Source: Marasmius tenuissimus
Taxonomy: Eukaryota > Basidiomycota > Agaricomycetes > Agaricales > Marasmiaceae
NCBI GenBank assembly: GCA_029532415.1
Contig: JAQOTA010000050.1
Coordinates: forward strand, 5,146,001-5,210,000
DNA length: 64,000 nt
Direction: 5' to 3'
In this document: piece after piece, positions 1 to 64,000 of the stretch
How the letters are laid out: every line of letters begins with the position of its first letter
How positions within the stretch are numbered: position 1 is the stretch's first letter
Position numbers and translations under genes: made by a program
The notes under the pieces: model-generated
The model's input: only the letters and a program-made list of their open reading frames with translations
The model's database searches: none
Told to the model about the DNA's origin: nothing

Positions 1-2498
1 TGTCAAGAGAATGAAAGCGAGCTAGGTAGCGTAGTCGCGGTCGGCGGAAGATAAGTGGGTAAGGTGGGTGTGAGCGAGTTGACGACAGGAAATGGAGTTC
101 TGAGCGCTGAGCGGAGGCTGAGTTCGTCCTGTGATGATGGCGCACTGGCGGAGAGGTAAGCATGCGGCTGGCGCGGAGGCGAATTCGAGATGTCGATTCC
201 TATGGTGAGAATAGAAGAATCGCGGCCAGCGGACAACACGCTACTCTCTCTCTCTCTGCTTGACAACGAATAGTGCATCGCTCTCTCCTCTTGTTGGACG
301 GCCGAAATTGTGATCGTCTGAAGGGTGACCGATTCGTTCTTTCTAGTCGCGTGTGGGGTCCGTGATCACTTCCTTCGCGAGGGTAAGGTGAGTCGGCCGT
401 GATGATAGTTGGACGTTGAGATGGGTTGTGGGGCAGGAACTCGGGTCATACCATCTTCAGTATCGACCAGCCCCCCTGTTGAGATGCAATCTTCGCATTG
501 ATGTAGCTTGTGCTTAAAAGGACAGAGATGGTTGTGGTGGATTTGGCTAGATAACCAGGTGGTGGTCGGAGACTGTCAGTGTCAACGCCGCGGACGCTGA
601 CAAAGCCCATGCCCGTTGTCTCAAACATCCACCGCGGCCCGCGCTCAGGCAATGATTCGATTCGTTACTCATCAACATCCTTCACTCCCTCTCATTCTCG
701 GAACTCTCGATCTCAAGCCAGCAACTCGTTTTTATCCAGAAGTTTAGCAACGTTTCGTCCGAAATAGCAACTTGACGCCTGTCTCAAGTTCCAACATCCT
801 TCCCACAGACTGCGGCGAGTAGGTGCTCAAACCTAATTTCGTCCTCATGATCCTGTCATTCTTCTGATACATCTATCCTTCAACCTTCAACAGCATGTCA
901 TTTCCACTTTCCGTGATGAGGTGACGCGAGTAGATAAGGCTGATGCTCTTAGAAAAGTTCCATTCACCACGGACTCACTCTCGAAGGTCACCACTACGAC
1001 ATTTCCCATCATCCTTCACGTTCCCGCTCTACCTTTGATGGGTGGAGAATTATTGACCTCTCTATGCTCTACGTCGGGAGGTGTTGCAATCTCAATAACG
1101 GCTCCCGAAACATGATCGTCAACAAACAGGTACTACCGCAGCAGAGGCGATTGACAGACGGGGGGATTTGAGGAACCAAAGATGAGAAGAAAGAGGAGTT
1201 GTCTTTGCCTTCGTTTGTGCTGCATGCTTACTCTGGTCGACCTTCATAGTACGGCGAAAACACGCATGGTAATATTCAACTCATCGGACCAAGACAACAT
1301 GAACGACTCGAGAATTATGATTCAAGGACCTCTAATTGAGTGTAAGAGGAGCATCGCGCTCGGGTAGAGTGTCGGGGGAGGGGGGTAAAAACAATACAAT
1401 CATCTGTCAGTTATTCCGAGTTGTCGGTCTCTCTTAATCTCATAGAGCCCGAATACCATCAAATGTTCACTCTTCTTGCCTTTCTGTTACATATATCTGG
1501 TCGGATCCTATCAAAAGAGATGGTATGTTTGGTCGTTTTACGTTGCTTCACTCCATTGACGCGTGATGTTCAGCTCCTTATACGACCACTCGATTCTCAC
1601 CTCAAACTCAGGGAAATAGTCCGGCAGTAACCATTGATAATCTTGGTAGCGAGTGCACTGGTATAATCCATGAGTTCCGGTATATTTCATTCCGCTTTTG
1701 GCCCCACTATCCGCTCCAGCTCGATCTGCGACTGCACACCAGTTTGGACGCCAGAACCTAATCAACCCGCGGACCAGGATGGTTCCTCTCACTCCGACGG
1801 GATGATATGACCATTCGGAGAGAGCCGGCCTGACATAGCTCTCCTATCAGTACCCACCGCTGTCGCAGACGCGTAAAGGATGTCCGTGATCTCATTGTCG
1901 TCGTATCACGTTTAGGCACTGGACGATTGGCACCGATCTTCTCCTCTAAAGCTTCTGGGCTCGTACTGGTGGTCTGTGCTACGTGCCGTCCCGTTGTCGA
2001 CTACGTTGCACTTGACCGTCGCAAGTGCAGAATATTTCCGCCCTTCGAGAGGCATAGTGATCTCACGTCGACTTACGACTCGAGAGAGGCTACGCCGCAC
2101 TTCCGATCTTTATCACTCCCCAGGCTCCTGACTCCAAGACAGCTCCAGCAGTCAGTACTCAGTTCCCCTGCCTTTTCTGACGAGATCACTGATCCAAGTA
2201 TAGAAATTTCAGCGCTCCCAGTTGCCAAGACCAATGTCATTTTTAGCTATGATAAATAAATGGTGCTTTGTCTGGGAGCGTCAAGGGAGCGTCAAGGGGG
2301 CTTGACGTTTTTTGCTAGGTCATTTCGGTCAACTTCGCAAGAATCGATAGTCCATTGGGCAGCACCAAAAATGATAGCGTTCAAGCGCTCCTCATTTCCT
2401 TACTCGAACTGAATGCGAGCATGTACATATGACCAGGCTCCCTGAACCCGGCGGTCTTGTGAGTCCAAGAACACCTCGCTCCCAACTTTCAACTCGAG
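1..2498. other. Region without a recognisable gene
   Basis: Open frames here are short, overlap on both strands and match no family I know. A serine/proline-rich frame near the left edge (3-278, minus) looks like low-complexity noise. The one supported item is a copy of a short dispersed repeat at 581-637. A small tandem repeat of GGAGCGTCAA lies near 2275-2300. Confidence 0.5.
581..637 (-). repeat. Dispersed ~57 bp repeat, copy R1
   Basis: On the minus strand this matches segments at 20043-20100, 38391-38449, 46411-46470 and 61730-61780. The shared core contains GACAACG, then GGGCTTTGTCAGCG, then a GGGTTGAC-like end. GACAA and TTGTC can pair as a short stem. This copy lies outside the tandem array that explains copies R2-R4. 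Function unknown. Confidence 0.6.
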
Positions 2499-4114
2499 AT
2501 GGCCTCATCCAACGCTTTCACCCCGGAGCTCTCCTCCATGAATGTTATTACGCGTACCGTCAGTACACTATCTGTGCGTAATTCATGCTCTCGTAGGCGA
2601 GTATCCTCAAGCTGAACGATGTTTGTCAGGTCATGTTCTTGGTCTATGGTATGTTGGCATTACCTCGAACGAAACGAATAATAAACCGTTCACTTGCATT
2701 CACAGGCATATACTTGATGGTCTTTGGAGCAAGCATCAAGACTACCTGGCGAGACAAAGCTCGGGTTCCGAATTCAGCCCTCTACCTCGGGGGAACTGTG
2801 TCTCTGTTTGTCTTGGCCACAATCGCGAATGCCATCGAGACTTGGGAGCTTGTCCGTCAAGCTACAATTGAGCATGAGGCGACGAGGACACAGCAATTTG
2901 AAGAGCTGGACTGATTCCTCGCTGGGGACGAGGTGTTGACAATTCAGAGGTGCGTACTCGGGAGCAACCGATCGTTTGACCGACGTCGTTGAACGCACTC
3001 GTCACTGGTCCGCAATTTAGCACAACCAACAATGTGATCTCCATTCTAATGAAGTGAGTAACTATTTTCAATATGAGTTGAACGCTTTGGTACTAATGGG
3101 CATTCAGTGCGATAGCTGATCTCATGCTGGTTAGTCGTGGTGGTGTCCGAAGCTCAGGACAAAGCCATATCCCAGGCGGCACGGATCTGGCTAAAGCTTT
3201 TACTCCCGTCTTTTAGATTCACCGATGCCATGTCATCTGGGGCTCCAGAAAGCGAATTGGGTATCCTCTCTTTTTTATATCTGTTGTGCTCAACAGTAAG
3301 TGGTCTTGGTTTGTTCGGATGTGGCTAGCGCTGACACCGGTTCCCTACCCAGTCATTGCCCTTGCGAGCGTCGTTATCTACGAGATTGGTGCTCGCCACA
3401 TCGACTCACAGTTGACGCTGGTTAACACGGGCGGTATGATGAACAGCGTATTCTTCGTCTGCATTGCGGGTTTTAATACGATCTTGACATTGATGACTGG
3501 TAAGTACGCTCTTGAACCTGATTAATGATTCCCCAGTCCTCACCACTCATGCCACTCTAAATCAGCAAGTCGAATCTGGTGGATCACCCGTCGGGCTCGA
3601 GCGATGATGGGTGGCGAGGTGGACCAAAGATACAGAACCATCGTCGCGATAATGTGAGCACATGACATCGCATCCTGCATGAAACGTACTCAGCCGTGCC
3701 GTACCCCAGCCTTGAGTCCGGATGGATATACCCACTCGTCCTAATTGTCAATGCCATCCTCGAGTTTGCCACGAAAGTCGACACTATAATCCCTATTTCG
3801 ATCAGTCCCCTCATATGGCAGTCTGCTGTGAGTAATTGAAATTGTTTCTCATCGCATCCTATCATTCACTCGAAATCTGTACTCAGGGACTGGCACCGAC
3901 GCTGATTTTTGTCCGTGCCCGAAGTGGCAAGAGTGTCGATAGCGTCCAACAGATGGTTTCGACTATGCAGTTCCCATCACGCACAGCTGTCGAGTCTCAG
4001 GATACCCATAGCTTCCATGCGGTCGATCTTCATCGAGAGGTTTCTCATGGGGATAATAGTGAAAGCGATCACGGAACCACTAGTGATGCGACTGGGCGTA
4101 AGGAACAGGCATAA
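2499..4114 (+). CDS. Basidiomycete seven-transmembrane protein (DUF6533/6534-like)
   Basis: A multi-exon gene for a polytopic membrane protein. The first exon begins MASSNAFTPELSSM. Later exons carry hydrophobic segments such as LGGTVSLFVLATIANAIETW, the segment RCHVIWGSRKRIGYPLFFIS (about 3215-3290), a run around PVIALASVVIYEIGARH, and a late ESGWIYPLVLIVNAILEF segment. The RCxVIWG motif after a helix, the WWITRRAR loop and the ESGxIYPLxL helix near the end are, from memory, the signature of a large uncharacterised 7TM family in mushroom genomes. Introns are 50-60 bp with GT-AG ends. The C-terminal tail is hydrophilic and rich in H, S and D. Exact exon borders between 2914 and 3215 are uncertain. 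No ligand or function can be assigned. Confidence 0.7.
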
Positions 4115-4325
4115 ATAATAGTACCTCTAGACGTCTCTTTTGTTCCCGGCTATCCTCGAACCTAGACTCGAAACCACTCACTTCGCGACCCCTTTTACCT
4201 CGAACTGTACCCTCCTTTAGAACGTTATGCTGTATTTATGTGCTGTGTATTCTTTGAAATCATGTGTACCCCACACGACACTCATCGTCCTGGTAATACT
4301 AGATCTTCAAGTGAGATGGTAACAA

Positions 4326-4668
4326 CATCAGGAAGACAAGTAATTTTCCGGCGGCCGGTTTCGGCAGTTCTTGGCTTTTCAGCCATTCTCGCAGGCTGAC
4401 AGGCTCAAAGGTCCAAAAAAGCTACGCAAATACCGCACTCAGAGAACCATATGTCATGCTAATGGAAAGATAAATACCATCAGCATGGTCTATCCAGACT
4501 GAAAATTATGGTGAGCCTACATTTTGCCTCGGGAAATGGGCTGTATGGCCGGGTTTGTGTGCTGAAGACTCAGCCTGCGGAAAAACAGACATAGCCGGTC
4601 AGGACCCTGATCCTTAGCGTAAAACGGCCAGGAACGGCCAAGACCGGTTTTTTGTGATCTTCCCGATG
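4326..4668 (+). mobile_element. 343 bp MITE, copy 1
   Basis: The ends are inverted: CATCAGGAAGA at the left and the complement of CATCGGGAAGA at the right. A second copy of exactly the same length lies in inverted orientation at 31062-31404, inside the large transposon. Shared blocks include TAATTTTCCGGC near one end and a GCCTGCGGAAAAAC...ACATAGCCGGTC block near the other. There is no coding capacity, so it is non-autonomous. It sits in the gap between the 7TM and F-box genes. The flanks suggest only a 2 bp target duplication. Confidence 0.75.
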
Positions 4669-4924
4669 AACTCGCTATTGTTATGTCGGAGTTAGGAACT
4701 ATCAAATGTCTGACTTATTTGACTGAGCCACGTCAATTTGACATTAGGAACAAGAATAGGCGAGTAAGTATCGAGTAAAAACTTGGCCGGAGCTCACAGG
4801 CTCATCGATACCGTGCCTGAGTGGTAAGTACACAGACACAGACACCCGGGCCGACGCGCGTTTCCTGAGTTTGAAACTCTTCGCTTCTCCACCATCGTCA
4901 TCCTCTTGTTCTGACATTCACGAA

Positions 4925-7270
4925 ATGGAGTCAGAAAAAAGTTGCTTTGCTGGTTTTCGGGCGCCCTTTTTGCGACTATACGAGGAAGAAGAGGACAACT
5001 TTGTCAGCCAACAAAGCGCACGACTGACCATGTTTCAAACTGCTCGATCGGAGGACCTCTACAAACGGCCTGCCGAGGTGACGGTCGATTTAGATGAATG
5101 GCAGTCAGTTTGGGACGACCTCGATGCATATAGGTACTTCCATGTCCTTCGTTTTTTCGAGTCGCTCGAAGGCTTTTATAGGGTGCGTTCCCCCACCCAG
5201 TCATTGTCTTGGAAACTCAAGGTAATAGTACAGGGAGAACTGGATCTCACCGGAAGGCATATGCTTGTAAGGAAACAGTCAGCGACCTTCAAAGGAGGCT
5301 GACAGCGGCCTTATAGAGATATGAGGAGTTGATGTGCACCTATGAGCGACTCTGCACAGATTTAGATGAAGTTCGCAAGACTGTTGTTGAGGAGGAATAC
5401 GAAACTGAAGAGAGACACGGCAGATTCACGAGACAAGTTGGAAGGGTAGTCACCAACCACGAAATGTGGAGGAACTGTAGACTGAAGTGGAAGTTGCCTC
5501 GTGCGGTGGACTTTGATTCGTTGGAGGTCAGGATAGGTGCGCTCAACACTTCGCTCAGACATCACTACTTGGCTCAAATTCTTCGCCTTGACAGGAAGAT
5601 TGGCTCGTGTCAAGCAAAAGTCAGACGGATTGCCGAAGATACAGAATCTATGCCTCATAGACTTGCCACCGGAACTTGTCCTCCATGTATTCTGCTTGGC
5701 TGAAGTACAACAAGGACGACTTTTGGCCTCAACATGCAAGTATATGAACAACATTGGCTCTTCACCACATCTCTACGAGGTAACATCATGGCGTGCGCTC
5801 GAGCTGTGAATGTTACTCTGACGCGATCTTTAGACTCGTACTGTGACATTACACTTCGCCGAGATTGAGCAGATGCAGATGCTACGAGAAAACCCTGAAG
5901 TCTTGAATAGCGTTGCTCATCAGACATCCAGAGAACTCATCGACCACTCCACTTTCCTTACCTCACGGCCGGAGCTTACTCAACACATACGGACCATCGA
6001 CATCATCGACCGGTGGAGAGCGCAAACGATTGGAATTCCCTCTTTCCGTTCCTACCTATCTGACAGCGCTTTCTACGATCCTATCAACGGATCTCTCACC
6101 TCTCTGCTCAGATCTTGCACTGGGTTAACGCGCCTCACTGTCAGCCATCTCGCTATCACTACTGACTGGCTTCGCGCCTTGTCGCAGCTCCAAAACCTCC
6201 ATACCGTTCGCCTGCGGTACGCTTGCATCGAGAGCCCGTCTGTGGAGGACGACATTCTCGATGGCTTCATTCCGTCCTCCCCGCATGTCCTCAACGTCCG
6301 TTGGGACGAGTTTCCGGGGCTCGCAAACGATCTACCCGCCCGGGAGCTGGCTGGACGAGGCCTTTGGTACACACTCCTGCTCTTCCCTGGAATTGCAACC
6401 TTCAGTCACCAACTTTTCGGAGGAAACACGGCCGTCTGGCTCCCTGTCTTCGAGATTCAAGAGTGGTGCGATATGTTCTGCCGCAATCTTCGCAAGCTCA
6501 TCCTTGGTCTCATTCTGGACGATGTTCCTGCGTTGATTGAATGGATTAACCAATCTCAGTTCCGGACCGCATCTTCTTGTTCGTTGACCCACCTCAACCT
6601 CTTCACGGACCGTCCTCTTCCGGATGATCTTGCTATATTACTCCTCCAATTTCTCAACTCGGCACCATTACAAGTTCTGATTCTTCAAGGCGTAAAGGAG
6701 GGATCTCTCACTCTTCTTGAACGCATCATCCAGCTCTTTCCTGACCTTCAGGCACTTACGCTCACAAGAAAGGCACAGCAGTTCTTAAGGTTCACTACCG
6801 CGGTGGCTCCATGGCCTCATCAAACCGGAGATTACGCATCACAGTTCCAAAGCTTCCGCAGGTTGAAGTACTTTGGCTGGAATATCTACATTCCCGAGTT
6901 CGATTATACCTCGGCCTCGATGCTTGGACTCGAAGCAGGTAGTGCGATCGAAGGTGGGGAGGTGAAACGTTCCGACACCTCGAGACTGTCATGGGACGAT
7001 CATATGTACCCAGACGATGACGAGTTCTATCAAGATGATGCGCCAATTCTCCGTCCGTTTGCCTGCTATTGTCCGACTCTTGAATACGTGGTGCTCGAGG
7101 GTCGTTCGCGCGATATGTACTACGTTTCCCGAGGAACCAACGGAGAGGTGAAGCTGAGCGATATGCATGATCCTCAACTTGGCGTAAAGCCCTATCCTAG
7201 TCGAGAATGGCATCCGGGTCCACCTTTTTCGAGCTGGGAACCTGTTCTCCTGGTGGGAGAATCTGACTAG
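4925..7270 (+). CDS. F-box protein with leucine-rich C-terminal region
   Basis: Probable substrate-receptor subunit of an SCF-type ubiquitin ligase. I read five exons: 4925-5182, 5234-5266, 5317-5536, 5595-5779 and 5834-7270, giving about 710 residues. The ATG at 4925 is chosen because the paralogue at 50235 starts at the same point (MEPEDEDDCFFGFYKPYLRLYEE against MESEKSCFAGFRAPFLRLYEE). Residues 1-97 form a conserved head ending in GELDLTGRH. A helical linker follows, then an F-box around residues 190-232 (LPPELVLHVFCLAEVQQGRL). The last 480 residues are leucine-rich repeat-like (LTRLTVSHLAI, LHTVRLRYACIE, LTHLNLFTDRPLP). All four introns match the paralogue in position. The target protein is unknown. 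Confidence 0.85.
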
Positions 7271-8416
7271 GTAGAAGGATATGACTTCTCCCTCCGATCG
7301 GTTTCGTAGAACGTTCTGAATGCGTGTGTAGAAGCGTATACAGTATTCGGTATACTATCAAATAGGATTGACTCTCCATCTGCCAACAGGAGTTTTGTCG
7401 TGACTAGCGAAACGTCGATTTTTGGTGGGCTGTCAGTGCCATGGCCGCTGTCGATCAGGAACTTGCCTCGTGATGCATGGGGACCTCACAAGCGCCCGTT
7501 GTGCCGCTGCGTGGGACCAGCCTTGCCTCTTCCAAGTCCACTTCGACCTATTCCAACGGTTTACAATCGACAGAATGACTTCTGCGTCCGGTTGTGATTC
7601 TGGCTAGGCTATTGACGTGGCTCAGCCGCTCAATGGGCTGACGCTTTGCACCACTAGCCGACTTTATACTAGTCACTATCACGCAAGCCTTCCTCGGACG
7701 AGTTCGCGAGCAAGTCCATTGACAACTTCGCACTTCCTATCCAAGCACTCCGTCTATCTGATCTTGAGGTAACAACGTGTGGAATTTGGGCCGGGGGAAT
7801 GGTTGATTCTGGAAAAGAGGGTTTCTGTGCTTGGCATCTGGCAGTACGTTTCAACTGAAAAATTGGAACAAGTTGATCGCTCCCGTGAGATCATCCGAAA
7901 TGTGGGGTTCGACCCCTGAAGGTTAACGTTGAAAAGCTGTCTTTCGAACTCGAGCCAATACATATTTGATCAGTGCGTGGCCTATGCCAACTCTCCAGAA
8001 CCTACAACGCTCATCGATCTCCTTCCATAGAAATGGCAGGACGACCCTAGATCTTCGACTCGGAGCGAGATGATAGCGGGCATGAACGTGCTGGTCTTCT
8101 GGGGGCTAATCTGATTCATTCAACGACAGCTAGCCCGTTCTAACCTCAAGGCTATACTTCCTACTTTTCCCTTTGTGGAGTTTCCTGCCCGCTGTTCATT
8201 TCCTTGCCCTAACCGATTCATTGCTCGCTTCGCCATATACCGTGACTTTCTGCTACACAACATATAAAGGTCAACTGAATTGCTCCTCAAGCTCCCATTC
8301 TTTGTGAGTCTTCCCTATCTTTCCCTCCTTCCCCATCTCACACCTGTTCCAAAGTGTCTTTAAGCCTCCTCCCAAGACAAACCTATAAGTTCTGCACTGA
8401 AGTTTTCTCTACAATC
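7271..8416. other. Intergenic region between F-box gene and lipase
   Basis: No convincing gene. The right end is the lipase promoter and leader, with TATAAA at 8263-8268. Confidence 0.5.
8263..8268 (+). promoter_or_regulatory. Candidate TATA box of the lipase gene
   Basis: TATAAA lies about 150 bp upstream of the lipase ATG and is followed by a pyrimidine-rich leader, a common fungal promoter layout. Confidence 0.4.
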
Positions 8417-9556
8417 ATGCTCCTGTCCACAGTTTCGGCGCTCAACGCACAGAAGAAGGCCGCTGGTAAAAGCATTCCTCCCTTGCCCTATCCATGACAC
8501 TCACCGTTTTGGTTCATTTGTCCGTAGCCCTCGCGAGTACTCCTCGGTTGGATCACCCTCCCAAACATCCCATGATTCTTTGCCACGGACTCTTTGGATT
8601 CGATACCATCAGTAACATTGTCGACTACTGGAACGACATCCCGAGTGCTCTCACCGCCGCAGGTGCCGAAGTGTTCGTGGCACGAGTTCCGGCCACCTCG
8701 TCTGTTGAGACGCGTGCGGGTATTCTCGTTCAACAGATCGCAACCCGATACCCGAATCGCAGTGTCCATCTCATTGGACACAGCATGGGCGGACTAGACT
8801 GCCGTTATCTTACCACTCATTTGCTTGATGGAGCTGGATTCGAAGTGTTGAGTATCACTACCCTTGCAACTCCTCACTGGGGATCCCCTGCAGCAGATCT
8901 TTTGGCCACGACGCATGGTGAGATTCCCAACCATCGATCGCCTCTCGATGGGTACTGATCATCGATATTTCGTTGATACAGCGGCTGAGAATCCCGTCGC
9001 TCGGACTCTGATGAACATGGTTCCCGCTGGTGATGGCGACGGGCAGGCATTTGTGTCCCTGTCCACCGCTACGGCGCATGATTTCAACATGAAAACTGTT
9101 GACCGTCCCGGTGTACGCTACTTTAGCTACGGATGCACTTTCAATCCCGGTGTCGTTGATGCAGTGGCTTGGGGGTGAGCTTTAGTCCTCCAATGTTCAT
9201 GAGATTGAGTCCGAGCTGATGCTGCTTTTGTTTACTAGTCCAACTCACGCACACATATCCCTTGTTGAGGGAGAAAATGATGGGGTGGTTTCCCTCAAAT
9301 CCGCGCAATGTAAGGTGTCTGTCCTTCGATACACGTTAGGCGGATACTTATTTTCCATGTATCACCAGGGGGAGAATACCTTGGAACGATCCGGGGTGTG
9401 AACCATACGGAGATTATCGGCCACAAGTTCACAAACACTCGCACGACTGATGTCCTCGACATTTTGGGAGGAAAGGCGCCCTTCAACCCAAAGCAACTTA
9501 TGGTCCAGCACGCCAGCAAGCTCGCCACCGAGGTCGAAACCGGATACGGATTCTGA
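8417..9556 (+). CDS. Triacylglycerol lipase, alpha/beta hydrolase
   Basis: Hydrolyses ester bonds of acylglycerols, by family. Five exons (8417-8465, 8528-8917, 8982-9174, 9239-9309, 9369-9556) join in frame to 296 residues. The oxyanion region is MILCHGLFGFD. The nucleophile elbow is GHSMGG, with the serine near residue 102. The catalytic aspartate is probably in EGENDGVVS and the histidine in GVNHTEIIGHK. The fold and spacing resemble the bacterial class I lipase group that also occurs in fungi. The N-terminus (MLLSTVSALNAQ) is only weakly hydrophobic, so a classical signal peptide is uncertain and an intracellular site is possible. It converges on the FTR1 gene. Confidence 0.85.
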
Positions 9557-10166
9557 TAGACCAATGGAGAAGCTGACGCGAGTCAGATACTCATGGAGCC
9601 ACTAGTGAGGTACTGTAATTTGTAAGTCTGGAACCTGTGATCGGTTTCAAGAATCGAATATCATGTTCGGGATTGTATCTTTTCCATTCGTGTTGCGTGC
9701 ACGCATATCGAGGTGCTTCAACGTCAAAGCGCAAACCAGGTCAGCCGCTTCAGAGCATTGAGGCCGGATCCAAAAATGATTAGGGTCAGACTAATCTACA
9801 TTTTTGGAACGCGTGGGTCAGTTTCCCTTGACGCTGATTCGCACCTCATCTAGTCTCCCAAGTCAGACTCCAGGATTGCTTTTTTGTCGGTATAGAGGGC
9901 GCAATCAATCTGGACACCTCATCATGAGATCTTGGGGAGTCCCAAACAGTTGATCGTCACCTTGACACTGAGACCATCTGTCGCGGATGTGAACCGGTGA
10001 GTAGAGTGGCAGGTGGAGAATCTGTTCGATGATCAATCTATTGTCAAACGACGTGCCCTCACGCGACGCAGATGTCGTTGTCGACCCACACTTTCAAGCA
10101 CCGGCGGAGAACATCAAGATATAGCTCTGTTTCGCATTCGAAAAGCACAAAACAAGGTTCGGTTAT
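9557..10166. other. Convergent intergenic region between lipase and FTR1
   Basis: Two genes end here from opposite sides. Nothing else was recognised. Confidence 0.5.
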
Positions 10167-11697
10167 CTAAGGCTCTCTGCCTACAGTGGCCACCGTCTCG
10201 GAGACTTTCTCCTCGGACCCTTCCCGTTCATTTGCATCCTTCCTCCACATCTTCCTCTTCTTAGCAGCTTCGGACTCCATTCCGAAGAGCTTAGTACGGC
10301 CTTCCTTGTATTTCATCCATACCAGGGTGACCATGACAGCAATCCAATAGAAAACGTATCCTAAGACAGTCCCAAGAGTGGCACTGTTGGTCCACCCAAA
10401 GATGGCGTTGAACACCGACCATCCTTGACCGTCTAGGTAGTTATCTGGATTGCAACAGTCGAGATGCCAGACGTTCCCTCGGACATCATAGGAGCCTGGA
10501 CCGTCTCCACCAGCATCATCGATATCAGCCCCGAGCAGCTTGTTGAAGGCATTTCGCTCGAAGGCACCGATAGATCGAGAGAATAGGCCGGCGCCGATGA
10601 GAAGCAGGAGGGAGGTAAGTGTGACGAGGAAGATTCGGAGAGCTGGGGTTCAGGACATTATGCATCACTACTTCTCGGGTAGGTAAGATGACGTACTCGT
10701 ACGACTCGCAAATTGGTATATCAACCAACCGCAGATGGATCCGACGATGAGTCCGACAATGGCAGCAATAGGTATGGAGGTGGCTTGTTGGCCCAGTGCT
10801 ACTCCACCGACAAAGACGACAGCTTCCATACCTGGTGATTTGTCACTGGTCAGCGGGTGGAACGAGGAACTCAAGTGTAAAATACACCTTCTCGGAGAAC
10901 AGTAATGAATGGCAAGATGAAGAGTGCCCATCTACCCGTTTTCCCTTCGGCGTCGCCTGGCCCGGGTACTAGGTTACTATGGGACTTCTTTGAAGGATGT
11001 GAGGGCCGGACATACCCTTCGTATCGAAAGCTCGTTGCAGCTTGATTTGCCATTTGATTTTAGCTGTAGGTATTCTCCAGCGCCGTGTCCCAGAGTCGAT
11101 GAGGGATTAGACCCACCTCGTTCCATCTTTAACATCGTGACGCCCATGACGAATATCATCAAAGACGCGATGAGTGAAAATATACCTGGCAGATTTCAGC
11201 CTGGAACGTCTCTGATTTTTCTGCTACATAACTCACCTTCCCATAGCTCCTCTGATTTTGCCCATAAATCGGAGGCCCTCGTGAACCATACCGCGATGAA
11301 TCTGAAAACAATTCGCCGACTCGGTGACCCTGAAGCCAGGCAAACGCCAAAACTCACGCAGCACCAATAGCTAGAGCAATAAAGAAGCCAGTAGCAGCGC
11401 CAAGGAATATCTTAGATTCGATGTCAGGTCGTCAGATGCGACTTTTATTTTCATTCAGAGACTTACCTGCAAACGCATCCTCTTCACGAGTCGCCGTTGT
11501 TGAGCCTGTTTGCTGCTGTCTTCTGTCGAATCATTCTCTTGCGCTTGGGTCTGCTGAGATGAAGTACTCGAGTCAAAGCGGCCCTCGTGCACAATTTGCT
11601 CAGCCAGTCCTAGCAGCACAGAGATGATGATAGCCGCCTCAAGAGTTTCTCGAAAGACGATGAAGAATATGGGCACCGAGAAGAGATTTTTGGCCAT
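10167..11697 (-). CDS. FTR1: High-affinity iron permease FTR1
   Basis: Plasma-membrane ferric iron permease that works with the ferroxidase encoded next to it. The start is MAKNLFSVPIFFIVFRETLEA at 11697; the frame stays open further upstream, but this ATG opens directly into the first membrane helix as the family requires. The two iron-binding R-E-x-x-E motifs are present: RETLE in the first helix and REGME in LPFITVLREGMEAVVFVGG. The C-terminal half carries the family block FNKLLGADIDDAGG, SYDVRGNVWHLDCCNP and FNAIFGWTNSATLGTV, then a basic tail. About eight short introns split it, and the exons join without frameshift. It is divergent from FET3 across a shared promoter with GATA sites. Confidence 0.93.
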
Positions 11698-11849
11698 CGG
11701 ACAGTTCTGCTGGCCCGTCAGTGGGGATTTCGAGCACAAGCAGGAAAGACTGATCGTCCGAGGATAAAAGGTGCCCAAGGTGCCGAAGAACGTGCTAAAA
11801 ATACTATTAGGTTCAATGGCCAGGTGGTTTGAGGACAAATCTCGGGAAC

Positions 11850-11906
11850 GATAAGACCCCAAGATCACATATCTGATAAGATTATTCCGATTATCTCGTC
11901 CTATCT
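11850..11906. promoter_or_regulatory. Cluster of four GATA sites in the FTR1-FET3 promoter
   Basis: Seen: CGATAAG at 11849-11855, ATCTGATAAG at 11871-11880, AGATAA on the minus strand at 11891-11896 and AGATAG on the minus strand at 11901-11906. Fungal iron-repressing GATA factors (Urbs1 of Ustilago maydis, SreA/Sre1 of others) bind ATCWGATAA-type sites. The cluster is about 150-210 bp upstream of the FTR1 start and 340-390 bp upstream of the FET3 start. Repression of both genes when iron is plentiful is inferred. Confidence 0.75.
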
Positions 11907-12243
11907 GGACTTTTTGAGCTTCCGACTCCCACCCTCCTTGCTCTTCTACTCTCATGTCCATCGCGGCTATTGAATACTCCTACATGCTCTGTCACTTTTT
12001 AGTATCGATGCCGTGAAGGATACGCTCCATGATACCGGAAAGGGAACGAGTACCGCCTCGAAATGCCTCAGGCAAAAACCATTTAACATTTTCGGGTCCA
12101 CCCTTGCGGGAGGTCACATTGCACCGTTCTCCCTGTATCAAAACCAATTTGATACATGGAAAAGTTATTTTTAACACCAGCCCTTCATAAGACAAAGTGC
12201 TGAAGCTCGCCTGCTGGCATCCCTCCGGGTCACTTGGCTTCGG

Positions 12244-14544
12244 ATGATTTTCGACACTATCCTCCCAGTTTTGCTCGCGTCTGGAGCTTTAGCAGGGATT
12301 CATGAAGTTTGGTGGAATATCACCTTCGTGGAGAACGTCAATCCAGATGGGCTGGCAGAACGACGAGCAATCGGGGTGAATGGGAGCTGGCCGTGAGTGT
12401 GTTTTTTTTTGTCTGTCTCTCGTCTGATACCCAACTCGTGCAGACCTCCACCGATCTCAGTTAACACGACCGATTCTCTCATGGTGCACGTACAAAACTC
12501 GTTGGACTCGGTAACCAGTTTACACCATCATGGAATGTTCTTCAACTCGACTCCGTGGATGGATGGAGCAGTCGGTGTTACGGAATGGTCTGCTTCCATT
12601 CCTTCAAAACACCTTTGACCTGGATTAAATGTTTCTCCCTCAGCGGCATCCCACCCGGTGGCACGTTCGATTATGTCGTTCCCATAAACGCATCAGGCCA
12701 GTGGGGAACATACTGGGTTCATGCTCATGCTAGCGTGCGTCAACCTTCCAAGCGTCACCTCGAGTTCCTCTACTTACACGCTTCACAGGGCCACTACGTT
12801 GATGGCCTTCGCGCACCTCTCCTTATACACCGTCCCAACGAAACGTATGCCAGTGCTTATGACGAAGAATTCACCGTTGTTCTTGGAGACTGGTATCACA
12901 CCGAGCATTCAGAGCTACTCAAAGATTTCATCAATATCAAGAATCCTGGGGGAGCTGAACCCGTTCCAGGTGAATTACTTGGTTAGCTTTTGAGCTCCTC
13001 TCGTTGTCTTACCTCATCGATCAGATTCCGGTCTTGTCTATTTCGCTCAAAATGCCTCGTACCTTCCTCCCATCTCTGGCAAAAGACCTTCGGCAACGAC
13101 ATCGTCTGTTGGCTTCAACGAGAACGCCACTCTTCCATTTCAGCCTGGAAAAACGTACCGACTGCGTATCGTCAACACTTCAGCGTTCGCAATGTTCTAC
13201 TTCTGGATCGAAGGGCACGATATGAGAATTGTGAGTAGTCTACGAGAACAGGCTAAACATAACTCCGAACCGCTGTTGTTTCCCAGATCGAAGTGGATGG
13301 GACGGACATCGAAGAAACACCAGTGAACATGCTGAGCGTCACGGTCGCCCAACGGTACTCCATCTTGGTCACCGCTCGAAACGACACGAGTTCCAATTGG
13401 GCGATTCACGCGAACATGGATACGGACATGTTTGATACGATTCCCGATGCCCTGAATCCAAGTGCGTGCACGTTTCTGCTCTCCCTGGTGCACGTAGCTG
13501 ACGAGTCTTGCAGATGTCACTTCTTCTATCACATACTCAGCCTCAGCCGCATTGACCGACGGAACGGTTGAAGAATATTCAATGGTTGACGACCTCTCTT
13601 TGGCCCCTGTCGAAAAGATCACTGCACCGGCCGCAACAAAGACCATCGAAGTTGAGGTCATTTTCGATACGATGGACGATGGAACCAACCGTGCGATGTT
13701 CAATCAAGTCACGTACAACTCGCCCAAGGTCCCCGCGATCCTAAGCGAACTTACCCTGGGATCGGATGCGGTCGTCGAGAACGCGTATGGGCCTCTAAGC
13801 TTCGTCGTCGGCGATAGGGAAGTTGTGGACCTAGTCGTGAAGAATGGTGATGCAGGGAAACATCCTTTGTACGATCGTTTTACCCTCTGTTCGTTAATAC
13901 CCTGCTCATCCGTATTATAGCCATCTGCACGGACATAGACCATTCCTCGTCAACCGTGCTGACGACTACACGTCTACCAACGCTACGTTGAATCCACCAA
14001 ACCCAACCGCCAACCTCTCAAACCCGCTACGACGAGACACATTCCACATCCCCTCCGGGGCATCAGCAACCCTACGATTCGTGGCTGACAATCCGGGTGT
14101 CTGGTTCTTCCACTGTTCGTCCTCCCTCTAATACTTTCTCTCCGAGCCCCGACAGTCTTCCTTAACCCACCGTTACATGCAGGTCACATAGAATGGCACC
14201 TCGAAGCCGGCCTAGCCCTCCAATTCATCGAAGCACCTCTCCAAGCCCAATCCCTCTCACCCAACTTCCCTCAAAAACTCAAGGACAACTGTCAAGCCCT
14301 CGGAAAACCCATATCCGGCAACGCGGCGGGTAACCAAGGCTCTGACGATCTCAGAGGTCTCAAAACTGGACCGTTCCCTCAAAAGTTGGGGTGGAGGCCT
14401 AAAGGGATCGTAGCGATGACGGGGTGTGTGTTGACGGCTGTGTTGGGTGTTTTAACGGTGGTGTGGTATTCGTCTGGGGGTGGGGTTTCGGATGAGGAGA
14501 TGGAGAGGGAGGTTAGGGAGCGGATGGAGAAGGTGAAGAAGTGA
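12244..14544 (+). CDS. FET3: Multicopper ferroxidase FET3
   Basis: Oxidises ferrous to ferric iron at the cell surface for uptake by FTR1. The ATG at 12244 opens a signal peptide (MIFDTILPVLLASGALAG). Copper-binding motifs appear in order: LHHHG (usually HWHG), YWVHAHASGHYVDG, HPFHLHGH and HCHIEWHLEAGL, so the type 1, 2 and 3 copper ligands are all accounted for. DWYHTEHSELLKDF followed by GGAEPVP matches the Fet3 block that holds the iron-binding glutamate. A single C-terminal helix (AMTGCVLTAVLGVLTVVWY) plus a charged tail anchors it with the catalytic part outside, as in Fet3 rather than in secreted laccases. About eight introns; the exons join in frame. Confidence 0.93.
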
Positions 14545-15176
14545 GATTGGGGCTATATATGAAGTTGTACAGGACAAATGAACGCATTCAAAGTAGTAAG
14601 GACGTCTAGTACTTCTTAGGGAGTGAAATGATAGATAGTACCGCTCTACAACTGTAGTCAGGACCGTACTCTACGAATGAAAGCGAAAAATCTCTGCGAC
14701 ATCTTGAGCTCTGGGAATGCCAAGGCATTCGCTTGAACATGACTAGCGAGTCGACGGGGGCGTCTGTAGAGTTTGTGAGCCCTGAACGCGGATCCTCGAT
14801 GGTTCTTTGGATTTGCGTGCTCAATAAGTCTCTGAGTCGGTACTGAGGGCGAATTTGCCAGGGTAAGTGGCTAGATTGGGATAGACAAAATCCTGCTCAG
14901 CATCGAGGTAGAAGCATCGAGTGCATGAAGGGGCGTATGACTAAATACACCTTCGTGGACGTCCTTGAATCAATTCAAGTCGTCGAGGGGTTGAAATATG
15001 TGATTGCCATACCCCTTCCCTCGTCTGGCGATGCCTGCTATCTTTTCAGTTTTCGGACAATCCCGAGTAACGGTATTGAGGGGAAAAAAGATAGAGGATA
15101 CGATTGACGTGAACGAACAAAGAACTAGTCCGAGAACGTCACATCTCTACCAGGTCGTATCTAAAACATCACAATT
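14545..15176. other. Intergenic region downstream of FET3
   Basis: No gene recognised. From about 15040 it shares sequence with 21220 and 40080, which marks the start of the tandem unit. Confidence 0.5.
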
Positions 15177-15203
15177 GTGGACCTACAGGGGCCCACAAGA
15201 CCG
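15177..15203 (+). repeat. GGACCTACAGGGGCCCACA motif, copy 1
   Basis: Short motif about 340 bp beyond the stop of family gene A. It recurs at 21364, 40233, 52795 and 59611, with CAT(C)A-like sequence before it in several copies. Role unknown. Confidence 0.55.
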
Positions 15204-15542
15204 TGAGCCTCATCGATAGTTCGGAGTTTTCCTCATGGTTCCCATCAGCAAGGCCCGAGAAACTGACGTATATCTACCTTCAAAGCACTGTTCCCCCGAA
15301 ATGAGGTCGCAATCGCACGGAATAGAGAATCCTAACGCAAAGAATTCATCCAGAAAATGACGAGCGCAGCGGAACTACTGACATACATAAAACCCGTCGC
15401 CAATCCGAGGCGTTATAATAGGTAGTGTAGTACTAATACATATCCAAAGAACAAGTCGTTGAGCATACCATACGAGCGAAGAAAAGGTGTTTAGGATATT
15501 CAAAATCAGCTAGACACCGGCGACCTAATCAATCTAACGACA

Positions 15543-18500
15543 TTACCAACCCCCAGCGATGTTACCACTGCCGTTGCTACTCCCACTCCACCCGTTCCAA
15601 TATTGTTGCGGTTGTTCGTAAGGAGCTGTACCAGGGTCATGGTTCTGTCCTCGGGACTGTTCCTGCGAACGCTCGGAGGGACCTCCGGCATGATATGGGG
15701 AGAACGAAGCGTATTCATCACCCAAGAGACTCAAATATCCTTGGATCGTCGAGTTGGGGAGACCCATGTCGACCTGCGTGGGATGCGAGTGGGGATAGCC
15801 GTCAACGGCGTCCACAGTGCCAGCGGGTCCCGATAGCGCGAGGTGAGACGAGTCCCATTCTACGCTTTGGGCAGTCAGGTCAAAGTATCTGGCAGCCTCC
15901 GTGGCAGTACCGACCGAGAAGATACGAGTTGACCCGGTGTGAGCTGAACTTCCACCAAAACCATCGTCGAAGTTGGTGGTACCAGCTCTTCTTGAGTTGG
16001 ATGTCAGCGGCACGTCATAGGGTCCTGCCATTGGCGCGAGCTGCAGCATTCCAAGTGATTCTATGGCCTGCTCGAACGTGATTGAGTCGTTGGGGAATGT
16101 GCTGACAGTGGCGGGCGACGTGACCTGGGATATCTCTGACCACCCGACACTTTGGGCGGGATTGTCATCATATCTAGCGGCATCTGCGTTGGTATCGACG
16201 AAGGGGGTACTTGGGGTGGTGTAAGCCGAGTTTGCTGTGTTCCCCATGGAAATGTTGTTCAAGTCAGCTCGATCAGCCCCAGCCGAGCTGAATACTGCTG
16301 ATTCGTTGAGGAGATCTGACGTTGTTGTGTACTGCGGCATCCCGAGCCACTGAGTGTGGGCATTGTTATTGAGCATATACGGCAAGTTGGATGTGATTGG
16401 GGTCGGCGTGTCCACATCACATGCTTCTCCCAACGAGCTTTCGAAGAGATGGGGATAGGGAAAGTGCTCTTGGTTGGCATTATGGCCTCCTGGATGGTCT
16501 TGGAATTGGTACGGATGGGCGTTCTCGATGGAGTGCAGGTTGACCGGATCTGTAAGGTGTGGTTCTTCCATGGCCTGGTTATTGTTGGCGGTCTCGTTCT
16601 CGTGCTGAGGATCCTGTGAGTGGTCTGAAGCGCACAACAAGAATAAATCCAAGAGCACACCTGTTCTGAGTGATAGTATCGGATCTGCATTCCTCTGGTC
16701 TCCGTCTCAGTCCTTTGCCTTTCCATAGTGAGTTCGTCCTTTCTGGTATATGGCGCTGCAATCTCAAGGACTTGACTACAACCCAGGTGAACCGGGACCT
16801 CGAATGGTACTTGGTATCCCACATCCCACATATGCTCAGAGTTGTCGGATCCACCTCGGCTGTCTGGAGGTTCTGTGCAGAGGTAAGTACTAGAATGAAC
16901 GATCGAGTGCTGAGCGCACCTGCGTGAACCTCTTCAAATCGCTCTGAGTTGTTGGTGGGCTGAAATATCACATAGTCAGATTTGAGATGTCGAGCAAAAT
17001 CGATGGTTGTTGGGTCAAAGCCACGGGCGAGCTGGTATTCACGTATGCGTTTGTAGTTGTCGGTATTCCAGGAGTTTCCTTGGAAGCCACACTCCTGGAA
17101 TTTGAGCTGCATGGGAAGGCCAAGATCGAAACATAATTCGGGTGAAAGTCGAGATCGACCGTCTTCGTGAAAAGACCAGAAATGTAGGGAGGAGGTGTAG
17201 TACTCGTTGTCGTTGTCGTCGCCATCAATGTGGGGGGGAGGTGGATGGAGAAAGAGGTAAATTGGCTGCTGGCGTCGTTTTTCGCGCTTGGAAGGGGTTT
17301 CATCAAGATCGCCTTCCAACCAAGCCCAACGAAAACCGAGCCCTGGACAACGGTTACGTTAGCCAGTGAAAAGGGATGACGATACGATGACGCACAATAA
17401 GCACTGACACTGCTGGCCAACCGTAATTTTACGACCGTAATTAGCAAGGTAAAATGCTTCGTAAAACACTTGGTTTTGCGGCCACATTCACCGGCGTCAA
17501 AAAGATATTTTTGAGCGCGCAAAGACACACGAAATACACGAGGCAAAAAGAAGATTTTTACGAGCGCAAAACTGTCCCGGATAAATCTCGGAAGCATTTT
17601 TACGGGCGTAAAAAGGCAAAAATCAAAGAAAATTGTCACGTTTTTCGCTCAAAAAAAGCAACCTTTGTCTTGGCTGTTTTGAGCGCTAAAAAATTGGTTT
17701 TGACGCCCGTGAATTTGGTCACAAATTCATATCTTTTACGAAGCCTTTTACCCCATTAATTGCGGGCGTAAAAACCTGGTTGGCCAGCAGTGTGAGATCT
17801 TCCTCCAAGGATATTCCTCGAGAATGAAAGAAGCTCAATGCTTGTGAAAGCCAGGCCACTCGTGTGTCCATATAATCATTCCACCTCACCCAAAACCCGT
17901 GTCCATCTCCTTCAACAAGTCGAAATCTACTCATATATTCTCAGACAGAGTGGCCTACGAATGACAATTATCTCACCTTGTCAACCCGTTATCCAAGACG
18001 CTCCTCGCCGCAAGGTAGTGGTAGTAGGCTAAGTGACGACTCGCCCAGATGTTATTTGCAACGGCGATGTGTGTTTGGGTCAGATTAGAAAAGACGATCG
18101 GTCGATGAGGCGATTCAGGCACATATTCTTCATCCCCAGTCGAACCAATGGCTTCCGCAAATGCGCGATCCACTTCTGCCGACTTTTGACTCACCAAGAA
18201 GCGAAATAAAATATCTTCTTGGAGCAAGTCGATAGTCAAAGGCAGATTTTCGACCTTCAAACGGGCATCGCAGGACGTAGTCAAGACTGGCGGCCCCATT
18301 GGTCCACGACAGATCAGTCCTCGTGCGGTATCCACCCACTGAGACTGCCAATTTGAATGTCCATTTTCTCGCTACGACGCTGCGTGATTGTAGTTCGACT
18401 CGGAGGTTGCTACTTCGGCTACTTACGCGTAGATTATAGAGATACCACCGACCCAGCACTCCTACATTTCTCCCAAAGTGCGCAATCGGCACGAGTCCTG

Positions 18501-19191
18501 AATGCAACAGCCATCAATTTCAGCTTGAATCGGGTGTACAAAGAGTTACTTACCACCCGAGAAAATCAGAAGTGGAACTTTAGATCTGTTGAGTGCAAAG
18601 AGAGGGGCATTGTTCACGCGTCTAAAACTCCAACTTCGAGACATCCTCGACAAAACAAAGGTATAAGAGACCTACAATTGCCCAGAATAAGACAAGAAAC
18701 TTTTCCTCCAATCCTGTAATGACTGTCAATAGCCCGAAACATGCTAAGACCAGGGCCCAACTGCGTACCTCTGAGGCTTCGCTGCCTTTGTAGGCCTCCA
18801 CTGTGACTATAGTTCCTTTTTGATCCCCTGACACAATTTCCCCAAGGAAGGTGCTCCGTTCGCAGTCAGTTGGAATCCAATGTCCTGTTGCCTCGTCGTA
18901 TCTCTTCACTCTTTCACGATATATCATCTGGTTCAGCCGAATGTCACTGCGCTTGATTTCGTGGTACTGTGAAATCAGAAAAGTAAGTGTGCTATTTAGC
19001 CAAGCTCGATAAATGACTTTACTACTCACCTCGTCGTACTCCGCCTCCTCTTCTTCCGTCCCAGTAATATACCGATGCCTAGATCGTTTCTGCTGAATCA
19101 CCGTGTTGTTGTTGACAGTGAAGTTCCCGAAACCGAAATTGAAGTTTTGATCCCTCGCAGGCTGCATGATGATCTCTTCTTGCTCGTCCAT
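15543..19191 (-). pseudogene. Agaricomycete multi-copy family protein, copy A (MITE-interrupted)
   Basis: The N-terminus is MDEQEEIIMQPARDQ, then GNFTVNNNTVIQQK. Exons for a kinase-like head follow (SDIRLNQMIYRERVKRYD; STFLGEIVSGDQKGTIVTVEAY), then GLVPIAHFG and a middle block (GLICRGPMGPP, LQEDILFRFLVSQKSAEVD). The second half has YLFLHPPPP, LHFWSFHEDGRSRLSPE and YQLARGFDPTTIDFARHL. From memory these match an expanded, uncharacterised family in mushroom genomes. The last exon is a long S/T/N/G-rich disordered tail with imperfect repeats, ending SGNIAGGW. A 385 bp MITE sits in coding sequence at 17408-17792, a few codons before a splice donor, and brings a stop after about 22 codons. The gene is therefore probably broken unless the MITE is removed by splicing. 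Confidence 0.7.
17408..17792 (+). mobile_element. 385 bp CACTA-type MITE in family gene A
   Basis: Perfect inverted ends CACTGCTGGCCAACC and its complement, flanked by the direct repeat TGA at 17405-17407 and 17793-17795. CACTG ends with a 3 bp target duplication are diagnostic of CACTA/EnSpm elements, which in fungi include the Plavaka group. The interior holds about eight copies of a TTTTACGNNCG / CGNGCGTAAAA motif in both orientations, probably subterminal transposase sites. It has no coding capacity. Comparison with copies B and D shows that it lies in an exon. Confidence 0.85.
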
Positions 19192-21219
19192 ATCCTAGTG
19201 TTTGTTGAGAGGGGTGGCAGGGAGTACGTGTACGGTAAAGGGGCGTGGTGGGAATGGGAGATCAAGTTCAGCGGGGCCTGGTTTTACCCAGGCTACCCGT
19301 AGAGTCCCATGACCAATCCAACAGCAGTTGCAGCATTCACGGCACCACTCTACATCAATAAGTACAGCTAGAAGAAAAGACATCAGATCCAGGCTTGGGC
19401 GTTCAGACAACGAATGCGTGACGTACCTCAGGAGTCAGCCCGGATATCTCTCGAGCTTTCGCCCCCTCTCAAGCTCAGACTCTCCCATCACCAATCAGCG
19501 CTCACCGTACTCTAGAGTATATGGCCTCGGATTGCACTCTCAGTGTCTTGCTACGAGAAGACCACGACAAAGTTAGTCGGAATAAAAATAACGTCCGCCT
19601 CGGAACTATAATCGTCCCGATGCTGTTCGAGCGGTGATACCTCAGTGTCACTTGCCGTGTACACCGCTACGGCTGGTGAGAGAGCAAAATGTGGGGTTAG
19701 AACGAGTCAACCAGAAAACGAGGCTGAGAAATGAAGTACTCACCGGGTCTGAAGCTGATAACCTCGTCAGGCGCCTTTCAGCGCCAAATATCAGTAATGG
19801 TTCAAGGTCACCAATTCGATATCCCATAGAGCCCCATAAGCACTGAGTTTTGAGGCCTGTGAGCTGAGGAACGACGGTCTCTGAATGCAATGGATAAGAA
19901 TAAATTGACTGCGCGAGTTGATGTCCGCAGGCTCCGAGCGTTAATAGATCGACCCAGGCCATTCCCAAAGTCTCGAGTTGGAGAGCAAGGTCAGGCCACA
20001 CTACAGAAAGGGAAGAACTGTTGCTAAAGAATTTGTTTCAGGGACCATGGTGGACGTTGCGGACAACGAGCGAATGGGCTTTGTCAGCGTACGCGGGGTT
20101 CGCCTTGAAGCTTGACCACCAGCCTCCACCACCCCAATGTCGACCGAAATCAATCTCCTGTGTTCAATCCGCATTTGGGGTTCCTGAATCTCACCTTTTC
20201 TTTAACTGGGCGCGTTCAACGCATCAACATCCAGCGTATAGAAGCCTCAACCCGAAACCCACAATACGAACCCACATCTCGATGAATGATTCAAAACGTC
20301 CCGTAGAAAGGCTCGAGCACCTCTTCACCTAAGGTAGATAGATGCGGCCTGGATGAGAATGATGGATGAGGAGGACGAGGGGGAATTTAATGCAGCCGGA
20401 GTGTATTATGAGCCCATACAGCTGTTATCCCATCTCACAGCAGTCTTCGCTCAGAGAACTCCAAATTCGACCTTGCAGACTGATCTCGCGACGGCCTTTG
20501 GCGTGTTAGTGAATTTTGAGGTGTTAGTTGGTCGAGAGGCTGGCAAATCAAGGTGATTGTGAACGGTCTGTTCAGGTTCGGAATCTTGTCAACTTTGCGT
20601 CCACTAGGGACACAATCTCCCCACTCGAAAATCATCCTACCCTTTTCGTTTTGACCCGCGATGCCTCAGCTTTCACGAATCCTTGAACAGATTACTGGCT
20701 TCAGGAGCGCGAGACGAGACTCAATTATGCCAGATTGCTGGGTATGTAGAGAAAAAGAGAGAATTTGGAGCAACAATGTCTGTATACCCGCCTGTCGATG
20801 TATTTTGGTGCTTCGAGAATGGATGTGACGTCATGAACTAATATTGATATTGAAACACACAAGCACCCACAACCCACTCCCATGCGAAGTTGTGTACTCT
20901 ATCAACACAGCGCGACCCTTTCGTAGCTAATCGCGGACTCTGGCGCCCGAGTCGTCAAGCCCACCCAGTTTTATTCGTGGTCAGCTAATTCTTGAAGGGA
21001 GGAGACAGAGCGTCTAGTTCGGAATCCATCTTCAGCGAGTTCTCCGCATATTTAACGAAGTAGTGTTGCCTCCGAAATAGCCACCTAAACTAAGAAACAA
21101 GCTCTGAGACTCTTTCCTTCGACGACAGAGACTTGAAGTACGTACCTGAAGTTGAAGCTCCAAGCGTAAATAAGTCTTCCACTAGGCTTTGTCTAGCAAC
21201 GCCCACTATCTTTTCTATG
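19192..21219. other. Upstream region of family gene A
   Basis: Similar sequence stands upstream of copies B (37533-40079) and D (45576-47530). Conserved blocks on the minus strand have intron-like GTGAGTACTTCATT...CAG borders, which suggests a spliced leader, but I see no convincing protein. Repeat R2 lies at 20043-20100. Confidence 0.4.
20043..20100 (+). repeat. Dispersed ~57 bp repeat, copy R2
   Basis: See R1 at 581-637. Core GACAACGAGCGAATGGGC then TTTGTCAGCG. It lies about 850 bp upstream of the start of family gene A. Confidence 0.6.
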
Positions 21220-21363
21220 CCTCCGAACGATACCGAGCGACGTTAATGGGGAGAAAAACGAAGGGTAGAGGTTGTAATCAATGACGAAGTCTGGAAGAAA
21301 GGTGAGAAGGTCTAACATGACGTCTCGGAGTCACACCCGGAACATCACAGGCATTACGATTGT

Positions 21364-21388
21364 GGACCTACAGGGGCCCACAAGACCG
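21364..21388 (+). repeat. GGACCTACAGGGGCCCACA motif, copy 2
   Basis: Identical core to copy 1, at the equivalent place beyond the 3' end of family gene B. Confidence 0.55.
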
Positions 21389-21718
21389 CAATCATCGATA
21401 GCTCGGAGCCTTTTTCGTGGTTCCCCATCAACAATTCTTCGAAATACTGAGCAACTTGGAATGAGGCCGTGATCACATAAAACAAACAATCCTCACACTA
21501 CAAATCCATGCAGAGAAAGGACGAACACAGCGAAACTACTGATATACATGAAACTCGGTGCTAATCCAAAGTATTCCAGTAGGTAACGCAGTACTAACAC
21601 ATATTCAAGAAAATTAGTCATATCAACACTGATCAAACCATACGAGTGAGGAATAGAAGGTGCTTTTGAGATATCCAAAAACCAGCTCGACGCCGGCGAT
21701 CTAATCAATCCAACGACA

Positions 21719-22190
21719 TTACCAACCCCCAGCGATGTTACCACTGCCGCTGCTACTCCCATCCCACCCGTTCCAATATCGTTGCGGTTGCTCACAAGGG
21801 GCCGTACCAGGGTCATGGTTGTGTCCTTGGGGTTGCTCCTGCGAACGCTCGGGAAGACCTCCGGCATGATATGGGGAGAACGAAGCGTATTCATCGCCCG
21901 AGAGGCTCGGATATCCTTGGATCGTCGAATTGGGGGGAGCTACTGGCATGTTGACCTGCGTGGGATGCGATTGGGGATAGCCGTCAACGACGTCCACAGT
22001 GCCAGCGGATCCCAAAAGCGCGAGGTGAGACGAGTCCCATTCTACGGTTTGGGCAGTAGGGTCAGAGTATCTGGCAGCCTCCGTGGCAGTACCGATCGAG
22101 GAGATACGAGTTGACTCGGTGTGAGCTGAACTCCTCCCGCCAAAACCACCGTCGAAGCTGGTGGTACCAGCTCTTCTCGAGTTCAATGTA
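21719..22190 (-). pseudogene. Family protein copy B, C-terminal part
   Basis: Encodes the last 155 or so residues of copy B: NSRRAGTTSFDGGFGG through SSGSGNIAGGW, closely similar to the tail of copy A (NSRRAGTTNFDDGFGG). The part upstream of it lies 12.5 kb away at 34692-37532. The two halves meet in frame once the transposon and one copy of the 6 bp duplication are discounted. It has no promoter or start of its own. Confidence 0.85.
22185..22190. repeat. Left target-site duplication AATGTA
   Basis: AATGTA directly left of the transposon is repeated at 34692-34697 directly right of it. Confidence 0.9.
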
Positions 22191-22224
22191 TATGGCAACG
22201 GGGAGTGGACCGCTCTCTTAAGCG
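22191..22224 (+). repeat. Left terminal inverted repeat
   Basis: Starts TATGGCAACGGGGAGTGG and ends CTCTCTTAAGCG. It is the complement of 34658-34691 with three mismatches. Confidence 0.92.
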
Positions 22225-22686
22225 AGGTTCTGACAGCCGTATAAGGAGATAATGGATATAAGAGGAAGGTAGGCCCTCAGACACTCCTTTGTATGTTATC
22301 TTCAGGTTTGTTGCAATAAATACTTTGATGATTTCCGACGCGGATGTTCCACATTCCGAGTCGATATTCCGACGCGGATCTTCCGACACACTGCTACATA
22401 CAACTACCATGGACCTTCTCAGCACTCTCTCTTTTTTGTATCCTTTCGTTCATGTTTCTTCATTCCAATACTTTTTGTAGTGCCAATCTACCAGTTTTCC
22501 ATCTTACAGAGGACTTGAAGTTTGAAGATCGGACTTGATCTGGCACACTATCGCTGTGAGTCATCACAATACCGGCAATACCCTTATCAGCGTTGCGTAC
22601 AATAATGAGTCGATAGTAAATTTTTCACGTCGTCCTTTTTCTCCACACGCACTTTCTCCGTACGACTCTTGACTTCTGCATTCTAA

Positions 22687-24602
22687 ATGCCTAATCAACA
22701 TAAACCAATTCGTGAGTTCTTCAATCATGTCGGGTCATACTCAATCTCACACATTGGCATGTTGAATCAAGCACCGCCCGACCTCCTCGATCCCAAGTTG
22801 AGGCAATATTGGCACTATGGTTATGATGATAGGAAGATTGCTAGCCTGATTCTTGCTGATATCTCCAAGGATCTCCCTGAAAGTGACTATGGGCTCAGGT
22901 AATGCAGTCGGAAACCTCAATGTTTTGTTCATTCTCTCATACTTCACTAGTGCAAAAACAATCCAACGAGCGCGCAAACGTATCGGGCTGAAAGGCACGC
23001 GTCAGCAGAATGTTTCCTTCGAGGAGATGGCCGGCCCCATTGGCGAGCTCAAGAAGATCTATCCGATGTGGGGAGCCAGGACGTTGACTCAACAGCTCAG
23101 GATTCGTCATTCCATGAAAGTGCCCGAGTACGTGCTCTGTGTTAGATCAGTCAATGGAGTTGTCTCAATTGATGTGTTTGTGAAGAGACCGTGTTGCAAA
23201 ATTCTTGATGGCGGTTGAACCTGAACAAGTCAAGGCCAGGAAATATCAAGCACACAAACGGCGCGTGTTTCATTGTGCTGGCATTATGGATATAATCTCT
23301 GTGGACCAGCATGACAAGTGGAAGAAGTGGGGACTGTATCCACATCTGGGAGTTGAGGTGTTTTCGGGACGCCTGATGTGGATGAAAATTTGGTGGACGA
23401 ATAGCAATCCTTGTCTTGTTTGTTCTTACTACCTCGATGGATGTGAATCAGTTGGAGGTATGTGTAGACTATATCGTACCCAACTCGTGTTTCTAAAGTC
23501 TACGTCCAGGTGTTCCAATGACGACGCAAAGTGATCCAGGTACAGAGAACAACGGTATCGCCAATTGCCACACTTGGATCAGGCAAAAGCTCGATCCTGA
23601 CTTGGAAGGCACCTTGCAACACCGCTGGATGAAGCAAACCAAGAACGTGAAGCCTGAAATCCAGTGGTCCATCTTTCGCCGGATGTTCACCCCAAAGTTT
23701 GAGGAGCTCTTGGAGGAGGGAGAGACATATGGATTTTACAACCCAAATGATCCCGACTCTGTAGAGAGGTGAGTGGCGATCTATGTGCATCAATGGAAAA
23801 TACTCACAAGTGAATAGGTTGACTTTTCGTTGGGTTGCGATCCCGTTCTTCCAGCAGGAGCTAGACGATTACGTTGCAAGTAGGAACTCCACTCCTCGGC
23901 GCGCAAACAAGAAGAAGATACTGCCAGGGGGTATTCCAGACCACATCTTCCGGAGTCCAGAGGTCTTCAACAACTCCAAAAATTTCACTGTATGTGATGC
24001 TCCATTTCACGTTCCAATTGCAAAGCTGATAAGTCTGGAACTAGGTCACGGTGTCGAAAGAGGTGTTCGAAGAAGCTCAAAACTTGTACGCCCCTCCGAA
24101 CGACCCTGTCTTTGAGCTCGTGCCACCTGTCTTTGACATTGTCATCAAGGCTGCGCATTCTAGAATTGGTAGTCCGGCGCCAACATATGATACATTTTGG
24201 GGGGTCTATATGGCGCTTCTTGCAGAGGTTAGGGAAGCATGTGTTGCAATTGCTGCAGACATGGAAAGTGGATTAGCAAGGGAGGCAGAGATATTCAATG
24301 TGCATATGGAGTTGATGCCTGGGCAGAGATTTCGACCTGGCATGGATAATTTGCCAGGTCCTGCTGCGCAGCCGGTGCCGAACAGTTTGGTGTCTCCTTC
24401 ACCTTGTTCCACTTCTGTATCCCCAGAGGTAGAGAATGAGTACTGGGTTGAATTCTCTGATGATGAAGATGATGAAGACAGCGAGGCAGAGGATGGCATG
24501 ATTCCTCGATTTGTTTTTGATGACCTTCAGATGGACGCTGTGGATGAAGATGTAGACCTGTTTAACCATTTCCATGAGGATCTAGGCCCCATAAGCACAT
24601 AG
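22687..24602 (+). CDS. rve-superfamily DDE transposase (IS3EU/integrase-core type)
   Basis: Cuts and joins the transposon ends. The ATG at 22687 (MPNQHKPIREFF) opens an N-terminal helical region with an HTH-like stretch (DDRKIASLILADIS, then KTIQRARKRIGLKGTRQQ). The core follows: SVDQHDKWKKWGLYPHLGVE (first Asp), TTQSDPGTENNGIANCH (second Asp) and FFQQELDDYVASRNSTPRR (Glu), giving the D, D, E order of retroviral-type integrases. The C-terminus is acidic (FSDDEDDEDSEAEDG). Six exons with short introns join in frame; the border near 23128-23190 is my least certain. The architecture resembles integrase-core proteins of animal IS3EU elements. KDZ hallmarks are absent. It looks intact. Confidence 0.8.
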
Positions 24603-24818
24603 ATTAACTAGACTACAGATATATGTAATCTCTATGTTTGATTCCTTTTGACTGCAGTGAAATCTAGTACTTATGATAGCGTTGTGGCATATGGTCTATT
24701 GACACGCGAGTCACGACACATTGTTTCCCACGATACCACTTTTTTTTCATTCGGGAGAAGGGTTTGCCCTCTACTCCCTCTTGCACTCGAATTATCGTCG
24801 TCTCGTATCCAGATCATC

Positions 24819-27800
24819 ATGGCTCCTGCACAAAATATCCCCTCTGCAAAAAGTAGTGTAGCCTACAATGCTCCCTTCTCACACATCTCTTCTCGAGACT
24901 CCTACCAGCCCCCACCTTCCCATTCCAAACCCCCTGATAACGATCGTCCCACAAAGCGATGTGGCTTGTCTCCTCTTTGCAAAGGCACTGCCATATATGT
25001 CGTTGGTGCTCGCTTCTCCCGTACCCTGTGTGGCCCTCCACGCGATCACGCAAAATGTTTTTTGCAAGACATCTGCGTCAAGTGCCGCGATTACTACCAA
25101 GGTCCCTTGCTTGAAGACCTGAGGCTTTGTTACAATGACAAAAAATGTCAGGGCGGTGGCATTTTTCTGGCATATGAACAGAAGTTTACTACGTTCAACG
25201 ACACCAACACGGGTTCACAGCGACGTCTCTGTTCAATTTGCACAAAGGACTACCTTGACAGAAAGGGGACTAGTGCGACGCGTACCAACACTAGCCAGAC
25301 ACTTATTGTTGGTGCCACGACTGCTTGTGTACCTAGACCTTCAGTGAGCGGTCCTTCAGTGGATAGCATCCGAAGGGGTAATATAGACGCTCAGCGCGGT
25401 AGTGAGTCCCCATTTTCGTGTTATAACGATGTCCTGCTGAATGTCGATTGATCTGGTTTTAGGTCTCACAGCACCGGTAGTGCAAAGCCTCCCACAAATC
25501 GCTGATCGATGTGACTATGTGGACATATATCGGAATGCCATTGGGGGCAATTCAGCTCCAGTCCCACCTGCCCGCCCTCTATCAGCTTCAATGCCTCCGC
25601 CGCCACTACCAGTGAGTGGTCGACAAGGATATAGTGATCAACATCGGACACGGTCCCAAGAAGAGCATCGTTATAAAGACCTGGCGTTTGCTGGCGCTTT
25701 GCGCACTCACACAGTGGAGGTCAGGTCATGGCTTGTACGACTTGTTCCAAACAAAAAGTTGGGCGAGAATCTGCATATGGTACACATCCGTCACAGAGCA
25801 TCTATATCATCGCAACTGATATTGTTGTTTACAGTCATTCGTTCCCCTCTCTGGAATTCCCGTCACCATTGGGACACGTGCGCTACACCAGCTCTTCTTC
25901 GATACCCTTTGTTCAGGAGGAGATTCCGTGTTCTCTCGTTGGTTAGCATCACTTCCCGAACGTATACGTGACATTATTCCCTACTTGGGACGCGACGATA
26001 CCTACTTGAGCGACCACAACTTAATGCCCTATGCCGATGTTGATTCATTCATTCCGAAATTCTTCGAGAAGTTTTTCAAGCCCCCTCCCAATGCGAAATC
26101 AAAATCTTCGAACCAAGCCACCTCGAATAGCTTTGGTACATTGGGGCAATTCAAGCAGCCCAATCCACCTCTCACCTTGAATCTCGTCATCAGAGATGTC
26201 ATTTCCGAACGCATCGAAAAAGCTCTCCATGGCCCTCCGCCAGAGTTACCGCAAGAATCGGATCCAGAGCCCGAATCAGGAGATGACTGGAACAGCTATC
26301 AACAGGGGGCAACGACAGCTATGGCTCCCCGGAGGTCTGTTGCTGTGATTGTCTCGAAGGCAAAACGGCGCCCTGTAGGCTACCAAGTTCTATTGATAAA
26401 GTGATTGGCTAATGATAACACATTACTAGACAACGTCCACTCCCGCCGCTGCAAGTTCTGATGAGTCAGAGGTTGAACTGGTACAGCCAAAGACAAAGAA
26501 GCGAGCAGTGAGTCAAATCCTTGTCATGACTCGGTATCGGTGACTCTAAATTTCTTCAGGCCCCAAAGTCAAAGACACCCACCGATGGTAGTTCTTCCGG
26601 ACCCCTTACACGTGCAAGGACTAGGCAGGCTGCCAGGTCGAATGATAAACCTCCGGCTTCGGAAACTCTGCAGTCGCCATCAGTGAGTTTTGTCAAGTCT
26701 CAGCCAACTACTGCATATTAATGATCTTGTGGTAGAAACCAAGGACTAGCCGTAAGGCAGCAACAGGCCACCGTTCCTCTGAACCCCTTTTTGTACCTGA
26801 TGAAAACGACGACATGGACATGGACATATCCGTCTCTAATGCAGGCCACATCACAACAAATGCGAATGGGACTCAAGTAGCAGGATACGACATGGAAATC
26901 AATATCAACCAGCTCAGCTCAGCAATTGAACGTCAGGTGGTTGGATTGGATAGCAGCGGTAGTGCTTTTGGTGCGTCTAGATGCTGTCATAAACCTCTCT
27001 TTCCATACCAACTCATCGACACTAGGTCAATGGAAAACGATTGGCTTGTTGATAATGAAGGCCAAGGCACTCCCCTTACAGGACCTTATAACTCTGGGCT
27101 CTGATGAAGATTTACGAGTGCGGGTGCTGAGTCCACCTACGTTCGCTACCCTTTCCTTCTCAGGCAGTCAGAAACAGATGTACGGTGGCTTCAAGGTTGC
27201 CTGGCTGGGTACGGCCTCTCCTTCTGTGTTCTCCGACACAAACGTCTGTATCAAGCAAGCCTTTGAAGCACAACCCGTCGAAGGAAAACCCCATGCAGTG
27301 GCTGCAAAGTTACTGACCGGTCTGACACAGTATCACAGGCTCGAAATGGAGGTCTTGTCGATGACATGGGGAGCGACTCTTCTTACTCAATGCATCGAGT
27401 ACTGCAAGGCCATGGAAGCACGTGGGACTGTCAAGTCAATTCCTCTGCCAGATGTGCGCTTTGCAGAGTGCGCTTTGGCTGTTGCAGCCGTGAACATGAC
27501 GCCAAGATCAGGCGGGCCTTACTTCATGTTGGAGGAAGTTGTTGGGGGGCGCTGGCGAAAGTTCAAGGATAACCGAAGCGTGCTGACTCTGCCCAACGTT
27601 CATGATGAAGATCGCGATCTTGCAGACTGGCTTTCGTTTACCCAGCATTGCCAATATCAGTTCACACAAAAGATGGCCTTTATTGCGGATTATCAAGGTC
27701 GGTTTAATACCTCTGTTTTTGCTGGATCTGACATTCTTTGTGTTAGGAAATGACCGAGTGCTTACGGATCCCCAGATTATCACACACCCGTGAGTTGTTC

Positions 27801-28032
27801 CATTGCTACCGACGCCTGAGTTCCTAACATTTCCTGCAGAGCCCTGTCTTATACCTTTGCGGGTGGAAACAACCCAGATTGCTATTGGGAGATGGAGGTC
27901 TGGCATGAGTGCAATCGTTATTGCAAGCACTACCAGCTTATCGAAGATTGGGATGCCATTCCTAAAGCTCCTGTGCTTGTGGATCTCAAGAAGCAGATGA
28001 AGATCGTTCGGCCGAACATTTCCCGGGAGTAA
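24819..28032 (+). CDS. Alpha-type protein kinase with Cys-rich N-terminus
   Basis: Atypical serine/threonine kinase of the MHCK/eEF2K class carried by the transposon. The start is MAPAQNIPSAKSS. A Cys-rich segment follows (CGLSPLCKG, KCFLQDICVKC, LCSICTKDYL), then a long Ser/Pro/Lys-rich middle over several exons (about 25430-26900). The C-terminal catalytic domain shows GGFKVAWLG, NVCIKQAF (candidate ATP-binding lysine), GRWRKFKDN, FTQHCQY, FIADYQG, LTDPQIITHP and the zinc-site motif WHECNRYC. Exon borders in the middle are uncertain. Alpha-kinases are strongly expanded in basidiomycetes; carriage by a DNA transposon would be one way to spread them. Confidence 0.75.
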
Positions 28033-28172
28033 CGTTCGCTATTTGTTTGCAATGCCCTTTGTGCCGCGTCTTGTCATGAATGTGACCATATTCAATTGAA
28101 CTGTATTGATATGTGAGCGCAGGAAATACATCTATTCGGACGATACAGCAGTATATAAGTGGGAAGCAGTTA

Positions 28173-31042
28173 TTAACAATGTCCTCGCGCATGCATCCAG
28201 GCATGTAAACATGCACGGTCAACAACAAGTGGTAGGGGGAAAGTTTGCAGCTCGTTCGACCCATGCTTGCACAAGCTATCCAAGTCAGGAAACTTCCTAC
28301 ACCACCGAACCAGTTTACATAGGATATGCTCCAAGAAAATAGTCCCAAAATGTAGAACCTTCTTGTCGTCCGTGCTCAAGTGCATGTCCAAAAAATCATA
28401 CACACACCGGAAAGCTTGAGTGACGCTTTCGAGATTGTGTTCACCGTTGTATCCCAGTATGGAAAGGCCTGTAAGGGCACCCTTCTTGAGATTGAAGGCA
28501 ACCGCTGCAATCTCCTCAACTGTCGGATGTTGACATACACCAAGAAGGGCCAACGTATTTGCAAGCTGCAGGTTGGTCAAACTCTTTTCCCCGAACCCAT
28601 CGACTCGTATAGAGGATCTGAGTGCTAATGCTTGCTTGAACGAGGGTAGAGGAGTAGATGCGTCGGCGTTCTGCCATCGTTCAGCAAGGAAAGACTTCCA
28701 CGACTGTTGAACGTGGTCAGAGAAGAAGTCGTCAATCCTTCCCTGAATACCATCCTTCCGCCGCGTCGAATTCTTCAGAGACAGTTGATCACAGTACTGT
28801 CCCCAGCAGCTTGCGTTGAAGTATGACATGGGTGTGCTAGAGGATTGATTGCTGGCTGCAACCGCCTCGAAGACGTTCGCGCAGTCCTTGGCAGATGTAA
28901 ACCACTGCGACAGGTGGTTGTGGATAAACTCCTCTGTAGCCGAGCCCTGTCCAGTGCCCAAACGCACTAATAAGTTCGACAGACCCCAAGTTGAGTACAA
29001 TGTTCCGTTTCGCTCGTTCGAAGAGAGCGCATCACTGAGGCTCTCTTCAAGAAGGGTTTGAGCTCGATTGCATGCCCGAACAGGATCAACATGATCAACA
29101 TCGTGTTTGGAATGGCTGCTGGTAGTGGGGTGCTGTCCGTTGAGTATACGGCGCAGAGAGGAATTGAAGCAAGGAAGTTTGCGACGCTTTGCCAGAACCT
29201 CACGAAGAATGAATGAAAGGCATGCAAATCGTGGACTGTCGACAAGTGGAAATATAGTGGAAAAGGGAAACTCGGGTGGAACACGAGGTCCCTCGGGGAT
29301 TCTGATGAGACGCTTTTTGAGCTTTCTAGCTGGTTTTCGGGATGATATGGCGGGAGGAAGTGGGATCTGACAAGTGGAGTTCACACAAAAGCGTATATCC
29401 CTAGCTATCTGTCGACATATGTCCTGGACTTCGCCTCGCTGACGCTGGAGCTTGAGCCAACGGACCAGAGGCAGAATGCTATCAGGTTTGGAGGTGATCC
29501 GTTGCGCAATCTCCTTTGCCTTGGCCTTGCCAAATAGCAACCACGGGGAGACTAATACATGATCAATACCCGGTGCACAGAAAATGCCATCATTGTCAAA
29601 CGCCTCTACTAGGGCATCAAGGACTCCTCCCCGGACTAGAGCTCGGCTTTGAATGTCCTCGATCTCCTGGCCTTGATTCGGGCGACCCCATTTGGTGTCC
29701 ATGGCCTTCAAACTGTCAAGGAGTGCATGTCGCGATATGAACTGGGTGAAGACCATAATGCAGGCCTTTCGATCATTGCCCGGTTGGGTTAGACCAAGAG
29801 AGTCAGGAAGAACGTATTCGTAGGTACGGGACTTCGACGGCAGCCATTCTGGCAGAACGGATGCCTGAATAACCAGCTTGCGTGATCCAGAGCCTGTTTG
29901 TCGCGGAGATTGTTTGTGCTTCTCGATGAAGGCTTGGATTGTCTGTTTCAGTGACTGCAGTGAAGCAAAGGACGATGGCGGAGTATCTGGGTTGAACAGC
30001 TGGCTGGCAATAAGTGGGCCATAAACAACGTGCCACCGGTATAGAAACAAGAGCGCCCGGCAAGACATCAGAGTCAAGGCCGACTTGATGATGGTCAGTA
30101 GTCCGGCGTTGCCATCTGCATTCAACTGTGCTGTCTGCGCAACATGCAGGCTACACACAATGCTCTGCACTCGTAGCTCTGTGAGCACAGCACCTGCGTC
30201 ATCAAACTCCCGCGCAGCAGACTGCAACGAGGCAGATTCAGCCGTGAGGCTGTGGGTGAGACTCTGAAGTGGTATAGTCGATACTGGTCCTGAAGGAAGG
30301 GCTTTGCACAGAGCAGAGATATCGTCAGCTGCCTGGCGTATTGAACGGATATCGAAAAGTCGAGACCAGGTTTCAACCACGAGATCACTGCCGGCAATCT
30401 CTGATCGAGCATGGGCAACCCGCTCAGGATCTAAAGAGGCACGGTACTCCTCAATAAGATCTGGCCTGGAATACCCTATAAGCTGAGACTTTCAAATGGT
30501 TCAGGGCAAAAGTTACTTACGCATCCATAGCTGTTTCAAATACCCATTCATCGTGTGCAGCACTATAGCCACTAAAACGTACGAGAAAACTCTCATCCTC
30601 CTTGTCCTGTAACAGGATTTAGCGGGCAGATACAAGTCATGTATTGCAAACATACCTCATCAATGATGAATGACATCTGATACTCGTTTTCTGCCAGTGA
30701 AGAGTCACGAAGAATGGGGCTTGTGGGTCGAGGGAGAATTGGGACGGGGTGAGTAGTAGTACGAGTCTTCTGTACATTACTCTTCTTTCGCTTCCGAGGG
30801 GGGGGAGTTGATGAACCACCCTCATCACTTGAAGAATAACAAGGTTCAGGAATAGATACCACATTGGACGATGCCTGTGTATGACGTGAGGGAGCTCGCC
30901 GGGGTCGCTTTAGGCAGGACTCTGTCACTCCGTCTGAATCATGATGCCCAGAATGTTCGAAACTCTCTGGCATTGCTTCGGATCTGGATTGTGATCGTAG
31001 AGAGTGGGAATGGGTGGGTAGGTCGGGATTGTTGCTTTGCAT
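28173..31042 (-). CDS. Chromo-domain protein with large helical C-terminus
   Basis: Three exons. The first (31042 down to about 30656) is basic and disordered (PRKRKKSN). The chromo domain spans exons 1-3: EYQMSFIIDE, FLVRFSGYSAAHDEWVFETA, PDLIEEY. It keeps the aromatic-rich W/Y pattern of chromatin readers that bind methylated histone tails. About 700 mostly helical residues of unknown function follow, ending HAWMHARGHC. The ATG at 31042 is only 20 bp from a MITE. Leaving out the MITE and one TA, the reading frame runs on from the dioxygenase upstream (DLT, then EPSDG, then MQSNNPDLPTH), so this was probably the C-terminal half of one protein. Confidence 0.65.
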
Positions 31043-31054
31043 GCCATCAGAGGG

Positions 31055-31390
31055 CTCAGTACATCGGGAAGATCACAAAAAACCGTTCTTGGCCGTTCTT
31101 GGCCTGTACAGGCTGAACGGCCGGGTCCAGACCGGCTATGTCGGTTTTTCCGCAGGCTGGATTTCCCTTGTAAAGACCCGACCATACAGCTGGCCTCCCC
31201 TAGGATAATTTGAGCTCACTGTGATCCTTGTGTCAGATCAACATTGCTAATAGTATTGATTCCCTCATATCAATGAAATCATGTCCTCTGAGCGAGATAT
31301 TTGGGTCACATTTTGCAGCTGTCCAGCCGTTCAGCCTGCAAATATGGCTTAAGGGTCGAAAAAGGCCGGAACCGGCTGCCGGAAAATTAC
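31055..31390 (-). other. Possible MITE-derived intron
   Basis: On the minus strand a GTAATTTT donor lies at 31390 just inside the MITE, and a pyrimidine-rich stretch ends at an AG (31055-31056) just beyond it. Removing these 336 nt joins dioxygenase codons (SGRR) to chromo-gene codons (PSDGMQSNN) in the same phase. Other introns here are 50-70 nt, so this one would be unusually long. Prediction only. Confidence 0.35.
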
Positions 31391-31404
31391 CCGTCTTCCT
31401 GATG
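31062..31404 (-). mobile_element. 343 bp MITE, copy 2, nested in the transposon
   Basis: Same length and inverted ends as the copy at 4326-4668, in opposite orientation. TA flanks both sides. It lies between the dioxygenase and the chromo-domain gene. The dioxygenase stop at 31349 falls inside it, so the last 17 or so residues (SGRRVIFRQPVPAFFDP) come from the MITE. Confidence 0.8.
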
Positions 31405-33497
31405 TAAGGTCACCAACACCTTGCCTTTCAAGATTGTGTGGTGCTGCCCATGTCGAAGGCGTCACTGTAGATGTGCCAACAGAATGAGGAACGACTGAGC
31501 TGGAGGATTGGCTCGCGGAATTGGGCTGAGCATCGGGCGCAGACAAGGATGCCTCCTTGGCCTGCCTCTGTGCATTGGCGAACTCTGCCTTCGTCATGCG
31601 CATGTAGTAGTCATTGGAATCATTCCAATGCCTGCGATAGTGGCCCCGCATGAACTTCATTTTTTCCCGGTCACGTACTGGATCAAGTGGTGGTGGAGGG
31701 ATTTCAATGACTTTCCCCGTCGAGTTGTCGGTCATCGGGGGAAAGGATGGATGCAGGGAACGGTTTATCTGTGACACGACATTGTAATTCCGATAGTGAA
31801 GCTCCCATGCAATACGTGTGAGATGTGAGGATGAGTGGCCTAGGGCAGGAATCCCGTCATGGGTGAAGTTATGAATACGATCGTCTTGGCCATTGGTGAC
31901 AAGGTCGTTTCCTAAGCCAGTGGGTGCGGATACCACAACAGGGGAAGTTCTCTCAGTCGCCTCAAAGTTCGGGTACAGAACATAGGCACAACGATTGATT
32001 TCGTCGACGTTGTTATATCTCTGCGCAAGCTCGGACAAGAATTCCTCCTTTGCATCTGCGTTCACCGATGGAGCGGTACCACTATGGAGATCGTTGCCCT
32101 TGAATAGAAGGAACACTCGGACTTCTCCATCTGCGCCCACATCAACACGGCAGTAAAGGCCAGAACGAGCAAGGAGAAAAGCCCCCATGTCACTGCCTAG
32201 ATATAAAATGAGCATATTCAATCAGCAGAAGTCAATAACGCTTACCAGGTGGGAGCCGCATATATAGGATCAGAAGCGTCCATCTGGCCCAATGATCGTT
32301 TTTGTCTACATGCCAACGCCCTTGAACCTCGCCAATGAAACGACCAAGATCCCCTCCGAGAGAAGCTGAGGAGAAGTTTCCCTGAACACTTGTTGGCCCT
32401 GGACTCAGACCCCCGGCGGAAAAAACATTGAGGTCGGTGTCGCGAAACTGTGTCACTTCCCATTCAGCCTTGGTAAGGCATAGCGGCACGATCTCCTGGT
32501 ACAAGGTATTCATGGCCTCAAGAGCGGTAGCAATGCGGGCTTTTGCTTCTACTCCATTAGCCTGAACTGCGGGAGATATAGTGCCGCGTCCACGACCCTG
32601 CTCTTGGACGACGGCAAAGGAGTAGGATCCATCAGGGGATTCGGGGTCATCTGGAATGCCAGAACGCATGTTGCGCTTTAGTCCAGGCAGACGATAAATG
32701 GGAGTATTTCCATCATACCCCCATGAAAGGTCCCACAACGTATCACTAGCTGCCTTGACACGGGCATATCGTTCACTGGGAAGAATAGCCTTAAGGCTCT
32801 CGAGACTGTGGCAGCAAGCAGTGGTGACAAACCGCCGCTCATCTCCATTGATTGTGACACCGAACGGTATCCCAAGAGGCATAGGGATCATGCTTTCGAT
32901 TGGTTTGAAACAGAATTTCCGTGACTCGCTGTTCCATGTGGGATGGGTTCCAGGAGGTGTTTTTGTGAGGAGGAGGCTTTTATGATGATCGGCTTTGTCC
33001 TGCACAAAGAAGGGGGCTGAATATGAGTGACCGCCCTGGAATCGCCAGTCGTCTTGTCGAAGGCTGTATATGGGAGCTTTGGGATAGGTGTAACCAGATG
33101 GGGGTCCACTCGATACAGGATTGCCCTCCAATGATGGAGGCAATGAAGCGTGCGGAAACTGGAGGCGAAACGGCGGTTGATAGAACCAGCGAACATCCGT
33201 TGGTTCAATATGCGGAGCGGGTTTGGTGATTTTGGAGGTGGGAAGGGCGTAGACTATAGTTGAGATTGCAGGTCATTGACAGTGAAATACGCGTGCAGTA
33301 TATGGGACTGACCATCCACTTCATCCGGGTCGGCGATGTCAGTGGGACAAAGATCTGGGGTAATTTGAAAATCAAGGCCAGCCCCACAACGAGCAATGCA
33401 CTTTACCGTTGGTCTCAGGTGGTTGATGGGAGTTCAAACTGTCCCCTTGAGGCATTGATTCAGAAGACTCGAGGACTTGGGATGAGGGGGTGTTCAT
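31349..33497 (-). CDS. TET/JBP-like 2-oxoglutarate/Fe(II) dioxygenase
   Basis: Probably oxidises methyl groups on DNA bases (5-methylcytosine or thymine) by family; the substrate is not known here. The start is MNTPSSQVLESSESMPQ at 33497. Two short introns precede the long exon, and one more (32222-32247) joins MRLPPG to SDMGAF. The double-stranded beta-helix is GRWHVDKND (H-x-D iron ligands), SDMGAFLLARSGLYCRV, then FKGNDLHSG (distal His) and NRCAYVLYPN (Arg for 2-oxoglutarate). This order and the LHSGTAP context match, from memory, fungal TET/JBP proteins usually linked to KDZ transposons. The C-terminus reads into a MITE; without it the frame enters the chromo-domain gene. The 2-oxoglutarate fold is more secure than the TET/JBP assignment. 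Confidence 0.65.
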
Positions 33498-33729
33498 GAT
33501 GATGGGAGGGAGAGGAAGAGAAATGATCAATTGTGGAAGCTCACGACGCGTGATGCGTGAAGAGTATCACTGCAAATCAAAGGCAGTTACAGGACAATAT
33601 TCACAGTAAAAATCAGGTTTTCAGTTAGAAGAGGAGCAGACATAGATGTCAACAATAGAGGATAGGTATTGAATTCATTGATTGGTACTCGATATAAGGA
33701 GATACAATAGTGCGATAGTGGAGGTGATA

Positions 33730-34270
33730 CAATTGGGGATTGTAAGCACTCAAATGGCAGTGACAACAGTGTATACATTCTCCCTGACCTTGAAAACCCC
33801 CAGATACCAAGTTTTGGAGTACCAGGAGCTGTATTGATCTCAATGGAAGTCAATGTTTGTAGGGGGAGGAGGAGGGGGTGTCAAAAACTCGCCTTTCTCA
33901 TGACCAGGTGCCCAATCTGACTTCATATTCGTGTTCCCCAACCTCAAAAACCCTAGAACGAGCCTTTGACGCATTTCTGGCATACCCACAAAAGGGGGAA
34001 ATTGTTGGCTTTGGGTTGGGATAGGGGGGTGGTGAAAACAGAGGTTTGGAGCACTCGGATAGCGACAGCGATGGCATAGGTGTCTTCCCTGACCTTGAAA
34101 ACCCCCAGATACCAAGTTTTAGAGTACCAGGAGCTGTATTGATCTCAATGGAAGTCAATGTTTGTGGGGGGAGGAGGAGGAGGTATCAAAAACTCACCTT
34201 TCTCGCGCCCAGATGCATAAATCAACTTCATATTCGCGTTCTAAGACCCAAAAAACCTCAGAAAACCCAG
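33730..34270. repeat. Two tandem ~305 bp subterminal repeats
   Basis: The segment CCCTGACCTTGAAAACCCCC and about 130 bp after it occur at about 33780 and again at about 34085 with over 90% identity; the remainder of the unit is more diverged. It lies in the right subterminal region of the transposon, upstream of the dioxygenase gene, so it may serve as promoter or transposase-binding sequence. Confidence 0.7.
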
Positions 34271-34346
34271 GCAGAGCAATGGAGAAGGGGAGGAAAATGA
34301 TCTGGTGGTGTGAGGAAAATGGCGGGCTCTGATTGGCTGGCTAGTA

Positions 34347-34384
34347 GAATCCTCCCAGTTCCAAACAACAAACTGGGAGGATTC
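34347..34384. repeat. Perfect hairpin in the right subterminal region
   Basis: GAATCCTCCCAGTT and its exact complement are separated by 10 bases. Outer arms GATTGGCT (about 34331) and AGCCAATC (about 34404) extend the symmetry. Confidence 0.75.
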
Positions 34385-34657
34385 ACAAGTCACATGGCTC
34401 ATGAGCCAATCATATCACGACACCCATATATGGCTCGGTGGGAGAACGAGAACAAGCCTTGAGCAGGCGCTATTCAACCTGACCTCAACATATTCCACCC
34501 TCACCCGGATGTTCAGACAGCTGAGAACATCCGGTTGCTCACCTCCCCACACACCCGGGAGTATAATATACAGAATAAATAGTGAAAAAAATAATATCCG
34601 TGTTGCGCTACATATTACTACCGACTGGCGGTCCCCGAGGTCCCAATACTGGGACGG

Positions 34658-34691
34658 CGCTTAAGAGAGCAGTCCACTCTCCGTTGCCGTA
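34658..34691 (-). repeat. Right terminal inverted repeat
   Basis: The complement starts TACGGCAACGGAGAGTGG. Three mismatches to the left end. Followed directly by AATGTA at 34692-34697. Confidence 0.92.
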
Positions 34692-37532
34692 AATGTAAGT
34701 GTCACATCAAAGGGTCCTGCCATTGGCGCGAGCTGCAGCATTCCTAGTGATTCTATGGTCTGCTCGAACGTGATTGAGTCGTTGAGGAATGTGCTGGCAG
34801 TGGCGGGCGACCTGACCTGGGATATCTCTGACCACCCGACACTTTGGGCGGGATTGTCATCATATCTAGCGGCATCTGCGTTGGTCTTGACGAAGGGGGT
34901 ACTTGGGGCGGTGTAAGCCGAGCTTGCTGTGTTCCCCATGGAAATGTTGTTCAAGTCAGCTCGATCAGCCCCAGCCGAGCTGAATACTGCTGATTCGTTG
35001 AGGAGATCTGGCGGTGTTGTGTACTGCGGCGTCCCTGACCACTCGGCGTGAGCATTGAGCATAAACGATGGGTTGGATGTGACTGGAGCTGTCGTGTCCA
35101 TGTTGCGTGTGGTGGGCGACGCTTCTCTCAACCAGGAGCTTTCGGGAAGGTGGAGGCAGGGAAGGTGCTCTTGATTGCCACTGTAGTCTGCTCGATGGTC
35201 TTGCAATTGGTACGGATGGGCGTTCTCGATGGAGTGCAAGTTGACTGGGTTTGTAAAGTGTTGTTCTTCCATAGCCCAGTCATCATTGGTGGTATTGTTC
35301 TCGTGCTGAAGATCCGTGAGTGATTCGAAGCGCACAAAAAAACTATTATATAATAGCGCACCTGTTCTGGGTGATTATACATCTGCATACCTCCGGTCCC
35401 TATCTCAGTGCTCTGGCTTTCCGTAGTGAGTTCGCACTTTTTGGCATATGGCGCTGCGCCCTGGACTTGACTACAACCCATGTGAGCCCGGACCTCAAAC
35501 CGCATTTGGTCCCCCCTATCCGGTAGATAATCCGAGTCGTCGGATCCATCGAGGCTGTCGGGGTGTTCTGTGCAGAGGTAAATACAAGGAAGAATAAGTA
35601 AGTGTTGAGTTCACCTGTTGGAATCTCTTGGATTTGATCTGAGTCGTGTTTAACGGGTTGGAACAGTACGTCGTCAAATTTGAGATGTCGAGCAAAATCG
35701 ATGGTTGTTGGGTCAAAGCCTCGGGCGAGCTGGTATTCATGGACGCGTTTGTAGCTGTTGGTGTTCCAGGAGAGTATTTCGAGACCAAAACATCCAAATT
35801 TGAGTTCGACGGGGAGGCCGAAGTCGAAGCATTCCTCGGGTGAAAGTGGAGATTGACCGTCTTCGTGAAAAGACCAGAAATGGAAGGAGGAGGTGTAGTA
35901 TTCGTCGGAGTCGTCGTCAAAATCGGGGGGAAGTGGACGAACAAAGAGGTAAATTGACCGCTGACGTTGTTTTTGGCGTTTGGAAGGGGATATATCAAGA
36001 TCGCCTTTCAACATCGCTGTACATCTGGCAAGGTCTGGTCGATGTTAGCCAGTGCAAAAGAAATAACAACACAATGACGCACGATAAACGCTCAAATCCC
36101 CCTCCAGAGAGATTCCTTGAGAATGAAACACGCTCAACGCTTGTGAAAACCAGGTCACTGCTCCGCTGTCCCAATTCCACCACACCATAAACTTTGTCCA
36201 GTCATCATCTCCTTCGACGAGTCGGAATCTTTTCATGCGCTCTCAGACAGACTCGTGGCTCATGATTAATGATTCTCTCACCTTGTTAACCCGTTCTCTA
36301 AGACGTTCCTCGTTGCAAGCCAGCTACGAATGAGGGGGGAGCGAAAACTCCTCCAGGCGTTATTTGCGACAGCGATCGATGTTCCGGTCAAAGCACAGAC
36401 GATACTCGGCCGATGATGCGATTCAGGCACATATACGTGACGAATTTGCCCACCCACACCCATCGCTTGCACAAACGCGTGATCCACTTCTGCTGACTTC
36501 TGACTCACCAAGAAGCGGAGTAAAATATCTTCCTGGAGGAATTCAATGCTTGAAGGTAAATTCTCCACTTCCAAATAGGCATCGTAGCCTGCGCTCAACT
36601 CATCGGCTGACTCCACCGGCCCTAGTGGACCACGACAGATCATCCTTCGGACAGGATCAACCCATGTGGTTCGCGTCCAGTTCGGCCAGTTCATCCAGTT
36701 TCTGGATCGCGAATCCCACTACAACGGCGTTATTCAAATATTCGATTGTACTACATGTGCTACTTACATATAGGGTACGGACATACAACCGACCCAGCGG
36801 TCCCATATTTCTTCCAAAGTGCGTGATCGGTAAAAGTCCTGGATAAAACAGCCATTAGTTTCAGTGCCCCAGCAATCAAGTGTATAGAAAGTTACTTACC
36901 ACCCAAGAAAATCAGTAATGGAACTTTGGACCGATTGAGTGCAACAAGATGAGCGTTTTTCAAGCATCTGAAACTCCAACTTTGAGTCATCCTCGTCAGA
37001 ACGATGGTAGAAGAGACCTACAGGTGTCTAGAATAGGTGATGAAGCTTTGTTTCCAATCCTGCCTTGACAGTCAATAGCGTGAGACGTGCTCAGAAGGCC
37101 CAAGTGCGTACCTCTGGGGCTTCACTGCCTTCATAGGCCTCCACTATGACCATAGTCCCTTTTTGATCCCCCGACACAATCTCCCCGAGGAAGGTGCTTC
37201 GTTCACAACCTATTGGAACGCAATGTCCTGCCATCGGATCATACGTCTCTAATCTTCCCCGAGATATCATCTGGTGCAGCCGAATTTCGCTCCGTTTGTA
37301 TTCACCATACTGCGAGATTCGACCAAAGTGAGCGTGCAGCATGCCCAAAGACGATAATCTTGTTACTCACCTGTTCATACTCTGCCTCCTCTTCTTCCGT
37401 GCCACGAATATAACGATATGTAGACCGTTTCTGCTGAATCACCGTGTTGTTGTTGACAGTGAAGTTCCCATAACCAAAATTGATATTTTGATCCCTCGCA
37501 GGCTGCATGATGATGGCTTCTTGCTCGTCCAT
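34692..37532 (-). pseudogene. Family protein copy B, N-terminal and middle parts
   Basis: Starts MDEQEAIIMQPARDQNINFG at 37532 and follows copy A exon by exon: GNFTVNNNTVIQQK, STFLGEIVSGDQKGTMVIVEA, LLPITHFGRNMGPLGRLY, WMNWPNWTRTTWVD, ICRGPLGP, then YLFVRPLPPDF, FHFWSFHEDGQSPLSPE and YQLARGFDPTTIDFARHL. The disordered tail begins and is cut at AGPFDVTLT by the transposon. A frame of 12 or so codons runs into the left-facing TIR before a stop, so a truncated protein lacking the last 155 residues could still be made. Confidence 0.75.
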
Positions 37533-40079
37533 ATCCGAGTGTTTGTTGGGGGGGGGGGTGTGGCAAAGAAGTACGTGTACGGTAAGGAAAGGGAGGGGGA
37601 TGGGCCGTGGTGGGAGTGAGAGATCAAGTTCAGCGGGGCCTGGTTTTACCCAGGCTACCCGTAGAGTCCCATGACCAATCCAACAGCAGTTGCAGCATTC
37701 ACGGCACCACACCACTCTACATCAGTAATTACAGCTAGAAGAGTCATCAGAGCCAGGCTTGGGCGTTCAGACAACGAATGCGGGACGTACCTCAGGAGTC
37801 AGCCCGGATATCTCTCGAGCTTTCGCCCCCTCCCGAGCTCAGGCTCTCCCACCACTAATCAATGCTCACCACACTCTAGAGCATACGAATCCTCAGATTG
37901 CACTCGCAGTGGCTGGTTACGAGGAGACCGCGACAAATTTAGTCGGAATAAAAATAACATTCGCCTCGGAACTATAATCGTCCCGATGCTGTTCGAACGG
38001 TGATATCTCACTTGCTGTGTACACCGCTGCAGCTGGTGAGAGAGCAAAATGTGGGGTTAGACCGAATCAATCAGAAAACGAGGCTGAGAAATGAAGTGCT
38101 CACCGGGCCTGAAGGTGATAACGTCGTCAGGCGCCTTTCAGTGCCAGATATCAGCAATGGCTCAAGGCTACCAATTCGAAATCCCATAGAGCCCCCATAA
38201 GTACTAAGTTTTGAGGCCTGTGAGCTGAGGAACGACAGTTTATGAATGCGGTAGACAAGAATGAATTGACTGCGCGATGTTAATGTCTGTAAGCTTCGAT
38301 CGACCGAAGTCATTCCCAAAGTCTCGAATTGGAGAGTAAGGTTATGGCGGCCCAGAAGGAGAAGAAAGGTTAACAAAGAGTTGGCTTCACGGACCGTGGT
38401 GAGCGTTTCAGACAACGAGCAAACGGGCTTTGTCAGCGTACGCAGGGTTAACCTTGACTACCACCACCGCTATGTTTTCTATCCTGGTCAACCGCCCTCA
38501 TCGACATCATGTACCGGAACTGACCTCTTCTTGTTGAGATTCGGGTCTTCGACTTTCATCTTACTCTCCCCTCGGACACGTTCAATGCATCGACATCCAG
38601 CGTATAGAAGTCTCAAACTCGAACTCAGGATGCCAACCCGTCGACGAACAAACGACTCATGGTAATAAAGGCTTCCATAGCTCCTCAAGACGCGGCAGAT
38701 GGATAGTCGAGCGTAATGGAGTAGGGAGAAGCTTGGAAGGCAGCCGTGGTGCAAAAGTGCGAGCCCACCCAGTTACTATCATCCCATCTTGCAACAATTT
38801 TTCGCCTGAAGAACTCCCAATGTAGCTTCCATACTGGAATTGCGACGTCTATGGGTGTATCTTCTTGTTGTGTTCATGAATTTCGTGATATTAGTTGGTC
38901 GAGAGACTGGCGAACCGAGGTGAGTATCAATCGTGCTCTGGTCGTATCCGAGCCTTGATAATTCTCATCTGACGTCAACTCGAAAGGTGGGGAATCCTGC
39001 TGGTGCCTGCACTCAGACGGACACTCGCCCTTGATGAACTGCGCCCGGGTTGTTTATGTCGACTGCCAGCTACTGTATGCACGGGCAAATCCGCGATGGA
39101 AAAGTATTGCCGCTACCCAACCTCTCAAACTTGACTCCAAAACCTGGCGAATCTACAAAACGACGCAAGCTCATATTACCAAATTCTCAATACAGCTCAT
39201 CGTACACTTCACCCGGCTCCCAACTGAGCAGATCAAATGTTCAATACTCGTGTCAACTGCCACTCGCCGGAAGATGAGATGCTCTCTTGCGCAATCCCAA
39301 ATTGACTCGCATGAGAATCAAGAGAAATCAACGAAGGTAATTTCCTCGTTCTAGTTTTGGGTACGTTGTTAGCTGCATGACCTATTCAGAGCCTTGCAAG
39401 CGATTCATCCACCCAAGCCAATTCCTGTCCAACGACCCTAACCGACGGAGGATGATACTGGTGTCGTGAAGACAAAAGGTTGAAGCACGCATCATTCACA
39501 TTGAAAGACCCGTGCCATTTTCGGTGGGCTTTTGACCTGCATGAGTACCCGCTTGATTCTGACGTTTGGCCTGTCTCCTATGCCTTATTCAGCCTAACTC
39601 GTGAACGGTCTGTTGAGCTTTGGACTCTCGGTCATCACCTCGATCCTTCGTGCATCGTATTGACCCACCTTTCATAAGCTTCTTACACTGTACTACGTTG
39701 TAAGGCATAGAGAGTGCACATATCTACGTACCCCCCCATTGTCAGTGTAAACTTCTGTGCCTCGAGAATGGCCAAATGTGAAGTCACAATCAATATCAAT
39801 ATTGAGCGCACATAAGGACCCACAACCCTGCTCTTCAAGCCGTTCCCTCCATCAACACAATGCGACCGTCGTTCGTGGTGAGCTCCGACAGAACGCTTGG
39901 TTCAAATCCAGTTTGAGCAATTCCTCTGCATAATTAACAGTGCGGCATCGTCTTCAAAATAGTTGCCAAGCCTAAAAACAGCTCTGAGGATCTTACCCTA
40001 AACCATGGAGAATCCACGCACCTGAAATTGAAGTTCAACAGTAAACGCCCCCTCCGTTGTCTATCGACGTTTACTACCT
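37533..40079. other. Upstream region of family gene B
   Basis: Duplicate of the regions upstream of A and D. It contains repeat R3 at 38391-38449 and an 11-G tract near 37548. No convincing gene. Confidence 0.4.
38391..38449 (+). repeat. Dispersed ~57 bp repeat, copy R3
   Basis: See R1. Core GACAACGAGCAAACGGGC then TTTGTCAGCG; the pairing arms GACAA and TTGTC are kept. Confidence 0.55.
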
Positions 40080-40232
40080 TTCCGGTACTTTAGAACAATC
40101 CCGAATAACGGTAATGAGGAAGAGCTGAGCGGAGGGTTAGAGACCGCGTGCGGGACGAATACGGAAGAACGATGAGATGGTCCGAGAACGTCACATCTCT
40201 GACCCGGCTCGTACCAAAAACATCACGATTCC

Positions 40233-40256
40233 GAACCTGCAGGGACCCACAAGATT
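40233..40256 (+). repeat. GGACCTACAGGGGCCCACA motif, copy 3
   Basis: Diverged version (GAACCTGCAGGGACCCACA) at the equivalent place beyond the 3' end of family gene D. Confidence 0.5.
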
Positions 40257-41869
40257 GCGAGTTTTATCAATAAATTGGAGTTTCTTCTGTGATATCCCCG
40301 TCAACGTGCTAGCCATTGTCCGATATTCATTTTTGAAAGACTGAGCATCCTGGAAGTGTGGTCATAATCAAAGTGGATAGACAATCCTGGCACTACGATC
40401 CCATAGAGAAAAATGATCTTCGCAGCCAAGCTATTTATAATCATTAATCTCGTATCCAGGGGCCAGCCCGAAGCGTTCCAATAGATATCACAGTAACGAG
40501 ACAACGAATTATAGCTGCAGCAAGCAAACAATATGAACGGGAAAAAAGAAAGTACTTATAATATCCAAAACCAGCTACTAGACGCCAATACATTAAGCAA
40601 TGTTACCACCCTCCAGCGATGCTACCATCGTTACTATCTCCACTCCACCCGTTCCAAGATGGTAGCATTTGCTCGTCGGAAACTGTGCCGGGGTCGTAGG
40701 TCTGTCCTTGGAATTGCTCCTGCGAACGCTCGGCAGGACCTCCGCCATGGTATGAGAAGGCCAACGCATATCCACTATCCGAGTGATACGGGAGGCTCGG
40801 ATACGTTTGGTGCGTCGAATTATGGGGACCTGTATCGACCTGCATGGGATACGAGAGGGGATATCCATTAACGGCGTCAATGATACCAGTGGATCCCGAT
40901 GGTGCGAGGTCAGACGAGCCCCATTCTACGCCTTGGGCAGTCGGGTCAAAGTATCCGGCAACAGTCGTAGTAGTATCGACCGAGGAGATGTGAGTCGGCT
41001 CGCTACGAACTGAGCTCGTCACGTTCATATCAAAACCGTTGCCCACTGGGTTGGCAAGACCAGCTTCGAATGAACTGAAAGTCGGCGATTCGACGAGAGG
41101 GTCTAGCATTAGAGTGGAGTCGAACGCGTTTACACCGGCGGTGAGCGGTCCGATCTGGGCTGTTCCTGGCCAACCGGTCCCTTGGGCGGTATTGTCGCTC
41201 TGCCTGTAGGCGGTTGTGGTGCCAGAACTGAACAAGGAAACGATAGGCTCGGAGTGATCTGAGTTCGTCGTATTCCCGGTGAAGTCGTTGTCCATGTTGG
41301 GGTGATCAGCATTGGACGAGTTGAATATCGGTGGTTCGTCGAAAGGATCTGGCAGAGGCATGTACTGTGACATTCTGAGCCACTCGGCATGGGAAATGAA
41401 CATGGACAATTGATTGGATGCGACTGAAGCCGGCGTGTTCACCCTGTGTGCGGTGACGGATGCATCTTCCGACGAGAGGATTTCGGAGAGGAAGGGATGG
41501 ACAAAGTACTCTTGGTTAACATTGTAACCTGCTGGATGAATTTGCGATTGGTACCCCTGGTACGGATCGGCGCTCTCGAGGGAATGTGAGTTGACTGGGC
41601 TTGTGAAGGGTGAAAACCTTGGCGAAAGCGGTTGGACAAGTCGTAAATTCTGTTCTTCCTTGGCCCAGTCAACGTTGGTGGAATTGTTCTTGTGCTGAAG
41701 ATCCTGTGAGTGGTCTGTCGAGCGCACAATAACAAGGGGGGGAAGGGATGAATCCAATAGCGCACCTGTTCTGGGTGATGGTACATTTGTATCCCCCCTA
41801 TCTCTATCTCAGTGTTCTGCATTGTCGTAGTGAGCTCGCCTATTCTGGTATGTGACGCTGAACGCTGGA

Positions 41870-41917
41870 CTTGACCACAGCTCATGCAGAACACTTGACT
41901 ACAGCTCGTGCAGACTA
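41870..41917 (-). repeat. 24 bp tandem duplication creating a double CxxC motif
   Basis: Two adjacent 24 bp units with a few mismatches. Each encodes a C-x-S-C-x-Q/x-V type block where copies A and B have a single GCSQV. Confidence 0.7.
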
Positions 41918-43103
41918 GGAACTTCGAGTTGTCGGATCCATTGGAGCTGTCAGAGTGTTCTGGGCAGAGATAAATACAAGGATGAACAGATGAGCGTTAA
42001 GTGCACCTGTATTGAGATCTTCAGATCGATCTGAGTCGTTGATGGGTTGGAACACTACGTGGTCAAACTTGATATGTTGAGCAAAATAGATGGTCGTCGG
42101 GTCAAAACCACGAGCGAGCTGGTATTCATGTATGCGTTTGTAGTTCTCGGTGTTCCAGGAGGATGCTCTGAGGCCATGATCATTGAGTTGGAGCTGGACG
42201 GGAAGGCCGAAGTCGAAACACAACTCGGGTGAAAGTCGAGATTGGCCGTCTTCACGGAAAGACCAGAAATGGAGGGAGGAGGTGTAGTACGCGGTGTAGG
42301 ACGCGGTGTCGTTGCCATTTTTGTCATCGCTGAATTCGAGGGGAGGTGGATGGACAAACAAATAGATTGGGTGTTGGCGTCGTTTTTGGCATTTGGAAGG
42401 GGATCGATCAACATCGCCGTCCAACCACGCCCAACGCACGACGAGGTCTGGTAGATGTTAGCCAGTGAAAAAAGAATAACAATGCAATGGCGCACGATAA
42501 ACGCTCAGATCTTCCTCCAATGATATTCCACGAGAATGAAACAAGCTCAACGCTTGTGAAAACCAGGCAGCTTCTATGTCTGCACCTACATCATTCCACG
42601 CCAACCTGAAACCGCCAGCAGCTCCTTCAACAAGTCGGAATCTACTCATGCGATCTCAGACAGAGTGGCCTATTATTGACAATCATCTCACCTTGTGAAC
42701 CCGCTTTCTAAGACTTTCCCCGCTACAAGGTGCGAGTCACGGTCCGGGTAGATGCTGGAGCAAAACCTCGTCCGAACATGATTTGCGACAGCGATGGATG
42801 TTCCGGTCAGAGCGGAAATAATGTTCGGCCGATACGATTCAGGCACGTATTTGGGATAGTTGGGATAGTCGAATTCCTAACCTCTCGCACGAATGCGCGA
42901 TCCACCTCTGCCGACTTGTGACTCACCAAGAAGCGGAATACAATATCCTCCTGGAGAAGTTCGATGCTTGAAGGTAGATTCTCCACTTCCAAACGGACAT
43001 CATAGAACAAGCCCAACACATCGTTTGACTCCGACGGCCCCAGCGGACCACGACAGATCACCCTTCGGGTGAGATCCACCCATGTAGTTCGCTTCCAGTT
43101 CGG

Positions 43104-44731
43104 CCACCAGAACAAATGTCGGCTGCTTCTGACCACTCATGAGCGCCAAAATCGCTCGTGAGCGGTCATGAGCAATGTGAGCCTCGGGGCTGCTCACAAG
43201 CGCATACGGGACACCTTTTTTTTCATGTGCGCTCGTGAGCACTGTGACTCTCACAGCGCTCATGAACAATTCAGCAATCCTGAGTATCCATGAGTTTGGT
43301 TGTTCTCATATCCGCTCATGAGCACGCCACGAAACAAAGAAAAAAAGCAATATTCGTTCAATAATACCATGCACTAGTCAAGACATAAACTATCACTGGT
43401 TTCGCCTATAGATACATACAGTCTAACAATCGTACAATCTATTCAGCCTACCCAATTCTTGATCCAGAGTCCTGACTCCATCGCCACAGCTCGGAGTTCA
43501 CTACGCTATTACTTTGGTTGGCATTGTCGGCCAATGGCGTCACTATGCGCAGAAATGGTCACTGTTGTCAGTAATTCATCAAAAAGAGGGAGGGACTAAG
43601 ACATACCTCAGACATAGTGTTGTGTTGCTGACATCTGGTGTGAACAGTGAACATCGTTGAGAGGGAGCATTAAGGCCTGAGGAGGGGACTGGAGGGGATG
43701 GGGATGGGGATAGATACTTGGGAAACGACCAGGTATTTATACGTTTTGAGGGTGGTCCGTGCGCCCTCTTTCCCTTGCCTATAACCAGTAATCTCAGCCT
43801 ACCGTGTTCATCATGACGTCGACAATGTCAATGGTGCACGGACCTTCATCACGCTCTCGTGAGGTGCACGCCCTGCTGTTTGACGTTACCCTAGGTGATC
43901 CTGGTCAAAACACACCAGCTAAACAATCAGTTCCAAGATAATAGAGGGTATACGTACCTTTTCCCTCGAAGTCGATTTGCCTCCAAAATCTCCCTGTGAA
44001 ACCGCCTATTCTTGCTTGCCGGTGATGTGAGATTCTGGTCAACTGGCGAACTTGTTATGTATAGGGTGTTATTATTGGAGGGTATTTCTGGGGAGCTCTG
44101 TAGGTGGCTCAAGAGTAATAGCCTCCAATTATTCAATGTTCAGCCTCGGCACTCGCAAATAAAAGGCTTTGATAACGTACCGGGACCCTCGACTTTGGCT
44201 GTCACTCAGATCAACAAAGCTCGATTGTCTTGATTTGCTTGATGTCTCTTCGTGGTCAGAATAGCGAGATAGTTCGTTCTCGATGGGAACGGCGAGAGCT
44301 GCATTGGTCAATGTCAACGGCAAGATACAGATGGTGGTTGCGGTTCAACGTTGGGATAAGGTGGCTGTGTAGTCCGCGTGGCCATGACATGTTCCACGCG
44401 ATGTCCATTTCATCTAACGCCCGAAAAATATCAAGCGCCGGGCATTACACCCCACCTGTAAGACTCACACTGGGCCTGTAAATAGGCCATGGGCTTATAT
44501 GAAGCAACCGTGATGTTCAAGGTAGTTTCTGACGACTCATGAGGTGACTGTGAGACTCACAGATGCTTATGAGTGCTCATGAACCAGCCTGAGCCTCATA
44601 GCTGCTCATGAGCGCTCATATACAGCCTGGATGTTCACGAACGCTCATATTCATTTCACTTGCTCATATACCATCACGAATGCTGTAAACACTCATGAAC
44701 AATCATAAACTGTGGACATATTTTCTGGTGG
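43104..44731. mobile_element. 1.63 kb non-autonomous DNA transposon in family gene D
   Basis: Inverted ends CCACCAGAA with further matches (ATGTC) inside. Both subterminal regions (43130-43330 and 44530-44720) are packed with variants of the palindrome GCTCATGAGC and its half TCATGAGC, about a dozen per side. The middle has no credible transposase. The flanking gene carries natural AACTGG repeats (NWxNW codons), so the target duplication cannot be defined. A hAT- or Mutator-type origin is possible but unproven. Confidence 0.8.
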
Positions 44732-45575
44732 CCAGTTTCCAGATCGCGAATCCAACTATGGCGGCGTTGATTCAAATGTTCGATTCTACCACTTCGGCTG
44801 CTTACATATAGGGTACGGGCATACATCCGACCCAGCGGCCCCATATTTCTTCCAAAGTGTGTGATCGGTACGAGTCCTGAATAAATCAACTATAAGTATT
44901 AGCAATCAAGTGTATATGTATAGAAGTTTACTTGCCACCCAAGAAAATCAGTAATGGAACTTTAGACCGGTTGAGCGCAAGAAGATGCGCGTTGTTCACG
45001 CATCTGAAACTTCAACTTCATGGCCTTCTCAACATAACAAAGGTATAAAAGACCTACAGGTGTCTGGAATAGGTGACGAAGCTTTGTCTCCAATCCTGCC
45101 TTGACGGTCAATATCGCAAGACATGCTCAGAAGGCCCAAGTGCGTACCTCTGGGGCTTCACTGCCTTCATAGGCCTCCACTATGACTATAGTTCCCTTTT
45201 GACTCCCCGACACAATCTCCCCGAGGAAGGTGCTTCGTTCACAACTTATTGGAACAAGCTGTCCAGCCATCGAATCATACGTCTCTAATCTACCCCGAGA
45301 TATCATCTGGTGCAGCCGAATTTCACTCCGCTTGTATTCGCCGTACTGCGAGGTTCGACCAAAGTGAGCGTGCAGCACCCCCCAAAGACGACAACCTTAT
45401 TACTCACCTGTTCGTACTCCGCCTCCTCTTCTTCCGTGCCACGTATATATCGAGACGTAGATTGCGTCTGCTGAAATACCGTGTTATTGACAGTAAAGCT
45501 TCCTGAGCCGTGATTGGAGTTTTGATCCCTCCATGAGTGCACTGTGACCATCTTGCTTTGTCCGTCGGAGTCCAT

Positions 45576-48057
45576 ATCCAAAAAAGATGTTCGCCCTGGG
45601 GGTAAAGGGCACGCTGGCAAGGGATAGTGGGGGTGTGAGTTCAAGTTCGATGTATCCGGGCTGTGCGTATCCCGCACTGCATCAAACTCAGATGAACATG
45701 CTGTAGAGCCTAAGAGACATTGTGAATGCAGCTGAAACAGTATTAGGATCACGATAAGCACACTCGGGTATTCGGACAACAGTATGTCAGACGTACCTCA
45801 GCCATGTCTCTCGAGTGATCCCGCCATCACTCAACGCTCCTCAACACACACGGATCCAAGTCCTTGAGGTGCACACCAAGCGGTTGATCATGAGGAGGAT
45901 CAGAATTAGGTTCGCCACTACGAGAACGACAATCATCCTGATGCTGTTCGAGCGGAGATTGAGATACCTGAGTTGTCCGGTAGATAGGCTGCCCGTTCCC
46001 AACAAAAGATCAACACTATCTGTCAAACGCGGGGTTAGACCAAATCAACCTTGAAACGATGCTGAGGATCATTTGGAAAATGAAGTACTCACTGGATCTG
46101 GCGTCTGGAGATTGGTACTGTCCGGTATCTGTCTGGAGGCGGCAGATATCAGCTTGAGCCCCCCCCCCTAGGCTAAAGTCAGCCAGCTCATTATCACAGA
46201 GAACCTCAGAAGCGCTAAGCTTTGAGGAACGACAGGTTGGGATGAACAAGGCCTGGGATGCTATGAGTGCGAAATTGGAGCCAGGATATATTGGGAGGGG
46301 TTTAATCTACAGGTTCCAAGCGTTGATAGGTTGTCCTATGCTATTTCTGAAAGCTCAATTATTCGGGAGGTACTGAGGTCGAAAGGCTTCAGAACAGCTC
46401 CGTCGTCAAAGGGGCCGTGGTGGACGTTGCGGACAACGAGCGGATGGGCTTTGTCAGCGTACGCGGGGTTGACCACCACTACCACCAGCAGTTGTCAACG
46501 GCAACCAAATGTCGACTGAAGTCGACTTCTTTCTTCTTGGGTTCCCAAACCTCGTACTCTTTTGACCCGGCCTCGTTCAATGCATCAACATCCAGCGTAT
46601 AGAATTCTCAAGCCCGAATCCAGAATACCGATTTGTAATTCGACGAAGAAACGACTCTTGGGATCTCTCGAAGAAAGGCTCGTATACCCCCTCAATACGT
46701 GGTGGATGGATAGGCGAGCATAATGGAGCAGGAGGAGGAATGAAAGACGGCCGCAGGGCAACAGTACGAGACTTCCCAATTTTTATCCCGTCTTCCAACG
46801 ATTTTTCACTTGGAGAACTCCAAATGCGGCTTTTCATACTGGACTTGCAATGTTCACGGGTGTATTGGTGGAAGTCTGGTCGAATAACTGAGCTGAGTGT
46901 CATTTCATGCTCTGGTTGTATCCGAGGGCGAATTTCATCTTTATTGCTCCGTACAGTAATCGGAGTGTCAACTTAGAGCCGGACAAGCACTCGAAAACGA
47001 GCATGGAACTGAACACCTTCAAGAATTGACAGAGCTACTAACGATTGAACAACTCCAATACTTTGATGTTGCGTACCCTGGAGACCTTTGTAGCGTCGTG
47101 ATTGCTTCGCCCACGAATACACAATCCAATGTGTGGTCTCAAGTCGTGAGCAATTCACGCTATTCTTTCGACAACCCTCAAATGCGCGAGCATTCCCTCT
47201 GGAATCCGCCTCGGGTCGACTCATTATGACTTCCAGCTACCGGTGTATGCACAGGCAAATCCGCGACTAGAAACGCTACCTGATCCCTCGAAATTAGCCC
47301 CAGACCCCGTCAATGTTAAAGCTTGCAGAGGCTGTAATACAATGCCTCGAAAAATCTCCTTCGAAATCGATACGGAAACCTCTTCGACACGAACGGTCGA
47401 TATAGTTTCTTACAGCGCTTTTCAACCGCAGGGAATGCGGCGGCTCGAGGCTTCAACTGGGACCAACGGCTATCTCGATGGAGTTGGGGAGCGCGTGTTC
47501 GCAGTGCCAAGTACTTTAATCCTCTCACGCTGAGCAGACGCTCAGGTCTTCAGGCTTATTTTTCTTGGTCTCAACGTCCCTTCAAGGTGGATTACCCGAG
47601 TCGCAAATGGCATCACTTGATATTGATCAAATTTCCAGCGTGATAGATCATTGATTCGGGTGGTCAATATCATGTCGATACATTTGTATATCAATGTTCC
47701 CCTCCGTGAGTTAGGTGCCAAATGCTGTGAATATGATAGGTGTAGGACGTCAATGTCCGAATGACCCTACCCATAGGCTCTTGTGGGTCCAGGATCATTT
47801 CTGCGACTTTCATCTGTGTCATCAAGTGACGTCACACGTGTGACGTTTGCTGGCTCCCACGCGTTCCACGCATTCCCCCCCTCCTTTCACCACGCACCTC
47901 CGTGCATCCTCATACTTAATCTCCGTTCCAGGAAAAATCAATTTCGGGAGGCTTCGCTGCTGGACACTGGTTAGATAGATCGGGATCCAGTGAATATCGT
48001 GTTGCCAAGCTACACTCTTCAGCGATACGGGACTATGAGCGCTGGTTCTTCGATGAG
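45576..48057. other. Upstream region of family gene D and gap to the F-box remnant
   Basis: Duplicate of the upstream regions of A and B, up to about 47530. R4 lies at 46411-46470. A frame at 45841-46026 (minus) has one hydrophobic stretch (MIVVLVVANLILILLMI) but no counterpart in A or B, so I do not call it a gene. Confidence 0.4.
46411..46470 (+). repeat. Dispersed ~57 bp repeat, copy R4
   Basis: See R1. Closest to R2. It lies about 840 bp upstream of the start of family gene D. Confidence 0.6.
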
Positions 48058-49400
48058 ATGAACAGCTTCTCTAGCCAGCGTCAACAGAGAACCAACGACG
48101 GAGTATTTGACGTCATACCTCTCCCAAGTCCCGCTCCCTTCGAAAACCGTCTGGAAACCAACATCTTGCCCTTGACGACTGGCGTACCAGACTCCGAGAT
48201 TCGCGACATCATCGAGAAGGAGTTGGAAGATCGCATGGGATATTCCAGATGCTCTGGATACAGAAATAGATGGAGTTACGTCGGGAATAAAAGAAATGAA
48301 GGCGAAGATTGAGGAAATGCAGGGCCTGCTGGAGGAACTGTGGGAGAAACAGTGGACGGCAAGGGTTCGCCTCTGGAAATGCGAGACAGTATTCGGGTGC
48401 GTGCGCCGCCTCCCCAAGGATATTTTACTTCATACTTCAAGGTTTATGCCAAGAAATCTCTCGGGGAGGTGTACTTGTATCGATATAGCTCAGAGCTTTG
48501 TTCTCGGGGTGCGATCGATACCACGGCGCAACCTCCGAATCCGTGGGTTACACCACAAGTATGCCAGGGATGGCGTTCTTTGGTGTTATCGACCCCTGCT
48601 CTGTGGAGTCCTTTTGTTTTTCGTTTGGTCGCGGCGTATGACTATGGAGATCCTCTTGAGGACTCCATCTAGCTCGATGCCAGGAACAACTACTATTTGT
48701 CACATAGCATCTCAGCTACTTTCACAAGCGTTCCGAGGGTGTCCTTCGGACTCTTTTCTCGAAAGCCCCCCAGTGCCAGAAGGCGCGACTCTGCATCGAC
48801 GTCGGCGGAGGTCTCAGAACCTCCTGGAACTTCACTTTCACTTCCACATAGCCCCTTCCGTTATTGAATACACTCCATTCACCGACCTCTTCAAGAACAC
48901 GCCTAAACTCACCCGACTCTATCTCTCTCTCTATGGAAGCTTTAACCGCCTCCTCCCCAGTGATATCGATCTACTCTCTTTCCCCTAGACTCAGCTCACA
49001 CATTTCGAGAGCCATGAGGATGGCCAAGCTTGCAATGTCCGAGAGCGGTGGGCTGACAGCTTTTCCCACTGTTGTCACAAATCGGGCGACTGAGCACGTC
49101 GAGCAAACTTCGGATCTTACGTCTCAGTGACGAGGATTCATGGAGTCTACACGCATCACCGCCTTCAGACAGATATTCATACCTTCGAGCAGGCACCCAA
49201 GCATGTCAATCTACTCTCCCTGCTTACCTTTCCATCCCTGAAGAGTCTAACTTTCCAATGTTTTCAGTGCGAGGATGTGAACGACCTGGTTGCTTTTTAA
49301 GAGCGTTCAGGTTGTGCACTAGAGGAACTCGCGCTGCCGAGAATGGGGACACGCTGGAAAGTGGATCATATCATCTGGATTCTCCGTGCAATTGATAGTG
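48058..49400 (+). pseudogene. Decayed F-box gene
   Basis: A coiled helix (MKAKIEEMQGLLEELWEKQ) leads to VRRLPKDILLHTS, the start of an F-box. The next typical block, PWVTPQVCQGWRSLVLSTPALWS, is in another frame. A leucine-rich stretch (FKNTPKLTRLYLSLYGSF) and a later SLKSLTFQCFQCEDVNDLV are again in other frames with stops between. This is the usual mushroom F-box order, broken by several frameshifts. It is a different F-box subfamily from its neighbour at 50235. Confidence 0.65.
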
Positions 49401-50234
49401 GGACCCTCCGACACCTCGGATCAGGATTCGCCCCCCGGGCACCGGGGATTTCCTAGCCTTAGGAACTCCCAGGGATGAGCCGCCGTGGACAACATTGATG
49501 ACCCCGGACATTCAGCAGATAACTCCACACGGCGTAAGCTCGGAATGGGTTCATAGGGATCTCGTTGACCGCAAGCGAATGGCGTTGGAATTCGGTCAGC
49601 ACTGTTCCTTGTCATCGAATCCTTGAAGAGGATCGTGGTAGTACAAAACAGTTCGGACCATTGGGATAAATTACAGGAGGAACTAGTAGATGATTGGTGC
49701 CAGTCATAGAGTGTAATTTTCGAGTATTTGAGGGCGAAAAAGTGGCTCTAGATGAGGACGAAATCTAATATCTGGTCGTCAGTCGTTGCGACGCAGCCAT
49801 GAGGAGATAAGGCAAACTTCGAAGAACGTAGGATGTACAATTACCGCTGCTACTACCGCTGCTACTAGCAGCCGTAAATCTTCCTCTCTCGCAGTATCTA
49901 AGTCTCCCTCAGTCCGTTAATCGAAGCCCCCTGATAGCTGAAGCTTGCCAAAATCAGTCTTGGGGCCCGGGGATCGAGCCCAGATGAACGAGAAACTGCT
50001 TTCAATGTCACTTGTCGTGTTATCGCCCCTGTTAATGTAGAAATTGAAAATCGTCAATTGTCAATAGGTGAAGCCAGGAAAAGCCTATCTCGTACAAGGC
50101 CAGTGAAAGTGCTCAAGTAAAGCTACAGCGACCAGGGCGATGGCAGTACACGGGAATCAAAGGCACTGGGCGCTTGTTTCCGAACTGTCCTTTACACCAC
50201 CACTGCCACCACGACTGGCCATCATCTATACAGC
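49401..50234. other. Intergenic region upstream of the second F-box gene
   Basis: No gene recognised. A CTGCTACTACCG-type short repeat lies near 49845-49870. Confidence 0.5.
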
Positions 50235-52597
50235 ATGGAGCCAGAAGACGAGGATGACTGTTTTTTTGGGTTCTACAAGCCATATCTACGTCTCTACGAA
50301 GAGCAAGAAAGCTTACTATACGAACAAATTTGGGAAAGTGCAGAAGTAATCGCCATACCCAAACGGCGTGATATCAAAGTCACTTTGGATGCAGACGAGT
50401 CGCATTCAATATGGGACGATATGGATGCCTACAGGTATCATCACGTAGTCAGGTTCTTCCATTCACTGAACGGGTTTTATACGGTGAGTCTGCACGTAGG
50501 CTTGTGGACTGGATTTACTCATCAGGTTCTAGGGCGAATTGGACTTGACTGGTCGTCATCTTCCGGTAAATAGCCTGACGAGAATCCTCAATCGCAGCTC
50601 ATGATATTGTCGCAGAGATTCACTGATTTAACATCGAGGTTCAAGCGTATGGTGGAAGACACGAACGATATCCGCAAAACCGTGAGGAGAGATATGACCG
50701 AGATACAGGATGCGGACGGTAAACCAATTACTCTCGTGAAGTGCACGATAGATGAAGAGCTATGGAAGCAATTCAGGATGAAGTGGAAAATTCCCCGCGC
50801 GGTGAATTTTGGCTTGCTTGAAGCTCTTATAGGTGAGCACGAACCACTTAAGGTAGTCTAGTCTCCTTGAATAACCTTTAATTTCAGAACAAACGGCTAG
50901 GATCATGCAAGCAGCTCAAGGGCAGCCAAGATTCCAAAAGCTTCACTTCTTGGACTTGCCACCGGAGCTTATCTATCACATATTCAACTTGGCCAGTATA
51001 CGACAAGCAAGGCTCTTGGCTTCCACCTGTAAGGCTCTGCAGAATATCGGCACGTCGCCTTCCCTTTATAGAGTTAGTTCAGACCCTCATCTCGTTCCAT
51101 GAATGATCTATGATTGACACCCCTTTCTTGAAACGATAGAAACGCACCCTTATGCTCAGATTTCTTGACTTTGATGAACGAGTACAACTGGCGGAAGAAG
51201 AACCAGCTCCGGAAGTTTTGGACCGGATCACCAAGGAGACTTCCAAAGAGCTCATCTCCCTCACTCATTTCCTCGCCTTGAGACCTCAAATTACTCACCT
51301 CATCCGAACTCTTGAAGTAATCGACCGCTGGGCTACCGGCTGGGAGATTCGCCCTTTCCGTTGCTACGTATCCGAAAACGCGTTATATGATCGCATCTAC
51401 GCCTCCATTGGCACTTTCTTGCCTTGTTGTCGAGGCCTGACAGACCTCAGCATACACTGGTTCACCATCACAGCTGACTGGCTCGTCGCGATATCACATC
51501 TACCAAACCTCCGTACCATTCGCTTGAAACACACTTGTATTGAAGAATGGTCTGTCGAGGACCAAATCCTCAACAGCGCTATTCCACGGTCACCCCAAGT
51601 TCTCGATCTCAGCTGGTACAACGAAACTTCGCGTTTCAAGCGACATCACGTACCACGAGAGCTGGCAAGCGGGCATGGCCTCTGGTACATTCTCCTTCTT
51701 TTCCCCAATCTACGAACCTTCAACCAGGAAGTTGAAACTCCCGAGAAACCAGATGCCAGTATCACCGTTGGCTTTCCTTCCCTGGATATTCAGGATAACA
51801 GCGATATGTTCTGCCAGGGGCTTCGTCGACTCTGTCTCGGTCTGATTCCGGGTAACGTTCCCGAACTGACTGTGTGGATCAACAGCTCCTGTCTCCGTAC
51901 CTCTGCTTCATGTACGTTGACGCACCTCAAACTTTGCACATATCTTCCTTTCCCGGAGGATGTAGCCATACCTCTCCTCAATTCTCTTGCATCAGCCCCG
52001 TTAGAGGTGCTCGTACTCGATGGCATCAAGCAGTGCTCGCTATCACTTGTTGAGCGGATTACGCAACTATTTCCCGACCTTTTGGGACTTACGCTCATAC
52101 AACGGGATAGCCGGTTTCCGCGGTGGGGTAGAACCAGGTGGTCAGTCTGGCCTCATTCGAGTGGAGAATATGCCGCTCTGTTTCATCGGTTCCGCAAGCT
52201 GAAGTATTTTGGCTGGAATTTTTGTGCACCAGAGTATGGGTATAGCCCTGCGTGTTTGCTTGTTTTCGAAATAGCCGTACAGGGAGTAGCAGGAAGGGTG
52301 CCTGTCGACGGTGTTAATGTTCCCAGAGGTATCGTTGACAACGACGATGAGTTCCCTGGGGAGAAAGCGATCATTGCACGTCCATTTGCATGTCATTGTC
52401 TCACTTTGGAGGTGATGGTGTCGGGGAGAAGGTCGTTCGAGATGTATGGAATATCGCGAGGTAGTAAGGGTGAAGTGGTGTCCACACGTATGGATAGGTT
52501 CAATGTGGCAAGATTGGGAAGTTTGTTAGATTGGAATCCTGGTCGCGATGGTTGGAGAGACTGGCAGCCTGTAGATGAAACCTCACTGAGTGTTTGA
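50235..52597 (+). CDS. F-box protein, paralogue of the gene at 4925
   Basis: Probable SCF ubiquitin-ligase receptor. The start is MEPEDEDDCFFGFYKPYLRL; the first exon ends at 50483. A tiny exon encodes GELDLTGRHLP (as GELDLTGRHML in the other gene). A linker exon begins LMILSQRFTDLTSRF, then comes the F-box exon (LPPELIYHIFNLASIRQARLLASTC) and a last exon of about 480 codons (KRTLMLRFLDFDERV onward) with leucine-rich repeats (LTHLKLCTYLPFPEDVAIPL). Five exons, with intron positions as in the paralogue. The two genes are about 43 kb apart, so a local duplication was later separated, or they are members of a larger dispersed family. It appears intact. Confidence 0.85.
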
Positions 52598-53424
52598 AAT
52601 TGCTTTGTAGTCTACTGCCTCTGTAACCTTTACTATGTCGGAGCTTTTCTTGATGCCACAATGGCACTAATATACATTTATCGTCACCCTCTATTCACCC
52701 AAAGCCTCAGCAACGCCGAGGCGTCCATTTGTACGCACCTGAGTCCTTTCTGTCATGTAAACAATTAACTGGAGTAATTTCACTGCGATCATCATGGACC
52801 TACAGGGCCCCACATCCAAGGACCTTTGAATTCCTCCCATCCTCACGAGGTCAGGAACCATCATAGCATCTTCTCGATACGTTTAAACCTACATGTAAGT
52901 TATATGATGCACGAATTTGGAGTGGAAATAGGTTGCAAGTGCATGTGTCGAGACAATAAACATTCTCCCGTGTGACCTCCAGGTCCCCAAAAGTTACGGG
53001 TGGAATTGGGGAGTCGGAGCGTGGTGATGATTTTCAGTTAGAAGGACATCACACTGACAGCCATTCGCCTGCGCAAACGCGGAAGCTCAAGTTTAACCCG
53101 CCACTCCCAAAACCTCTGGATCCGGACTGCGAGAAAGGAAGATCTCCAAGGAAATCATCTTTTGCCGTCACATCTACAACTGTGAGGTTCCTCGATAAAG
53201 GAGAGATTGGCGAGAAGCAACATCTATCTAAGGATATCTCCCTCAACCGAGGTGCTTTCTCCCAAGGAATTTGCTTGGGAGCGATCCCCAATTCCTCGCT
53301 AACAGTTTCCAGCCGACTCTTGTCAATGCCGGAAACTTTGTCTTTTCACGGTCAGTGGCGAGTGATTATTCCACCTATGTTACTCGACATGCCAGGAACC
53401 ACTATGTATACAAGTACTCTTCCG
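52598..53424. other. Convergent intergenic region
   Basis: The motif GGACCTACAGGGCCCCACA is at 52795-52814. An open frame without ATG at 52972-53478 overlaps the 3' end of the transporter on the other strand and is not called. Confidence 0.45.
52795..52814 (+). repeat. GGACCTACAGGGGCCCACA motif, copy 4
   Basis: About 200 bp beyond the stop of the second F-box gene; the only copy with no downstream AAGACC. Confidence 0.5.
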
Positions 53425-55627
53425 TTACAAAACATAGATAAAATCCTCGTTCTTCAAGTCCGTCAAATCATCGAATGACTGTTCGTTCTTAGCTTCACCC
53501 CTTCGTCGTTTATTTGTAGCCTTATATGACTCCAACGACCGATCGACAACCTTTACCATTTTCCCCACCCTTGATCTGGCAGCCTCGTGCCTCTTGTTCA
53601 AGTATGCCAGGTAGACAGCGGTGACACCGGTCATGATCGCGAGCGCGGCCCAGCAAATGAGACTGTCGAGAGGTTTAGATGAGTTAATGGAAGGAAAGAG
53701 GCAACATAGAGTTATAACATACTTAGCGACAAGGCCTCGATGGTAACGCGGCTTGTCGTCCGTGCGGTAAAGCAGAGGTCCGACAATCTAGAATCAGGAA
53801 TGGGGGGTGTTAGTCAATGAGTGGGATTCGAACCGGAATGAACCCACATTTCCCGCACATTGCGCTACGAACACTAAACCCGTCGTGCAGAGCTTCTTCG
53901 TATGTCCAGCGGTGTTTTGGGCAGACCAAGAGTACAGCATGGGTTGTATTCCGGTGAAGAATGACAACTAAAAGAACCAGGGTACATGAGCACAACGATT
54001 CCGAACAATCAATCAGCTTACCACATAATAGGAAGCCAGCAGAGCACCTGGTCTCGAATCACGGTCCAACTTCAGAAGTGCTGTCGCACCCGCGATAGGC
54101 GGTATGGTGAGGGCAAGGATGACAGGCCACTTGAGCTTCATTTTCGTGGATGCCAGTGCACTGAGGAGGGTCACAAGCACCTGGAAGAAACCAAACGGGA
54201 TGTTGAAGAGGATACTCTCATTCCGATCCTCGCCAAAGCCGAAGCCCTCTATAGGCCGTGTTCAATGTAGCGTGCGAGAGAAAAGGTGGTGATGAAACGT
54301 ACGAATGATCAGAGGCCCGAAAGCGCTGATACTACCACTGGGGACACAGCATAGAAAGAGGAGCGAGAACCAGAGGTAGGTCTTGATATCGAATAGAAAT
54401 TCCCAGACATGATCCCATTTCCAGACTTTACTTTCTGTACCCTAGAACGTTTGACGAGATAGTCAGATGGGATTCACAAGAAGAAGGGAACCGGGCCGAC
54501 CTGGTTGTTTGCTCGCAGTCTCTCTAGAGCAATGACCTTCTCTTCCAGAGAAAGGAATCGCGCTTTCGTGGGGGAGTCGGGAAGTACTAGACTATGAGCC
54601 GCGAAACGCTAGCATAAGCGACCAGGGTTGCCCAGAACACAAGAATAACACTTACACAACAACAGGCGCACAGACCACCGTCAGCAAACCGCTGAACAGG
54701 AAAATCGTCTGCAATGGACACCGATCAGGGAGAATTCCGGGAAACATACATCCCACGTACCTGATGTGGCTTCAATGACCCTCTGATATGACCAAGTCCC
54801 CAAGAGAAGAGAGATCCGACCATTGCGGTTACACCATTCATAGCCATCCACATCGCCAATCTCACAGTTTGTTCTCTACGGCGCCACCACTGTGAGTTAG
54901 AAAAAATAAAATATAATCAATATAAATGAGTTGCATCCCACGAGCAAGCTACTAACTCACCATCTGGGTGATCGTGATGAAAGCGGGAGCGACAGATGCC
55001 TCGAACAATCCCAAAAAAAATCTTGCGGCCATGAGACCCTTGAACTCGTGAGCAGCTGCCGTGCAGGCGACTACCGTGCCCCACATGAAGACATTCACGG
55101 ATACTGTAATGGATAAGGTCAGGACCCAGGTCGCTATATTGGGAATAAGGGAGATTTGACAGACAGTATTTAGAGATAGGTAGCCTCACAAGGAGGTACG
55201 AGGAGATGGGTTGCCAAACGAGCTGAGCTAGGTACACAATACTGGTGAGCCAGCTGTACTGGGAACCTACAAGGCCTACGTATCGTGATGCGTTAGTATG
55301 CTGGGTATCGAGATTAGACGAAAACATACCTGTCTCTCCTACGACGCCAAACACAGACGTATATGTTATCGAAGACTTGTCGAGCTGCTGCAAAAAGTAG
55401 ACTAGGAGCACGACAGGCATCAACCACCGATCAACTCTCTCCAACACCCTCCTATCTTCTTCCTCCGTGATCTCTCGCTGGTCGCTACCCTCACCAATGA
55501 TAGCAAGGGCAGCGTCACCCAACTTTGCGGCATGAGAGGGATAGTATCGGAGTGGTGTACTGAGATCAAGGTGAAAGTCGGAGGATCTGAGGTTTGAGTC
55601 GGTAATAGACGGCTCGGGGGAGCGCAT
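53425..55627 (-). CDS. MFS transporter, allantoate-permease (Dal5/ACS) family
   Basis: Proton-coupled uptake of small organic anions, by family; the substrate is not predictable. The start is MRSPEPSITDSNLRSS at 55627, just before the family-typical lead-in (EDRRVLERVDRWLMPVVLLVYFLQQLDKSS). Next come YTSVFGVVGETG, GSQYSWLTSIVYLAQLVWQP and SSYLLVRLPISKY (loop 2-3). The late block AGHTKKLCTTG, AQCAGNVGPLLYRTDDKPRY and the final helix WAALAIMTGVTAVYLAYLNKR are characteristic of this family. The tail is charged. There are ten or so short introns, some unresolved around 54200-55150. It is divergent from the MYND gene. Confidence 0.85.
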
Positions 55628-56757
55628 CTTGACGCGGTCAAGCGTGTAAAATGGAGTTGCTGTATTATGCGCACAGCCGTGTTTCGAACTTGTGCGACTC
55701 TCTTCTTTCTTTATATGTATGCCAAATGAACCCGCATCATGATGGCGGAAAGGTCGCGGGTGCGATACGGTCAGCAAATGATGGAAACCGGAGTCATGGG
55801 AATATGTACTTGGACATGATCAGTCTAGTGTACCTTGATACGACGAACCCGACTTACTTCGAGGGCACTGGCGTGCCGTCCGGCCCTTAGGAGCTATCCG
55901 AGAAGTAGAAGACGAGTGTTGGTGTTCATTTGAGTGGATCGGTGATTTCACGACCCGATTCGACGAGATGTTGGAGGAGTTCCCGCCATTTTCCACGATC
56001 CAAGAGCGAGGATTCCGAGAGCTTGATGAGAGTGGCAGCAATACAAGGGTAGGTAGATCTGGAAGGATCTTGACCTTCCAGTGCGAGATTGCACCAATGC
56101 CGACACATGATTCACCAAAGTCATTCTGTGGGTGCTTTTTTAGTGCTAAGTGCCCAAAGTGAGAGATTTGATGAACAGTCCGTACGGGTCCATGAAGCTA
56201 AAAATTCGAGTGTATTGCATACCAGATTCAATCAATTCAATCCCGTCTGTTCCGTTCCCGATCTATCACAACCTCTCCTCCACGAACGTCTTCTCGGATC
56301 GTACACGAGTCTGACAACGGCCTCCTGCGAAAAGAAACTTCATTTTGGGCTTTGCTTTGCCAGGAAATCGAAGACTTACCGGCGGTCGTATTGAGCGAGC
56401 TGGATGATTAGAAAAGGGATGAAGAATTGTATGATTTCGCCGGTGCAGGTTGGCCGATGGTGGTGGTCAGTGTTCAGGTGACGCGACCAACGAGCGCCTT
56501 TCTTACTGTAACACCAACCCCGATCTCCAAAAACTTGAAAAAGCTGCTGCGGCCAACAGACGTGACTGGGGGCCAATTATTCCACTCTGCTGACCCTTAA
56601 TAAATCAAGGACATTTATCAGCTACAGGATCTAAATCAAGTTTTCCTAGTAAGTCGGAATCCAGTAGGCTCAAGCGGGCAACTAGAAGATTAATAATGTC
56701 TCAGACCCACAGCCCTCGACTCGGAGTTCTGTCTCCAAGATCCACACTATAATCCTC
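55628..56757. other. Shared upstream region of the transporter and the MYND gene
   Basis: Divergent promoters. No gene recognised. Confidence 0.45.
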
Positions 56758-58666
56758 ATGGATGATTTGCAGTACAGACCTCCCAGAAGTGTTGACCTGG
56801 ATCATCTCAAAATACGCGAGAGAAGGGCCCTGAAGGCGCTGAACGCCTATGCCGATGCATCAAAAGCGTTCCGGCCAATCGTCGACCAAGATAATTGGTC
56901 CAAAATATCGCCGTGGCTCGCATTGTTCTGTCGTGGCGTGCTCGATAAACCTTCACCCGCCACATCGCAAGGGATGGAAGTCGCGTTCGAGGTCATCTCC
57001 ATTGTGCCGTTCTTCTTCGTTTACCCAATGAACCAAGATGGCAATGGCGATAATTATCGTACTCTGCTGGAGCCTCTACTGGCGTCAACACCGGGAATAC
57101 TTACTCTGGCCATGGAGATGTGGCTTCACAGCACGATGACTGAAAGCCCATGTATCGAGCAACTCACCAACGCCGTTGGCCTCCTCTTGGAGACGCATCG
57201 CGTTTCGGTCGACTCACCAGAGCTCCCAGAAGGAAAGGCAACTAAAGCCTTCACCGAGGTTGTTCGTGACACCCAACGATGGCCCGATATTCCTGGAGCT
57301 TGCATCAAAGGGATCATCTGGCACCTCGGTCTGCCTCTCATCAACTGTTACACCCTCCGCAGCCTCTTTACCATCTTCTCCACGATTTCCCAAGGAGTTG
57401 AGGTGAACCTACATATGCCCCTGCTTCTACAAAAAGGCGCAATTCGGTGGACCGCTTCCGTAGTTGCAAAGCTGGGATCCACCAAGAACTACTTCACCGG
57501 GCCAGGATTCGAGTTCAACGATGCGAAAATGTGCATGCAGGAGGCCATGCGCTTCCTTGTAATCTGTTCTACAAACAGTGTCGAATGTGTGTCAGAGGCT
57601 TTGGATCATGACATCCTCGTTTCCATACACAAGGCTCGGGAAATGATCATGGAAGAACACCGACGATCCGAACACGAACGGTCTGACCTTTCGTTGTTGA
57701 TATATCTCTTTTTGGACAAGACCATTGTCTCTTTGATTCATCGAACCGTGTTAATGCGTGCGGTACGCAACTTCAGGAAGATAGAAAGACTGGAACCAGG
57801 GTCTTGGGAATCGACATGGCCATCTCTCAAAGACTGTGGTTTTGTTTACGACCATTGGCTTCAATTGGATGCAGAGCTTCTTCGGAGATACGAAATCAAG
57901 CATAGCAGCGAGCCCTACGTCGACCAAAACACTCTCCGAATTTGTGGATTCCATCAAGTGAGTCTTTCTAGTACCATCATCCGTACGTACGAAGATCTCA
58001 GGTCCCTGACCCGTCATCTCCTTCAGTGCCTACGCGCTAAGGAGCTGAATGATAGCGATACGTACTTTCGCTGCTCAGGGTGCCATGCCGACGTGTACTG
58101 TTCAGCCCAATGCCAGAGACTAGCCTGGCTGTTAACCGGACCACACAGTATGGTATGTAAGGCACGAAGGAAGTCTACGCGCGGTGCGTATCTTTTGACG
58201 ATGTCTCCGCCTGCTGAAGTCTAATGTTCCTCGATGTGAAGACGGTGAAAGAGCCGAACCAGGTCATCTGGAATTTGTAGCTCTCCGAAAGCAACTCGCG
58301 TTTGACATTCGTTCGAACGCCGATAGGATCAAGCGCTTGAAGGATCAATATTATCTTCACCACATGGCTGAGCAAGCTGGAACCACTCGCAGCCATCTTG
58401 TGGTCTGGATGGATTACGCAAAGTATCCGATTGAGATGGAGGTCATGCCATTCGCGGAAGGGGAGAGGAGGTTCGGAGAATTGGCTAAGCATCCTTTGCA
58501 AGAGAAGGAATCTGACAGCGACGCAATCGAGGCCGTTGCAAGAGTTCCATGGAGTCACGGTCAAGAACGCCCTATCATTTTGATACATCGCGAGCCAAAG
58601 AAGAAGCCTGCCACAAGGTGGTCGTGGCGTAGCGGAGAATATCCCCAGCTATCGGCTTTAGATTAG
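56758..58666 (+). CDS. MYND-type zinc-finger protein
   Basis: Two exons; the intron starts after codon STR (about 58183) and the second exon starts DGERAEPGHLEF. About 610 residues. The first 420 residues are helical with no named domain, a layout common to many mushroom MYND proteins. The C-terminal finger reads FRCSGCHADVYCSAQCQRLAW...GPHSMVC, which supplies the later Cys/His ligands. The first C-x2-C pair of a full MYND is reduced to a single Cys (LLQCLRAKE), so the first zinc site may be degraded. A charged tail follows. Likely a protein-protein adaptor; partners unknown. Confidence 0.85.
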
Positions 58667-59059
58667 GACGTCAATTTGAACCCATTATCTCTACTCTCGA
58701 CCACCGAAACTTGATCTGGATACAAAAATTGAAAATTATTCCTCAAACTCTTCTCGCGAAATCAATTTTTTGTACAAAGAACTACCCCAAGAACCATGCT
58801 GGCGCTGTACACTGTGAACTCAGATGTGGGTGTAGCCGTCTCTTGTGTGTGTTTTGAGTTGTTCGGTGTAGTATGACTCTGTTCCTTATTTTTAGTGTAT
58901 TTTTTGACCACTGCAGATAGATCAAAGTACCTAGAGTTGGGGGGATAGACTTGATGAGAGGCTCAAAACACTATTTGGGTAATGTTATGCCAGTTGTAGG
59001 CTGCAAAAATAAATAATTAAAAGTAAAAAGGCCTGTGTTCAACTTGATCGCCTCAGTTT

Positions 59060-59190
59060 GATCGCGGTCAAGAGCGTTTGCTCGGCTCCAGAGTCGAGCA
59101 AAAAAAGACGTGATCAAAAGTCGATCAAGACTTGACCGAGTTTTTGCTCGAAATTTTGATCGACCACTTGACCGCGCGGTCAAGTCAACT
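59060..59190. repeat. Cluster of TTGACCG / TTGATCG inverted motifs
   Basis: About ten copies of TTGATCG, TTGACCG or their complements in 130 bp, including the perfect palindrome CTTGACCGCGCGGTCAAG at 59167-59184. It resembles a subterminal or MITE-like repeat; ends not defined. Confidence 0.55.
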
Positions 59191-59610
59191 CTGACCGTCA
59201 CTATTAAGATCTACTAACTTCAAAATTATTCTTCGGATCATGCGTTGAGGCCTGCCCATCGCGCCTACTAGATGTTGTGTACTGCTGACTCAGTCACTTC
59301 GTCGCGATTTTTGGAGCTGTTATGGCCATCACGCTCGCTTCATATCCTATCACTTTCTGTATACGTTTCCTGGCGGTTGATCTCGTCCCTGTACTTGTAC
59401 GATCACCCCGGAGTTCGATGTGCATCGAGGAATATCCCATGTCTTTACCCACCAGCCACCGGCAGACACCACCTGTCTACGTCTATAGCTAGTAGCTTCG
59501 TCTGACAACCACCTTACTCTCTTCGTGATACTTCAAGAGCCATGCGACGTTATGGCCGGTACCTGAGAAGGGAGGATGTACTCAAAGTCACGGGTAAACT
59601 ACCGCTATCA

Positions 59611-59630
59611 CGGACCTACAAGAGCCCACA
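59611..59630 (+). repeat. GGACCTACAGGGGCCCACA motif, copy 5
   Basis: GGACCTACAAGAGCCCACA version. Confidence 0.45.
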
Positions 59631-61729
59631 TGACCCTTGTTCCTACAAGCTCACTCGGTAGTATTCACGATTTAGAATTAGTACTCCTTGTATTCCTCGA
59701 CAGTGATGACTAGTAGTAGGCTGAAGTTCCCAAGCGGGTGGAAGATACAAAGGTACGAACGCAGTCAAGTATCGTTATACGCAGAAAGATGAAGGTAATG
59801 CGAGATATATGAGATCAATTGGCGACTATTCCTGATACTTGTGCATGCTCTGGCCCGGAGAGCAAGACAAGAGCGAGTTGGGCGGTTCTGTCAACAGGCA
59901 TCAATTAGTAAACACTAGAAAAGAGGAGCAACTATGAAACGCACCTTCAAGCAATCCTCGGTACTAGGCTGTATTGTTCGCATACAGCTCTACGAGGAGT
60001 CGAGCGAAGTCCGTCATCGTTGGGCAACCTGATAATGGCGCACAAACCGGTAGGTTGGCCTGAAGTTCTGCAAGTTCGAGGGAGAGGTTGGAGGAAGATT
60101 CGATGTCAGGCCTCGAGAGTGTACCGGTCGCCTTCATCAACCGACCGATGGCATTGAGAAAAACGATTGTGCATAAGCCAAGGCTCAGGAAAGTAGGCGG
60201 GCGAATAAGTGCGCTGCCAGGCATCGACATCTCCATAGAAGACCATGGAAAGTCCCCCTCGAGTACAGGACACGGAAGATGACCTCTAAGACAACGATCT
60301 GTAAGTATAGAACTCGGAAGAAGAAGAGAAGAACACGCACTATACGCCCAGCCTTCGAAGAAAGCCCCGAGTACGAACCAAACTCTACGCTCCCGACAAC
60401 GAGGCCTATCCTACGTTCACAACTGACCATGGATGGATATTTCTTTCCCAGCTACGAGGACCTACGAGAAAGGATGTCAGGCAACGGGTAATTACGGCGA
60501 CACAACGGACTCGAAGCACACCTCCATGTCATTTCATGAGCGAAATAGGATCTCTGGCTCGCTGATACACATTGCAACCTAGCATGTAGAGCCAATCGTG
60601 CTTTGAGGGTCTGTGTCACATATCGGGGTGACAGATTGCTGGGCGTTCACATCAACCTTTCCCCTCGAGAGCGTTCCCCCGAGTATCCATCGGGCTTCCC
60701 CAAGACAGCACATTCTCTTGCTCCCTGGCGAGCCTCGTGTCTTGATATCTCGATGGCGCCGTTGCTAGGTTATTGTTCAATTTCTATCACGGGAACATAA
60801 AGCAGGCGACGGTCACCTTGGCCTTGATTGACGTGCCCATTACTATTTCGATTGGCCGTTTTGGCAAACCAACGGGACATGGTAGGAGCCGGCACCACCT
60901 CGAAGTCTGGATGGCAACGAAAGTCCAAGCAAGACCAGAAGATGACGACACGACATCATTGTCGACGGGATACAGGTGTAAATCATTCGAGGATCTACAT
61001 TGCGTTGAGTGCTTGCGATAATGAGTGAATGCATACATGAACATAGACGTTGAGCACCTATAAGAGAATTCAGTGAACACCTTGTAGTTGGTTCAGGAGG
61101 CAGAGCACGTACCTGGTCTACTCCAAGCCCTCAAGAAGGCGTAAACAACTGCAAAAATCTTCCTCTTCTCAAGGCCAATGCCCATCGAGCTCAGCAGCAC
61201 TGATGGTCTTGTCGACACTCATAATTATTCTTTTCTGCAGCTCCCTCCCACCTCGTCCATCCCAAAGCCTGCTTATATCTCTACGTTTGCACCTATGAAA
61301 CTGTAACCCCATTGTGAGATCCGGCCGCCAGTAGAAGGGGGAAAATCTGACTCACTTTCACGGTCCAACACATCAGGCTTTGAGGCCTCAAGAGGTCAAA
61401 AATGGCGTTCGTAGCCCAAAAGCAACGGTATCGGCGACCTTTGACCACAAATTCAGCTTGCTTTTCCTCGATCTAGGCGACATGATTGGGAAAAGATGCA
61501 GCTAGCGAGGTTCCGACGTCCGCAAGGAGTCCATGATGTCGACCTTGCGCCCTCTACACCGACAAAAAAGCAATCCTGGAGTCTGACTTGGGAGACTATG
61601 TCGACCCGGAATTGTTACTCGTTTTGAGGAAAGTTGTGCGGAGACGATTGGAGTCGAATAGCAGCTTTCGCCATTCGCTGGGCCATGTTTTGAGGAAGAA
61701 AGGTGACGGAGCGAGAACACTTTGCTGTG

Positions 61730-61780
61730 GGGTGGACGTTGGGAACAACGTGCAATATGGCTTTGTCAGCGACGCGTCTG
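61730..61780 (+). repeat. Dispersed ~57 bp repeat, copy R5
   Basis: Most diverged copy: GGTGGACGTTGGGAACAACG then GGCTTTGTCAGCG. Outside the tandem array, like R1. Confidence 0.5.
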
Positions 61781-62726
61781 GACCCTCTCAAAAGATCTCA
61801 TGTTCAGGGTTGACCTAGTCTCCCCTAGGCAGACTCTATATCAGCTCGCACGCTCGCGGGTGATATAAGAGTCTGCTTCAAAACGCGGTCCCTTACCCGT
61901 ACCTCCCCTAAGGGTCTCCCAGTTTTCCGTATATGGAAAAAAGATAAGTCATGTGACATAAATTTTCAACGTGGGACTCGATTGCCCATGCCAATGGGCC
62001 CTGGGCAACGGCTCAGGCGCTCATAATTCAGCGTGCATTTCTGCCTTCCTAATCACTCATTTGTCCCTCCCTCTTGAACTGGGCACGGATATTGCTTCTG
62101 CGACGAGGCTTCATTCTCTGAGCTTCGCTCTGAAGACCTTCCAGATACTGTCATCTCCTCACTCCGAACATCATTGTGTCTGTTTGTGCCACAACCTTAA
62201 ACCTGTCGTTATGAGAGCTGAAGGGGACCACCTACTGGCCATTTCAGAAAGAAGATGTTTTTCTACTAGTAAATGTGGGCAAATCTAGTCTGGGGAGGTG
62301 GCCTCTCCTTTTTGAAACGCGTGAGGGCACAAGCAGAACATCAGACGCGTCGGCGGCTTATCGCCATCTCCTGATAATCAAGCCACACGTGAAGCGCATG
62401 TGACATATTTTCGAGGTACGGCTAAAGGGCGCGAATTTGACGCAGACTAGGGTTGACCTCAATCGTCGATCGCGTTTTGTCAGCTACCTTGATAACTTTG
62501 AGCTCAACTCGACGGTCTTTGCTGCCTTGAAGGTTGACAATGTACATCTTCACATTCACAAGCACAGCGGAAAAGACGCGACCCTTTCTTCTATTATTCA
62601 TACGACCCACCTTCACCCGATAGTAAAGCCCACGTATCTAACCGGCTCATCCACATCGGTTCGTCTCCGAAGCATCAGACATATGTTGTCAGCACACGGA
62701 GAGCGAGTAACGAGCTGCCCGGGTCA

Positions 62727-62734
62727 TATATAAG
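62727..62734 (+). promoter_or_regulatory. TATA box of the SDR gene
   Basis: TATATAAG, 73 bp upstream of the ATG at 62800, followed by a C/A-rich leader ending ACCATCACCATC. Confidence 0.6.
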
Positions 62735-62799
62735 GTGGCCTGGGATGCCCTCAAACATCATTCTCACGTTTCACCACTTCAACCATAACCATCACCATC

Positions 62800-63615
62800 A
62801 TGTCTCGCGTTATCCTCGTTACTGGATCCAATACCGGTATCGGCTACGATCTAGTCAAGGTCTTGGCCTCAAAACCAGAAAAACACGTCGTTTACCTCGC
62901 TGCTCGCAAGGAACAGGCTGGAAAAGAAGCTCTGTGAGTCGCCTCTCTCTATCCCAACGTTGACCAACACCTCATCGTTACCTCGCACAGAGCCAAACTC
63001 CAAGCAGAAGACAAGCTCACCAACGTCAAATTCGTCCAATTGGACGTAACAGACCCCACCTCAATCCAACACGCCAAATCCCAAATCGAGAGCGCAGAAA
63101 ACGGTATCCTAGATGTCCTCGTCCACAACGCCGGAATCGCGTCCATGACCGAGAACCAAAACGCCACGACCGTCGATGTTTCTATCATCCGTAACACGAT
63201 GGAGACCAACCTGTACGGCGTTATCAACACCACGCAAGCGTTCCTGCCTCTCCTCCGCAAGGCCGCCGCACAGGAAGGCAGACCCAAGCCTGTCGTCTTG
63301 CTCAACTCGACCGACATGGCATCCAACGCGTTCCAAGCTCGACCGGAGGCGTTCCTCCATGTCACGGCGTATAACACGTCCAAGGCTGCAGCCAACTCGT
63401 ATATGATTGCTTTATCGCATGAGCTTAGGAAGGAAAGGATTTTGGTGAACGTGGTCACGCCTGGGTTTACATCGACCAAATTGAATGGGTTTGGGGAGGG
63501 AGGGAGTACGACGATGGATTCGGCTGAGTTCATGGCGAAGTGGTCGCTACTGGAGGGAGAATTGGAGGGAAAGACTGGGATTTTCTGGTCTAAGCGCGGA
63601 GAGTTCCCTTGGTAA
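62800..63615 (+). CDS. Short-chain dehydrogenase/reductase
   Basis: NAD(P)-dependent oxidoreductase of 252 residues. Two exons (62800-62933, 62991-63615). MSRVILVTGSNTGIGYDLVK holds the TGxxxGIG cofactor motif. LDVTDPTS and HNAGIA follow. The catalytic residues are in STDMAS (Ser) and YNTSK (Tyr, Lys). VVTPGFTSTKLNGFG follows the active site as usual. It resembles fungal carbonyl-reductase-like SDRs; the substrate is not predictable. A TATA box and short leader precede it. Confidence 0.92.
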
Positions 63616-64000
63616 AGATTGGAAGAGAACGGTTTCTGTATCGTACGACGACCCATACCCAATCAAGTAACGGAAAATTTATGCATAGAGTACTGACGAC
63701 TCGAGAACAGTCTGATTTAGGGTGGCTCGTGAGTAATGTATAACGCCGGCTCACGTTGCAGACATACGAACCCACTATAGATTATGATCACGATCATGGA
63801 CCCACATAGTGCATCTCGGAGTCGTTTCACACAATCTTTCATTTTGGCCTCGCTGCCATCAACATTTTGAATATCTACGGTCTCCTGGGTGGTATAAAAT
63901 GACGAGGAAAAATCGAAAACTGTCAAAGACAGGAATGTTTGAGCTTGATATAGCGGGAGAGGTTGTACGAGTGGCTAAGTATGAATGACCATTGTATACA
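63616..64000. other. 3' flank of the SDR gene
   Basis: No gene recognised. Confidence 0.5.

Follow-up and report, generated by a model that had tools for sequence, protein, structure and literature searches.

An IS3EU-type DNA transposon carrying an alpha-kinase gene and a putative TET/JBP-like dioxygenase–chromodomain fusion gene

The element, its ends and its genes

The window, by which we mean the whole analysed stretch of 64,000 nucleotides, contains a complete DNA transposon of the IS3EU type, which occupies 12,501 bp on the forward strand (22191..34691). It opens with a 34-bp terminal inverted repeat (TIR), TATGGCAACGGGGAGTGGACCGCTCTCTTAAGCG (22191..22224, + strand), and closes with a second one (34658..34691, − strand) that is identical to the left repeat at 31/34 positions and differs at 3/34. 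The target-site duplication (TSD) AATGTA is found directly to the left (22185..22190) and to the right (34692..34697) of the element. The site is single in the tandem host copy A, which holds an uninterrupted homologue of the insertion site (15765..16255), with GATGTC at the site itself (16000-16005). When we joined the window flanks in silico, they matched this stretch of copy A at 92.7% over 494 columns, the element being absent there. Indeed, the host ORF is continuous in copy A, and the ORF of the second tandem copy is split by the transposon. The initial annotation had proposed a complete element with exact ends, and the 34-bp inverted ends, the AATGTA on both sides and the empty site in copy A were all verified. 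The host paralogues form a tandem family located at 15500-17400, at 21650-22190 together with 34692-36100, and at 40600-46500. Near its right end, the element additionally contains two copies of a 178-bp repeat with a spacing of 305 bp (33781..34263).

The transposase gene (22687..24605, + strand) was modelled with six exons, separated by five GT-AG introns of 49-55 nt, and encodes 552 aa, which bears out the presence of the transposase that had been claimed from the sequence. Its integrase core matches the Pfam family rva_4 with an E value of 1.4e-5 and 25.3 bits, 0.7 bits short of the cut-off of 26. Reading by eye, we assigned D173, D232 and E273 as the probable DDE residues and found only a single Cys before D173, hence no HHCC zinc motif ahead of the core. 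The second gene on this strand encodes an alpha-kinase (about 24819..28032); its start and stop are proposed and its exon structure is provisional. The kinase domain lies in the ORF 26881-27753 and reaches 28.1 bits against Pfam PF02816 (cut-off 21.3), and the N-terminal part of the protein is conserved in two relatives of the element on contigs C10 and C33. The third gene (28173..33497, − strand, six exons) is a fusion that joins a putative TET/JBP-like dioxygenase to a chromodomain and a long C-terminal region; a nested miniature element (MITE) interrupts it. At least three genes besides the transposase had been expected, and we find two, one of them a long fusion. The description of the cargo as "chromatin and signalling" genes is fair for a chromodomain–dioxygenase fusion and an alpha-kinase.

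IS3EU/GingerRoot elements are defined, in the available part of PMC10045372, by TA..TA termini, a TSD of usually 6 bp and the lack of an HHCC zinc motif before the core. The element is alike in all three respects, with TSDs that are mostly 6 bp, and adds two further genes; the likeness is one of descriptive features. All four complete elements that we found in the genome (4/4) carry inverted repeats and end in TA(Y)..(R)TA, and the TSD measures 6 bp in three of the four (C7, which is the window copy, C30 and C10), with a 7-bp repeat at C5. Termini, TSD and transposase type support the placement in IS3EU, in line with the initial assignment, for which the TAY..RTA ends, the long TIR, the 6-bp TSD and an rva-type integrase core just under the Pfam cut-off all agree. 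Contrary evidence, as named at the outset, would have been a clear affinity to a superfamily whose duplication has a different length; none was seen in this comparison of termini, TSD and transposase type. We also considered an identity as Kyakuja/KDZ and rejected it: KDZ elements have CA..TG termini, no TIR and a 7-bp TSD (available text of PMC12730594), features that this element does not show.

Copies and subfamilies in the genome

The genome that we searched comprises 71.06 Mb in 70 contigs. An IUPAC pattern of the 34-bp ends gave, with up to three mismatches, four matches genome-wide. They form two pairs in inverted orientation, the members of each pair lying about 12.4-12.5 kb from one another; the reversed pattern, used as a control, gave none. 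A search for further 34-bp ends about 12 kb apart had been suggested, and the second pair excludes that the ends occur only once. It delimits a full copy of 12,446 bp on contig C30 (C30:1863576-1876021), in opposite orientation to the window copy and flanked by the TSD GAGAAA. The two copies differ by 60 substitutions in 12,141 aligned columns (99.5% identity) and by three indels. One of 15 bp lies in the alpha-kinase region, one of 345 bp in the window copy corresponds to the MITE and its duplication, and the third is a 305-bp unit in the C30 copy, which hence has one more such unit in the right-end repeat. Searching the genome for an allelic empty site with the left flank of the window element returned only its own site and the two tandem paralogues; with the left flank of the C30 copy, we obtained only its own site and 27 short matches that look like dispersed repeats.

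Among the best candidates scored, a transposase search gave at least 40 matches, which group by place into at least 11 loci. They revealed a second subfamily of about 11.1 kb with two complete elements, one on C10 (C10:5221239-5232318, 6-bp TSD TGTAGG) and one on C5 (C5:1670453-1681546, with the 7-bp instead of 6-bp direct repeat CAGGGTT). The C5 element has both ends and matches to the transposase, the dioxygenase and the C-terminal region, and over the 2,994 bp that we compared it differs from the C10 element at a single base, a TCG/TTG difference. From this near identity we conclude that the second subfamily moved very recently. The dioxygenase part of C5 contains stops over one stretch that reads open in C10. 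The C10 element has the same gene order as the window copy: transposase, N-terminal part of the alpha-kinase, kinase and, on the other strand, the dioxygenase fusion. The transposases of the two subfamilies are about 60% identical in the core and 39-42% identical elsewhere. With two full copies in different TSDs and a second subfamily, the element family is mobile.

Besides the complete elements, we found a decayed relative at C13 and, at C33, a related transposase with an alpha-kinase and a right end; a left end was searched for at C33 and not found. Within the first 700 bases of the reverse complement of this C33 locus, an ORF that ends upstream of the transposase has a weak similarity to the last part of the C-terminal region, with a best E value of 8e-5 against a Hymenopellis protein. 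On two further contigs, kinase and transposase matches lie close together in opposite orientation (C3, kinase at 4156253 and transposase at 4160059; C31, kinase at 649121 and transposase at 644933).

The fusion gene and its catalytic part

The fusion gene is made up of the catalytic region, a low-complexity linker, the chromodomain and the C-terminal region, which is about 740 aa long. In the C30 copy it is intact, with six exons and 1,571 aa, and in C10 it is open in a four-exon model of 1,521 aa with a provisional start; the two proteins are identical at 504 of 1,396 aligned residues (36%). A Hymenopellis radicata protein of 1,429 aa, predicted by others, aligns with the C30 protein at 36% in 1,467 columns, and the alignment covers the dioxygenase, the chromodomain region and the C-terminal region. 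Because this match is full-length, the fusion is unlikely to be an artefact of our splice modelling. A model in which the 772-aa ORF and the dioxygenase belong to two different genes was also considered and rejected, since the spliced readings of C30 and C10 and the Hymenopellis protein favour one gene. Taken alone, the 772-aa ORF had no relative at E≤0.001 among 7,990 candidates scored. The chromodomain reaches 34.4 bits in C10, above the PF00385 cut-off of 25.1, and 22.1 bits in C30, below it (E 0.011 in the whole C30 protein). Its top PDB match is CBX5 (E 0.0058). A Pfam search of the Hymenopellis protein found no domain.

The window copy of this gene is interrupted by the nested 343-bp MITE (31062..31404), which has the ends CATCGGG...CCTGATG, is flanked by TA on both sides (31060-31061 and 31405-31406) and is absent from the C30 copy. 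Past the dioxygenase part, it contributes a few residues followed by a stop, so that the chromodomain and the C-terminal region are lost; judged from the predicted reading frame, the insertion is a natural separation of the dioxygenase from both. The MITE has CATCR..YGATG ends, with 2-bp duplications, read by eye, in the window copy (TA) and in several other copies. These termini agree with those of PlavakaB as given in the available text of PMC12730594. Of the 42 matches that the whole element has in the genome, 36 fall on the MITE, at 67-99% identity.

The dioxygenase–C-terminal arrangement is seen outside the complete elements as well. A genome search with the dioxygenase gave 30 matches in 14 loci, and the C-terminal region gave 14 matches in nine loci. 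All nine of the latter have a dioxygenase match upstream on the same strand, within about 1.6 kb in eight cases and at about 6 kb on C35. Four of the nine (C7, C30, C5 and C10) lie inside complete IS3EU elements. For the other five (C12:724.2-728.9k, C14:573.1-577.7k, C39:813.7-818.3k, C37:944.7-949.2k and C35:809.7-818.8k), the best candidates scored include no IS3EU transposase on the same contig, showing that the fusion is wider than the IS3EU element. TET genes are indeed described as passing between transposon lineages (PMC12730594, available text).

What, then, is the catalytic part? In our alignment of seven sequences (A2), HxD is present in all six rows that reach it. A distal H is kept in 7/7, as is an R downstream of it all (R369 in the first row). 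The nearer R of an "NR" pair is found in five rows and missing in two, and either R is a candidate 2OG binder. This pattern of HxD, distal H and R is that of TET/JBP, and other 2OG-Fe(II) enzymes have it too. At E≤0.001, relatives of the catalytic part numbered four among 7,997 proteins scored in a first search and eight among 7,998 in a second. The named ones come from Pleurotus, Mycena, Hymenopellis and Marasmius, which are Agaricales, and on the strength of these hits the host is probably an Agaricomycete.

The dioxygenase part did not match Pfam PF12851 (Tet_JBP). A PDB sequence search with a profile of seven relatives returned chance-like matches only and no TET, and NCBIfam assigned no family to the three relatives submitted. 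Aligned by hhalign with the one PF12851-like ORF found in the genome, a piece of 119 aa that is itself under the Pfam cut-off, the part gave no match. The AlphaFold models of the Mycena and Pleurotus eryngii relatives, which stand in for the window protein, are poor (mean pLDDT 33.5 and 40.7), and Foldseek with the second, low-confidence model gave no hit at E≤0.001. With Pfam, profile, hhalign and structure support absent, we label the region only "TET/JBP-like, putative". It does not belong to the PE type of Kojima 2025, which we rejected because the PE hallmark is HxE (PMC12730594, available text) and the sequence here is HxD.

The fused enzyme could instead be a 2OG dioxygenase that acts on targets other than DNA, such as histones or RNA, or no dioxygenase at all. 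We regard this as unlikely, though it is the most serious competitor. The Pfam, PDB-profile, hhalign and structure searches, which give TET/JBP no support, speak in its favour. It has to contend, however, with the conserved HxD, distal H and downstream R and with the position of the gene in an IS3EU element beside an alpha-kinase, a setting in which TET/JBP genes occur in the elements of rusts and a truffle. Moreover, Kojima describes a TET-like group that is likewise barely detectable by sequence (both points from the available text of PMC12730594). We thus keep the putative TET/JBP-like reading.

CpG transitions, known relatives and possible function

The substitutions between the window and C30 copies are strongly skewed: 58/60 are transitions, and 45/58 of these lie at CpG. 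The preceding base shows no strong preference (TCG 13, CCG 12, ACG 10, GCG 10). CpG cytosines make up 1,120 of the 6,141 cytosines in the element (18%), which gives a binomial p of 1e-22 for the CpG excess. As a control, three host paralogue pairs in the window showed 204 transitions and 90 transversions, with 57/204 transitions at CpG. The difference from the element (Fisher p 1.6e-11) is a rough measure, as the control pairs are more diverged. The observed/expected ratio of CpG is 0.74 for the element, against 0.94 for the remainder of the window, and a DNA methylase domain (PF00145) scores above its cut-off at five places in the genome. These data suggest that the element has been CpG-methylated, with deamination of 5mC in CpG context as the simplest reading.

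In its available text, Kojima 2025 (PMC12730594) describes IS3EU elements of fungi that end in TAYGG..CCRTA, have TSDs of 6 bp and carry an alpha-kinase alongside a TET/JBP gene. The TET-positive ones occur in seven Pucciniales species and as one family in Tuber indicum. The element in the window resembles these in its TAYGG..CCRTA ends, a TIR of more than 30 bp and the 6-bp TSD, and also in the combination of a transposase, an alpha-kinase and a, here putative, TET/JBP gene. The view that such a cargo would be unusual for IS3EU is therefore outdated. Several features set our element apart. In Kojima's elements, the TET gene lies between the transposase and the alpha-kinase, which are opposite in orientation (PMC12730594, available text); the window copy and C10 instead have transposase (+), kinase (+) and dioxygenase fusion (−). 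The main text of that paper mentions no chromodomain, "chromo" occurring once, in a reference title. The host here is probably an Agaricomycete, unlike the rust and truffle hosts, and for Agaricomycotina the available text lists Kyakuja, Zisupton, EnSpm, Plavaka and Helitron2, and not IS3EU (PMC12730594). The alpha-kinase family is highly expanded in rusts (PMC4469406, available text), and one may speculate that part of this expansion might be IS3EU-borne.

With the AG-type TET of Kyakuja and Zisupton and with CcTET, our element shares a transposon-borne TET-like gene in Agaricomycetes. Kyakuja differs in its CA..TG ends, lack of TIRs and 7-bp TSDs (PMC12730594, available text), and the window enzyme differs in escaping detection by PF12851. 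The PE-type TET/JBP-like genes of Agaricus, Laccaria and Gymnopus transposons are likewise very divergent TET-like domains in Agaricomycete transposons, with HxE (PMC12730594, available text) compared with HxD in the window family. Among the papers that our literature search listed, none was seen to report a chromodomain–TET fusion in a transposon; Iyer et al. 2014 may mention related architectures. What appears to be new is hence the predicted fusion to a chromodomain and C-terminal region, the gene order, a divergent HxD enzyme invisible to PF12851 and the probable mushroom host.

Building on the observed gene order, open reading frames, ends, TSDs, copies and CpG transitions, we think it probable that the element is an autonomous IS3EU transposon of the cut-and-paste kind, that it was active recently and that it brings along a putative chromatin-targeted anti-silencing module. 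The rve/DDE transposase would bind the 34-bp inverted ends and insert the element with a 6-bp duplication, as the anatomy implies, and the two further genes would travel as a fixed module. The chromodomain would bring the dioxygenase to silenced chromatin, where it would oxidise methylcytosine in the element copies and so counter silencing, and the kinase would support an anti-silencing or transposition step. In its full form, this proposal is tentative and somewhat less likely to hold than not: the chromodomain would direct a TET-like 5mC dioxygenase to silenced copies with the help of the alpha-kinase, and the heritable module would be older than the subfamilies and would have spread among mushroom transposons.

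A different explanation takes the extra genes as passive cargo, captured from the host and of no benefit to the element. Such capture would fit the dioxygenase/C-terminal fusions at C12, C14, C35, C37 and C39, since the gene can exist outside IS3EU, and it would fit the failure to demonstrate selection between the window and C30 copies. Neither the fusion gene, with 12 synonymous and 12 nonsynonymous changes (expected synonymous share 0.32, p 0.05), nor the transposase, with 2 and 5 (p 0.77), gave evidence of purifying selection in this comparison, which has little power. On the other hand, the three-gene order and orientation are common to two subfamilies that share about 60% identity in the transposase core and 36% in the fusion, and an alpha-kinase is found in all TET-positive IS3EU families of the available text of PMC12730594. 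Additionally, from genes of about 1,500 codons that are open in two subfamilies at 36% identity, we infer a long-term constraint on the fusion gene. We consider passive cargo improbable. Segmental duplication or an assembly artefact in place of transposition is very hard to uphold: only two complete copies per subfamily were found, but the four complete elements have four different flanking repeats (AATGTA, GAGAAA, TGTAGG and CAGGGTT), the left flank of C7 has no match at the C30 site, nor that of C30 at the C7 site, and copy A retains the empty site.

We therefore return to the anti-silencing module, in which the carriage of a kinase and a putative demethylase-like chromatin-reader fusion may aid the escape from host silencing. 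When transposons carry TET genes, one may ask whether they actively remove the DNA methylation that their host imposes. A TET-like domain joined to a chromodomain, in a gene that is open in two subfamilies and has a mushroom homologue, would provide for targeting, and the CpG transitions between the two copies suggest that this element does receive the methyl mark that would be erased. The results also suggest that PF12851-based searches miss such elements. Finally, the presence of close copies with open genes makes the anti-silencing idea testable.
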